NCBI GenBank assembly: GCA_963422465.1
Contig: OY730170.1
Span: 2,456,379-2,520,378, forward strand
DNA length: 64,000 nucleotides
Direction: 5' to 3'
From: Lichina pygmaea
Taxonomy: Eukaryota; Ascomycota; Lichinomycetes; Lichinales; Lichinaceae
The stretch's first letter is position 1. Each line of letters opens with the position of its first letter. The notes beneath the pieces were generated by a model. It had not been told where the DNA came from and ran no database searches. It was given only the letters and a program-made list of their open reading frames with translations. The position numbers were made by a program, and so were the translations under genes. Positions 1-64,000 of this stretch are shown in pieces.

Positions 1-629
1 AACCTTGTTTCTTTCACCATAGAACAGGTCTGGCTTGGCAACACTAATCTTTCCATCTGGGAATCCGGGGTTGGTTGCTCCTGAGGTACTCATCCTTGAG
101 AGTCTTCAAAGTGTTGCGGTCTGTACTGTACTATCCTATCTGAGTATAGGATTAGGGTGAGATGTGGAAGGTGGGTTGGTTCTCGCAGAAGAGGAGTGTC
201 AAGGAGTGTGAAGGGGTTTGGTGGAATGTGGTGGTGATGACACCTGATCAGTGGCTTTGTACAAGATTGTATTGAAGTAGATCTAGTTGTCTAGATCACA
301 ACATGAGTTGAAGATGATTATTCTATAAGGGAACTATCGCTGGACTATATAGTGCTCAGTCTGTGAGCTCAGTGAGCTCTGCTCACTTTACTCACTTGGT
401 GAGATCAGTGAGCTCTGCTCACTTTGCTCACTTGTTCATGCATGCTGCAGCAAGCTGGGCAAGCTCTGCTCACTTTGCTCACACATATGCATGCTGTGGT
501 GAGCACTCCCTGGTCAGTCTTGCTGGTCATGTGACTGTTTCCTGTGTTATGCCACCTTGTACTTCTGTCCAGTATTCTGTCTGCTGCTTTCTGTGAGTAT
601 AAAGACTGTGTTCCTCCTGGGTTATAACA
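1..629 (-). mobile_element. Truncated LTR retrotransposon copy, reverse orientation (Ty3/gypsy)
   Basis: Bases 1-629 are the reverse complement of the LTR and leader of the element at 1093-7538. Read on the minus strand, an LTR (629 down to 112) is followed by the start of the internal region (111 down to 1), where the window ends. It is a second copy of the same family. Only its 5' LTR and the first ~110 bases of internal sequence are visible, so intactness cannot be judged. Like the 5' LTR of the other copy it is poor in CpG, which points to an old, mutated insertion. Confidence 0.85.
112..629 (-). repeat. LTR of the reverse-oriented element
   Basis: About 518 bp, bounded by TG...CA-type ends (TGTTGC at 112 and a TAACA end at 629 on the plus strand). 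It carries the same TATATA box region and the same GAGCTCAC/GTGAGCAAAG tandem units as the LTRs at 1093-1627 and 6969-7538. Confidence 0.85.
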
Positions 630-719
630 TCCACCTTGTCCACCAGGTCAGGTGAACATTGTTCTGTGTACCTCAGTACACTCGCTTCGGTCGGCTCAGC
701 TGTTCCGGCCTGGGCCTTA
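630..719. other. Short unassigned junction sequence
   Basis: These ninety bases lie between the reverse-oriented LTR and the truncated pogo transposase. They match neither neighbour. The stretch near 680-715 looks like a foreign transposon end, but I cannot assign it to a family. Confidence 0.3.
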
Positions 720-1092
720 ATATAGCATGACTCCCATGGCCATCTATGACAAGCATTCGTACATTGTTATCACACTTGGTTTCTGGCAAGAACACATAGT
801 TCAACCAGTTGATAGCAATGCTGTTGTCTGTCCAGCTATTCTCTGATGTTGTGTAGATCTAGTCTGGCACATTGTTGTCTGAAAACCAGCTTGTCTGGGG
901 AGTCTGGCCTTTGAAAATCACAACTGGTCAAGTCTTCACTCCAGCCACAGAGATTGTCTCAAGAATCATCACCTATTCACAATTCCCAGGAACTTTGACA
1001 TAGGTCCGCTTGTTCAAGGACTGCCTGAGGACCTGGCTATTCATACAAACTTCTAGGGCAACCCCAGTCTTGTCTATATTCCAGATATCCTG
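720..1092 (-). mobile_element. Downstream piece of pogo/Fot1 DNA transposon, truncated
   Basis: On the minus strand this continues the transposase begun at 7539-8087: the reading runs across the LTR-element insertion point through DIWNIDKTG, holding the first catalytic Asp. The second catalytic block, MLVIDGHGSH, lies near 725-760. Stop codons interrupt the frame around 850-960. Sequence matching the family ends soon after the DGHGSH block, so the third catalytic Asp and the far terminal repeat are missing. The element was therefore both split by the chromovirus and truncated at its distal end. Confidence 0.8.
1088..1092. repeat. Target-site duplication TCCTG (left copy)
   Basis: The five bases TCCTG precede the 5' LTR at 1088-1092 and follow the 3' LTR at 7539-7543. 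A 5-bp duplication is normal for Ty3/gypsy integration. Removing the element with one copy restores the pogo transposase reading, which confirms the element boundaries. Confidence 0.9.
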
Positions 1093-1627
1093 TGTTACGA
1101 CCCAGGAGGAACACAGTCTTTATACTCACAGAAAGCAGCAGACAGGATACTGGACAGAAGTACCAGACAGCACAACACGGAAACCAGTCACATGACTGGT
1201 GAGACTAACCAGGGGGTGCTCACCGCAGCATGTATATGTGTGAGCAGAGTGAGCAGAGCTCACCCAGCTTACTGCAGTGTGCATGAACAGTGAGCAAAGT
1301 GAGCAGAGCTCACCCAGCTTGCTGCAGCGTGCATGAACAAGTGAGCAAAGTGAGCAGAGCTCACTGTGCTCACGAACTGAGCACTATATAGTCTGGCGAT
1401 AGTTCTCTTATGGAATGATCATCTTCAACTCATGTTGTGATCCAGACAACTAGATCTACTTCAATACAATCCTTTTGTACAAAGCCATTGATCAGGTGTC
1501 ACCACCACCATGTTCCACCAAACCTCTTCACACTCCTTGACACTCCTCTCCTGCAAGAACCAACCTGCCTTCCACCTCTTGCCCTAATCCTATACTCAGA
1601 TAGGACAGTACAGTACAGACTGCAACA
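1093..1627 (+). repeat. 5' LTR of chromovirus
   Basis: About 535 bp, starting TGTTACGACCC and ending GCAACA. It contains tandem units rich in GTGAGCAAAG and GAGCTCAC and a TATATAG promoter-like site. It is strongly CpG-depleted compared with the 3' LTR. Confidence 0.9.
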
Positions 1628-2224
1628 CTTTGAAAACCCTCAAGGATAAGTACCTCAGGAGCAACCAACTCCAACTTCCCAGATAGAAAGATTAGCGTCA
1701 CCAAGCCAGACCTGTTCTACAGTGAAAGAAGCAAGGTCAACAACTGGCTCATGCAACACCAAGTCTACTTTCAATTCCAACCAGAGATGAAGCTGCCTAA
1801 GGAGAAGTGGCCCCTCTTCACAACTACTTACATGAGAGGTAATGCTTATTGATGGATCAAGCCCTACGTCAACAAACATCTCTCAGGAAACAGAGACCAC
1901 GACAGCATGTCAGAATAGATAACAAAATAGACATAATTCAAGGACAAGATCAAAAGGATTCTTGGACTATCTAACAAAGACAAAGTGGCTATACAAATGA
2001 TCCAGCACATCAAACAACAACACTCAGCTGCAGAGTACACCACGTAGTTCAAACAATACTCAGTACTGACTGACTGGGACAACAACACCCTGATGGTCAT
2101 GTACTGATGTAGACTCAAGGAAAACATGAAGGATGAAATCACCTTTGATGGACAAGCAGTCAACACACTAGACAAGCTTATCGTACAAGCAATCAACATT
2201 GATGACAAACTATTTGAGTGAGCA

Positions 2225-5200
2225 ATGGAGAAATGCTATGACAGAGGATACAGCCACCCCGCATGGCATGTGAGCAACTATTACAAGCTGCCTAACAAGG
2301 CATCACCACATGATCTATATGGCTATGCACCCATGGAACTGGATGCAGTCCACCACAAGGGAAGGTTCATGAAGGGAAGGAACAACAAAAAGGGGAAAGC
2401 ACTGAAGTGCTATGCCTGTGGCAAGCTAGGCCACATAGTGAAAGACTATTGTTCAAAGAACAAGGTGCACCAACAGCAACTTAATACACTTGACAGAGAC
2501 TGGAATGTCATCAAGCCAGAGGACCCACTAGGAGAGGCTTAGCTATCCCTTGAACAATAGGATAACTACAATCAGATATTGGAAGCAGCCCACCAACTGG
2601 CAACATCAGGAGGCAAGGACCTACCAGAACAGATAGGTCAGGACAAGAGACAGGAGCCCTTAACCACCTCTGATAGGGACCAAGACAAACCCGTGTCTAT
2701 CAAAGAAGAAATACCACAAGAAAGCTATGCTTACAGCATGGACTCATGAAACCTACAGCATGGTGAACTACAGTGGAGGTTTTGCACAAAGCACTACTGC
2801 ACCTACCACAAACAACTACGAAGTTACAGAGGACATTCACCCTACCACGCCACCTGCCACAAGCATTGGGTCAATTGCAAGAAGGGTGTGTGTGAGATCC
2901 ACCTTTGGGACAAATGCCAACACACTGTATTCCCTGCGCACACATATGATTAGCACGAACACCTTATGTTCCTACAGCAAGGCAACAACCACAACTGCTA
3001 CATCAACAATTGGCAGTACTACCTCAAGCCTGGATGTGACAAGTATCAGCAAGACAAATTTATGAACAGATTCCTCAGATCTGATGGGAATAGCTGGACC
3101 TATTGCCCAGTCAGTGGAAAAACACTTCAATCAGGAAAAGACTGAACTCCCTTGTCAAGGGGTGACATCAGGAGCTTAACAACATGACCCCTAGCAACAC
3201 AAAGCACCTGTGATTATCTGTATCACTACACACCAACACGCCAGTACGGATATACACACTTGTTGACTCTGGAGCCAGTGGAAACTACATTTCAAGACAA
3301 CTTTACAACACCCTCAGCACTGGAAGGAGACGCAAGCAGCAGCTCTATCAGCTCGTGATGGCAAATAGACAGACAGAGCTAGTCTGCCATAAGACGCAGC
3401 CAATGGAAATAGTTACCAGACACCATGCTGAAAGGATCCACCTTAATATCATCAAGTTGGCTACTCAGGATATCTATTTGGGGATGCCTTGGCTAAAGAA
3501 GTACAACCCAGTTGTTAACTGGAGGACAGGAGTACTCATGTTTAGGAACTGCACTAACAACACAGCTCAGACCTGTTACCAGCTGTAGAAGGTGTGGACA
3601 GATAAGGGAAGAAGTCCTCAGTGGAACCTCACTGACAGAAAGGACAACTCTCAAGAGAAGAGGTCTGCCTTGACAGGCATACCCTAGAACCAGGTGGCCA
3701 AATAGTCAGAGATGAAGAGAGAGGAAGTTGTTAACCTTTTGGAGATCTCTGAAGAGTACTGACCTGGGTATGATAACCTCTTTCAGGAAGAGACAACAAC
3801 AGCAGTGTTGCCTAAGCACTAACCTTGGGATCATGAGATCAAGTTGCAACCAGAGACAGAGCCAGGATTTGGACCAATTTACCAGTTATCAGAGAAAGAG
3901 CTCCAAGTACTTTGCAAGTACCTGGAGGAAAACCTGAAAAAGAGTTTCATTCAAGAATCTCAATTGCCAGCAGGATACCCGGTACTATTTGCACCAAAGA
4001 AAGACAGAAGTCTTCGACTTTGTGTGGATTACAGGAAACTCAACAACATTACCATCAAAAACTGATATCTGTTGCCAAATGCAAACAAATTGCAAGACAG
4101 GATCAGCCAAGCTACAATCTTCACCAAGCTGGACTTGAAAGGAGTATACAACCTGATACACATGAAAGAAGAAGAAGAATGGAAGACAGTCTTCAGAACC
4201 TGATACAGACACTACAAGTATCTGGTTATGCTATTCAGACTCACAAATACACCAGCAACATGTCAAGCATTGATCAACAACATCATTAGAGTACACCTAG
4301 ACCAAACAGCTATCACCTACTTGGATGACATTCTTGTCTACTCAAACACACAACAGGAACATACCAAACATGTGAAGGATGTTCTACAATACCTACAAGA
4401 GGCAGGGCTCAAGCTCAACCTGAAGAAATGTAAGTTCAACAAACTGGAAGTTGAATTCCTCAGATACATCATAGGAATCAAAGGGATCAAGATCAACTCT
4501 GAGAAAATCAAAGCAATTCAACAATAGCCAACACTGACATCAGTTAAGGAAGTACAAGCCTTCCTAGGATTTGCCAACTTTAACTGACAGTTCATCAAGA
4601 ACTACTCACAGACAGCAACACCACTGACAGAACTCACAAAGAAGGACGTGGAGTACTGGTGGACGGAGAGACAACAAAAAGTATTCCAGCAGCTCAAGGA
4701 TGCTTGCGCCAAGGAACCAGTTCTCCTCAACTTCAAGACAGGCCAACCAACACGAATCAAGATAGACACTTCAGATCAGGCAGTGGGAGTATGTTTATGC
4801 CAACAGGCAGACGGCAAGTGGCACCCAGTTGCCTACTACTCACGAAAAATAACACAAGTGGAACAAAACTATGATATCCACAACAAAGAGCTACTGGCAG
4901 TTGTCAACGCACTTGAACACTGGAGAGTGTACGTGGAAAGCAGTTCTGAACTCACCATTCTCACAGACCACAAGAATCTGACAACATTCACGACAACCAA
5001 GAAGCTGAACAGATGACAAGTCAGATGGGCTGAACTCCTAGGGCAACACAAGTTCAAGATCTTGTACACCCCCAGACAGGACAATGGGAGAGCAGACGCA
5101 CTAAGCTGACAAAAAAACCACATGGAAGATGATGAACGCCAAGGAATGATCTTACAGCAGGACCAGCAAGGAAACCTGGTACCTTGACCACAGATCAACA

Positions 5201-6516
5201 AGCTCACAGCAGAAGACACTGAAGAATTAATAAGAAACTACTACGATAACCCAGCACATGGTCACCCAGGAATCACCAAAACCACAGACCTGATCCAACA
5301 GGCAGGGAACAATATCATCAATCTCTGATAACATGTCACAAGCTACATCAGCAAATGTCTACTGTACCAGAAAAACAAACACGGAAGACACAAGCCATAT
5401 GGAGAAGAACACCCGAACATGATACCAAGAGGTCTGTGGGAAGACATGTCAATAGACTTCATCACAAAGCTACCCAAGTCCAAAGACCCAGTCACAGGAA
5501 TCACCTACAACTTGATTATGGTGATAGTGGACAGATTCACAAAATATCTAATAGCAGTACTATTCAAGGAGACCCACACAGCAGAACAGTTGGGACACCT
5601 CTTACTGGACAGATTGGTCAGAGACCACGGAGTTCCAATCATGATCATTACAGACAGAGACAAACTCTTCATGTCCAACTACTGGAAGACAATCAGTGCA
5701 GCCATGGGAACAAAACCCAAAATGTCTACGGCCTATCACCCACGAACTGACAGCCAGACGGAGCGAGCAAACCAAGTCCTGGAAACTTACTTACAGCATT
5801 ACATCAACCAGACCCACAGCAATTAGGTACAGTTATTACCGGTGGCACAGCTGGCAATCAACCAGGACAGATCAGACTCAACAAAGAAATCACTATTTTT
5901 TGCCAATTTTGGACAACATGCGAACATCGGGATGCCAAGTAGAGCTTCACCAAACACAGAGAAAGCACTCCAACATGACAAGCTCCTACGACAAACACAC
6001 ACAATGATGAGGCACTACCTTCAAGAGACCTCAGAAAGAATGCAATGTCAAATGGATAAGAAATTGAAAATAGCACCTCAGCTAAAGAAGGGGGATAAAG
6101 TCTACCTCCTCACAAGAAATTGGAAAACAAAAAAACTAAAGACAAAGAAACTTGACAACATCAAGGTCAGACTATTTTCAGTCGAAGAGAAAACAGGACC
6201 AGTCAACATCAAGATACGACTACCAAGAGATACCAGAGTCCATCCAAACTTTCACATATTGATGATTGAACCAGCCGACCAGAGCACACCCTTGCAGGAA
6301 ACATTCCATTATCAACCCGAAGAAGAACAAGAGTTCAAAGTTGAACAGATCCTGGCTAGGAAAGGTCAGCAATACCTTGTCAAGTGGAAAGGATACCCAG
6401 ACTCGGAAAATACCTGGGAACCACTCAAGAACCTCGCGAACTGCCAGCTTCTTCTGCGACAGTTTCGGCAGGAGCAGGACCAAACAGCTTGGCCTGCAGG
6501 AGGGACGCGTCAATGA
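2225..6516 (+). pseudogene. Decayed gag-pol region of the chromovirus
   Basis: Recognisable blocks lie in the usual chromovirus order. Gag has a zinc knuckle (CYACGKLGHI) near 2408. Protease spans about 3235-3590 (DSGASG; LGMPWLKKYNP). Reverse transcriptase spans about 3840-4530, RNase H about 4650-5016, and integrase about 5220-5830, with the family's SIDFITKLP and YHPRTDSQTE blocks. The C-terminal chromodomain spans about 6330-6450 (YLVKWKGYPD, TWEPL). Chromodomains steer such elements to marked chromatin. The region is broken in many places and cannot encode a polyprotein. Confidence 0.88.
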
Positions 6517-6610
6517 CTGATCAAGTCAAATCCTCGCCATCTGACTCCATCTCTTTCACCAAGCACTGAAGCTTCTACCTCGCACAGACCTCAGCACCCT
6601 CCAACATCTT

Positions 6611-6925
6611 TCACTTCCGAGACAGACGAGCCTGCACTGTGGCAAGTTGTTCGAAGAGTGCGTCGCGCGTTGCCTTGTCAGCGGCCACATCCTCACGGAG
6701 GTTGTCCCGGGACATGTTCAGAGATTCCCAGGACACAGAGACATAAGACCTTCCGCGCCGAGTGCACGCAGCACATTTCAACTTATCATCTTCTCCCGGC
6801 ATCTGGAAGTACGGACAACCACGGAGAACACAAAAGTCGCAGGGCGTACGCGAAACAAAACTCCGATCGCAGATTTGAGCAGTAAGCTGAGTTCGGCTAA
6901 CAGTCGCACGTGACTTTGGAAGCAT
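6611..6925 (-). other. Antisense Cys-rich ORF in the 3' internal region of the element
   Basis: A 104-codon open frame runs opposite to gag-pol between the chromodomain and the 3' LTR. It has a zinc-finger-like spacing, CDFCVLRGC then CAAC, followed by a basic patch and a heptad-like helical stretch ending near LFEQLATVQARL. The layout (Cys pairs, then a W-containing linker, then a coiled coil) resembles short Cys-rich fungal proteins I recall from transposon-rich DNA, but no function is known to me. It may be a passenger or an accessory antisense gene. It may also be only a fragment of a longer captured gene. Confidence 0.45.
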
Positions 6926-6968
6926 GACCAGATTTCATCGAGACGATGAAAGATGGAGAGGAGGATAG

Positions 6969-7538
6969 TGTTACGACCCAGGAGGAACACAGTCTTTATA
7001 CTCACAGAAAGCAGCAGACAGGATACGGACGGAAGTACCAGACGGCACGACACGGGAACCAGTCACGTGACCGGCGAGACTAACCAGGGGGTGCTCGCCG
7101 CAGCATGCATATGCGTGAGCAGAGTGAGCAGAGCTCACCCAGCTCGCCGCAGCGTGCATGAACAGTGAGCAAAGTGAGCAGAGCTCACCCAGCTCGCTGC
7201 AGCGTGCATGAACAAGTGAGCAAAGTGAGCAGAGCTCACCGATCTCACCGAGTGAGCAAAGTGAGCAGAGCTCACTGTGCTCACGAACTGAGCACTATAT
7301 AGTCCGGCGATAGTTCCCTTATGGAACGATCATCTTCAACTCATGTTGTGATCCAGACAACTAGATCTACTTCAATACAATCCTTTTGTACGAAGCCATT
7401 GATCAGGTGTCACCACCACCACGTTCCACCAAACCCCTTCACGCTCCTTGACACTCCTCTCCTGCGAGAACCAACCCGCCTTCCGCCTCTCGCCCTAATC
7501 CTATACTCGGATAGGACGGTACGGTACGGACCGCAACA
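6969..7538 (+). repeat. 3' LTR of chromovirus
   Basis: About 570 bp, same ends as the 5' LTR and followed by TCCTG. It is about 35 bp longer because of one extra GTGAGCAAAGTGAGCAGAGC-type unit near 7230-7270. It keeps many CpG sites that are TpG or CpA in the 5' LTR. TATATAG lies near 7296. Confidence 0.9.
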
Positions 7539-8087
7539 TCCTGGTGCTTGACGTTGTACTAGAGTTGCATGGTTTTGAACCGCTGAAAGTAGCTGTTGAG
7601 GATGTCTGGGGTGGTATTGTTGATACGACAGGCGGGGATTAGCTTCCTGACTATTGAAGCTACTGACAGGTTGTGTCCGAGGAACTGTTGGAGCCACTGC
7701 TTGCCTAGCTTCTTCCTGTCTCCATTGGACTGTAGGATTTGGGATGCCATTGCTCGCACATGGGTGTGGGAGGGGGGCTATCCTTGCGCTTCTTGCTTGA
7801 TGATCCACTCAGCAAGCGCTTTCTTCTGGTACGGGGTCAGCCGTTGCTGAGATTCGTGGGCAATTGCTCGTGGTTGTCGTCTGTTGATCCGTGCACGAAG
7901 AGTGGTCTTAGAGAGCTTGTATGCTGCCGCAGTCGTCCGTACAGAACTATAGGCTCTGTCCTGGTAATCGTTGATGGCCTCTTCAATTCTCCTCTTAAAA
8001 TTAGCTTGATCCGATGACATCTCATTGAGCTAGAGACGTGGTGGTGGTGTCGACGCGTTGTTGTCGTGTTTTAGGCGAGTGGACTGT
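7539..8087 (-). mobile_element. Upstream piece of pogo/Fot1 DNA transposon with its end
   Basis: The minus strand carries a transposase start at 8020 (MSSDQANFKRRIEEAI), an N-terminal psq/CENP-B-type DNA-binding helix-turn-helix, and the start of the pre-catalytic region (SYFQRFKTMQL), up to the chromovirus insertion at 7539. At least one frame change lies near 7760-7790. The outer element end appears to be ACAGTCCACTCGCC (8087 downwards), directly next to a TA at 8088-8089, as expected for TA-targeting Tc1/mariner-superfamily elements. The stretch from this end to the transposase start also encodes the last codons of the neighbouring cystathionine gamma-synthase. Confidence 0.8.
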
Positions 8088-10356
8088 TAGGGGGGGTGGT
8101 CCGCTTCCTCCCCCTCCTACGTATATGTTGTGGAATCTGCGCACTGTGGCTAGAGCTTGTTGAAACTTCTTGACAAGATCTTTGGAATCTTCTTCCCTTC
8201 CAACACTAATACGAATAAGATCTGGCTTGATGCCAAATGATGCAGCCTGCATGAATCAGTAGTCTGTCAAATGATTCTGGAGTGAAATATTCTTACCCAG
8301 TCAAGTTCCTGATAGTGTGCCAACAAAGTGTATGGACAGCTAAAATATATCAATGTGAGTCAGCTGGCTAGCTCCCCAAGATCTTTCTTTTTCCCAAGCA
8401 AGGTCAACTCACATCAGAGTGAAGTTAGTTCCCAGACTGGGTCCTTTGGCTGTTTCAAGGCAATCAAAGAACATCACAGCATCCTCTGTTGTGTGGAACA
8501 CAACTGACAACAGGCCACCATACCCACCATCTTCGTTCCGGCAATGATCATAGAATTGTCGGGTTGGACTGAATTTTGGATAGTGTACCTCCTTCACTGA
8601 GGGATATCAGAACAGACGTGGACACAGGCATTCAAGATGCAGCACCCACCCAGGTCATCAGTTCGCAAGACATCGCAGATAGCCTCCGCATTGCTGTTGA
8701 TCTCTTGAATCCTCGAGACAAAACTTCGACTATTCCTCTCCATGAAGACTGCATCCTCAGCCCAGTAGTTGTCTTCATACTCCACTTCCAGAGCCACCTT
8801 GAGCTCCTTGTAATAAGCACTGTTAGGGTTAAGCACTGCGCTGCATGAGCCATTAGCCCTGGCCAGCCAAAAGCTTCTGGGCTTTTCATACCTCCCTCCC
8901 ATCACGTTGCTGTCTCCGCTGAAAACCTTTGTCAGACTGCTGACAGCGACATCGGCGTACGACAGCACGTGTACATTCAACAAATTTCCCACGGTCTCAT
9001 CCACGACGACAGCGAAATCGTACTTTTTCGACAGGAGCCTTATCTGTTGCAGATCTGGCGACTTTAACAACGGGTTGCTTGGAAACTCGCAGAACAAAGC
9101 GAGGTATCGCTCGCCTCGTTCCAGGCGCCTCTCCAGGTCATCCAGGTCATCGGCCGATCCGCGGCCGTAGAACAGACATCCAGGTCCCCATTTCTCAAGG
9201 ACCTTGAGAGTGTCAATGTACGGAAACCTTCGCTCAGTCAGCGACTCTGCGGAGCCCACATATCATGCCAGTCGCACCCACCCAAAACAAATTGATTTCA
9301 TTGGTCCGCGCAGCGCCATGAGGATGCGGTGTGTGTTGAATATCGAGCTCATCCCGGTTGGGAAGAGATAGACGTCGTCATCAGAGAAGCCTTTTCGTAT
9401 GCGGCTGGTTTGAAGGTTCCCGGGCATCTCCTTAGCCTTCTCTGGCTCGGCGTTGGCCGTGAGCAAGCCAGCAATACGCCTTCGTATAAGGACCTTCGCG
9501 GTCGAGGCGAGTGAGAGGTCTAGATTCCGACCGTATCTCTCCTCAATGTGCACAGAGCAATCCTCTCCTTCGGCGATGGCATCATCGGCCTGACGAGAGC
9601 TGCGTGGCCGGATGTTGCTTTGCGTCGCGTCTGCTGATGACTTGCGCTGGTACCTCCGCGGGCCACGATGCGAATGTTGTGCGCGCCCATTGGCAGGGCT
9701 GTCTCTGCTCAACTGTTTCTTGAAACAAGCATGACAGAAGTCAGCCTGACGACTGGAGATGCCTTCCCCGGTATGCTGCCAGAATTCTTTGGCACTCTGA
9801 GCAGCTCCCTCTGGGAGGATCACAAGGCAAAGCGCAAGGCTCTGCGGTCCTGTAGTATCATTGGCCTGTGGTTTGATCTCCAGGTTCAGATCCACCAGCC
9901 GTACTTGATGTCGTTGCATACAAGGCATTTGGCTCTGCAAGAAGTCCGCACACCGAGAGGCAACCGAGCGAGTTGGAAACAGCATGGCCTTCTCATCTCC
10001 AACTCCATACACCCCCAGCAGGGTCTGCGTGAACTGCCTGATACAGTCATGGATGTAGAATCTGCATCGTAGTTAGACCAGCCGTTGCTCTCGCATCTGT
10101 GCAGGGCTCGGCTTTTCGATACCTCGGATACCCGGTCCTCATCTTGCTCAAAACCCACTCCTCCCCCTCTTCGTACCCGACATTTGCCTTCCACGTCGGC
10201 AGAGATACGCTGACTGCCTACACGTCAATCAGGAACTGTCCTGCGAACGTCGGCAGCAGGACTGGCAGGACTGACATAGGGAGTGTGCGGCGGGATCGAT
10301 TCGCCCGTGGTGTCCGCAGAACACAAGCTATCGATGCCGGGATCTTGTACGACCAT
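8022..10356 (-). CDS. Cystathionine gamma-synthase, fungal type, transposon-derived C-terminus
   Basis: Joins O-acetyl- or O-succinylhomoserine with cysteine to give cystathionine (PLP-dependent, transsulfuration/methionine pathway). Exons on the minus strand: 10356-10276, 10217-10123, 10061-9282, 9227-8892, 8840-8650, 8596-8413, 8339-8297, 8246-8022. They sum to 1935 bp, 644 residues, near the fungal family length. Family landmarks are [55 protein letters not shown], the PLP lysine in [37 protein letters not shown] and [12 protein letters not shown]. After the conserved end the frame runs about 20 odd residues (GGGGSGPPP) and then 23 codons inside the pogo element. The TGA is one base before the transposase ATG. 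Bases 8221-8532 contain no CpG, unlike the 5' half. The enzyme core looks intact; whether the tail is tolerated is unknown. Confidence 0.88.
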
Positions 10357-11358
10357 GCTGCAGGCGCAGATGGCGAATGAGATGCCGCACCTATGTAGCT
10401 TTGTGTTGATGTAAGGACGGAGCGTCTTTGCATCGAGTCTCACAGTGGGGAGACTCCTGAACAGATCGGCTACGACCGTGGTCTGTTGACGGATACGGAG
10501 CAACTGTCCTCTCTTACGACTACAATAGCAAAAGCAGTCACGCTGGGGCGAAACCCAGGGTAGAGTTTGCCGCACATCTCTGCACCACTTTGTTTGATAC
10601 CCCCACGCGCTGCACCTCACCCGCCTAAAATTACATACTGTACGTACGAAGGTAGCCGACAGCAAAGACGTCGCAGGTCAAGAAGGGACCAGGGGATGAG
10701 TTCGCTATGGCAAGGGCCTCTTACAGGAAGTTCCGAGCTGGGTGAGGCTCATAACGGTTGCTCAGGATATCGTATCCATGCTACCGTGACTCCTCGACCG
10801 GCGCAGAGCGAACCGGGAGGTTCTCGGGTGGAAAGCACGTCTCGGACGCTTCCTTCCTTTCCACAGGGAAGACTAGCCAGGATTTGGGGGGGGGGGGGGG
10901 GGGGGGGGGGGCTGCTACGAGAGGTCGAGTACGTGAGTTTGCACTTGGTCGCGTGTCGTTGGGTCTGTACTTAGTGGAAGACGTCAGCTACTCAAGTGCT
11001 GTATCGTCAGCATCCGATCAACAAAGATTGCACAAGACGAACACTTGAATGCGACTTGGACCTCCTGTAACCGCAACTGTCCTGGTCAAAGTCGACCGAG
11101 AATTCAGTCGCCAGGTTGTTTTGACTCAATGAACACGTTATATATCCCCAATTCGTTGTCCAAGGACGGTATGACGATCTATGTTGACATACACCAAAGG
11201 CAACGAATGGCATGCCTTTTCTCAGCGATGTACGGACCGCAAATTGAAAAAAGCGAAGTTGGGCAGTAGTGATCACCGCTGTGATGGCAGCTGCTGTACC
11301 TTAACAAATTTCGTTGGCGCATTCGCGTGCCTGCGCGCCGATCAGTTTCAGGTGATGA
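10357..11358. promoter_or_regulatory. Upstream region of the cystathionine gamma-synthase gene
   Basis: About 1 kb separates this gene start from the stop of the next minus-strand gene. It contains a GTACGTAC palindrome at 10640-10647, a 26-base G run at 10886-10911 and no convincing coding sequence. The open frames present have no recognisable family features. Confidence 0.4.
10886..10911. repeat. Poly-G homopolymer (26 G)
   Basis: An uninterrupted run of 26 G lies about 530 bp upstream of the cystathionine gamma-synthase start. Runs of this length can form G-quadruplexes and are prone to sequencing-length error. Confidence 0.95.
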
Positions 11359-13708
11359 TCATCGCCTGTAACCCTTGTCGACCGAAATCGGCGCATCCTC
11401 GCCTTGAGCAGGTAGCCCAGCATCTTGGTGAGGTGCTGTGCTTGTGGTATCGCTGCCCGGCGCCGACGCGATTGGCCTATCCAGCGCAGTAAAAGGACGG
11501 CCTTTGGCTTTGGCGAAGATATACAGCGCCGCGATACGGATGATGAATGTACCGGCTGCCCAGAGTACGCCACCCACGGGTGCGGCGACGAATGCCCCTG
11601 GTAGGTTCCACAATGTCAGTCGCATGGGTTAGGCAGCACCGAGTCACGGTCCAAGAAGACGTGAAGAAGTCGGCCAGCAGACGACACGGAGATGGATCGA
11701 CGGGGAGTCGGAACCCTCGAGAATCTCACCAAAGATACTCCAATCACCAGAGTAGAGCCCGTCCTCCAGCAGGATCAGGCGGGCGCCATCGCGAGCATCT
11801 CCATAGTAGACGGTACCGAACAGGAAGACGGTCAAGATACCGCCGAGGCCACCGACCACGACCTCGTAGCCGCTCCACCAGTAACAGCGGCCGCTGAGCC
11901 CGACCATCAAGACCGGAATCGTCGCGGCTGACACGAGATCGGATATCAAAAATATCTGTAGGATGTCTGGACTTTTCAAGGCGATGACCACGACCGGGAA
12001 GATCAGAAGAACGACGACGGCTCGGATGATCCAGATGTTGAGCTTGTTTCGGGTCAGGTCGTTCGACGCCGTCGACACCGTGGCCGATTGCAGGGTGTCG
12101 AAGGCGGCGGTTCCGAGAGAGACCACCATCACCAGCACAAAGCCGACGATCCACGCCGGGAACTGGCCAAGCAGCAGGAACAGCGCGAGGTAACCTTCCT
12201 GCGGCGGTTCGCCCGGCCAGACTCCCGACCAGGCGGCCAGCAACCCCGTGGAGCCGACAAAGACGAGGACGCACAGGATGACGAAGGCGGCTATGCCGCT
12301 ACCGATCCTGAGGTCGTTGTCGTTCCGTGCGGCGAAGACGCGCATCCAGAAGCTCTGGTTCCATCATCAGCTTCCAGGGCAGGTCGGTAGGTGGCAGTGG
12401 TCGGCCGAGGGTGTAGCAAGCTTACGGAGAGGAAAAAAGCATTGGTTATGAGTGCGACAGGGAGGATGTAGACGAGCTGCCAACCGATGAGAGTCGCTTT
12501 CGTCAGGCCCGAGGGCCCGATCAGGCTCCGGTCCACTTCGGTCTCGACACCGACCGCGATGGCGCTGAAGACGACCAGCCCGAGAACCATGGATGCCTGT
12601 ATGACGTCCGTCACGAAGGACACGCGGAAGCCTCCCAGGGCTAGGCGGGAGAACAGGCGTCAGTTCGGGAGAGCATCGACGGTGGGCAGCGACCGGAGAA
12701 CGTACAGGTGTATATCGTGGTCACGGCGCACTGCACAATGACCACGGGGAGGCCATCCAGCCCGGTCAAGGCGTTGACGATCTGCTGCAGCGCCGAGAGC
12801 TCCGCCACCATGTACAGAAACATCGTGATGAGCCTGGAGCGAGAGAATTAGAGAGCCCCGTCGGACCGATTGGACCCGAGGGATCTCTCACGTCATAGCG
12901 CTCAGATAGATGGCGGCAACAACGCCATATCTCTGCCTCGTCCACTCGGTCAGGACAAAGCCCTCGGGCGACTTTCGTCTAAGTGCCGGGCCGATGGCGG
13001 CGAAGATGAGAAAGGGCACGGCCGACGAAATGGCGTAGACGACGAGGCCTTGTACGCCAGCGATCGTTGCCACCTGCGGGTATGTAAACAGTATCCCGGA
13101 GCCCATGCCTGCCGGACGGACGAGGAACGCGTCGGTCAGTCTTCAGGAAGGGGGTGAGGAGTTCCGAGGGGGAGGGGGAGGGTCGTTCTCCTCGAGCTCG
13201 CTCGAGCAGCGGCAGCACTTTCCCACGCAAGCATTAACTTGATCGAGTGATGACGGTACAATCTCAGCTTCATCCAAGGTGATGATGCCAGCCCCCTCCT
13301 CTCGCCGAGAGTCGGAGGCCGACACACGCCGGGGAATCCGCGCCCGTAGTGAAGCCGCGCAAACCCCAGTCCCCCGAGCTTCTCCGGTTCACGACGTCGC
13401 TCCCACGGAATGCCACCACGATCGATCTCGGAGGGGAGCCCGGAAGACGGAATTGTGCGAGAGACTACAGATACGAACCTGGCCACGGTATCTCTTCACG
13501 GTCCGACGCTGGGACTGCGCTCCAACCACCCCCGCTGGGCCGGCGGCGACGTAGGCGCGACGTCCTTCCACCCTGCCGCTGCTGCCGCTGCTCTCCATGG
13601 CCCAAACGCCCCTGGACCTGGACAGAGGCACTCACCGGAGGCAATGAAGTTCAAGGCAAGAGGCAACGCTACATCATCGTCAGCAAAGAGGTTCGTGTGG
13701 TAGGGCAT
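11359..13708 (-). CDS. DUR3-like sodium:solute symporter (SSS family)
   Basis: Multi-pass plasma-membrane transporter of the sodium:solute symporter family, the group that includes fungal urea/polyamine transporters. The substrate is not certain. Proposed exons: 13708-13636, 13108-12892, 12833-12706, 12640-12426, 12354-11730, 11597-11359; total 1497 bp, 498 residues. Conserved stretches are GSGILFTYPQVATIAGVQG, EGFVLTEWTRQRYG, LFLYMVAELSAL-type helix, GGFRVSFVTDVIQ, DTLQSATVSTASND and LVSAATIPVLMVGL, forming about ten hydrophobic helices. The first exon (ADDDVALPLALNFIASG) is inferred by its fit to the next exon across a 527-bp intron, long for this window. DUR3 proper is about 650-700 residues, so an N-terminal helix may be missing from my model. 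The C-tail is short and hydrophilic. Confidence 0.75.
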
Positions 13709-14357
13709 CAACAAGATTGAAGGATCAAGCCCCGCTTCCTGCTTGGTGGGGCAGTTGTGACTACAGCTCCTTCGATATTCTGACCCTTTTGCGTGCGAAT
13801 GCTTGCCAGATAGTCCTTCTTGGTCTGATGGCGCAAACGCCAGGCCACAGCGAGCCCGAAGATACTGCATCGACTGAGTGATCAGCTCGAGGAAAGTCAA
13901 TCATGGCGGTAACGTTGTGCAAGACACCACGCACAGGAAAGCACCATATGTCAAGTAGATGACGGCGTTGGACGCCTGAGAAGAAGGAACACCCATCGTA
14001 GTAGGATACAGTTGTCAAGAACTGCTGATTGTGGGATTTGGCAGGACAGACGATGGTGAGCTGCAAGAAGATATACAAGCGCGTACTGTCGTAATGCACG
14101 GTACGGTAAGTACGTACGTGCGGGAGTACGTATGTATATACGCCCCGCAATACCCCTCGTACTAGTAGAAGGTCCCCCAGCAAGAGGGCGCCGTGGGGGC
14201 GCGATGATACCCCTCGCGCCCCTCACGGACCCTTGACACCTCTGTGCCCCCACACCACCCCCGGCACAGAACAGCACAGACAATGAACAACGAGCCTAAA
14301 TCCGTGATCTCAAGCTCGATGCAGCAGATTCCTTACTTCTTCCATCCATCGCGCCTA
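13709..14357. promoter_or_regulatory. Upstream region of the symporter gene
   Basis: No convincing gene. A GTAC/TACGTA cluster lies at 14098-14141, followed by a CG-rich stretch with short inverted repeats (14160-14230). The region ends at the TA target of the second pogo element. Confidence 0.4.
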
Positions 14358-14475
14358 CCCGTGCCGAGGAGGTACCTACGTACCACCCACTCTCTTCGCA
14401 AGCTTCGGTCGGGACACCTTTACTTCGTAAAGGTGTCTATCACCGGGACGCGACGTTTTTGTCACGATCAAGTCT
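14358..14475 (+). repeat. Left terminal inverted repeat of pogo element
   Basis: 118 bp, nearly identical to the reverse complement of 19328-19463 except that the right copy carries one extra 18-bp unit. It contains a perfect hairpin at 14413-14437 (11-base arms around TTC). Confidence 0.93.
14413..14437. other. Perfect subterminal hairpin in left TIR
   Basis: GACACCTTTAC - TTC - GTAAAGGTGTC: 11-base arms with a 3-base loop. The same hairpin is at 19384-19408 in the right repeat. It may be a transposase-binding site, or a cruciform or RNA hairpin. Confidence 0.9.
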
Positions 14476-15886
14476 ACAATCTTCAAACCACCATAACTTC
14501 TCCAAATCATGGCTAAATTGTCCACTGAGACTAAGACTCGAATCCAGAATGCTATAGGTAGTATCCCAGCACGTCAGAAGTTCACAGTCCCAAAACTGGC
14601 TAAAGAATTCAACATCTCCGTACATCAACTCCGAAACCGCCTCAATGGCACCCCCTCTCGCCACAGCATTATTCCTATCAACAGGAAGCTCTCTGTCACT
14701 GAGGAGCGTGCTGTCTGTTGGTACATTGATCAACTTGACAAGATAGGAATGTGTGTGAGGCCACCAATGCTTCGCAACACTGCCAATGTGATCCTTTCTC
14801 AGGGCTATACTAGAGACAACCCCCCACCTACCGTTGGTGTTCTATAGGTCAAGAGGTTTCTGGAACGTCATCCAGAATACTCTGTACAGACACAGAAAGC
14901 AACAGACCTGAAGAGAAAGGTTGCCAACAATGCCTCCTCAATATCAGCATGGTATAGCGACTTTAATGCAACATACCTTGGAAAGGGTATCCAACCGGGT
15001 GACTGCTGGAATATGGACAAGTCAGGCTTTCAGATGGGAATGGGAAGAAACAAAAAGATCATCACCAAGACTACCCACCAACAGGCGTACATCAGAAGTA
15101 TCAGTAACCAGGAGCTTGTTACTGTTGTTGAGGCTATCAGTGGTGGTGGAAAGGCAATTCCACCAATGGTTATCTTGCAAGGCAAAAACCACCAGGAACA
15201 CTGGACTGGTCATACAGGTATTGCAAGTAATGCTCTTCTTGCAGTGTCAGACAGTGGGTTCTCAAATAACCAGATAAGTCTTGAGTGGATCAAGCACTTC
15301 CACAAGTTCAGCTGCAAGACACAGCTTAGAGTTCATTGATTACTCCTCATGGATGGCTATGGGTCCTACCTTATGTTCGAGTTCCTCATGTTCTGTGAAA
15401 CCAACAACATCATACTGTTCCACCTCCCTCCACACACAACACACCTGCTGCAGCCACTGGACATGGTTGTTTTCCAGCCTTACAAGTATTGGCATGCTGA
15501 GACTGTTGATGCAGCTACTTGTACAGGGTGTACTGATTTTGATAAGCTAGAATTTCTTGTGGCTCTTGGTTCAATCTGAGATAAGGCACTGAAGTCAGCA
15601 ACAATCCTCTCAGCATTCAAAAGGACTGGCCTTATTCTGTACAATCCATCAGTGGTGGTTGACAAGTTACGAGAGAAAGAGATGGAGATAGGGCAACAAC
15701 CAGCCACCCCCCCTACGCAGATCACTACTACTGGTCAAGATCCATCAACACCTTCTACGTACGATATGTTGAAGAGGCAGGCAGATGATATGGAGGGTCC
15801 TGATGCACCACCATTGTCCACACAGTTCTGGAAGTTCATCAAGGGAAGCCTGACAATGGCAGCAGAGTTAGCAATCACCAAGGACG

Positions 15887-15897
15887 AACTTGCACAT
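15887..15897. repeat. LINE target-site duplication (AACTTGCACAT), 3' side
   Basis: AACTTGCACAT at 15887-15897 is repeated exactly at 18611-18621. The two copies bracket the LINE. With one copy removed the transposase reading is continuous across the site. Confidence 0.93.
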
Positions 15898-18610
15898 TTT
15901 ATTTTTATTTGTTTTATTTGATTCTTACACTGGTAGTAGCTTTACAGCCATGCAGATCTTCTAGCTAATAGTGAACTCCTTCAGAAAACCTTTGAAGGGA
16001 TAAAAACTGAAGGCAGGGTGTGACTAGGGAATGTAACAAAAGGAATCTTGAAGTTTCTGGTACGAGAAGAGAATCTAGGTATTGGGTTGGGAATAGTGGA
16101 GTTTGAAAGCTAGATTAAACTGGTTTAGTCTTTTCAAAGACATAAACCAGTACAAGAACTTCTGTAGTAGCTCTGGGTTTGAAATAATAGTGGTGAAGTC
16201 TTGGGGATTAAAAGAGACTTGTTGTCTTTGTCTTGAATAAAGAGAGCATGAAGAGGTGATATGTTTTGCAGTTTCTTCTGCTTGGCCACACACACATAGT
16301 GGGGTAGGGAAGTCAGGAACTCCAGCTCTGAAAAGAAAACTTGCCAGACCAATTCTTCCAGTCCTGATTTGCAGTAGCAGACTTGCCTCAGCTTTCTGTA
16401 ACTCTTTGTAGAGCTTCAGATTGTTTTTGTGTGGCTTTTGACAGAAAGTCTGCCAGCCTGGATAGCTTCTTCTTTTCTTCTCTTCCCATTGGTCTTCCCA
16501 CTCTTTAGTAAAGAGCTTTTGTAGTTCTTTCTTCGAACTAGCCTGGTTAGTAGTTATTTGACTTAACCAAGTGAATTTCCACTTAGGAGAGATAGTTGAG
16601 GATTCCTTTAAAGGTTTCTTCAAGAGAGAGGCATAGCTGGAAATAGTGGAAAAGATACTGTCAAGAAAGTATTTGAGAGGGGAGTTTTGAATAGAAGAAA
16701 GAAAACAGGCAGTGCGAAATTTAAAGTATAGGTCTAGAGGTAGAAGAAAAAGCTCACTCTCTAATAGAAAAGAAGGAGTGGCTTTGAAGGCACCCCCAAT
16801 AAGTCTTAGGCATCTGTTTTGAAATGAAACAAGAGAAGAGATATTGGAGGATTTTCTTAGAGGGTTAAACCAGATCCCCACTGCATAGCTCAGTAGAGAT
16901 CTCAGTATAGCAGTGTACACCAGACGTGGTGTGTGAACTGGAAAGCCCCAAGTAGAATAGGAAGTTCTAGAAAGAGAAGAGAGTGCTTTCTGTGCTTTTT
17001 GAAGAATAATCCTCTGGTGTTTGTGCCAGTGGAGCTTTGCATCTAGGTACACTCCAAGTACTCGCACTTCTTCTTTTGGTTTGAGAATCACTTTCCCCAG
17101 TCTGAGCTTGAGCTGAAGATTGTCTGATCTTCTTCTGGAAAAATGAAGTATTTCATATTTCTCAGGTGAGAAGACCATTCCATGTCTTGCAGCCCAGGAT
17201 AGACATTTGTGGTGTGTGTTCTTTAACTTCAGAAGGTTACTTTTCAAGGAGTGACCAAAAGCAAGCAGATTTGTATCATCTGCAAACCCCAGGGCAGATA
17301 CACCAGAAGAGGGAGTATGCACAGTCTCATGCAATTCAGAAATGTAGAATAGAAAAAGAATAGGGGATAGTGGAGAACCTTGAGGAACTCCACAATGAAT
17401 AGGAATAGAACAAGACTCAGAATCATCAAAGACAAGAGTGGTAGAGCGCTTATCACAGAAGGAGTAGATCCAGGAAGCTAGCCAGGCAGGTATTCCTTTT
17501 CTTTTCAGAATTTGCTGTAGTATCTTGGGGAGAACTCTGTCATAGGCTCCTGAGATATCCAGTGAGAGTAGGGATGCAACCATGCCTTCCTTCCAGACTT
17601 TTTCCACTTGGGAGGTTAGAAGGAAAAGTGCTGCTTCTGTGGATCTTCCTTTCCTAAAGCCCATCTGGATATCTGGCAATAGTCCAGCTTCTTCTGCTAT
17701 CTTGCTTAGTCTGGCTGCAGCAATAGCTTCCATCAGCTTGCCTGTTGTGTTTAGCAGAGCTATAGGGCGCCAGGCTTTAGCTTGATTGTAGGTTCCCTTG
17801 CCAGGTTTCCTCAAGCAGACTGTTTTTGCACTCTTAAATCTTTCAGGGAAGTACTCCAGTTTCCAGCATGTTGAAGTCAGAATAGCTAGAGCTTGGCAGA
17901 ACCTAGGCCCCAGAGCTCTCAGAAATCCATTTGGCAGCTTATCTCTCCCTCCTGCTGTGAAAGGTTTCTTCTTGGCCAGAATTTGCTCCAATTCTTCACA
18001 TGTTACCTCCTGGGAGAGCTGTATCTCAGAGATAGTCTGGGAGCTTTCTGAGCCTGGTTCTGGAACTAGAGCTTTTGGAAAGAACTGCTGTGAGAAGGCT
18101 TTAGTCTTTTCCTCAAAGGTTTTGGCTATTCCTTCTTGTGTTTCCAGGTCAGGAACCAGAGGAAGATCAGGAGTCTTGTTGGCTTTGGACTTTCCCCACT
18201 TTGCAAGCTTCCAGAACTTTGAAGAGCTGGCCAGCTCATGGATTTGGTGTCTGAAAGTGTTCTGTTTTCCATCTCTGACTGCCTTTTTCTTGAGCTTAGT
18301 TGCTTGCTCAAGTTCCTCTTGACTTGCTTGCCTTTTTTGTACTTTTCTTCTTACTCTTCTTTCCTCTTTAACCTTGTTTTGGATCTCTTGATTCCACCAG
18401 GGAACTGAGTGGCCAGATTGCTTCTGGAGCTGTGTGGATTTGCTTGCTATTTCTTGGAGAAAGTTGTCAAGATACTCCAAGTACTCATCCACTTCATATT
18501 TGTCTTGGAAGTGGAAGGGCAGGTGTAGCTTCTCACACTCTACTCTTGCAAGGTTTGAGTCCAGTGTTCTCCAGTTTCTTTCTGGTTTCCAGATTTTCCT
18601 TGGAGGATCC
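15898..18610 (-). mobile_element. 5'-truncated non-LTR retrotransposon (LINE, Tad-like)
   Basis: Inserted in the minus orientation in the pogo transposase. Its 3' end is an A-rich tail (reverse complement of 15898-15920, AAATAAAAC-type repeats) and its 5' end is truncated at 18610. It has an exact 11-bp target duplication. The visible part begins after the endonuclease domain, so it arrived dead. The reverse-transcriptase frame has no stop from 18610 down to 16075, which suggests a fairly recent insertion. The body has very few CpG sites. Confidence 0.92.
16075..18610 (-). CDS. LINE reverse transcriptase ORF, N-terminally truncated
   Basis: About 845 codons without stop. Reverse-transcriptase motifs appear in order: KAWRPIALLNTTGKLMEAI, GFRKGRSTEAALFL, LSLDISGAYDRV, GVPQGSPLSPILFLFYI, GFADDTNLLAFG (catalytic FADD) and VLGVYLDAKLHWHKH. 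Near the end is a Cys/His motif CVCGQAEETAKHITSSC. The N-terminal apurinic endonuclease is missing. No start codon belongs to the LINE itself: the frame stays open upstream into antisense pogo sequence as far as 19041, giving an accidental 988-codon chimeric ORF. The family is close to the fungal Tad clade by motif style; I could not run a phylogeny. Confidence 0.88.
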
Positions 18611-18621
18611 AACTTGCACAT
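18611..18621. repeat. LINE target-site duplication (AACTTGCACAT), 5' side
   Basis: Exact copy of 15887-15897, adjoining the truncated 5' end of the LINE. Confidence 0.93.
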
Positions 18622-19327
18622 GTACATGCAGCAAAAAGAGCTCGAACTACCCGCCAGCAAGCAAATCGTCGGCAGGTTCAGAATGGAGGGGTCATGTACG
18701 CCAGTGAAGCTCAGGCTATCACAGAGAAACAACGAAAGGACAAAGAGAGGTGACTGAAGTGTGCTCAGGAGAAGAAAGTAAAAAGAATAGCCAAGGCTGC
18801 AGCAGAGTTTGCCAGTATTATCGCAAAGGAGGAAAAGCGACAGGCCAAGGAAGTAAAGCAAGCTGCTATAGCTGTGGCAAAGGAAGAGCGTGCTCAGGCA
18901 AAGAAAGCAGAGCAGGCAGCCAAGCAGGCAGCAAAGGCTATGGTGGCAGAAGAGCGTGCTCGGGCAAAGGAAGCCAAAGCGACGGGAGGCAAAGTCACGA
19001 CAGCAGGTGTTGCAATTGCAACCACGATCCACCAACACCACAATGCTCCGAACGATATGACAAGCTACTATCCGATAGATGAAGTGGTCTAGAATCAGAT
19101 GGGCGAATAATAATTACTATTTGGTCGTTGTTCTATAAAGCTATAGGTGTTTGAAGTGTTCGTTGTCAAGGGTCTGTTTTTGGTCTAGTAGCTGTGGTAG
19201 TTTCTCAGCAACGCTATAAAAATCAGTAGACTTCTACAATCTCAAAGATTATACTAGAGAAGTAGGGGATTCAGATAAGCCACTTACCTTTTGATTTAGT
19301 CGTGGTGTTGCAGAGTTATAGGACTGC

Positions 19328-19463
19328 AGACTTGATCATGACAAAAACGTCGCGTCCCGGTGATACGTCGCGTCCCGGTGATAGACACCTTTACGAAGTA
19401 AAGGTGTCCCGACCGAAGCTTGCGAAGAGAGTGGGTGGTACGTAGGTACCTCCTCGGCACGGG
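19328..19463 (-). repeat. Right terminal inverted repeat of pogo element
   Basis: 136 bp, the reverse complement of the left repeat plus a tandem duplication of an 18-bp unit (19347-19364 and 19365-19382, ACGTCGCGTCCCGGTGAT). The hairpin is at 19384-19408. Confidence 0.93.
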
Positions 19464-19465
19464 TA

Positions 19466-20100
19466 TCGTATGGGTGACTCCGATTCGCGACGTCCGGCTC
19501 CTCTTCGCCTGCCCATGAGGAGCGCACTGATCACATCGGTCCATTCCCTTCCTTCTTGCGTCAAGGAACGAGCAGAGAAGCTCAGAACGTCTTGATGCTG
19601 GGCTCTCCTTTCAATGTTTCCATTCAGACGTCCTCTACGAGGCCATGTTTAGATTGCATCAATCGGCCAGCAAGAGTGCAACCGTCGTGGTTTCCTTGGT
19701 GCCTATTCTTCAACATGGTTGCAGATATGTCGATTGTTGGCGCAGATGCCATAGCATATCCAGACTCTGCACATCCATCACCGTAGAACTGGACCAAGCA
19801 GTTTAGGGGTGATCGGGCTGACTCGCTGTTCGACATGGGGACGTCGTCCTACATGGGGTGAGATTTGCTGTGGCCGTGCTCGAGCCCTACCAGAGTGATA
19901 AGTCTACCGATACGGGCGCGTGCGTACTGTCGACAGCTTGCTGGAGCATTTCCTTGCGTCTGTCTGAGTTTGGTCCACGGCGCTCCTGGTTGCCACTGCT
20001 GGAAGGTCGATAGGAAGAGCGTGCGCCGGCGTCCTTCCGCTGGTAGGCCACTTCATGGCTAGGCTCTATACTGCTTGCTCTTGGGCCCGTTGAACCGCTT
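19466..20100. other. Non-coding or highly decayed stretch
   Basis: No intact gene seen. The last ~120 bases may be the decayed N-terminal part of the P450 that follows (an ARLYTACSW-like stretch), but frames are broken. Confidence 0.3.
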
Positions 20101-20730
20101 TTCAGGTCCGTGCCGCAGCGAAGGTGTCGAGCTTGCGCAAGAAGCTTCGCGGTCTGCACGAGCGGTATAGAGACTCCGTGGAGGTTGAATCGCTCATGCA
20201 AATGCGATCCTTGCCATCTAGCCTACGGGTTGGCTCTCAGCACACGAAGGCGACTTCGTAGGAGCAGAGCCAGCCGACGACATCGCTGCAGAAGACGCTG
20301 GGTCGGGCAATCAATGACAGGAGATGTCGGATTTGGAGCCCGGTATTCGGCGACAACGCTGTTCGTGCTCAAGAAGAACAGATCCACGTCCACCAGGACC
20401 GGCTGATCGCTCAGATCGGGACGACCGCCCTCGGCGCGCCGACGGTCAACGTCGCGAAATGCATCAGCCGGTACGGCTTCGATGTCATGGGAGAGCTGGC
20501 GTTCGGCGAGCCTTTGGGAGCGCTTGGATGGACGGACCGCATTGGGCGGTGAGCATCCGGAGCGACGCTCTCGGACTGCTCGCGTTCATTTCCCCGGCTC
20601 TGTTCTTTCGGACCTTGGTCTCCGTGCCCAACGTCTTGGGCGACTGGTGGAGGAACCTCGAGTAATGCAGTCGGAAGCCGCACGAGAAGAACAACGTGAG
20701 ACTGAAGCAGATGATCGTCGACCTTCGAGC
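20101..20730 (+). pseudogene. Decayed cytochrome P450 fragment
   Basis: Fragments of a fungal microsomal P450 in shifting frames: KLRGLHERYRDSV (like the LHEKYGDVVR stretch), TLGRAINDRRCRIW, then SRYGFDVMGELAFGEPLG near 20475, the common fungal FDVMGxLAFG block. A different frame continues with HWAVSIRSDALGLLAFIS and VPNVLGDWWRNLE near 20545-20665. At least one frameshift (about 20520-20545) and stops are needed to explain this. I do not find the I-helix, ExxR or heme-binding Cys motifs downstream, so the gene is truncated as well as frame-broken. Unannotated introns could explain some breaks but not the missing heme domain. Confidence 0.6.
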
Positions 20731-21719
20731 TGAAAGGATAGGCTGAACACCGCCTTTGAGCAATCTCGAGTCCGCTCTGGTCGGGTCCTCGTCCCTTCAC
20801 GGTCCGAGATGACTCACGGTCCGAGATGATGTCCGGTCCGGACAATTCTTACTGGGGTCCGCCTTTGACATGGTCATCGCGAGTTCTGGGGTTTCCTTTG
20901 CCTACTGCAACGGGGAAATGAAGACGCTCGAGACGTTGACCGACGTCCACCAACGGTCACAGACACTCGAGACTACGGCAAAACCAAAGACGTACGCAAG
21001 TAGTGCAGAGCCCCTTTGCGCTCCCTTCCTACGCATCTTCTGTCAATCCGACATGTTGGGCGATATCTGACGATGAGGCGATCGCGTAGACGCGGGGTTC
21101 TACGTTGATGCAAATACTTTCCACCCGGGAGTGATGGTATTCGCGTGTGGGGATGATCAGGAAATCTATAGTCTTTGCATCTTTCTCCGCAGATGCGTTC
21201 CAGCTCCACGTGAAACTTACCGTCAGACGCTCATTTTTGACCCCATCAACTACGTGTTGACGTCTGCAGAACAGCTCGGCCTTTAGTTTTCCACTCGCGC
21301 TCGGCGAGACAGGCGCCAGGGTCGAGAACGCCGTGGAGAATTTCGGCTTGACAGCAGACGAACTGAACATTGATCTTTCAAGTCGACCATGACCGCGTTT
21401 TTTTTTTCTTCTTCTTTTTCTGTGTGGGTGGCGGACAGATCAGGGGTACCTCTGCAGAGCTCAGTTCGACTTCCTTTCTTCCACAGCCCCAGCCTACGCT
21501 GCAAGATAGCCCGGGAAAGAATTATATATTGGGAGAGAGAAGATCGTATTTGACGCATTGTTCAACCTGTGCAGCACCAATGAGATGGGATTTCACGTCA
21601 GCAAAGAGTTGCCATTTTGTCAACGAAACCGAACCGGCGTTACGCCTAGGAGGCGAGAAGACCAGACGAGGTGCCAAGGGCCTTGACTCCCAGCCGAAAA
21701 CAGACGCCGTGAAGGGTTA
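20731..21719. other. Unassigned stretch downstream of the P450 remnant
   Basis: No recognised gene. Open frames of 60-110 codons exist on both strands (for example minus 21029-21370) without family features. A pyrimidine tract lies at 21399-21420. This is also the 3' flank of the ABC1 kinase gene. Confidence 0.35.
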
Positions 21720-24123
21720 TCAAACAAGAACGAGTGATGAAATGAGGGGAAGACGTACGGCGTCGATAGAGGCCTGCAAGAATGACCGCGCCTCGAGTGA
21801 AACCCAAACTTTCAGCATGGACAGATCGCCCTGTCTCACGTTCTGTAGGATGGAGGTCGTGCTCTGGGCACCAAGCTCGCGGAGGATGGGAAGAGCGCTG
21901 GGGACGAATCATCGAGTCAGCTGGACAAATCGGTCTAAGAGTAAGCGGTATGGGAGGGACGATCACCTCTTGAACAGATCCAGGTTCGGGTCCAGACTTC
22001 GCCCGATGCCTTCTAGCAGGAGGATACTGATGACGATATTGACAAAGTCGCCCTCCATCCGCACATGATGCGCTCGAACCATGCCGAGCACCTGATGGAG
22101 AATGTCGCCAATCTTGATGTTGCCGAGTGCGAAGGTCCGCGACTTGATCCCGAGCACGAGATGCTGCATCTTGAGCGCGAAGATTTCTTTGTCGATGACC
22201 GCGTCAGGCTGACGGCACCGCTCCACCATTAGGTAGCCAGCCCGATAGCCGTCGAACTCGGCGATGGCCTTAAACAGGTCTAGAAAGTTCCGCCGATTTG
22301 TATGATTCAGCTCTGTGACCAGACCGGTGTCGATGAAGATTAGCTGAGGTCGGTACCCTTCGTGATCGAGCTTCGCGAGCTCGGCAACCCACTGTCGCGG
22401 CCGATGGCGGTGGGGACGAAGTCGCGACAGCACTTCCTCCGTAGCGTCTCTATCGAACGACGAAGCTTGGGCGACATCGGAATCAGACAGAGCCACCCGT
22501 CCGGACGAAGGTCGCGCCGTGAGCTGAACCTTGTTCGGCTGGTAGAAGCGCACCATGATGTTGCCAGGATGCAGGTCGGCGTGGACGAAGTTGTCGATCA
22601 AGAGCATATGCTTTTCGTGTTGCAGCGTCAGCAACCGCATCCTCTCTCCCTCTCCATCAAGTAGATGTCAAGTGCTATCTTCCCCCCTTGTAGGCCTTAC
22701 CAAAAATGCATCAAGCCCCTCGTCGGCAATCTCTTGCTGATAGACACCGCCCCCGTTCTCGAGGAACGCTTCCAGCGGGATACCATGCGCGAATTCCTCC
22801 ACGAGTACCTCTCGCGTCGTGTAATCCACGTACGGGAACGGAAACCAGGCCGTTGTCCGATCCTTGAAGTTTTTCCGAAAGATGGTCAAGTTTGTGGCTT
22901 CTATGCGCAGATCCAGCTGCAATCGCATCATCTCACCGAACTGGTCGACCTCATCTGGTAAGGACAGCCACTCCATCGTCGGAATGGCATTGATGACCGC
23001 AGCGAAAAACCTGATGATCCGCAAATCGCGCCGGACGATGCGTTCCACGTGGGGATGTAGAACCTTGATGGCCACGTAGGAAGATGGCACCCGTTGCGGA
23101 GAGCTCTTCACCAGAGCGTCGACGTTCCGCCTCAGATTGCGACGTAGCCTGCTCGTCCGGTGCCGTAGCCCGTTGCCTTTCGTGTCCGATGATACATCGC
23201 TGTCCGCTGGCAGGGCCAGATCTGGCTTCAACTTGGCCTTGTATACCTGCGCGATGGCACCAACTCCCAGCGGCGTCTCGTCAAACTCCTCGAAGATGTC
23301 CTGGAACGATCTAACGCCGCCGCTGCCGCCAAAGGCCTTTTCTATGGTCCTCTTCGTCGCGCGTAACGAATGCGCCGGCGCGTGCGAGTGAAGCTCCGAC
23401 ATGATCGTGCAGAGCTCGGTGGGGAAGATGTCCGACCTAGAGGCTGCCCATTGTCCAAGCTGCTCTCTCTCGGATTTGGATTTGTCGTCTTTAGCCGTCT
23501 TTCGGGCGTCCCCGGATTTGAGCAAGCGAAGAGAATGATGGTACCTTGATGAAAGCCGGCCCAGCATGCTCCATGGCAGAAACTAGGGACTGATACCACC
23601 ACAGAGCCCCGGTGCGCTCATTGTCCCGCAGGGGGACCCTCCCACCAAACCACATGACTGGCACCGTGAGAATCACCGGAACGAAGATGAAGACCAGTTT
23701 CAGGAATCGCAAGCCCGTGGCGATCGGTTCGACGACGTGACTCTCGACGAGCAGATACACCCTGCGATTCACCCTCCTGATGCCTCGTAGATCATCCGGA
23801 ACCGTGTCTTCTTCGGCGAGCTCCTCGCGCGACACCTCGAGCATTCGTTCCTCTACCGTTTCGTCCTTTCTGTGGCCGGCGTCGTCTTCGGCAATCTGTA
23901 TGAAGGCGGCGGGGCTCAATGCTGCAGCCGCGAGTAGAGGGTGTGTCTTGGTCGAGCGGCCGCGGTCGGCACCCTCGTCGAATCGGTATGGACATCGAGC
24001 GCGAAGACATCCGAACCATCGGAGCGTAGAATGACGCTGGCGGCATTTCTGATATTGCCTGTGACGGACGGACGAAGAGAGACGAGAACAGAAGAGCCGA
24101 TTCCAGCCAAGCAATGTGCGCAT
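21720..24123 (-). CDS. ABC1/UbiB-family atypical kinase, mitochondrial (ADCK2-like)
   Basis: Member of the ABC1/COQ8/ADCK family of atypical kinases, usually mitochondrial and linked to coenzyme Q or lipid homeostasis. Exons: 24123-23545, 23459-22701, 22610-21967, 21897-21720; 2160 bp, 719 residues. The N-terminus is Arg/Ser-rich (LFCSRLSSSVRHRQYQKC), as in a mitochondrial targeting peptide, and is followed by a hydrophobic segment (LVFIFVPVILTVPVMWF). Family hallmarks are FIKLGQWAASR (the KxGQ motif, split by an intron), PLGVGAIAQVYKA (Ala-type nucleotide loop), VAIKVLHP (Lys), NFVHADLHPGNIMV (catalytic loop) and FIDTGLV (metal-binding Asp). The loop insert between HPGN and DTG suggests the ADCK2/YPL109C branch. 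The gene is divergent from TOR across a 550-bp gap. Confidence 0.9.
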
Positions 24124-24673
24124 TGTCGACCCAAGGCAACGTCTGTCTTCCCAGCCATTTGGGGGCTCCGATTCTCATGATTTTGTCCAATGATGTCAGC
24201 CGTACATACAAGTACGGAAGTACTGTACGTACGTACTACTCGTACTTACTATGTACTCCCGTACAGTACCTACGTACCCGTGGGCGACTCTTACAATGTT
24301 AGCGCGTGACTTTCTTTAAGCCGCGTTTTAAGCTGCAGTACGTACGTAAGCAAAAGTCTTTCACAACATGTGTGCAATAGCCTCTTGAGCTAATATTGGA
24401 TAGTCTCAAGACGTTTGCTCAATCTAGCTAATCATGCAGCTCAACCAAAGTCCCGCGCTAACATTATAAGAGTCACCTACGAGTACGTATAGAGTGCTAC
24501 GGAGTACTTCGTACAAGCCTGGCCTTGGTGACTGCTTAGTCATACGACGATTCACGCTGTACGGCTAAGGACAGCTCGAGCAAGATTACTAAGCCGACGT
24601 GCCCCTACCAGGTGACCTCAACTTTGATGACCGTCTTCAGAGCACAGCAGCCTCCTCGAGGAAAGGTGGCGCC
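24124..24673. promoter_or_regulatory. Divergent promoter region between ABC1 kinase and TOR
   Basis: Contains dense GTAC/TACGTA clusters at 24201-24279, 24338-24350 and 24481-24517, and an inverted-repeat element at 24280-24480. Both genes must take their proximal promoters from this gap. Confidence 0.55.
24280..24480. mobile_element. 201-bp MITE-like inverted-repeat element
   Basis: 27-bp terminal inverted repeats, left 24280-24306 (GTGGGCGACTCTTACAATG...) and right 24454-24480, match at 24 of 27 positions. All three differences are transitions. The interior codes for nothing I can see and holds another GTACGTAC. No clear target duplication is visible, so MITE status is inferred from the structure only. 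Confidence 0.6.
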
Positions 24674-27600
24674 ATGGCGCAACAGATTCCGGATGCCTTG
24701 AGTCGCATCTTTCAGGATCTGAGATCCAAGTAAGCTTGGTGCCACTTCATGCTTGCGGCCTCGGGACTAATCGTTGTAGAAACGACGAGATCCGACAAAA
24801 GGCCGCCTACGAGTTGCGCAACCATGTCGTCGTCGTCTCCAGGGGTAAGGCACTTCGATTTCGCCTCATTCTCGCTCGCGACGCAGGCTGACGGGAGGTG
24901 CAGAATTGCCGCCGGACAAGTTCAACGACTACTACAATGTCATCAACGGCCGTATCTCTCAGCTCATCGTCCACGGGAACGACTCGTTTGAACGCCTGGG
25001 GGGGATCATGGCGCTTGACCGTCTGATAGACTTCGACGGCGATGATGCGGCGCAGAAGACGACGCGTTTCGCCAGCTACCTTCACAACGTCCTGCTTGGG
25101 AACGACAACGCAGCCATGATATTGGCCGCGCATGCGCTAGGCCGCTTGGCTGTTCCAGGTGGCTCTCTGACCGCCGAGCTGGTCGATAGCGAGGTCAAGT
25201 CGGCGCTCGAGTGGTTGCAGTCGGACCGCCAAGAGAACCGACGCTTCGCCGCCGTGCTGGTCATCCGCGAGCTCGCGCGCAACTCGCCGACGCTGCTCTA
25301 CTCCTTCGTTCCGGCCATCCTGGACGTCATCTGGGTCGCTCTGAGGGACCAGAAGGTCCTCATCCGCGAGTCGGCCGCCGAAGCCATGAGTGCCTGCTTC
25401 GAGATCGCGGCCGCGAGAGACGCAGGACTCCGTCAGGAATGGTTCTCGAGGATCTACGAGGAAGCTCTGCACGGGTTCAAGGCGAACGCTGTCGAGGCCA
25501 TCCACGGCTCGTTGCTGACCGTCAAGGAGCTGCTCCTCAGAGGTGGCATGTTCATGACCGAGAGATACCGTGAGGTGTGCAACATCGTGTACCACTACAA
25601 GGACCACCGGGACTTGTTGATCCGGCGCCAGGTCGTGGCTCTCGTCCCCATCCTTGCCTCGTACGCGCCGATGGATTTTGTCAAGCAGCACCTCGCCAAG
25701 TTCATGGGACATCTCGAAGGCCTACTACGGAACGAGAGAGACAGGAACTCGGCCTTCATCGCGGTCGGGAACATTGCCAGCGCCATCGGCAGCTCCATCA
25801 GCCCCTACCTTCACGTCATTCTGAGCTGCGTGAGGATGGGGTTGGAATTCAAGGCGTGAGCGCCTCGCCTTTCTCGTCTTTCTAGGGTCGATATCGTTGC
25901 GACGGGCGCTGACGGACTCAGCAGGCGCAACAAGTCGGCCAACGAGCGTCCGGTGTTTGAATGCATCAGCATGTTGTCGATTGCCGTCGGCCAGACCATG
26001 GGCAAATACATGGAGGAGTACCTGGACCCCATGTTCGCCTGTGGTCTTAACGAGTCGTTGACGCAGGCTCTGGTCGACATGGCTCACTACATCCCGCCGA
26101 TCAAACCGACGATTCAGGAGAAGCTGCTGGATCTACTGAGCCATGTCCTCTGCGGCCGGCCGTTCAAACCTTTGGGGCACCCGTCGCACGGTTTGTCGGC
26201 ACTGGCGATTCATGCCAGAGACTTTAAGGATTCACAGGCACAGGAGCACAGGGAGGCCGAGATAGCGCTTGCCTTGCACACGCTAGGCAGCTTTGATTTC
26301 TCTGGTGAGGTTGGCCCTCGACCCTTACCGGACCAAGTCTGGCAATGCTGATCTGGCCTGCTCCTCCTGCCAGGGCACGTTCTCAACGAGTTCGTCCACG
26401 ACGTCGCGATCCACTACGTCGACGACGACAAGGCCGAGATCCGAAAGGCGGCTGCCTTGACCTGCTGCCAGCTGTTTGTCCGAGACCCCATCGTTCACCA
26501 AACTAGTACACACGCGATACAGGTGGTCAGCGACGTCATCGAGAGGCTGTTGACCGTCGCCGTCGCCGATTCTGGTGATTTCTCCCCCACCCCCCTCTCT
26601 GATCTTCGACAATGCTCGTTCGTTTCTTTTCGTTCCCTTTCTCTTGCTCCCTCGTGGCTGATTGTCCGCTCGAGAGTCCGAGATTCGGCGCACGGTGCTG
26701 CTGTCGCTTGACCCTAGGTTCGACCGCCATCTCGCCAAGGCCGAGAACGTCCGAACCTTGTTCCTGGCGCTCAACGATGAGGTCTTCGCCGTTCGAGAGG
26801 CCGCCATCTCCATAGTCGGCCGGCTCACGCTGGTGAACCCAGCTTACGTGATGCCCTCGCTCCGGAAGACGCTCATCCAGCTCCTGACCGAGCTCGAGTA
26901 CTCGAACATACCGAGGAGAAAAGAAGAGAGCGCGATGCTCCTCACGCTGCTGGTTGCCGCCGCCCAGAAGCTCATCAAGCCTTACGTCGATCCGATGATC
27001 AGGGTGCTCCTGCCGAGGGCGCGGGACTCTAACAGCGGCGTGACCTCGGCCATTCTCCGAGGCATCGGGGAGCTGGCCACCGTCGGATGCGCGGACATGC
27101 TTCCCTACGTTCATGACTTGATGCCGATCATCATCGACGCCCTGCAAGATCTAGGTTCTCAGACGAAGCGAGAAGCGGCGTTGCGGACGCTTGGGCAGCT
27201 TGCGAGCAACTCTGGATACGTCATCGATCCGTATCTCGAGTACCCGCAGCTGCTCAACATATTGGTGGGGATTGTCAAGACTGAGCAGACGGGCTCGCTT
27301 CGTCGAGAAACCATCAAGCTCATGGGCATCCTGGGCGCGCTGGACCCTCACAAGCACCAAGTAAGTCTCGGGGAAATCGCCCTCTCCTTTGGAGACCTTC
27401 CGCCCCTAAACTCGGCATCGCTTACCGGTGACGATGTCTTCCTCTCGGTAGCAAGTGCTGGAGAATTCCCCCGAGAGCCATCTCGCCGCCGAGGCGGAAC
27501 GGGTGACGGACGTTTCGCTGATCATGAGCGGCTTGACACCCTCCAACGAAGAATACTACCCGCAGGTCGTCGTGAACGCGTTGATGGGAGTCATAAGGGA

Positions 27601-28325
27601 TTCTTCTCTCTCCATCTATCACTCCGCCGTCATCGACGCCGTCATGAATATCTTCAAGACCCTAGGTCTCAAATGTGTTTCCTTTTTGCCCACGATCGTT
27701 CCTTCATTCCTTGCCGTCATCCGTAACTCACCGCCCGGGCGACTGGAGCCGTATTTCAATCAGTTAAGCATCCTCGTCACCATCGTCCGCCAGCACGTCA
27801 GGAGCTTCCTTCCAAAGATTATCGAGCTCATTCAGGAGTACTGGCCGACGTCGGTCCCACTGCAAGGCACGATCCTGCAACTCATCGAGGCCATATCCAA
27901 GTCGTTGGAAGGCGAGTTCAAGACCTACCTCGCCTCCCTTCTCCCGCTCATGCTGGGTATCCTCGAGACGGACACAATGTCTCCGCGATCGACGTCGGAG
28001 AAGGTCTTGCACACTTTCCTCGTCTTTGGTTCTAGCAGTGAGGAGTACATGCATCTGATCATACCCGCCATCATCCGTGTCTTTGAGAAGTCACAACAGC
28101 CTCTTCCCGTTCGCAGACAGGCCATCGAGACTATCGGGAAGGTATCACGACAGGTCAACGTATCCGATTTCGCTTCGAGGATCATCCATCCGCTGACACG
28201 GGTTCTGTCTACCGGCGAGCCTGTACTGAAACAGGCCGCCCTGGACACCATGTGTGCTTTGATCTTTCAGCTTGGCCGTGATTTTGTTCACTATGTCCCG
28301 ATGGTCAACAAGGTTCGTCCTAGGT

Positions 28326-28357
<32 letters not shown>

Positions 28358-31300
28358 TACATGTTTTCCTCCCACCCTCGCTAATCCCTCCATTTAGACC
28401 ATGGTCGCGAATAAGATCGCTCACACCAATTATGAAATCCTCGTATCAAAGCTTCAAAAGTGGGAGCCGCTTCCGCAAGACCTCAGTCCGGATGAGCGCT
28501 ACAACGAGCAAGTCGATGAGGCTCCTTTCTCCGATGTCGGTCAGAAGAAGCTCCCCGTCAACCAGCAACATTTGAAAATCGCTTGGGAGGCGTCCCAGAG
28601 GTCGACGCGCGACGACTGGCAGGAATGGATGAGGAGGTTCAGCATCGAGCTGCTCAAAGAATCCCCGTCTCCGGCCCTCCGTGCGTGTGCCGGCTTGGCG
28701 GGAGTATATCAACCTCTGGCCAGGGAGCTCTTCAACGCCGCCTTCATCTCATGCTACACCGAGCTCTATGAGCCGTTCCAGGATGAATGCGTCCGTGCCA
28801 TCGAGATGGCGATCACGTCGAACCACATCCCGCCCGAGATCCTGCAAATCCTTCTGAACCTCGCCGAGTTCATGGAGCACGACGACAAGGCCCTCTCCAT
28901 TGACATTCGAACGTTGGGCATGTACGCGGCCAGGTGCCACGCTTTCGCCAAGGCGCTACACTACAAGGAGCTCGAGTTCCTGCAAGACACGACCAGCCAC
29001 TCAGTGGAGGCCTTGATCAGTATCAACAACCAGCTACAGCAGTCCGACGCGGCGATCGGGATCCTGCGCAAGGCCCAAGCGTACGAGGACGTGACGCTGA
29101 AGGAGACCTGGTTCGAGAAACTGCAGCGCTGGGAGGAGGCCCTGCAGGCGTACCAGCGCCGGGAACACGAGGGGAGCGGATCGTTCGAGGTCACGATGGG
29201 GAAGATGCGTTGCTTGCACGCCCTCGGCGAATGGGATCTTCTGTCCACCCTGGCCCAGGAGAAGTGGGCCGACGCCACCGGAGACTACCGAAGGCTGATC
29301 GCGCCGCTAGGGGCGGCGGCCGCCTGGGGTCTCGGGCAATGGGACCTCATGGACGGCTACCTCAACGTCATGAAGCCTCATTCCCCTGACCGGTCCTTCT
29401 TCGGGGCCATCCTCGCGCTACACCGCAACCAGTACGACGAGGCGGCTCACCACATCGGCCGGGCACGAGACGGCCTGGATACGGAGCTCAGCGCGCTGCT
29501 GGGCGAATCGTACAATCGCGCCTACGGCACCGTCGTCCGCGTGCAGATGCTCGCCGAGCTCGAGGAGATCATCACCTACAAGAAGAACATCGACCGGCCA
29601 GAGAAACAGGTGACTATGAGGCAGACTTGGATGAAGAGGCTGAAGGGCTGCTCGAGCAACGTCGAGGATTGGCAGCGGTTACTCAAAGTCCGGGCCTTGG
29701 TGGTCTCGCCAAAGGAGAACATGGAGATGTGGATCAAGTTCGCCAACCTCTGTCGGAAATCCGCTCGGTTTGGTCTCGCCGAGAAGGCCTTGAGCGCTTT
29801 ACACGGTGCACATGGCGTTGGCGTGCCGGACGAGACGGAGGTTCGGCTGGTGCTGCTGCCGGCACCGCAGGTGCGGTACGCGCAACTGAAGTACATGTGG
29901 GCCACGATGCAGCATCGCGATGCGTTCGTGCAGCTGAGGGACTTTACGAGACAGCTGTCCGAGCAGCTGTCGACGGCGAGGAGCCATCTTGTTGCGAACA
30001 CCGAACACGGGATCGGTGGCACACACCAACTCAACGGGACGAACGGTGCCAGCGGGCCTACCGGCCAGACCGCTCCTCCAGCAAAAGACACCGGCGAGCT
30101 CAGCAATCTGCTTTCCAGGTGCTATCTCAAGCAAGGGGAGTGGCAGCTCGCCCTGCAGAAGGGCGATTGGAACAGGGAGCGGGTCAAGGATATCCTGCTT
30201 TCGTTTGCCGCGGCCACTCAGTACAATCGAGGCTCGTACAAAGCCTGGCATGCATGGGCCCTCGCGAACTTTGAGGTGGTCAACTACCTCAGATCCGAGG
30301 CGGAGAAGGAGACGACCTTGCAGATCCCTCAAGACGTCATCTTCGACTACGTGGTCCCGGCCATACGAGGGTTCTTCAAGTCCATCTCCCTCTCTTCGGG
30401 TAGCACGCTGCAGGATACCCTTCGACTTCTGACGCTGTGGTTCGCGCATGGTGGCCACCCCGACGTCAATGTAGTGGTGACCGAGGGCTTCGCCTCGGTC
30501 AACGTCGATACCTGGCTTGAGGTCATACCTCAGCTAATTGCGCGCATCAGCCAGCCCAACTCGAGGGTTCGACAATCCATCCACAATCTGCTCGCCGAGG
30601 TCGGCCGAGTGCATCCGCAGGCGCTCGTCTATCCTTTGACCGTTGCCATGAAGTCTCACGTGGGACGCCGTGCGAGAGCCGCAGGTCAGATTATGGATAG
30701 CTTGCGTCAACACAGCGCGAAGTTGGTCACACAAGCCGAGATGGTCAGTCTCGAGCTGATTCGTGTCGCGGTTTTGTGGCATGAACTGTGGCACGAGGCT
30801 CTGGACGAGTCATGGAGGCTGTACGAATTCCAAATGCTCCCTTGTCGTGCCGTTCAATTTGATGCAGGATGTCTGCTGAGCTGATGGTTTGGTTTAGGTA
30901 CTTTGGCGATCAGGATATTGAAGGAATGCTAGCGACACTTGCACCGCTGCATGAGCAGCTCGAGAAGGTACGTCACTTTTCGTTTTGTAGCTCTCGTTAT
31001 GTTCTTGTGGTTGGAGGTGGAGGAGGAAAGGCTGACGCTTGGTGAGGGACAAAGGGGCCTGAAACCCAGCGTGAAGCATCGTTCCAGCAGGCTTTTGGTA
31101 GAGAGCTGCAGGAAGCCCGCGACTGGTGTAACAGCTATCGGCGTACCGGAGACGCCGCCGATCTCAACCAGGCCTGGGATCTTTATTATCAGGTCTTTCG
31201 ACGGATCGCCAGGCAGCTTCCCCAGATGACGAGTCTAGATCTCCCATACGTCTCGCCTAACCTAGAGCACGCCGAGAACCTGGAGCTGGCCGTTCCCGGG

Positions 31301-32606
31301 ACCTACCACTCTGGCAAAACCGTTGTCCGGATCGGCAGCTTCGAGACGAACTTTACCGTCATCTCCTCCAAGCAGCGTCCACGGAAGATCAGCCTCAGAG
31401 GGAGCGACGGGCATACGTACACGTATCTCCTGAAGGGTCACGAGGATATCCGGCAGGATGAACGTGTCATGCAATTATTCGGCCTCGTGAACACGCTCTT
31501 GACGACCGATTCCGAGTGCCTCAAGCGCCACCTTAACATCCAACAGTACCCGGTCATTCCGCTGTCGGAGAGCTCGGGCTTGCTGGGCTGGGTGCCCAAC
31601 AGCGACACGTTCCATCAGCTGATCAGGGAATATAGAGAGAGCCGGAAGATTCTGTTGAACATCGAACACCGCATCATGCTACAGATGGCAGCGGACTACG
31701 AGCACCTCACGCTGATGCAGAAGGTTGAGGTTTTTGGGTACGCTCTAGACAACACGACTGGGCAGGATCTATACAGAGTACTGTGGCTCAAGAGCAAGAG
31801 CTCCGAGTCGTGGCTCGATCGCCGGACGAACTACACGCGGTCTCTCGGGGTCATGTCCATGGTCGGGTACATCCTCGGTCTAGGCGACCGTCATCCGTCG
31901 AACTTGATGCTCGACCGCGTGACCGGGAAAGTCATTCACATCGACTTTGGGGACTGCTTCGAAGTTGCCATGCACCGGGAAAAGTTTCCCGAGAGGGTGC
32001 CCTTCCGGCTGACCCGGATGCTGACGTATGCCATGGAGGTGAGCAACCCCACTCTCCCTCAAGACATGAACAATCGCCTCGGTCGACGTACTGAACGAAA
32101 AACAGGTGAGCAACGTCGAGGGGAGTTTCCGAATCACGTGTGAAGCGGTAATGCGCGTTCTGCGGGAGAACAAGGAGTCAGTGCGCGCGGTCCTCGAGGC
32201 TGTAAGTGATCGGTTACAGAAGCTCTGCAGAAACTGGTAGACTGACGAGACGTCGCAGTTTGTGCATGATCCACTCCTCAACTGGCGCCTTGGAAACCGG
32301 GAGTCTCCCCTGGAACCGTCGTTCCCGTCGGAGAGACGCCAAAGCCTCGTCGGAGACGGTCTCGAGGCACGGGAGTCCTTTCGTCCGCGTGCGCGGTCGA
32401 CCCTCGAGAATGAGCCCGAGCCGAAGGAGATCCAGAACGCGCGTGCGCTGCAGGTTTTATCTCGGGTCAAGGAGAAGCTTACCGGAACAGACTTTAAACC
32501 GGACAAAGAACTCACCGTGGCTGACCAGGTGGACAAATTATTGCTGCAAGCGACTAATTGGGAGAACCTTTGCCAGCATTACATTGGTTGGTGTAGTTTC
32601 TGGTAG
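24674..32606 (+). CDS. TOR: TOR phosphatidylinositol-3-kinase-related protein kinase
   Basis: Ser/Thr kinase at the centre of nutrient-responsive growth control (TORC1, and in single-TOR fungi also TORC2). Exons: 24674-24729, 24780-24844, 24904-25855, 25925-26304, 26374-26574, 26675-27360, 27452-28312, 28398-30820, 30898-30967, 31055-32038, 32106-32201, 32259-32606; 7122 bp, 2373 residues, normal length. HEAT repeats come first ([17 protein letters not shown] at the start), then FAT, FRB ([17 protein letters not shown] to [16 protein letters not shown]), the kinase ([29 protein letters not shown] catalytic loop, [11 protein letters not shown]) and a FATC end (YIGWCSFW). In FRB the residue matching human Ser2035 / yeast Tor1 Ser1972 is Trp (codon 30813-30815, about residue 1873), while the neighbouring contacts Leu, Tyr-Phe, Trp-Asp, Tyr and Phe are kept. 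A (TA)n run sits in intron 7. Splice sites follow family conservation. Confidence 0.95.
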
Positions 32607-32930
32607 AGGCGGAACTGAACAGTGTCATCGGTAATCAGTCATCAAAGGATTCGGCGCTCGAGATGTTCTGAGATTGGTTTTTTTCTCGTTTTTTCTGACA
32701 AGCCTCGGTCTCTTTCTGAAATTAGCATTGGAGGGGGCGTGTTCTGGAGCGGGGCCCTTTTGGGCGTGAGTCTCTCTTCTCCCTCTTCCCTCCCTCTAGC
32801 CCTCTTATCTCCCTCCCTCGCATAGCCTGCAGGCATCTCGTGCAACAGCAATAACTTGTTGGACAACCACCCTTCTACCATCCCCAACCAATCTATCCTT
32901 GTTTGATTCAGGATGACCTAGAAATTCAAG

Positions 32931-32963
<33 letters not shown>

Positions 32964-34366
32964 CTCTGTCAGCCTCCAATCGCTGTATATACAAGCCTCA
33001 CTGGCTGCACAAGAGAAGCACAATAAGTGGTTGAGGATGCTCCGGCTTGGAATATCAACAGATCTGATCAGATTGGAACTGGGGAGGTGGCAGCTAGCCT
33101 AGGTAGATCCTAGGCGCTGCTACACTGAGACTTGAGCAATCGTCGAAAACGGTATAAGAAGTCAAGTTGATTACTCTAGCTATGGAGAAGAGGCTAGCTA
33201 TATAGTTAGGGGAGCTTGTAGCGCTCCTGCTGCCATTGCTGCTATCGCGCCAAGTCCTGGAGAATCCCTACGGCAACTCATCACACCACTTGAAATGATG
33301 ATCCTGATCAGTAGACATCGTCTCCCCCTGACCTATTTCACTTCCTCTAAAAAAAAGTGAGTTTTTTGTGGGAGACAGGGAGTCGGAAGGAAGAAGGTGA
33401 CAGAGGGGAAGTTGTGTTTTTTTTTCTACCTGGTCAATCTTTTCAGTTAAACAAGACTGATGCTATATGTAAATGTTGTCTCCAACCAACACTTATGTTC
33501 GTATCTACATACCATCATGAACGATTGCCAAGCCTGTTCCACTGATTTTTCACTTACATGTGTACTTTCTTGGTTCTTTCACAGATCTCACTCTCGAGTT
33601 ATCTTTGTCTTTGGCTTTTGTTTTCGCCGTGTGTTGTGTACAAAGGGGAGGATCTGCATGTCAGCTCTTGGAGCAATTCAAGCGCAGGTGCTGTCATGCT
33701 ACCTTATACGTATGTACATAGCTATTGATGGCTTCTTGACGTGGAGATAGTCACTTTGAAATGAAAAATGTCTGACTGGTATTATAGATGTTGTTCTGTA
33801 GACATGAGTGCTATCCAGCGTGGAGTGCTATTTTTCATCTGTGTGGTGTAGGAACAGGCATAACAGCCTCCAAGGAACTATAGGCCAATAGTATCATTTC
33901 TTATTGATTATCTCTCTATACATAGCGCGATGGGATGTATAAGTCATGGTCTTGCCTGAAGAGTGGCAAGTGAGGTCTTGTGGCGGTGGAGGCTATGATG
34001 AGGGGAGATGCTCGGGTTCGTGCGCCCAGGGCCATTATTAAGGCACTTTGTGATCGAGAGGGGCGAGTATGTGGTAGATCAAACTTTGGGTGCTCTATGA
34101 TTGAGAGGGGTGTGTGTGGTAATTGGGCCAATGATGACTGCCTCAAAAGAACCACGGTGTGACATCTCCACCGACGGGGACACGATCTATGCCCACCGTG
34201 GTGGGTCAAGGTCAAGGTCCGGAAGGCAAGCAAGCTCTTGCTGTCCTGCGTGGTTTTCGCCAGGAATCGCAGCCGCCATCAACTGTTCAAAGCTTTGATG
34301 CACCGAACCCTTCCCGCGCAAGAGATCTTCCAGAATCTTTCGACGGGCGGAAGGCATCTCGTCGCC
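32607..34366. other. Long intergenic stretch, lower GC in its middle
   Basis: No gene recognised between the TOR stop and the 3' end of the Rap1GDS1-like gene. A (TG)n microsatellite lies at 32932-32960. Bases about 32,900-33,950 are visibly richer in A/T than the flanks and have many stops in all frames, which could mark a decayed transposon. A short Cys-rich frame at 33980-34162 has no match I know. Confidence 0.4.
32932..32960. repeat. (TG)n microsatellite
   Basis: 29 bases of alternating TG about 330 bp after the TOR stop codon. Confidence 0.95.
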
Positions 34367-36605
34367 CTACGTCGTCGCGTCAGCGGGAACGATGGTGAGG
34401 GCCATCTTACTTACCCGGTTCTTTAGAAGCTGGCTGAGCAGCATCAAGGCGTTCTCGCGGTCGATATCTTTGGCGCCAGAGGGATCTTTACTCCGTCCAA
34501 CAGACTTGGACTCGGACTCGGACTCGAACGCGCCCAAGACATTTGGATCGCTGGCCGTCGTGCCCTCGGCAATAGGTGTCCCCGTGAGGATCTCGAGAAG
34601 GTGACGGTAAACGTCAATGTCCGTTGTGATGTCGTCGACGACCACCGCTCCCTCCCTGCTGCTCGCCATGAGCGCAAAGGCAAACCACCCCTCCGATCGG
34701 ACGACCGAGGGCGACGTCTGGCATGCGAGGTAGGCCAGCGGCTGGAGGAGGTCTGGGTGAAGTTGGTAGAGCCGCCGTCGTGCCTGCTCCGGGTCCTGCG
34801 TCGAAGCTGGTTCCCTTGGTCGATGCAGAACGCGCAGGACGGCCGTGACGGTCCTGGCCACCTCGGTCTTGGTTGCCGCCTGGTCGGTGTGGTAGAAGAG
34901 ATGGAGGAGCAGCGAGAGGTACGTTCGAGAATGGGCGGGCGAGTCTGGATCAGGCGACAGGGGCTCTAGCAAGCGACAGACGTTCCCGTAGGACCCCGTC
35001 ACGACCTGACGGCCGAGACTGGCTCCAGCGTACTGCATCTGCGGCACGGCTTCCATGGACCAGAGACGAGTCAGGGCGTCGGTGAGCTTCGCCTCGGCGA
35101 CGACGGCCTTGTTGGCCGGTGGGACCGCCAGGTTCTTCAGGAAGCCGGCCGCGGCATGCAGCAGATGGACGTCCTGACACCCGCAGAGGATGTGGATCAA
35201 CGACGCGTGAAGGCGAAAGTCGTGAACCATGACGCCACAGACAGCGTCGGAGCGCGCGAGATTGCCGAGCATCAAGCAAGCACAGGTGCGCAGTTGTGTC
35301 TGCGAGACTGAGAGCCACATGCGCAACGAGCCGACGAGCGGGGAGTCCAAGGGATACGACGCTGCAAACTCTGGCAAAGCCGAGATCTCAGACAGCACGC
35401 TGATCGTCTTGTCCCTGACGTGGGTGAGGAGGCCCCGCTGTTCGGCACGCGTCTTGTCAGGAGATCCTCGGGATCCTTGGCCCCCGGGGCTGTGGTCTCC
35501 GGCGACGGCAAAGCGGGAGTAGGAGTTGACCAAAATGGACAGTAGCGCCTCCAGGGCGCGTTCGATGAGCATGTGGCGTTGAAATCGGACGTCGCTGAGG
35601 TGGACCAACGAGAGCTCGATGATCGCGACAAAATCATCTGGATCATGTTCTTCGGCGGCAGCGACCCGCAGGAGAACATCCACCGCGTGGTCGGGTGACC
35701 CTTCGGTCGAGTGTGCTGCCATGCATCAGCATCGGGGGAAGAGAGCAGAGGTGGGAAAAGAATAACGGATGGGTTCGAGGACCGTGGAACAGACGTACGA
35801 CACTCGATCAGGAGCTGCATCAGCCGAATCACAGACTCGAGCAAGCTATCCGCGTGCTCTGTATCGTCCCGGTTGGAGATCAAGTCGATCAGCACCGGGA
35901 AGATGCCCTCGCGCAGAACTTGTTGTTGAGCCGGTTCTCTTGCCTGTCAGCCAACGGCAGCAATTTTGACGTGGTAGCGGGCCCCTCTCGACACCTACCG
36001 TAGCCCAGGCAGACATTATAGATGGTGGCGAGCGTGAGCCGAGCAAAGTCGGGTTCCCTCAGGCGCCGGACGAGCGGTGAGAGATAGCGCTGCTCCACCA
36101 GGAACTGTCGATTCTCGTCTGGCAGCCGTCAATCGCCGAAGCGTGCAATGGTTGGAGTCTGACCCCTCAGGCGCGCATACCAGTGTCGGCACATGCATTC
36201 GCGACCACGCGCAGCAATGGCCGTAGCAGGTCAGGGGCGATCTCCCGCATGGGCAAGAGCGCCAGGAAGAAGTCCAGCATGCCGGATTCGCCGCACGGGA
36301 GTCTCCATTCAGCTAAAGCAAGAGTCGGTGGTCAGGTGACGGCCAGGGAGGTGGGGCACGGTGGGGTCCAACTGACGAGTTCGACATCCGTTCGCGATGG
36401 CCTCGGCCGCCGGCACGGTGAGGTCGTTCTGCGACCAGCTCATCTTCTCGAGCGCATCCTTCAGGTGTCGCAGCCGGTCCACGCGCTCGCGATAGGTGAT
36501 GACGACGTCAGGGCCGGCGATGTCCAGGTGGCCGAGCTCGACCACTCGCATGAGCAGCTGCACATCGACGGCATGGTGGAGGATCTCCTCCACGGCCGAG
36601 AACAT
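34367..36605 (-). CDS. Armadillo-repeat protein, Rap1GDS1 (SmgGDS)-like
   Basis: Fungal relative of SmgGDS/Rap1GDS1, an armadillo-repeat chaperone or exchange factor for small GTPases. The function in fungi is little studied. Exons: 36605-36377, 36312-36181, 36118-35999, 35936-35799, 35715-34367; 1968 bp, 655 residues. Indicative stretches are IYNVCLGYEPAQQQ, SALPEFAASYPLDSPLVGSLR, TCACLMLGNLARSD, VCRLLEPLSPDPDSPAH and VVRSEGWFAFALMASS. The protein is almost wholly helical repeats with no membrane segment. The start at 36605 (MFSAVEEILHHAV) is the first Met of the open frame, but an upstream exon cannot be excluded; a minus-strand frame at 37149-37346 is a weak candidate. The gene ends 1.76 kb from the TOR stop, tail to tail. 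Confidence 0.8.
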
Positions 36606-39518
36606 TGCTCTGCTGGCCGAGCGTGCAAGGTTTGTAGGGTATCATCAATCGGGTCATATGGCTTCGACCGAACCACGGCCGAGCGGGACAGGCGACGATG
36701 GAGAGGCGTTCGTTTGCAGCCGCGCAGAGGATCGACGATATTCCGCTCGAGAACCTGGCTCGATCCCGAAAGAGCGGTTCTCGCTCCGCGGTCCGATTCC
36801 AGGGTTCCTCTTGCCGATGGTGGTCAGGTACGTTACGTAGATTGCGGGACAAACGGCGCAGCTGGCAGGTTCCATCTGGGGAAGCGGCGGGCTTCGAACG
36901 TTGATATACCGGCGATTGTTATAGAGATGTAGCATGTCTACTCGTAAGTGAAGCCGGGTTCATGTAGCGGCGCTTGTTCGTTCGACTGTTTTGTTTTTGT
37001 GAGCTCGTCTGGCCGCTGCGTGCATAAGCCGGCATTCCACACGGCATCCGCGGCCGCTTCCAGGCCGGCGTCGACGTGATACGTCGTCTCTGAGTCAATC
37101 CCATCAAGGGTCTATTCCGGAGCTCCGGACCGTAGAACATGCATAGACTCAGATATGCATACGTACGTATGTAGCGGGACCATGATGACGCTTGCGGTCG
37201 ATGGCTCCGAGGTCCTTGTATGACGCATCCACCATCGTGTCATGTCGCCTACCCGGTACTTGCAGCCGTGACAGCTTAGCGTCAAGAAGCATCCTCGATG
37301 CCTTTGACAGCAGAAACGCCATCGTCAGCCACGCCATTCTAGGCATCTGCGACGCCGTACCGTATGTCAGCCGGCCAGCCAGCTGAAGTGGGCTCGTGCC
37401 GTCAAACAGCGGCTGCTACAATCGAATCATGAAGGCATCAAGAGGCGCGTACAAACCCCGTCCGTTGCGGCCCGCTAGCTCCGCCCGAGTAGGCTCCTAG
37501 ATCCTGACGCGTTCGGATGCCCTCGAGGTTGCTGCCTGTCGTTGTGCTGTGGGGACACGGCATCCGCTGCTGCCTGACGATTGGAAATCTGCTCTCCCCC
37601 CAGCGTGCCCGCCGGCCGCCCCGCGTCAGGCTTAGGGGAGGAACAAGGCCGCCAAACGTGCTTAGCTCGGCTGTTGCGGCCGTGATCGTTACGTATGGCG
37701 TCCAGATAGTCTCTCGGAAGGCGCCCGAAAAGGTGTCGTGTTGCATAAAGGAGGGCTGGAAGCGAAGGCTGTTTCCGTCTCGTGACCCGGCAGGATTGAG
37801 CCAACAGCAGCGGAATCTTGAGCTCTTGCGGTTTTCTGCAGGGAATGGCGAGGACGCGAAAAGGGCCGCACAACATCCGACCAGTCTCGATTCGGGGTGC
37901 CCAGTCCGACGGGTGCGACCTGAACCTGCCACGCAGCGGGGGGACCAGCTTCAACAGCCTCCGAAGGACCGAAGACCAATGACCGGGACGAGGCGTTAAA
38001 CGCGGCATTTCCGCACCCGTGACAGGAGCTCCGCCAAGATGTCAAACCCCGTCAACGTGGCCTCTTCCACAGCGGGCATATCTCGACACGGCAACTCATC
38101 TGGCAAGGTGTCATCTAGCAGAATCTGGATTGTCTTTGCGGTCATGATCCGAGCAGAGCTGCTGTTGCTCGAAGTTCCCGCATTGGCGGGTGGAAAGACC
38201 AAATCAGCGCCCTGGAAACCTGCGCAGGCCTTGGGTACCCGTTGAAGCTGCTTGTAGTAGTATATGTGCTACTATAGCCCTTGAAGTTGCACGTGTTCGG
38301 ACGTAGCCTCGCCGGACTTGGATCTACGCGGAGCGTAGATCACGAGGTTGAGGAGGAGGCTGATATTTCGTTGATGGAGGTTCTTCGGCGTCCGGCCTGG
38401 CCATATGTCGTACCTCAATAATGAGGTTGTCCTCCTTTTTCTGCGGCCGACGTATTCTGCCCCATTTGTCTTCGACGTTACTTTGCGAGACGTGCCGTTG
38501 GAGGATGCCTTTTTCCCCGAGAGACTGACCAAGGATGCCGGCTTACCATGTTGGCTCGGTGTCTATAGGGACATTATATTGACCCGAGGCGTTCCGCAAT
38601 GGCGTCTTCAATGGCATTTCGGATTCCATCTACCGGTACCTGGTTAAGTATACATGCCGTGTCGATTGGTTGTGTTATCAGGGTACAGCGGAATGAAAAT
38701 TGACAGACATATGATGGACTATACAACAATCACGACATCTGCGTGCTGCGTTGTCAGATGCCGGCTCTATTCGCCGTCTGAGCTACACGATGTCCACTGC
38801 TGTACCGGCATCATTTGAGACACGAGAACCGCAGTCATGACACTCGGATTGGCTACCCAGGTCCCCAACGAGTATTTCTTCCAACCTTCATACCTGGGCC
38901 ACAGACCGAACCAGATATACTGACTCTGTTCTCCTCTTACACGAACACGCCTCGAACCATCTCTCCGTCTCCACGCCCTCCCCGAAACTAGAAGCCTGCT
39001 TTAGGGGCCTTGAGGGTCGTCACTGTATCACTTTCGCGTCCAATCCAGTTGCTCCAGACCACGTTCAACTCGTTTATACAGTACTGGTATCTGAGCAGGT
39101 CTACTTGGGGTTTTCGCTTCTTCTACATGCTGATTAGTCCTGGAAACGATGTGCAGCAGTCTCACCGCAAACCAGAGTGGCTGAATCCTGCCAATCACTC
39201 CTACAGTTTTCACCCCGTCAGTGTTGCTGAAGACTAATAGAACAGCCTCTCTGAGCAACATTTCCCAGGGCCTTGACAACCATCCCCCCCTCCCCCCCCC
39301 CCCCAAAAAAAAAAAAAAAGAAGATGCTACCGGTACCAAGAATAGAGACTTGTGGACCGCTGTTCCTTGTCTTGAACTTGCACAGACAGTCCTATACAAC
39401 GTACGCTAAGTAGTACGAAGTAGAGGAGCTGATGCCATTCGAGAAAACCCTACAGAGTACGGAAGTAGAGACGTCGGATATCATCGGTGCATGGTTCAAA
39501 CCCCGATGACTCAGCAAG
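36606..39518. other. 2.9-kb region without a confident gene
   Basis: Open frames occur on both strands but none shows a family. The best candidates are plus 38405-38647 (80 codons, DVTLRDVPLEDAFFPERLTK) and minus 37996-38202 (68 codons, TIQILLDDTLPDELPCRD). Either could be an exon of an unrecognised gene. A GTACGTA palindrome cluster lies at 37155-37173. A poly-C/poly-A tract lies at about 39285-39320, and GTAC sites at 39396-39470 upstream of DPM3. Confidence 0.4.
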
Positions 39519-40238
39519 ATGACTAATCAAGGCCACAAGCACCCGTCCAGCACCACGTCAACAGCTTCGCGCAAGCCATTGAAGGCTGCCCAAAGCAACC
39601 ATGACGCGCGCTCAGCAGACGTTGTCGATCACGCTGCTCGTATCATCGGTAAGTGCATCCCCTGGACCCTGAGTTCCAAGCGCCCACAACCCTCAATGGG
39701 GTCCCCACGTTCTCCTCGATGGGTGCGCGTACAGTACGCGTGCGTGCGATAGACCGTCTGAGCTGACCGGCCTTTGCAACTCTCCTGGCTGGTTGGCCGG
39801 CCAGCTGGGGAGGCGCGCTCTCGCGTACGCTGTAGCTCTACCTCGCATGCTACATGGGCGTCTTGCCCTTCAATGCAAAGTTCCAGGACGAGGTGGTGCC
39901 GGTGGTAAGCGTTGCTCGTCCCGCCCTTGTCCGACGTGGTTTACCCTTGCCCGTGCTGCTGGACGACCATCCCATCCTTGCTCTGTTCTGCCTGCTCCGT
40001 CCCACCACGTCCGACCCTGCCATCTACGCCTTCGTTGATCGATAGCTAATCGGTCTCCTGTCGGGCCGTTCCGAAGCTGCCGTTCTGGGCCGTCGTCTCG
40101 TTCGGCGCATATCTCCTGTTCAAGCTCGGCTGGGGCGTCCTTACATTCAACGACGTGCCTGAGGCCTACCACGAGCTCATGAAGGAAGTTCAGCTGGCCA
40201 GGAAGGAGTTGAGGGCGAAGGGAGTTGATGTCGACTAG
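39519..40238 (+). CDS. DPM3: Dolichol-phosphate mannosyltransferase subunit 3 (DPM3)
   Basis: Small ER-membrane subunit that stabilises and tethers the catalytic DPM1 subunit, which makes dolichol-phosphate-mannose for glycosylation and GPI anchors. Firm exons: 39836-39904 (LYLACYMGVLPFNAKFQ) and 40077-40238 (LPFWAVVSFGAYLLFKLGW, then TFNDVPEAYHELMKEV and LRAKGVDVD before the stop). Tentative 5' exons are 39519-39648 and a 29-base exon 39763-39791, making 390 bp, 129 residues. The family has two N-terminal membrane helices followed by the FNDxPEAxxEL cytosolic tail, all visible here. The extra ~45 hydrophilic N-terminal residues are unusual and could mean that the true start is closer to the first helix. 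Introns are 72-172 bp or shorter. Confidence 0.8.
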
Positions 40239-40813
40239 AGCATTTCAAGATCTCTTGCAGCATAATGATGTCTTTGCTGCACTTGTTATCCTTTATCGCC
40301 TTGGCCAGGCTTGGGCGTACTAGGATAGAGCTATCAGCTGGCGCCAGACTGGTGATCCTAGCATACTCAGATGCGCCACGAACCGTTGTTGTCTCGGCCG
40401 CCAGAGCCGGGAGGGATATCGTCGTGATTAAAACGTCATATGCAGCCCCATGTAAAGAGAGCGGCATGTTGCCGTTGCGTAGGTCAAAGAAAGAAGCAAA
40501 GCGGCGGATCACTCGCAGAAGTCCATCGCCGTGCGCGACGACAGAAAAACCCCCTTCGTCGCAGCTGGTAGAAGGCAAAAGGCGACCAGACGAGACAAGA
40601 CGCCTGAAAGAGAGGACGACGAGGGGAAGAACGCGCTCGCCAGCGCAGGCGTCGACGGATCTTTCAAGGCGGAAAGACGAGTGCCACCACGATGCGAGTG
40701 GCCGCAAAGACGCCCTTGTCGTCGAGCAGGGTCTGGAAGAGCCGAGGTACCTTTGACAGCGAAGCGCGTGAATCGGCTCGAGTCCCTTGATACGACGGGC
40801 CAATGTCAAACGG
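40239..40813. other. Intergenic, no gene seen
   Basis: Lies between the DPM3 stop and the stop of the minus-strand gene that follows (convergent 3' ends). Overlapping open frames here lack family features. Confidence 0.4.
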
Positions 40814-43075
40814 TTAGCGATGTGCTCCCCAAAGGGCCGGAGCACAGGAGCCGTGTGCGGGCGCGTGGGTAAGGTGGGGTGAGATGAGGTTGAGAGTGAG
40901 GGGAGGGTGGAAGGGGTGGGGAGTACGAAGGGGATAATCAGAAACCAATGCCGATATGGCTTGCATGTAGAGGGGGAATGTCGACAAGGTGAACCGCGAC
41001 ACGAAGAGAGACGTACAAGCGTCAGGCAGAGACGTCCTCACGTAGACACGGCTCTCGGCCTCGCCGGTCCAATCGAACGAGATGGACCACGTCAGGAGCA
41101 ACTGCACGGACCCTCGTCTGAAGGCGAGGCTCGACCGGCCCAGGTGCGGCGCCAGGCTGCGTCGGAAGCTGGTCCTCTTCGCCGGCGGTGGACGGAGCCC
41201 GGAAGACGTCGAGACGAGCGTTCCGAACGACTGCACGCACTTGGTCCAGAACTGGGCGCGCCGCTTGGCCAGCAGCCAGTAGCTCCCCATGGCCCAGCAC
41301 GTGCTCGAGATGTCCCTGCCGGCCGGCGTCGGCGCGTCGGCGCGCTCTCGGATCCAGCGGCCCAGCTCGGCCTCGGCCCAGGGCGAGAGGGACAGCACTT
41401 GCAGCGCCGCGACGTCGTGCGCGGACCCGTCCACGAGCAAGCAGAGCACCGCCACCAGCGATTTCTGAGGCGACGTCGCGCTGATGATGTGTTCCTTGTA
41501 CTTGGCGAGCGCGGTCCATGGCGCGCCCGGGTCCGTCGGGGCGGGAGCGGAAGACGGTGACAACACGACGTCCCTGGTCGTGGACGTGAACGTCAGAGGC
41601 GTAAAGACGCGCAGATACGGAAGGGGGTTCTCCAGCTCGATCGGATGGTGCGACGGAGGCGGGTCGTCGGGGACGGGCAACGAAGACGACGTCTTTGCTG
41701 CCTTCCTACGCGGTTTGGCAAACGGTAGGAAGCCGCTCAGCGACGCGGCCGAGGAGATCGAGTGATCTGGGGGCGCTCTCGGGACTGATGCCGCCTTCTT
41801 CTGCGACGCCGCGGCGGCGGCAGTCTCGGCGGCCGCGACCATCTGCTCAAGGCCCCTGACTTCTTTCTCCAGCTCTTGGAGCTGTGCGATCAGGCGTTCC
41901 CGCGTCTCCGGCCGCCTCGTCGACTCGTCCACGACGTCGTCCATCCTCGCGTCTGGCCGAGCGGGGCTGTGGCTCGAAGTCTGAGACTCGGTGGCCGTGC
42001 CGCGGTGAGGGATAGATGTGATCACCTCAGCCAGGGCCGAGCGTGGAACGGCCGGCGAATCCTTGGCTCTGCCCGTCCGCCGGCTGGGCGAACTGAGAAG
42101 GCCCATGGGCGCCCTGTTGGCCCCTCCTGTCGATACTCCAAGGGGCGACGGCGGAATGGGCAGATCAGGTTCACCGTCGTCCGCCGCGGGTAGCTCGTCC
42201 GTGACGGGAGCTGGCAGGGATGGTCGTCCCTGGACCTGCGCGGACTTTCTGCGTTGGGACAGTGGCGCACGATGCGCGTGCTCCTGAGCTGCTGCGACGG
42301 CTTTGGGTTTGACCACGCGCTCCTCGGACTTCCTTGGCGCAGAGCCAGGGTCGCCCGATGCTGCGGGCGGCCGCCTCGGCGACGCCAGCAATCCCTGGGT
42401 GTGCGCCTCCGTTTCCGGTCTCGACGGTGGAGCTGGCTCGACGCTTGAGGTCGGTGTCTCTTCCTGTAGTAGCGCGGCTCGAACATTGTTGCTCCCAGCG
42501 ATACTCGATGGGCCCGACTCGTGGGCCGTGCTGGCTTCGGCAACACTGACGCTTGTGACGCTTGCGACGCTTGATCTCGGCGGGGACAACGGTCGTCTCG
42601 TTGGGCTTGCCGTTCCTGGGAGAGACCACCTGCTGTCCCTGCGGTCGCTGGACGATGCTGACCGAGGTCGCGCGATCAATTCGGGGTTGAATCGTGCGAT
42701 GCTGGCCTTGGTCGGCGAGCGGAAGGACGCGCGACGCGGCGTCGTTCGCGCCTTTGCAGCATCGCGCCGTGGCCTCCTCTGAGGGCTAGGGGTCGTGGAC
42801 GCGTCGACCGGAGTCGAGGTCGTGTGGGACGTTTTGCGCCGCTTCGAAGGTGCCGAGTCCATCGAGTCTCTATGAAGTCGGGCTGTCCCGATGAGCGTTC
42901 TGGGTGACGTCGTGTCACTTGCCAGGGGCACGTGTTGTTGACGATGTGGGTCTTTGGACGGCTCTAGCTTGTTCCTATCTGCAGGTTGCCAGTCGTCCGG
43001 ATGGCCGGGTAAGGCGTAGTAGACGGCGGCCTCGTATGAACTTCTAGGGAAATCCGGTCCCTCTATCAGATCCAA
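40814..43075 (-). CDS. Conserved fungal protein with SPTKASIARFNP motif, function unknown
   Basis: An open frame of 753 codons. The more typical start is the internal Met at 42862 (MDSAPSKRRKTSH), giving 682 residues. It has a long disordered, Ser/Pro/Arg-rich N-half with SFRSPTKASIARFNPEL, a short coiled coil (RERLIAQLQELEKEVRGLEQM), then a folded C-half (ENPLPYLRVFTPLTF; WSISFDWTGEAESRV). I recall this architecture in uncharacterised ascomycete nuclear proteins but cannot name a function. The basic KRRK stretch could be a nuclear signal. The last ~70 residues look unlike a folded end. A GTACGT donor near 41,014 suggests an unresolved 3' intron, so the C-terminus is uncertain. The gene is divergent from the oxidoreductase-like gene at 43336 with a 260-bp gap. 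Confidence 0.65.
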   Translation of the reverse strand: MDLIEGPDFPRSSYEAAVYYALPGHPDDWQPADRNKLEPSKDPHRQQHVPLASDTTSPRTLIGTARLHRDSMDSAPSKRRKTSHTTSTPVDASTTPSPQRRPRRDAAKARTTPRRASFRSPTKASIARFNPELIARPRSASSSDRRDSRWSLPGTASPTRRPLSPPRSSVASVTSVSVAEASTAHESGPSSIAGSNNVRAALLQEETPTSSVEPAPPSRPETEAHTQGLLASPRRPPAASGDPGSAPRKSEERVVKPKAVAAAQEHAHRAPLSQRRKSAQVQGRPSLPAPVTDELPAADDGEPDLPIPPSPLGVSTGGANRAPMGLLSSPSRRTGRAKDSPAVPRSALAEVITSIPHRGTATESQTSSHSPARPDARMDDVVDESTRRPETRERLIAQLQELEKEVRGLEQMVAAAETAAAAASQKKAASVPRAPPDHSISSAASLSGFLPFAKPRRKAAKTSSSLPVPDDPPPSHHPIELENPLPYLRVFTPLTFTSTTRDVVLSPSSAPAPTDPGAPWTALAKYKEHIISATSPQKSLVAVLCLLVDGSAHDVAALQVLSLSPWAEAELGRWIRERADAPTPAGRDISSTCWAMGSYWLLAKRRAQFWTKCVQSFGTLVSTSSGLRPPPAKRTSFRRSLAPHLGRSSLAFRRGSVQLLLTWSISFDWTGEAESRVYVRTSLPDACTSLFVSRFTLSTFPLYMQAISALVSDYPLRTPHPFHPPLTLNLISPHLTHAPAHGSCAPALWGAHR

Positions 43076-43335
43076 ACATCGCGTGTTCCCACGTGGTGGG
43101 CATCTCTGGCAGAGGTGGTATCTGGGACGGTGATGTTTGTTGGCGAACGCTGATGCCTCGGTTGTGACACGGTGGGGTTCGAGGCGGCAGACGCGCCTGA
43201 TACCTTAGGCTCAACACTCAGCAACGACAGCCTAGTGATTAGGCCCCGCTGGCACTGAGGCGCAGCACGGCCAGCTGCGTCACAGCCGACCTCATCTGAC
43301 GCCACGACTTACAGAGATCCAGCCTTCTACCAGCT

Positions 43336-44144
43336 ATGGATCACACTCTGAGCCGGCTGTCCTTCACCACTCTCAGCCGGACGCTCTGTCCGTCATGCCG
43401 GCAGGCCTACTGGTCAAGCGCGCATCTGCTCCGCGCCACAGGGCCTCATCGTCGGCGTTTGTACAACACTCGCAAGTCGAAGCCACCTGGGTCATCTCAA
43501 CATCAGGCCAGTCCATTGGAAGGGTATTACAAGCGCAAGTTCCCCCCCCCTGTCGGTTCTCTCCAACGCAGTGGCTTGTGGCAAGGAAACGATCGGATGA
43601 CAATTGTCCAGTCCTCCTCGAAGAATCTTCCTCGCGGTCTCCGTCGTCGACGAAGACCTCTAGCGGGACCGCTATAATCAAGTCTGCCGACAAGATAGCG
43701 TCAGACCAGGAGCAGAAGAGAGCCAAAGCCCGGGTCGTCTTTGGCTCGCGCCTCGCAGGGCCTGCTGAGCGGCGCGACGAGATACAACGGCACTCGACCA
43801 AAGTCGCTGGGGTGTGGGTACCGCCACGCCCGGTCGAGCCGGACAACTGCTGCATGTCCGGCTGCGTCAACTGCGTGTGGGACCGCTTCCGAGACGAGCT
43901 AGAAGAATGGGCGGCCAGGACGGCGGAAGCGAGGAGAAGGCTTACGGCGCGGCGGATGTCGCAGGCAGCAAGTGTCGATGACGACGGAGGAGGTCGCGAG
44001 ACGAACTGGGATGTTGTACTCGACGCCTCCGATACAGACCCGGACAGTCTATTTAAAGACATCCCCGTCGGTATCAGGGAGTTTATGCGGACCGAGAAGC
44101 TACTACGAGAGAAGCACGCTGGGCAAGCAATGACGAATGGCTAA
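43336..44144 (+). CDS. Oxidoreductase-like domain mitochondrial protein (OXLD1/YPL107W-like)
   Basis: Carries the short oxidoreductase-like domain: VEPDNCCMSGCVNCVWDRF, then DELEEWAAR, a Cys-rich motif of mitochondrial proteins of unknown reaction. The first exon starts at 43336 (MDHTLSRLSFTTLSRTLC) and looks like a mitochondrial presequence (Arg, Ser, Thr, no acid). The main exon lies in another frame and runs to the stop at 44144 (LFKDIPVGIREFMRTEK near the end, also conserved). The intron lies somewhere between about 43458 and 43590; a GTACAA donor near 43459 and an AG acceptor near 43585 fit the phase, but I cannot prove them. Its neighbour RPL13 lies tail to tail 171 bp away. Confidence 0.75.
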
Positions 44145-44315
44145 ACCCGAAGGCATAAAACGAAGCAAGTCTTCGGGTGCGGCGTAACGGAGCGTCGTGT
44201 CGTGCTCATGTATCGGTCTGAATAGAATTCGTCAAAGGAGCGAGCAGGGAAAGTCGTGCGACAGAGGTCAGCCGAATCGTGTTGCATTGCAAGTAGGACA
44301 GCGGTTCACAACAGC

Positions 44316-45209
44316 CTATTTCTTGGTGGCCGCAGCCTCGTCCGCCTTGGCCTTGGCTCTCTTTTCTCGGACGCCCACCAGTCTGGCATCGCTCCTCGCC
44401 GTTCGTAGACGCTTATAGGCATTCTCCTCGCCGGCGCCCAGCTCGCTCCGCTTCACCTCGTCGAAGGCCGCTTCCTTGGTGGTCGGGTTCTCGCCTCGGA
44501 AGAGGTTGCCAGTCTTTCGTACAAGGCCCTCGCCGGTCTCGGCTGCCTTGAGGTCCTCGGCCGAGGAATCACCGTTCTTGCGCTTGCCGTGTGGGCGGGG
44601 GAAGATGATGAGCCTGGCCTTGTACGACTTCAGGCGGTCGACGTTGGCCGTCAGCGACTCGACCGACAGGTTGCGACGGCGCGGATCCACGGCGATGCCG
44701 ATCGTGGGGGCAAGCTTCTTCGGGATCCCGGCTTCCTGTAAGGACCCAGGTGGTTAGCCGGGTTCGGGGGTCCAAGACAACAGCTCCAGCTGGCGACATG
44801 GCGGCCACGGTGGTGTCCGTACCTTGAGTTCCTCCAGCGTGAAGCCTCGTCCGGCCCTGACGCGGCGGTTGTATTTGAGCGTCGGACACCGCACAACCGG
44901 CCGAAGCTTGTCAACGGGGCGCGGGGCGACCTTGGCGACCTTCGCCAGCCGAGCCTGACGACGCCGTAGTTTTCGGCCTGGCTGGTCAAAGTGGCATCGG
45001 ACACGTCGCTGCCAGTCCTTGCGGAAATCTGGTAGAGACAGCTTAGCACCTCATGATATGACAGCCTGGATGCAAGTGCCATCGATCTGGGGGCACGTAC
45101 GATTGTTCGGAATCTGCTGGTTATGTTTGATCGCCTATCACACTATCGTCAGCCAGGTACTCCATCGACTGCAAGCCATCAGCTCCGCAATAGCAGGCGC
45201 ACTCACCAT
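44316..45209 (-). CDS. RPL13: 60S ribosomal protein L13 (eL13)
   Basis: Structural protein of the large cytosolic ribosomal subunit. Exons: 45209-45207 (the ATG alone), 45134-45101, 45028-44823, 44735-44316; 663 bp, 220 residues. Family matches are [73 protein letters not shown] and [15 protein letters not shown]. The first exon is only the initiator codon followed directly by GTGAGT, an intron position common in fungal ribosomal-protein genes and often linked to intron-dependent expression. The Lys/Ala-rich tail ([16 protein letters not shown]) is normal. A GTACGTAC cluster lies about 180 bp upstream. Confidence 0.95.
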
Positions 45210-45729
45210 CGTGACGATGTGGTGACAGATGCACCTCGAGCAGTGACTGATTTGGTGCTGATTACACACTGACACTGGTAGCGGCTCTGACGACTTGCGA
45301 TTTTGTGGGACTAAGCTGGGAGGCAGAGCCGCATCTTACGTAATGCACGCTTAGGGCTAGACCCTAATCAATCCCACGATCTTTTACGTACGTACTGTAT
45401 GTACGTACTTCGTAGTACTCAGGCTCACGCCGCATTACGTAATACACCGTCCCGCAGAGGAGGTGGACGTTCCTATTTGCTCTTCACCGTCCAGCAATGT
45501 CGAGGCACAAGATTCGAATTTCTTCTCGGTCTGATCGCCATCCATCTATATATTTTGACATCTGCTGATATGGTAGCTACATTACGTGGCCATGAACGTC
45601 ACTTCTCCAGCTGGACCCAGTCCTTCGGCTTTTGCGCCGGAAGAATGCCGGAAGGTTGTCGGCGGTCGCTTGGTCCCTCGACCCGGAGCCGTTGCATCTG
45701 ATGTTGCCGATGCATCCCTGTAAGCTCGC
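45210..45729. promoter_or_regulatory. RPL13 upstream region with GTAC cluster
   Basis: GTACGTAC/TACGTA cluster at 45385-45419, flanked by an imperfect inverted repeat (TTACGTAATGC near 45337 and GCATTACGTAA near 45433). No coding sequence seen. The region also forms the 3' flank of the coiled-coil gene. Confidence 0.5.
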
Positions 45730-47415
45730 TCAAGTAGAAGAGTCTCCCCAAGGTCCGATACCAAGGCCGACCGCCCCGCTGGCCCTCAGAAGCTTTGATG
45801 GCCTGCCATCAGAAGTGGGATGACCGCGATCCGTCTCGTCCGTGCAATGCCTCTTTTCGTAGGTCTCGTCACGGTGCGCGTGCAATCCCGATTTCTTGAT
45901 CTTGCCGACTAGCTTCGTCTGCGATGGTCGCCGAACCTTGATCGTCGAAGAAACACCACCGGCTTTGGTGAGCGCCGGGGAGCGCCGCAGCATATGCGCG
46001 GCCAGCTGGCTGGCATTTGATTCCTCAACAGTATCGGCTCGCTCGGAGGGCTTCCTCACGGTCTCGGGTGTGTCGAGGTCACCGTCCGTGGCCGAGATGG
46101 TGCTGTCCCTGCTCTCGCGCCCGTGTCCGCGTTTCGAGATCCGAGACACCTTGCTTGGGTTGTGAGGGGCTGCCATCTCGACGGTGTCAGCCTGATAGGA
46201 CGCCTGCTGGACTCTCGAAGGCGGTGGCCGAAGCATGGAGGACGTCGATGGCAGCGACGACAGCGACTGCGTGCCCCGAGTGTGCCCGGACTGGCCAGGT
46301 CTCGACGGCCGAGCGCGGATCGGAGTTGGGTGGGCGCTCGCCGTCTCCTGGCTCAAAACCTGGTCGGCCAACAGCAGCGCAGCAAAGGTGTCCGGTCCGC
46401 CCGCCCGTGCGCCGCTCACCGGTGTTGTCCTGGGATCACCGTCGCGTTTGTCCGAGCGTTGGAGGGGCGTCCCGAGGAGCGAGTCGAGTGGTCGAGGGGT
46501 TTCCCCATCGAGGATGCCGTGCGTGCGCCGGAAGGCGTTGAAGTGCTCTCGATTCTCCCTGATACGCTGCCTCAAACGCTCGCGCTCTTGAAAGAGGGTG
46601 TGAATCTCGCCGTCCCGATAACGAATCAGTTTCTTGGCTCGCCGTAGACGCCGCTTCAACCTGTCCTTCTCTGATTCAGGCCCCCGAGCATGGTCCTCGA
46701 GCTCATATACCGCACGTGAGGGCCCGGTCATCTCCTGCGGCTGAGCAGGGGACGATGCCGGGTTTCCCAGCATAGGCGGCTGTTTCTGATACGGTTCCGT
46801 GTGTCTGAGGACCTCCACCTCACGCCGCATCATGTCCTGCTCGACGGTCATGCGCTTGGCCGCCTCCTCCGATTCGATGCTCAGCAGGCTGTACTGGAGC
46901 TTGTAATGGGCGGCCGCCGTACGGGCTTCAACCATAGATGCCGAGAGCTTGTCCATCTCCAGCTTCATCTGCTCGATGGCCGATTGTGGCTCGGATGTGA
47001 ACGCCTTGCCCATCTCCGACTTTGCCGGCGGGCCCTGTGCGGGTCCCACGACCTGTTCGGATGTGGCCAGGAAGGCTCGCTCGACCGTTGGCGGCGGCGA
47101 AGAGAGGAGGGATCGTGACGGCATCGGCGTACAGAGGAACTGCGCCTGCTCCGCTCGGGTGCCCGGGAAAGGCGGGGGCGAGAACGGTCGCGGACGGTCT
47201 TGAGTGGTGGGAGGGGGTGTCATCGAGGAGGAGGCAAATGGGTGCGAGTTGCATGACTCGCGATTCTGCTGCATCTCTAGTGGCTCCGAGGGTGTACCAG
47301 CAGGTGCAGAGGTGGATGAGCCCGGCGTCTGCGGTAGCTGACTTTGGTCGGCCCCTTTCTCCACGACGGGGCCTCGCCCAGCCATCGACGGTCCTGCTCT
47401 CTCCGATGTTGGCAC
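45730..47415 (-). CDS. Coiled-coil fungal protein, function unknown
   Basis: One uninterrupted frame of 561 codons. The first ~140 residues are Pro/Ser-rich and disordered. A central helix follows (SAIEQMKLEMDKLSASMVEARTAAAHYKLQYSLLSIESEEAAKRM), then a second coiled coil (SEKDRLKRRLRRAKKLIRYRD to QERERLRQRIRENREHFNAF). The C-third is basic and disordered (STIKVRRPSQTKLVGKIKK). The AHYKLQYSLLSIESEEAAKRM segment is a conserved block I recall from uncharacterised ascomycete proteins. This architecture would suit a cytoskeletal or spindle-pole scaffold, but that is a guess. There is no signal peptide or membrane segment. Confidence 0.7.
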   Translation of the reverse strand: MPTSERAGPSMAGRGPVVEKGADQSQLPQTPGSSTSAPAGTPSEPLEMQQNRESCNSHPFASSSMTPPPTTQDRPRPFSPPPFPGTRAEQAQFLCTPMPSRSLLSSPPPTVERAFLATSEQVVGPAQGPPAKSEMGKAFTSEPQSAIEQMKLEMDKLSASMVEARTAAAHYKLQYSLLSIESEEAAKRMTVEQDMMRREVEVLRHTEPYQKQPPMLGNPASSPAQPQEMTGPSRAVYELEDHARGPESEKDRLKRRLRRAKKLIRYRDGEIHTLFQERERLRQRIRENREHFNAFRRTHGILDGETPRPLDSLLGTPLQRSDKRDGDPRTTPVSGARAGGPDTFAALLLADQVLSQETASAHPTPIRARPSRPGQSGHTRGTQSLSSLPSTSSMLRPPPSRVQQASYQADTVEMAAPHNPSKVSRISKRGHGRESRDSTISATDGDLDTPETVRKPSERADTVEESNASQLAAHMLRRSPALTKAGGVSSTIKVRRPSQTKLVGKIKKSGLHAHRDETYEKRHCTDETDRGHPTSDGRPSKLLRASGAVGLGIGPWGDSST

Positions 47416-48109
47416 GTTGACGACCGTCTAGATTACCAGAGGGCCAATGGCCAGAGACTCTTCTGCCGCTGGCTGCGAAAGACTTTCGAGGCGTATGTTG
47501 CCTGGGGAAGTCTGCGGGGCTGCAATCTCGACTATGTGGAGGCGATCCCTGGCATCGCGAGCATGGGCTTCTCCTTGCCGTACTACTGCACAGTCCGGTC
47601 AGAGATGGAAGATCAACGGCCTCGCTGATGGCTTGGCTGAGGTTTGCACCGAGAGATTATTTCTCGAGTCTGTCGAGACGAGGGACGGAGACACTCAAGT
47701 TGGATTCTGCAAGCCGTGGCTGCTATGCTTCTTCGTCTGGTCGGTCATGGGTCAGGGAGTTACCCGGGTGACTGACAGTGGGGGGCTCCGCGCTTGAAAC
47801 AGGTCATCTGATACATTTTAGCGCGTCCGCAGTTAGTGAGCCGCGATAGGCGCCATTCTAAACGGCTCTCTAGCCGATAGATTGTAAGGAGTACTCTGTA
47901 CATACGAGCACGTACCGTCCGTATGTGCGTAACGTACGGAGGTACCCATACGTACGTACATACCGAAGGCCGCAGGTAGCAGTCACTCCTTCTCCGGATC
48001 ATCAGTCTCAACATAGGTATCTCCACCTAGTAAAAAAGGGCCCTCCGAGCTCTCAAAATTTCACGTGCAAGACATACCTTGATATCGAACCAGACTGTCT
48101 CTACCTCCA
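47416..48109. promoter_or_regulatory. Divergent promoter region with GTAC cluster
   Basis: Lies between the start of the minus-strand coiled-coil gene and the start of the LRR gene. Repeated GTAC, TACGTAC and CGTACATAC sites lie at 47890-47973. No other gene is visible. Confidence 0.5.
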
Positions 48110-51100
48110 GTGCCTCCGTACCGTCGCTACAAAATGCAGCATGCGTCGACTGAGCAAAAGCCTTCGGGCATTCCGCGTCTGTCAAGGCTGCCACTTCCAA
48201 GCAATCGCTCTACCCAGATGGCAAGGACTGGAAGTCGGCCAACGATGGATCTTACCGTGCAGAAGCAGAGACGGCCAGCGCGCGAATCGTGTCGTCATGT
48301 CAATTCGGCGCCTCAGGCGACAATCAAAGACGATGACGATCCCGACCTTGGGTATGCAGGAGAAGCTTCAGATCTATATGACGGAGAAGAGCCACAACAT
48401 CCCCGTGCAATCCAGATATCAACGGGCGTCTCGACAGCTGATGGAGGAGTTGAGCGAAGTGCTACTGGTTTTGCGGCAAAGCAGTCCGTCGAAGATACCG
48501 GGTCAAGCATCATAGGCGCTCCAGAATCCGCTTCAAGATTGCATCCGTCGTTGGCAGAACGTACGATGCGGACCATCTCACAGATACCGCCGTCCCCTTC
48601 CCCGCAGCGTCGCAGATCCAGTTTCTACAAGGCGCAGGCTCCGATAGTTGCTCCGGCAGAGGTCGAAGGTGATGCGCGGATCTTGCCTCGACTGACGAAT
48701 CCACCGCCCGGTAGATTTTCCGCATCAGAAATGGGCTCGCCGGTACCAAAGTTTGCTGGTCGACGACTATTCGGTGCTGGAGGTCGAGCCGTGTCGTTGT
48801 CTCATAAGAATATAAACTGCACTTCAACCCATGTCCAACCAAGTGCTCGTCCACAGAGTGCAAGCGCGAACAGAGGTCTTGCAGTCGCCGCTCCTGCCAG
48901 GCGTGATAGGCGTGAATCCTCGAGGATGCCAGCACAGACCACTGGCTACAAATCCACCGTCCCATCATCACTAAGACCTAAATCCAGCCAAAAGAATCGC
49001 GCGGCGGTTGATGTTCTGCCATCGGAGCACGCGGTATCGTCACCAAAGCAGACTGCGTCGAAAAAGAGAGCGGCAAATAGCTCGAAACCGCCGCCAGTTG
49101 AACTTTCATCGCGTAGCGTCGAAGCAGAACGTGGCGATCGGCCTGTCGGATTAGAAAGCCATTCAACAAAGTCCCAGAAGAGTTCAGCAGCATTACGGGA
49201 GGCAATTGCCAAGGCCAAAGCGATTAAGAAGAAGGCTGCGGGGGAGCTCGATCTGGAAAGCATCACGGCACGATCGTCCGCCCCAAGAGCCAACGACAGC
49301 AGCATGCGCACGTCACCGTACAGCTCCGACTTGTCAGAGGTTACGCTCAATGGAAAGTCTCTCTTGGCGCGCATCGCATCCGCTCGGAACGACGGCCGTC
49401 TGGATGTATCGGCAATGGCGTTGGGTGAGATACCAGACGAGGTTCTGAACATGTACGGCCGAGAAGCCCTGGGTTCATCCAAATCTGCATGGTACGAGAG
49501 CGTCGATCTTACGTGGTTCTCAGCAGCGAACAACGAACTGGAAACCCTCGACCCGCGGCTCTTCCCTGAGGTGGATTCCTTGGACGACGTGGACGAGGAG
49601 GCTCCAATCGTGTTCGGTAACTTGGGGGGTTTGGACCTGCATGGCAATCTCTTGAGAGCGGTCCCGATGGGCATACGCAGTCTTCAGAACCTGGTCACTT
49701 TGAACCTCGTAAGCGGGCAGACCCACGCAACTCAATGCAGAGGTTCTGGTGACTGACTATCAACTCAAGTCTCACAACAAACTGCCCGGTGACTGCTTGC
49801 CAGCCATCTTCGAGTGCGTTTCCCTAAGGGATCTTAGCCTTGCCCACAACATTCTGGGCGGGGAGGTAGCTGCCGGCATATCCAAGCTCGCCAGCCTCGT
49901 TACCATAGACCTCTCAAACAACCTGTTACGATCCGTGCCTGCCGGGGTTGGGTCGCTTGCAAAGCTTCGAACTATGAACCTGAGTTACAACGAGTTGTCT
50001 GACCTGCCATACCACGCCATTGCAGACCTTCGATTGACCCATCTTGACCTGAGTCACAACAGGCTTCGAGGCCCGCTGGTGGAGCATGGGTCCTGTATTT
50101 TGAAGACGTTGCAGACTCTCAACCTGTCAAACAACGGTCTGACGCTCCTGGCCGAGTCTTCTCCATATTGTTTCATCGCACTCCGCGAGCTGGATCTGTC
50201 CGAAAACAGGCTCGCCTCCTTGCCAGACCTATCCGGCTGGGACGAGCTTCTCACGGTGGACGTCAGCGGGAACCAGCTCTCATCTCTTCCGGCGGGGTTC
50301 ACGTCCTTGGCAAAGGTCAGAAAGGCGTCATTCAGGGACAACGACATTCGAGCTCTTGACCACCGCATCGGCCTGATGGAATCTCTTGAGAGCCTTTACT
50401 TGTCGGGGAATCCCTTGAGAAGCAAGAAGGCGCTGAAGATCTCGACCGAGGATCTCAAGACGTATCTTCGTTCCCAGATCGAGCCCGAGGCTGAAGACGC
50501 AGCTGGAGCCTCTGAGGCAATTCAAGAGGAGGACCAAGGCCTTTCTGAAGAGGTCGAAGCCAGCGCAGAGAGCCAGGAGATCTGGTCGGTCCAGCCAGGA
50601 GGCGTTCTGGATCGCTCTTCAGCCGGGCTCGAGGTCGTGGAGCTATCGACACTACAGGCTACCACTACCCAGCAGGTCGTCATGCGGCTCGTTCTCCATC
50701 ACAACCTGCTCTCCTGGATTCCGGACGCTCTTTCCATCCTGACTACGACTCTCACCCAGATCGACTTGTCACACAACAGGCTCGATTCCGACCGGTATCT
50801 CAGCGGCCCTCTCAGCCTTCCGAACCTACTGCATCTCAACGTCTCATGCAACGCCATCCGCACCCTCTCACCTCTCGTCAGCCATCTGTCCGCCGCTCGA
50901 CTGCGCACCCTCGACGTATCCGCGAACCGACTGGGCGCCCTCGTTCCGTTACGGCAGCACTATCCCGCACTCACGTCGTTGACCGCCGACGAGAACTCGA
51001 TCACGGAGATCGACGTCGAGCATATCCGGGGTCTGGAGTCCATCGGGCTGAGCAACAACGACATCGGCCGTCTCCCGCCGAGGCTAGGCCTTCTCGAGGA

Positions 51101-51239
51101 GATCAGACGGCTGGATGTCGGTGGCAACCGGTTCAAGGTTCCGAGCTGGTCCGTCCTGCAACGAGGCACCCCCGCCGTGCTGGCGTGGTTGAAGGACAAG
51201 ATCCCGGCGGGCGAGCGAGACGACCGTCTCGAGACCTGA
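48110..51239 (+). CDS. Leucine-rich-repeat protein (LRRC40/SHOC2-like)
   Basis: Exons 48110-49708 and 49770-51239; 3069 bp, 1022 residues. The N-terminal ~400 residues are disordered and basic (KKRAANSSKPPPVE; REAIAKAKAIKKKAAGEL). From about residue 420 there are leucine-rich repeats of the 23-residue type: LTWFSAANNELETLDPRLF, LGGLDLHGNLLRAVPMGI, then across the intron TLNLSHNKLPGDCLPAIF, VTIDLSNNLLRSVPAGV, THLDLSHNRL, and a second array after an acidic linker (TQIDLSHNRLDSD, ESIGLSNNDIGRLPPRLG). No membrane helix or kinase is present. Such proteins usually act as cytosolic interaction scaffolds; no partner can be named. The intron falls exactly between NL and SHN of one repeat. Confidence 0.85.
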
Positions 51240-52343
51240 GGCAGCGATCACCACGGACCGCCGTCGTTCTGAGACACCTTCCTGCTCCGAATCTCTCTGA
51301 ATACAGAGATCCACATCAACCAATCCGCACGTACCGCTCTATTTTCGGTGGAATGAGGAAGAGAAGTGAGGCGGCAACAGGCGACGCGAATCTACATACC
51401 ATCATCGCTATTACCTCTCTCTTCGCATGTACGTGGGAATCTTCTCTTTTCCGTCCAAGTCAGTCTGTGCCGGCACCCATCCCTCGCGGGATCTAGCCGG
51501 TCTTCTCTGATGGTACGTTCTTTTTTTCTCATCCAGTGGTACCACAGCAGTCATGGTCATCACATCGTACAGTACGTCCATCTTCCGTGACGTCTCTTCT
51601 TCTTTTCACATCTGCTACCTCAGCCTTCCTCTCTGCATCTTCTCTCCATCTTCTTCATGCTCTTCGACCACAGTCTCCGGCCCGCCAATTCATGGCCGTG
51701 CTCACGGCCTCCAACGCCTTTCGGATGTTCAATCCTGCGACGTTACAGACATGGTAGTGTCGATGTAGACTCCGGCCAGGCGACATCAGGTAGCAGCAAT
51801 TCAGATGCTCATCCAAGATGGCTCTTTTAGTACGATCCCTGCTTCGCGAGCTGCGCGGGTCATCGCTGGGTCGAGGTTGAGAAGACGCACGTGGGTTTAA
51901 TCTCTGCGTGTGCTAAAATGAGCAGATCGTGTACGCAGACCGCAGGGACAAAGATTCGCTGCAAAGTCCTTGCGGCGCTCGATCACCCTTCTTCTTCTTC
52001 TTCAGTGTTCACTCTCCACAAAGATGTAGAGTACGACAAGACTACCCTCAGCTTGTTGACTTCTTGGATGGTAGCGCGGCGGACAACGTATTGTATGCCG
52101 TCCATATCGCCGGTGACCGAACGTCCAAGCGCAGAACAGAGCCACCCCCTCGAGTTTCAACAGCCGCTCGGTCAGAGCAAGAGGATTAATACGCAAAATA
52201 ATTCCCTGAAGCTGGTGTAGACCCTGTCGACTTTCTGCAGGCGTTCTCGGAGGTGCATGAAACCGGGCTTGCTCTGACGTCATCCAGCGTCGTTCTCCAG
52301 ACCCAGACCGCGGAAAAATTAGATCGTTCAATATCGGTTCGCG
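51240..52343. other. Intergenic, convergent 3' ends
   Basis: About 1.1 kb between the stop of the LRR gene and the stop of the GCIP-like gene. There are several pyrimidine-rich stretches (51515-51660) and no recognised gene. Confidence 0.4.
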
Positions 52344-53507
52344 TCAGAGCATCTCGTTCCATTTCGCCAGCCACGGCGTGAGCGGGTCCGGCTTGCCTTC
52401 CCAATCGAGCGCCATGAGCACGGCCGTGTTCTTGGCGCGCGCGATGCAGAGGTTGAGCGAATCTTTGACACCACGTACATTACCCTCGTACAAGGCCGCT
52501 GCGGTGTCGTCGGTGATCTCTGGTATGCTTTGGAGATTCTGTATGCTCAAGTCAAGCCTGCGAGCTGGTGGCACGGCGCCGCTCTCGTGCGGCAGCGCTT
52601 GCCGCTCTTGTGGCTGCAGACGTTCCTCCTGTTCCTTTGCCGATGGTGATTGCTGTTCCGATGGGGACGACGGCGAGGCCAGGACCTGGGGGAGCTTCTT
52701 TAGTCGCCTCTTGATGATGGGCGGATAAAGCAGCTTGATATGGTTCAGTTTCTCCGTTGTGGACTTGAGCAGGGCTCGCATCTCCGCGTCGTTTCGGCTG
52801 AGCCGATTCGTTGACCAACCTAAGGGCTGTAACGGGTCGTCGTCGCCGGGGGACGGCGGCCGATCTTCATCGTCGTCGTCCGCCAGATCTTCACCCCAGC
52901 ATTGCAACTCTGCGATAGCATCTTCGAGCAGCTCGTAGTGGCTAGAAGCCTGAGAAGAGAGTATGCCGGCGATCCCTGTCTTGGCCAGCTCGACCACTTG
53001 ATCACAAGCATCCCACACCAACGCTGCTGATAGGACGCTTTGTTTACTGTTCGCTTGATTCCATTGAGCGCTCTTGCCTCCCAAAACACGAATGCTGTCG
53101 TCGACCCTTTCGCTGATCTCGCTCAGCAAACGAACGAGCTCATGGATCACACGAAAACCCCTCTTTCGGATTTCTTCCACAAATACACCACTGTCAAAGC
53201 TAGCGTAGGACAGCCACATCTCGCCCACCAGCTTCGGCACGGGGCCTTCCATGAGATCATCGTGAGTGGCCCTAATCGCACTGGGCGAAAAAGGCTCGTT
53301 TGTCGCCAGCAGGACAAGCTTGGTTGAATGTGCTCGAAAGAGAGTTGCACATTGCTGCAGGGGGGAGAGAGGGTCCCTTGGTCTGCTCGGTGCTGGCATT
53401 TCGTTCTTAATTAGACAGTCTTTGGCAAGAAAACTGACTGTGCTTTTCAGGACGAGGTGGAGCGACTCCAGCTCTTTCAGCTCAGCGCGAGGCTCCTGAG
53501 CCGCCAT
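52344..53507 (-). CDS. Cyclin-D1-binding-protein-1-like (GCIP family)
   Basis: Single-exon 387-residue protein matching the fungal members of the GCIP/CCNDBP1 group: LLATNEPFSPSAIRATHDDL, LWLSYASFDSGVF-type region, KSAQWNQANSKQSVLSAALVWDACDQVVELAK, and a helical C-half ending LDWEGKPDPLTPWLAKWNEM. In animals the family interacts with cyclin D and Grap2. In fungi the role is unknown, and the fold is related to alpha-catenin/vinculin-like helical bundles. An acidic spacer (DLADDDDEDRPPSPGDDD) and a Ser/Gln-rich spacer separate the helical parts. It is divergent from Arp6 with a 346-bp gap carrying GTAC sites. Confidence 0.8.
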   Translation of the reverse strand: MAAQEPRAELKELESLHLVLKSTVSFLAKDCLIKNEMPAPSRPRDPLSPLQQCATLFRAHSTKLVLLATNEPFSPSAIRATHDDLMEGPVPKLVGEMWLSYASFDSGVFVEEIRKRGFRVIHELVRLLSEISERVDDSIRVLGGKSAQWNQANSKQSVLSAALVWDACDQVVELAKTGIAGILSSQASSHYELLEDAIAELQCWGEDLADDDDEDRPPSPGDDDPLQPLGWSTNRLSRNDAEMRALLKSTTEKLNHIKLLYPPIIKRRLKKLPQVLASPSSPSEQQSPSAKEQEERLQPQERQALPHESGAVPPARRLDLSIQNLQSIPEITDDTAAALYEGNVRGVKDSLNLCIARAKNTAVLMALDWEGKPDPLTPWLAKWNEML

Positions 53508-53853
53508 CTTGTCGGTTGATTGGGAGGAATTAGCAGGGAGTATGATGTGCTATTGTTGTCAAGCAGACGTGTGTCACGGTACCGCGTTCGGGCTGTTCTT
53601 TAGATTCCAGTGTCCTTTGATCGTGTTGTTGGGATGGTAGAACGGGTACGGAGGTACATACATATCTACTTCAAAGCTACAGTACACTAGCCTGGCCTAA
53701 TTGACATTAGCGTCGTTTCAGCCGCCTCAGTCTCGGCTATCGATACTGTCAACCTTATTTCTCTATCAGAACTCTAATCCGACACCGGTACCTGCGGTCC
53801 AGCAGCAGGCGGACGTTTGTAAAAGCTGCTGCTCAAAGACGAAATCTGCCACT
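53508..53853. promoter_or_regulatory. Divergent promoter region GCIP-like / Arp6
   Basis: Contains GGTACGGAGGTACATACATA and AGTACACT sites at 53645-53688. The open frame containing the Arp6 start extends upstream to 53701, but the conserved protein begins at 53854. Confidence 0.5.
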
Positions 53854-55594
53854 ATGCCTCGTCAAGTAAAATCCGCACCGCAGCCCATCGGCGACCAAAC
53901 ACTAGTCCTCGACAATGGCGCCTACACGATGAAAGCAGGTCTCGTGGCAGCGTCCTCGAGCGATCCTCAACAAGACTGCGCCGTCATTCCAAACTGCATC
54001 GCGCGATCGCGAACCAAGCGAACATGGGTCGGCGCACAGTTGGAAGGATGCAGAGACTTTGGGGAGATGGCTTTCCGACGGCCGGTCGAGAAGGGCTACC
54101 TCGTGAACTGGGAGGCCGAACGGGAGATCTGGAACAAGTCGTTCTTTGACGGGGATGCCAAGGTCAAAGTCAGTCAGTCTGCACCTGCACCTGCCCACTC
54201 GCTATGCATCGGGATGGGTGCTGATGCCACGGGCGCAATATCTGTCAGTGCGATCCTCACGAGGCCAACTTGCTCCTTGCCGAAGCCCCCAACGCGCCGC
54301 AGGCACTGCAGACGAATTGCGATCAGATCGTGTTTGAGGAGTTTGGATTCGCCGCCTATCACCGTTGCATCGGTTCGTAAGTCCTCTGTTCATCGGCCGT
54401 ATGACCTTGTCCATGCTTGATACGGGTTTTTTATGCTGATGTATCGACAGGGCCGTCTTTCAATGCGTATAACGATATACAAGCGCTATATGGAGCTCTT
54501 CCTCGGCCTCCAGCGGCTTCGGTCGCCCCGGCCGAGGTTCTTCTCGTCATCGACTCGGGCTATTCCCACACGACTGTGACACCGCTGATACGAGGTCGAC
54601 CGGTGCAGGCGGCCGTCCGGCGCTTGGACGTCGGCGGGAAGCTGATGACCAATTACCTCAAGGAGCTGGTGTCGGTGAGACACTACAACATGATGGACGA
54701 GACGTTCGTCATGAACGAGGCCAAGGAGGCGGTGTGCTACGTCTCTTCGGACTTCAAGGGCGATCTCGAACGAACACGGAAGGGTGCCCCGTCGAGAAGA
54801 GCGGATGACAAGAGCGAGAATCTCGTCGTAGACTATATCCTGCCCGACTTCAACAAGCTTCACCACGGTGTCGTCAGGCCGCACGACCCGGTCGCCCAGG
54901 CGCTCAAAGGGCGCAAGCTCGCCCTGGGCGGCGTCGGTGGGGCAGCGGCCGTCAGGGCAGGCAACGAAGATGCGGACGAGAGCATGACGCTGGGCAACGA
55001 ACGGTTCACCGTGCCGGAGCTGCTCTTCCGCCCGACATACGTTGGTCTGAACCAAGCTGGCCTGCCCGAGACCGTCATGCAGAGTCTGAACTCTCTGCCC
55101 GGCGGTCTCTGGCCGGCGATGATGGCGAACGTGCTGCTCACGGGAGGCAATGCAAGGATGCCCGGGCTGCTGGAGAGACTGTACGTCGACGCTCATTTCT
55201 CTTGCACGTACCTGGGATAATCATCCGTCGTTCGAAGCAAGCGTCTCGACTTCCTTCGGCGCGGCTACCATTCGCCCTGCCCTTGTCCTTGTGAGATGCT
55301 GACTTGGGCTTCAGAGAAGCGGAGCTACGTCAACTGGCACCTTCGGAATGCGTCCTCCGCGTCGCGAAACCACCCGAGTAAGCAAGGCAGCTCTTTTCGG
55401 CTTCCTTCTCCCGTCATTGACGCTGCCGTATGCTGACCATGATCTACTGCAGCCCCGTAACGTACACCTGGGCCAGCGGCGCCCAGCTGGCAAGCGATAG
55501 AACAAGATTGCAGCAGCTGCTGGTTACGAGACAGCAGTATCAGGAGTGCGGCAGTCATTGGCTAGCAAGGAAGTTTGGCGGCTTGGAGAAGTGA
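53854..55594 (+). CDS. ARP6: Actin-related protein 6 (SWR1 complex subunit)
   Basis: Nuclear actin-fold protein; in yeast, Arp6 belongs to the SWR1 complex, which puts histone variant H2A.Z into nucleosomes. Exons: 53854-54168, 54249-54372, 54451-55180, 55315-55377, 55453-55594; 1374 bp, 457 residues. Actin-fold markers are TLVLDNGAYTMKAGL, KGYLVNWEAEREIW, CDPHEANLLLAEAPNAP, VLLVIDSGYSHTTVTP (phosphate loop 2 region), GGKLMTNYLKELVS, ETVMQSLNSLP, NVLLTGGNARMPGL and TWASGAQLASD. The C-terminal SHWLARKFGG is typical of fungal Arp6. A short insert (GGVGGAAAVRAGNEDADES) is loop-like. All introns are 72-134 bp. Confidence 0.93.
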
Positions 55595-55860
55595 TGTCTT
55601 TGTCCACACGGGCTCTACTTGTGTTGGGCACGCTACAGCATCGGCAGCAGAGACGGACTGGTCAGATGCCCATCACATCGACGGTCAGAATTTGAACAGA
55701 GCCAAGCGAATCCTCCAGCACACTCTTAGACGTCCCATACGATGCTCTATGCCGATGTCTGCAGCGCTGCGAGATGGTCATGCTCGTCTATATCACTGCA
55801 CGGGACGTGCAAACGCGCGCGTTAGCCCAACGTTGCTACCTTCCGCAGGATTGCCTTGAT
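55595..55860. other. Short intergenic gap, no gene seen
   Basis: Convergent 3' ends of Arp6 and the phosphoribosyltransferase. Confidence 0.4.
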
Positions 55861-56781
55861 CTAGAGGAGTTCCGGGGCAACGTACGTAGCCTCCCAGGGA
55901 TAGCAGATCCAAATGTCGTCGACGGTCTGGGCCGCCAGGTAGCGGTCGTCTTTCCACATGTCATCCGGGAGCCGGCCTTTCTTGGGCTTGTCCTTGTTGT
56001 GCAGGACGAAGATGCTGAACTTGGTCGTCTCTCCCTCTCGACCGAGACGTTTCCTGGCGGTCTCGACGTCCTTCTCGAGCTCTCGCACGGCGTACTCGAG
56101 CGTGGTCCGTGTGTCGTCTACCTCGTCTACGATGACGATGTTCTTTCCGATCAGATTCGCCATCTCCAGGCTGCTCAGATCAAGCCATTGGGTCCGTTTC
56201 ACTTGGGCTCCGGGCACTCCCACGTCTCCGTCTGCGTCGTCGTGGCCCTTGTGCTCATAGAGCGACAGCCCAATGGCTTGGATGGGGATGTTGGGCGAGT
56301 CGGCTCTTTTGAGGAAGGACCTGAACAAGATCCGGCCCACGTGGTATTTGCCATGGTTGCCCGTCAGACCAGCCCCGTCTACACACTCATACAAAAGAAG
56401 GACGATGTTGAGATTTCAGATGGCGTAAGGACGCGAGTTGATTACCGTAGGATCCGTGCTGGGACATAGCCGCCACCACCGATGGCGATCATGAGCTGGG
56501 GGTTGAAGTCATTCAGAATACGATCCGCCGAAGCCCGGCAGAGTTTGTGCACCTGCAAGGCATCAGCGTTCGATTCCAACGGTCATACTCGATCGATGCA
56601 CGTCGAACCGAAACTACAGAGAAGAAGGCTTTCCGGTAGCGCGTAGCGTTGAAGATAGGAGAAAGAATATAGATAGAGCATGAACGGGGGGCCACAGATC
56701 TCCAAGGAGAGTCCTGGTGCAAGAGATGACCACAACATGTAGACTGACCTGGTTGTAGGTGACATAGAGTTTCTTGACCAT
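55861..56781 (-). CDS. Purine phosphoribosyltransferase (HPT1/XPT1-like)
   Basis: Salvage enzyme transferring phosphoribose from PRPP to hypoxanthine/guanine or xanthine, cytosolic. Exons: 56781-56749, 56552-56446, 56320-55861; 600 bp, 199 residues, close to yeast Hpt1. Evidence: start MVKKLYVTYNQVHKLC, the GGGGYVPARILRSFLK loop, and the PRPP-binding motif IVIVDEVDDTRTTLEYAV (two Asp then Thr-Thr). The C-terminal block is WICYPWEA. The middle intron is 125 bp, with the exon joint inside ILR-SFLK. Substrate preference (hypoxanthine or xanthine) cannot be read from the sequence. Confidence 0.92.
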
Positions 56782-57144
56782 GTCTCGTGCCTTTGCAGAC
56801 TATGAAGCTGGTGAAGTTCTTTCCCAAGGCTTTTAGGCTGTCCTTTTCTGTTTGCTCCAAAGGAGGGGTGTGGGGAGTATAAACCCGCTGTAATCTGTGG
56901 CTAGCTCTAACTTTACGATGTACACATGTAAATGGCCCACCAGCCCTACCCTCTTGAGGAATTGGATATGAGCTGCCGTATCACTCCAGTGGTTTCTTCT
57001 AGGTGGTTGCCTGATGCCGGTACGTAACGTATACTCGTACGTACTGTGGTAGGTAGGAGCACGGCGAGGCAACATGACTCAGCGCTTCCTAAGCATGTCA
57101 CCCCGCCCGACGCCTACGATCCGAATGATGGTGCAACGAACGTC
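56782..57144. promoter_or_regulatory. Divergent promoter region phosphoribosyltransferase / SDR
   Basis: GGTACGTAACGTATACTCGTACGTAC-type cluster at 57020-57048 in a 363-bp gap between two divergent genes. Confidence 0.5.
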
Positions 57145-58527
57145 ATGGCGGACGACAGTGACATCCACGTCCTGGTGACAGGGGCGAACGGGTAAGAAAA
57201 CCCGAAGCGGAGAATTTGAGTGAAGACGGCTTCTGATGCGAAGCTACGAAACAGTGGCCTCGGATTTGCCATATGTCTTCGTCTCGTAGACGAGTTCGTC
57301 TGCTCCGGTCTGCCGGATCGACGTCTTCACCTGGTCGTCACCACCCGGACGAGGTCCAAAGGGGACCTCACGGTTTCGAGGCTGAAGCGACATATCAAGA
57401 AGAAGCACGACGCGCATTCCTCCCGTGTGCTGTTACGCTTGGAGAATGTCGACCTTACCGTCTTGCGCTCCGTCAGGGCGCTGTCGAAGAAGCTTAGGGA
57501 TGAGCTACCTCGTTTGGATGCTGTCATCCTGAACGCCGGAAGCGGAGGTTTCACGGGTCTGAACTGGCCACAGGCGATATGGGCTGTGATGACCGATCTC
57601 GTCCACGCCGTGACGTGGCCGGCGTACAAACGCGCATCGATCGGCTCCCTGACTGCACGCCAAACCTCTCGGGGAACATGCAAGACGGAAGGCGGCACGG
57701 TCGACGCTACGCCAAGTCTTGAGAGCACCCCGTTTCAAGAACCGCCCTTGGCTGAGATATTTTGCGCGAACGTGTTCGCGCACTACTTGCTGTCACACGA
57801 TCTTGCGCCGCTGCTGAAGGCCAGCGCCGGCCGGGGGCCGAGTGCTACGGCAGGGCGCGTCATCTGGATATCAAGCTTGGAGTCCGACCTAGGCGGTCTC
57901 CAGGTCTCGGACGTGCAGGGTCTCAGGTCCCGCGTGGCATACGAGCATTCGAAGAGGCTGACCGATGTGCTTGCTCTCACGTCGGCGCTGCCCTCGACGC
58001 AGCCCTGGGTTGAGGCGTGGCTGGAGGAGCGACTCGTCCGCGCCGGCGGTGGTGATGCGCTGCCAAAAGCGCGAGTCTACCTCGCCCACCCCGGAGTCTG
58101 CGCGACGTCGATAGTGCCGTTGCACGCCATCGTCTCCTACGCCATGATCATTGTGTTGTACCTTGCCCGGTGGCTGGGCTCGCCGTGGCACACGGTCACG
58201 GCGTACTCTGGCGCATGCGCTCCGGTGTGGCTAGCGCTGACGCCACAGGCGGAGCTGGACCGCATGGAGGACGACGGCGGGCCGGGGAAATGGGGCTCGG
58301 CAACGGACCTGTGGGGTCGGGACCGGGTGATGAGAACCGAGGTCGACGGCTGGGGTCTGGGCGGCAGGATCGACAGGGGCGGCGTGCCGGTGTCACCGAG
58401 AAGGCCCGGCAGCAGGCGCGGCGCCGTGGATCTGACAGAGGACGCGCTACAGGACTTTGAAGACCTCGGCCGTGGCTGCTGGCGTGAGATGGAAGACCTT
58501 CGAGAAGTGTGGGAAGGCATCATGTAG
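57145..58527 (+). CDS. Short-chain dehydrogenase, 3-ketosteroid reductase (ERG27)-like
   Basis: NADPH-dependent reductase resembling Erg27, which reduces the C-3 keto group in sterol demethylation at the ER. Exons 57145-57191 and 57255-58527; 1320 bp, 439 residues. The nucleotide loop VLVTGANGGLGFAI spans the intron. NAGSGGFTG is the NAG motif, VIWISSLES the catalytic Ser region and AYEHSKRL the YxxxK motif. A downstream HPGVCATSIVPL block and a hydrophobic stretch (VSYAMIIVLYLARWLG) are typical of fungal Erg27. The C-terminal ~90 residues are longer and more Gly/Arg-rich than I would expect. Other sterol or lipid reductases of the same fold remain possible. Confidence 0.82.
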
Positions 58528-58589
58528 TAGATACGGCTTGGCCGCACCGTCTCTCGTCTCAGCAAGTCCTATTGTGAAACGGCTGTTTT

Positions 58590-59460
58590 CTTCTTTCCGA
58601 CTGTTTTCGAGAAGATTGTCGTTCCCCAGGCCGATTATCCTCCCGATCGAAAGAGGGTGAAGATAAGGGAATGCCGAGGCTTCGTTGTCGTTTCCTCGTA
58701 GGGGGCGTCGGCGGCGCCGGCGGCGTCGTCAGGCTCGAGACTGTAGAGCACGTAGTCAACTTCGTCCTGGGGGGATCAAAAGTGCGTGAAACGCACGAGG
58801 CGGGTGCCGAGAGCACCATGCCGAGCAGCCGGTGGCTCCACGATGACCCTGTACACAAAGCCTTTGTCGCTGATATTCCGCTGCGAGCACCGGGCCGGTA
58901 GCTCTTTCCGTGGTGGGCAGTCGGTCATGCGAGTCTTGTGCTTCGTCCGAGACCCGACAGGCATGAAGTTGGGGCCAAGCTGACCGGGGGTAGTTGAAGT
59001 GGTCCAGAAGGATCCGCACAAGACCCCTGGCCTCCTGTCTTGCTGTAGACCTTTGTGAAGGAGTTGTTGACGTACGGTAGTGTGTCGCTGGGGTTGGTGA
59101 AGGGAAGGCGTAGAGGGCATTCAGGGTCGCGGGCACAAGGTGGTGGGATTCGGGTGTTTGCAGAAATGAAGAAGCTGATGCTCTAGATTCGAGTCCATCC
59201 ACACTGTGCAGGCCCGATGATCCGGATAGACCATCACTCGATGGAGCATCTTGTCGGCATAACTGGCCCTGATCCTGTTCCAATATTGTGTGGAGTCATA
59301 TATATCCAGCTGCAGATCCAAACGCCTGCGGGTGTGGTGTGGTGGAACAATCCCTCGTTCACCTTGGCAGTGAAAGCCTCCTCCTGCAGGATAGGGTGAG
59401 ATCTCTTCTTGACAGTATCCTGTCACCAGCCCTGCGGCGTGTAGACAAAACAACGCCTGT
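58590..59460 (-). CDS. Probable spliced coding region, unassigned
   Basis: On the minus strand several stretches look like protein in different frames: LQEEAFTAKVNEGLFHHTTPAG near 59360, YWNRIRASYADKMLHRVMVYPD near 59250, KHKTRMTDCPPRKELPARCSQ and GFVYRVIVEPPAARHGALG near 58830-58950, and DEVDYVLYSLEPDDAAGAAD near 58700-58770. Together they suggest a gene of 200-270 residues with introns, but I cannot settle the splice sites and do not recognise the family. A frame-broken pseudogene is the alternative. Confidence 0.35.
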
Positions 59461-59637
59461 GTAGTAGCTCAACCGATTTTTGATCTGTAACCACAATGTC
59501 CCAGTCTCGGGAGCACACCAGGACTAGTTTCAGGTATGGAGGGACAAATTCTTGAGCCTGCTGCTAGCACATCAAGTCCTCACAGTGCTCTGAGGCCCTG
59601 ATTAGGAGAATCTACCCATAGAGGAAACGGTCGACCG

Positions 59638-61245
59638 TCAGTCACCGGCTCCAGAGAGGGTCAAAGCGCGCTGTAGCTCCCGACAGGCGTCTTCGTAGAA
59701 CGCCGTCACAGACGTCATCTTCTTCTTGCCCGGGTCGAACAAGTATTCCAGCGGGGAGTTCTTGTCCCACGCGTGCACTGCTTGAGGGATGATGCCTCCT
59801 CGCACGTCGATCGTGTTGCCACGTCGTTCGCCCTTGCCTCTGGTGTTGCGCAGGCTTGCCTCCCTGCCCCAGTCCTTCTTGTCGCCCTCCTTTTCTGGCT
59901 CCACGGTCGTCGTCCGTCGCTTTCGGATGTGTTCGGGGTCTGTGGATCGCGTTCCGGAACCCGCACTGCCGACACCGCCGGCGCCCCGCCCGGTTATCTC
60001 AAGCAGCCGCTCCCGAAAGTCTTCACCCTCGCGAAACAAAAAGTCCCACTGACACGTATACAGGATGACGTGCTCCGGTAAAGCGTCGATGAGGTCTCCA
60101 TCGGACGCCATCGCAGGCGAAAGGTATGGGCTCTTGCCGTTGCCCGGCCAGCGCTGCCGCGCCGCTGCCGAGCCAAACGGCCACGACGGAGACGGCGGGG
60201 GTCCACAAGCGGCCTCCAGAAACGTCGCCATGGCCGGATTCAACGACTTGGATGGCCCTCCCGGATTCGACGCCCGTCGCACTTCTCGCGAGAGCGTGTA
60301 GTCCACCGGTGGATACCACGATACCAAGGCCCGGACAGTCAAACCTTCGTAGGCGACCTCCTCGACGTCGCTGTCTGGTCCTTGTTGATCGTCGTCCTCG
60401 CACGGTCCGGCCAGAAGCGGTCGTCGATCATCTCGGTCTGCGTTCTCGAAAGGTAGGTTGGTCTCCGGTCGAGACCGGACAGCCGCCTCGAAAGCAAGCG
60501 GGCTCGCTGCTCGTCTCCGCAGCTCCTCCCGCAGCCGAAGTAGCACGGTAAAACACAGGTTCCCTCCGGCGGAGAAACCACTCAGCGCTATTCTTCGGCG
60601 GTCGATGCTCAGGGCATCGGCATGTTCGTAGACCCACAGAAGAGCATCGACGCCATCTTCGACGGCAGCAGGAAACGGCCACTCCGGAGCCAACCGGTAC
60701 TCGACGCCGATCACGACGGCGTCGACCTGCTCCGCCACGGCGGTAGCCCAGCGGGCGTCGTCCGTGGCCGAGCCGAGAGCGAACCCCCCACCATGGAAGT
60801 TCAGGACGACGGGGTACCTGCGGGCCTCGTTCCGGTCCTCGGTGGCAGCTGTAGGGCCACGACGGACATCCTTCTCGAAACGATGTCGGCGCATCTCATC
60901 TTCGACCGCGTCATCGTGGTTCTTAAATCCGCTGCCGTCAACTTCAGGTCGATTGCCACCTTCGGCATCGTGCTGCGCTCGCTCGGCACCAGTAGCCCCC
61001 GCGAAATAGCATGAACGATATCCCCTAGGCACATATGCCACCAACTCGATGGTCTCTTTCCTGTGGGACGGGCTGGTGGACAGCGTCACCGGAATGCCGA
61101 CGCGAAAAGCAGGCGCCAAAGGCCGTGGCCGGGGTATTCGAAGCAAGAACATGCCGAGGGCCATGCAAGCGCGCCAGAAGAGCGCCTCCACGTAGACGAA
61201 AGCCCTGGTGGGCCATCGTCTTGATAGAAGGGCTAGCAGGAGCAT
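59638..61245 (-). CDS. Alpha/beta hydrolase, hormone-sensitive-lipase (GDXG) family
   Basis: Single exon, 535 residues. Catalytic features are the oxyanion motif NFHGGGFALGS, the nucleophile elbow LSGFSAGGNL (GxSxG), Asp in YTCQWDFLF and His in QAVHAWDK, in the right order for the triad. VIGVEYRLAPEWPFPAAVEDG is the standard family stretch. The N-terminus has hydrophobic segments (ALFWRACMALGMFLLRI), which suggests membrane association. Two low-complexity inserts (around residues 95-145 and 425-470) lengthen it beyond the usual 350-400 residues. The substrate is unknown: it could be an esterase, a lipase or a sterol deacetylase. Confidence 0.85.
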   Translation of the reverse strand: MLLLALLSRRWPTRAFVYVEALFWRACMALGMFLLRIPRPRPLAPAFRVGIPVTLSTSPSHRKETIELVAYVPRGYRSCYFAGATGAERAQHDAEGGNRPEVDGSGFKNHDDAVEDEMRRHRFEKDVRRGPTAATEDRNEARRYPVVLNFHGGGFALGSATDDARWATAVAEQVDAVVIGVEYRLAPEWPFPAAVEDGVDALLWVYEHADALSIDRRRIALSGFSAGGNLCFTVLLRLREELRRRAASPLAFEAAVRSRPETNLPFENADRDDRRPLLAGPCEDDDQQGPDSDVEEVAYEGLTVRALVSWYPPVDYTLSREVRRASNPGGPSKSLNPAMATFLEAACGPPPSPSWPFGSAAARQRWPGNGKSPYLSPAMASDGDLIDALPEHVILYTCQWDFLFREGEDFRERLLEITGRGAGGVGSAGSGTRSTDPEHIRKRRTTTVEPEKEGDKKDWGREASLRNTRGKGERRGNTIDVRGGIIPQAVHAWDKNSPLEYLFDPGKKKMTSVTAFYEDACRELQRALTLSGAGD

Positions 61246-62036
61246 CGCTCGAGACGATGGATGTACGGTACCGTACCGTACAGTACGATGAAAACACTGT
61301 ACGTATGTACGTGCAGAACGTAGCTATGGTATATCAAGATTCCCGGTGAGTGGAACCAGAATGTAACGGCTTAGGAGGAAGGTAACGCAGCGGAATCTGG
61401 CATGGTCGAGAACGACGCCATCGACCAGCGAACAAGCCTGTTGGATTCTGGAGCTCGAGGAAGCAGCTCCGGCGTTGCTGCTTCCACTACATGCGTATCT
61501 GAACAAGACCCGTAGACGGCAAGAGGGCGCAACTCTACGTGGGTGGTGTCTTTCGGCTACGACGATAGGCACTTCCTGTACATTCGTACGTACGTTACGT
61601 ACGTACTCCATACTTACGTACAGCCGCAACATGTCTGACGGCGGGGAATGCATCGGCTACGTAGTACTGTACGTAAAAATCTGGTTAGGCCTGGCCGCAG
61701 ATTAAGCCAGGAAGCCTGGGCACAGTGAGCATTTGATGCCCTGTGCTGGCAGGGCCGGGGTACAGTGGCACGACAAAAGTCTGCGTACGCCTCCATACAA
61801 GATCTACGTCGGGTATCTCCGGAGAATCAATACATAGCTCCTTACTGTTACTGGTGTGACCCCTCAACCTAATCGTACTACTTATGAAAGTAGCAGCTGA
61901 CAGCTCGTACCGGAGTACGCAGACTTGTGTCGTGACACTGTACATCCTCGGCGTCTCCAGCCCCCATCTCCACCATCTGCCTACGTAAGTACTGTACCAC
62001 TAGATTCAGGCTCGCGATCAGCAGCCGTCGCTCCTC
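61246..62036. other. GTAC-rich intergenic sequence
   Basis: Upstream of the hydrolase. GTAC/TACGTA clusters lie at 61262-61316, 61577-61620, 61660-61673 and near 61982-61997. No gene recognised. Confidence 0.5.
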
Positions 62037-62038
62037 TA

Positions 62039-62076
62039 CCCGTGCCATGGGGGGTATTGCCCCCCCATGGCACGGG
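62039..62076. repeat. 38-bp TA-flanked perfect palindrome
   Basis: Arms CCCGTGCCATGGGGGG (62039-62054) and its exact complement (62061-62076) around a 6-base loop, TATTGC. TA lies directly on both sides (62037-62038 and 62077-62078). The first eight bases, CCCGTGCC, equal the terminal bases of the pogo element at 14358. Confidence 0.92.
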
Positions 62077-63053
62077 TACCAGCCTTCTGAGGAACAGGAA
62101 GGCACGTGATCTCAGAGCCGCATGACGACATCCGTCCTGACCCGTGACGCGTGATCTGGGGCATCTGATCGGGGCGCGACGAGGGGGACGCCGGCCATCG
62201 AACGCATACGAGTGCTCGTAGTCGTAGTGCGAAGGGCCAGAACCATGCAGGCTGCAGCCGGGGCCTGGGCCTACCTGTACAGTAGGGCCTGGGGGTCTGA
62301 CGACAGGCCTGCCTGTCACCGAACCAATGGAGATCGAACTGCGGCAATTCCAGGGCCAAAAACTCTCCTGCTTCTTCGGCGTGTGTCAGAAGCTGCAGAC
62401 CAGGACAAGGGTATCGGAGGCCGACGGAAGTAGTACGACGGCAGCGGCGGACATCTCCCGGGGCGCCGATGTCATGAGTTCTGATCTGGTCCCGTACGTG
62501 TCTCGGCCGGCAGATCTGCACTGAAAGTCATGCGTCTAGGTCAAGTCCGGTCTCACACGGGCAGAGGCGAAGGGTACATTACCAGCGGCCGCCAACAGCC
62601 GTTCCCGCTTGTGCCGCTACTGTACAAGGTACAGGGCATACGTACGCAACGTACATACGTACGTATGCACACTACGTACGTACGTACAGCTGCACTATCC
62701 CGTTCGGGACGTTCAGCTTTCCACGAAGCGAGCGCCACCTGAGGCCGCAAGCCGCGTCGGTACTACAGTACGACGGTACGACGGTACGTTCAGCGCCGTG
62801 GCGCTAGCGTTCTTACGTAATCGGCGCTGTCAGCCAAGTGCGTTGCTGATGATTCGCGTTTCAGATTCTTCTCGGTCCGCTGGTCGGTCTGGTCGTACGC
62901 CGCCACGGTACGGAGGACCACAGCGTCAAAGCGCTACAGGACCCTCCAGCATACCGAAGCGCTACCCGTCGGAGGGAACCACCGAACGGCTGGGCCCATG
63001 CAGCCCTCCTCCATTGGCGGGGGACGACAAGGGAAGGCCGGCCGAAACCTGAG

Positions 63054-63087
63054 GCAGCGGCGGCGGCGGCGGCGGCAGCAGCAGCGG
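63054..63087. repeat. (CGG)n/(CAG)n trinucleotide repeat
   Basis: Tandem GCGGCGG units running into CAGCAG. Confidence 0.93.
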
Positions 63088-63744
63088 CTTGGGTGGTCAG
63101 ACCGAAAGAGAGCAAAGTCTCGGAAGTTCGCGAAGAAAGAACAGAAGAGAACGGAAGCGGGACCGAAGGAAATCAAGCAGAAGGGCGGGAGGGACACGGC
63201 TCCTTCTATTTCGGAAGGCGGCCTGGACGTGCTGGTTAGTCAGTCGTTGACGTGAGAAGCTTGGCGCGGCGCTGACGAGCATGGCGGAGAAGACCAGATG
63301 GGGGCGAGCACTCGTGCTAGGCCGAGCAGAACAACAACCGTCGGTGATCGTCCTGGTGGCGACGGCGAGGCGGACGGGCCGATCATCGCTGACGGTGGCA
63401 GCAGGCGTCAGGAAGAGGGTGCCGGTGTGCTACGCACCGTACGTGAGCCACGTCGAGATGCTCCACCGTCGGGCGCGCGGAGACACGGTCTTATCTCATG
63501 GTCGAGCCTTACCGTACCGGTACGCATTGCAGGAGAAGTTTCCATCGTTCCTTTTTCCACCGCCTTGGGCTCCGGCACCGGCACCTGCGACGAGGGCTGC
63601 GGTCGCGCTACGAGGCGGGACCGGTAGCTCGATGTTGCGGAAAGATGCCACGGGACGGTCGAAGCTGAAAAGATGGCAGGATGGATGTTGGCAGGTCGCG
63701 GCGACCACGGACGCACCAATGTACAGTACATAGTACGAGGCGTA

Positions 63745-63773
63745 CGACGACGGCGACGGCGACGACGACGGCA

Positions 63774-63815
<42 letters not shown>
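63745..63815. repeat. (CGA)n trinucleotide repeat
   Basis: Long CGA/GAC array with few interruptions, part of three trinucleotide tracts in the last kilobase. Confidence 0.93.
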
Positions 63816-63816
<1 letters not shown>

Positions 63817-64000
63817 TCATCGCCGCCTGGTCTCTGGTGGGAGGGGTGTCCTGAAGGAAACGTTGGCGCTTCGTCAGAGGGAGAGAGAGGCCATATTTCT
63901 AGATGCTACCGCAAGACGGTGCCGCTATACCGAGATACTGTAGCGCCGACATCAGCATCAGCATCAGCATCGACATCAGGAGCAGCAGCGGCGGCGACTG

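Follow-up and report, generated by a model that had tools for sequence, protein, structure and literature searches.

A TOR kinase gene of Lichina pygmaea with tryptophan at the rapamycin-critical FRB serine and a likely insensitivity to FKBP12-rapamycin

The DNA analysed here, a 64-kb stretch from Lichina pygmaea (the window), carries on its forward strand a complete, intact TOR kinase gene. The splice model was built by eye from GT/AG sites, with introns of 50-100 bases, and its frame is open throughout the 12 exons, the sole stop being the final one; the 7122 coding bases run without a frame break, and N is absent from the window. In a Pfam scan of the 2373-aa model the domains appeared in the order HEAT repeats, FAT, FRB, PI3/4-kinase and FATC, as in a TOR kinase (PIKK family). 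The gene and its parts are:

24674..32606, + strand: TOR kinase gene, encoding 2373 aa in 12 modelled exons
24674-24729, 24780-24844, 24904-25855, 25925-26304, 26374-26574, 26675-27360, + strand: TOR exons 1-6
27452-28312, 28398-30820, 30898-30967, 31055-32038, 32106-32201, 32259-32606, + strand: TOR exons 7-12
29301..30434, + strand: FAT domain, residues 1369-1746 (PF02259, E 5.8e-127)
Residues 1853-1950, + strand: FRB domain, split over three exons (PF08771, E 4.3e-44)
30753..30820, + strand: first piece of the FRB, residues 1853 to 1875, carrying the altered rim (PF08771 and splice model)
30798..30800, + strand: residue 1868, Ala (human Gly2030)
30810..30812, + strand: residue 1872, Ser, codon TCA (human Ala2034)
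30813..30815, + strand: residue 1873, Trp, codon TGG (human Ser2035, yeast Tor2 Ser1975)
30821..30897, + strand: intron 8, 77 bases, splitting a Leu codon after the Trp-Arg pair (splice model)
30898..30967, + strand: second piece of the FRB (splice model and Pfam)
31055..31210, + strand: third piece of the FRB, up to residue 1950, holding the conserved pocket residues Trp-Asp, Tyr and Phe
31418..32288, + strand: kinase domain, residues 2020-2268, with two introns within (PF00454, E 6e-81)
32511..32603, + strand: FATC domain, residues 2343-2373 (PF02260, E 2.8e-13)

Over their full length, the C-terminal 524 residues align with TOR kinases of the structure database, with 5fvm at the top (E 8.3e-235), followed by 6emk and mTOR entries. 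This search returned 92 distinct sequences at E 1e-10, and the five alignments taken from the best 60 of the 92 represent three different kinases, 5fvm, 6emk and 5h64, which we take to be yeast-type and human TOR kinases. Identity to them is 73, 70 and 68%, respectively, over 420 aligned residues, and they share with the window's TOR the domain order, a gapless FRB and a conserved kinase. The catalytic stretches GDRHPSN and HIDFGD and the C-terminal CSFW, presumably TOR/PIKK motifs, are present in the structure-database alignments. Two profile or protein scans of viral contigs (34 and 2 pattern stretches) and two of prokaryote genome contigs (114 and 13 stretches) yielded no TOR by tblastn, as expected of these fungus-free collections. 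The host is probably a filamentous ascomycete fungus; no RNA families or tRNAs were found in the window, which therefore provides no taxonomic marker. Elsewhere in the window lie:

22668-23582, - strand: ABC1 atypical kinase-like gene, neighbour of TOR in the opposite orientation (Pfam ABC1, E 2.5e-31), a possible synteny marker
5332-6516, + strand: stop-to-stop frames resembling, on a by-eye reading, the integrase and chromodomain end of a Ty3/gypsy-type retroelement
16075-19113, - strand: reverse transcriptase frame of 1012 aa (RVT_1, E 2.6e-33) in a stretch of lower G+C, apparently LINE-type
14848-15339, + strand: fragment of a transposase of the DDE superfamily (Pfam DDE_1, E 1.1e-6)
8594-9262, - strand: frame weakly matching a Cys/Met-metabolism PLP enzyme (E 2.1e-12), over the middle of the profile only
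49713-51239, + strand: leucine-rich repeat protein (Pfam LRR_8, E 8.5e-35)
59638-61323, - strand: alpha/beta hydrolase, apparently with a long insert (Abhydrolase_3, first 98 of 210 positions matched)

The FRB of the window aligns to the three references without a gap, and Trp1873 falls on human Ser2035. Human numbering was taken from the full-length chain match of 5h64_A, which begins at residue 2012 and so places query position 24 at 2035. The helix reads LEEASRLYFG in human and LEDASRQFFG in yeast, and the window sequence aligns to both without a gap; a one-residue shift of the serine position was ruled out, the flanking helix being gapless. Ser occupies the 2035 position in all three distinct reference kinases (5fvm, 6emk and human mTOR), and where these have Gly, Ala and Ser at human 2030, 2034 and 2035, the window has Ala, Ser and Trp. 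The spliced frame and the gapless alignment bear out the first-pass annotation, which had read Trp at Ser2035 from TGG at 30813-30815. The small residue expected at human 2035 of a rapamycin-binding FRB (Ser; Ala also binds) is absent, with Trp instead, and a non-Ala replacement of the FRB serine, as in rapamycin-resistant TOR alleles, is present.

The Trp codon lies upstream of the donor of intron 8 and is therefore unaffected by splice choice. At the joint 30820|30898, the donor GTACGA and the acceptor TTTAG complete a Leu codon (CT|G), and the FRB has the expected length. Read unspliced, the frame hits a stop at 30882-30884. Eight AG acceptors between 30850 and 30960 were tried with the donor at 30820, and the phase of the next exon is kept by two of them, 30868 and 30898. 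Acceptor 30868 was rejected, as it would insert ten residues within the conserved FRB helix. The joint 30820/30898, which had been singled out for checking, is thus supported by length, phase and the unspliced stop. Use of this other in-phase 3' splice site of intron 8 (stretch 30868-30897) would give ten extra FRB residues just past the Trp; the site is probably unused.

A sequencing or assembly error, with TCG read as TGG, seems to us highly improbable. The two codons are one base apart, and among the 162 Ser codons of the gene TCG is used most often (46 times), but neither a frame break in the coding bases nor an N in the window accompanies the change, and the adjacent codon differs too (Ala2034 to Ser), for which one miscalled base is insufficient.

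That adjacent codon belongs to a set of three departures within six residues at the rim of the drug groove: G2030A, A2034S and S2035W. To place them in a wider frame, columns were called invariant where both yeast-type kinases and the human one agree (three references, no filamentous ascomycete). Among such columns, the window departs from the references at 12 of 57 in the FRB vs 15 of 205 in the linker and kinase together (Fisher's test, p 0.0054). In control comparisons, the human row departs from the others at 11/56 FRB columns and 39/229 in linker plus kinase, the 5fvm row at 1/46 and 4/194, and the 6emk row at 3/48 and 7/197. The contrast between window and human in FRB excess has an interaction p of 0.066, so the excess of FRB departures in the window over linker plus kinase is no more than suggestive; since the set includes no filamentous ascomycete, this excess may be common to a large group and not peculiar to L. 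pygmaea. Eleven FRB departures besides Trp were counted, most of them away from the drug pocket. The description of the Trp as "one targeted difference" in the first-pass annotation therefore fails: the Trp is part of a cluster, 12 of 57 FRB columns being changed and three of these changes falling within six residues.

The seven residues that we take to be the rapamycin contacts, Leu2031, Tyr2038, Phe2039, Trp2101, Asp2102, Tyr2105 and Phe2108 (human numbering), are all kept in the window, and here the alignment agrees with the earlier statement that the other contacts (Leu, Tyr-Phe, Trp-Asp, Tyr, Phe) are kept. Thr2098 is Asn in the window, the same as in both yeast-type kinases. Five of the seven kept contacts (Leu2031, Phe2039, Trp2101, Tyr2105 and Phe2108) are also named in excerpted text of a published study (PMC2997006), so that the rapamycin-binding Trp2101 and Phe2108 (yeast Tor2 W2041 and F2048) and the groove residues Leu2031, Phe2039 and Tyr2105 are kept in five of five cases. 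The same excerpt names human L2031, F2039 and Y2105 for phosphatidic acid binding (PMC2997006). Three changes within six rim residues while these phosphatidic acid residues are kept would fit a re-used FRB groove, in which Trp together with A2034S and G2030A may alter the docking of a substrate, lipid or regulator, drug insensitivity being a by-product. We consider this account unlikely. Lineage-specific drift of the FRB surface appears to fit the pattern best, with changed groove docking as the more interesting rival; three references, with no filamentous ascomycete among them, are too few for drift and selection to be separable.

How unusual the Trp may be can be judged from published comparisons and from the Pfam profile. 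To our knowledge, none of the eight fungi in the figure legend of one published FRB comparison is a filamentous ascomycete. In the excerpted text of that study, with its legend of eight fungi, the FRB serine is conserved in all species examined (PMC2997006), and excerpts of other papers place it in TOR of Trichoderma reesei (PMC8004424) and in P. chrysosporium and its comparison species (PMC7032718). On the sequences compared, Trp at the FRB serine is unusual among fungi, and a search of open-licence literature for S2035W, S1972W or Ser2035Trp found no paper.

The Pfam FRB profile (PF08771) was scored with residues swapped into the Ser2035 column, the FRB of 5fvm serving as carrier. Ser scored 156.0 bits, Trp 155.4, Thr 154.2, Ala 154.1, Phe 153.9, Leu 153.9, the masked column 153.8, Lys 153.5 and Glu 153.2, and Trp ranked second behind Ser among the eight residues tried. 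Trp minus masked at Ser2035 was +1.6 bits in the 5fvm carrier and also in the window's own FRB. In seven other FRB columns the same difference was -1.6, -1.0, -1.5, -1.6, -1.3, +0.2 and +0.9 bits; the value at Ser2035 is the highest of the eight columns, while its positive sign is not unique (two of the seven others being positive). The rim residues of the window all beat the masked state in the profile (Ser at 2034 by +2.0, Trp at 2035 by +1.6 and Ala at 2030 by +0.9 bits), as expected if such states occur naturally. The column was then emulated by running hmmbuild on made-up columns with or without Trp. At effective numbers 1 to 4, Trp-free columns had best misfits of 0.68 to 0.92 bits, and columns in which 3 or 4 of 50 rows carry Trp had best misfits of 0.13 to 0.28 bits. 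A further 4000 columns lacking Trp never reached +1.6 at effective numbers 1 to 3; at 4, 6 and 8, respectively, 3, 6 and 9 of them did, and the misfit of these further columns was at least 0.62 bits throughout. Calibration on the Ala2034 column puts the effective number at approximately 2 to 6. Read most simply, these scores mean that Trp at Ser2035 makes up a few per cent of the weight in the Pfam FRB source alignment, for which trypanosomatids are our guess as the source. Trp at this position looks unusual, not unprecedented, and the idea that it is unheard of is weakened by a profile that behaves as if Trp occurs there.

These results bear on adaptive target-site resistance, in which the lineage would have lived with rapamycin-type macrolide producers and Trp would have been selected for blocking the drug complex. 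The change does sit at the textbook resistance position, with the rest of the presumed pocket kept, but selection by a single drug does not explain eleven further differing FRB columns, most of them outside the drug pocket, and the behaviour of the Pfam profile suggests that Trp exists elsewhere. We regard such an origin as distinctly unlikely; the analysis found no support for the first-pass suggestion of "life beside rapamycin-type producers", and many FRB differences lie away from the drug site. A broader proposition, that of a lineage whose only TOR was remodelled (G2030A, A2034S and S2035W) and made target-site insensitive to rapamycin-type macrolides, via either producer selection or a new docking role, seems to us possible but doubtful. 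TOR duplications occur in fungi, according to the excerpted comparison (PMC2997006), and the FRB is less conserved than the kinase, as it might be in a diverged paralog under weaker constraint, with a second TOR bearing the usual Ser elsewhere in the genome. That reading is very unlikely in our view, given that kinase, FATC and frame are fully intact, and that no second TOR stretch was found in the rest of the 64-kb window.

Work on Ser2035 mutants indicates what a replacement there may do. In one excerpted report, S2035T wholly abolishes rapamycin-induced FKBP12 binding when no wild-type copy is present, and the kinase still works (PMC10410055). In another, also excerpted, Asp, Thr, Gln and Ile at Ser2035 abolish binding while Ala does not, and Ser2035 mutants keep phosphorylating S6K and 4E-BP1 (PMC4226703). 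S2035F was acquired in a rapamycin-resistant cell line, for which the paper itself leaves undefined if the bulkier Phe prevents the complex from forming (PMC4226703). Because other substitutions at Ser2035 (Thr, Asp, Gln, Ile) abolish binding, loss of FKBP12-rapamycin binding is likely here too, and by analogy the window's FRB is likely insensitive to the complex; the expectation of such a loss at the rapamycin-critical serine, voiced in the first-pass annotation, gains support as likely from these published substitutions.

In Ser2035 mTOR alleles and yeast TOR1-1-type alleles, as excerpted, the same residue is made larger, as in the window (PMC2997006, PMC10410055, PMC4226703). However, these resistance alleles (Thr, Ile, Phe and others) arose in the laboratory or in tumours, whereas the window has a natural Trp with further FRB changes. 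The TORs of trypanosomatids are described in an excerpt as having mutated rapamycin-binding residues and as relatively insensitive (PMC10933368). Trypanosomatids are very distant organisms with several TOR genes, and are likened to the window by that description of mutated residues. Trichoderma reesei and S. pombe show a weak growth response to rapamycin (PMC8004424, excerpt); unlike the window they keep Ser2035, and tolerance there therefore has another cause. Since both keep the serine and are yet described as resistant in the excerpted papers (PMC8004424, PMC7032718), sequence alone does not settle the phenotype.

Overall, the explanation that we favour, and hold to be reasonably probable, is an intact TOR in which drift of the FRB has altered the rapamycin pocket at its rim, with drug docking lost. 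The TOR copy would probably be single and essential (both assumed). With the FRB drifted at that rim, the indole of the Trp would occupy the space in which a small side chain otherwise meets the drug; FKBP12-rapamycin would then fail to dock and TORC1 would be little inhibited by rapamycin. The lipid- and substrate-contact residues of the pocket would stay put, and the kinase would remain active. The cause would most likely be lineage-specific divergence, rapamycin never having been a strong selective force on the FRB surface. We infer all four elements of this account: loss of drug binding, insensitivity of the cell, retained kinase activity and drift as the cause.

The TOR of the window is a real natural variant of a known protein, with the change correctly placed, and probably a consequential one. 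Among fungi, rapamycin is regarded as inhibiting TOR almost universally. A natural Trp at the FRB serine would offer a ready-made test of the roles of this serine beyond drug acceptance, would be a warning about probing TOR with rapamycin in such species, and would give a first foothold for the question of whether TOR has been shaped by soil macrolides.
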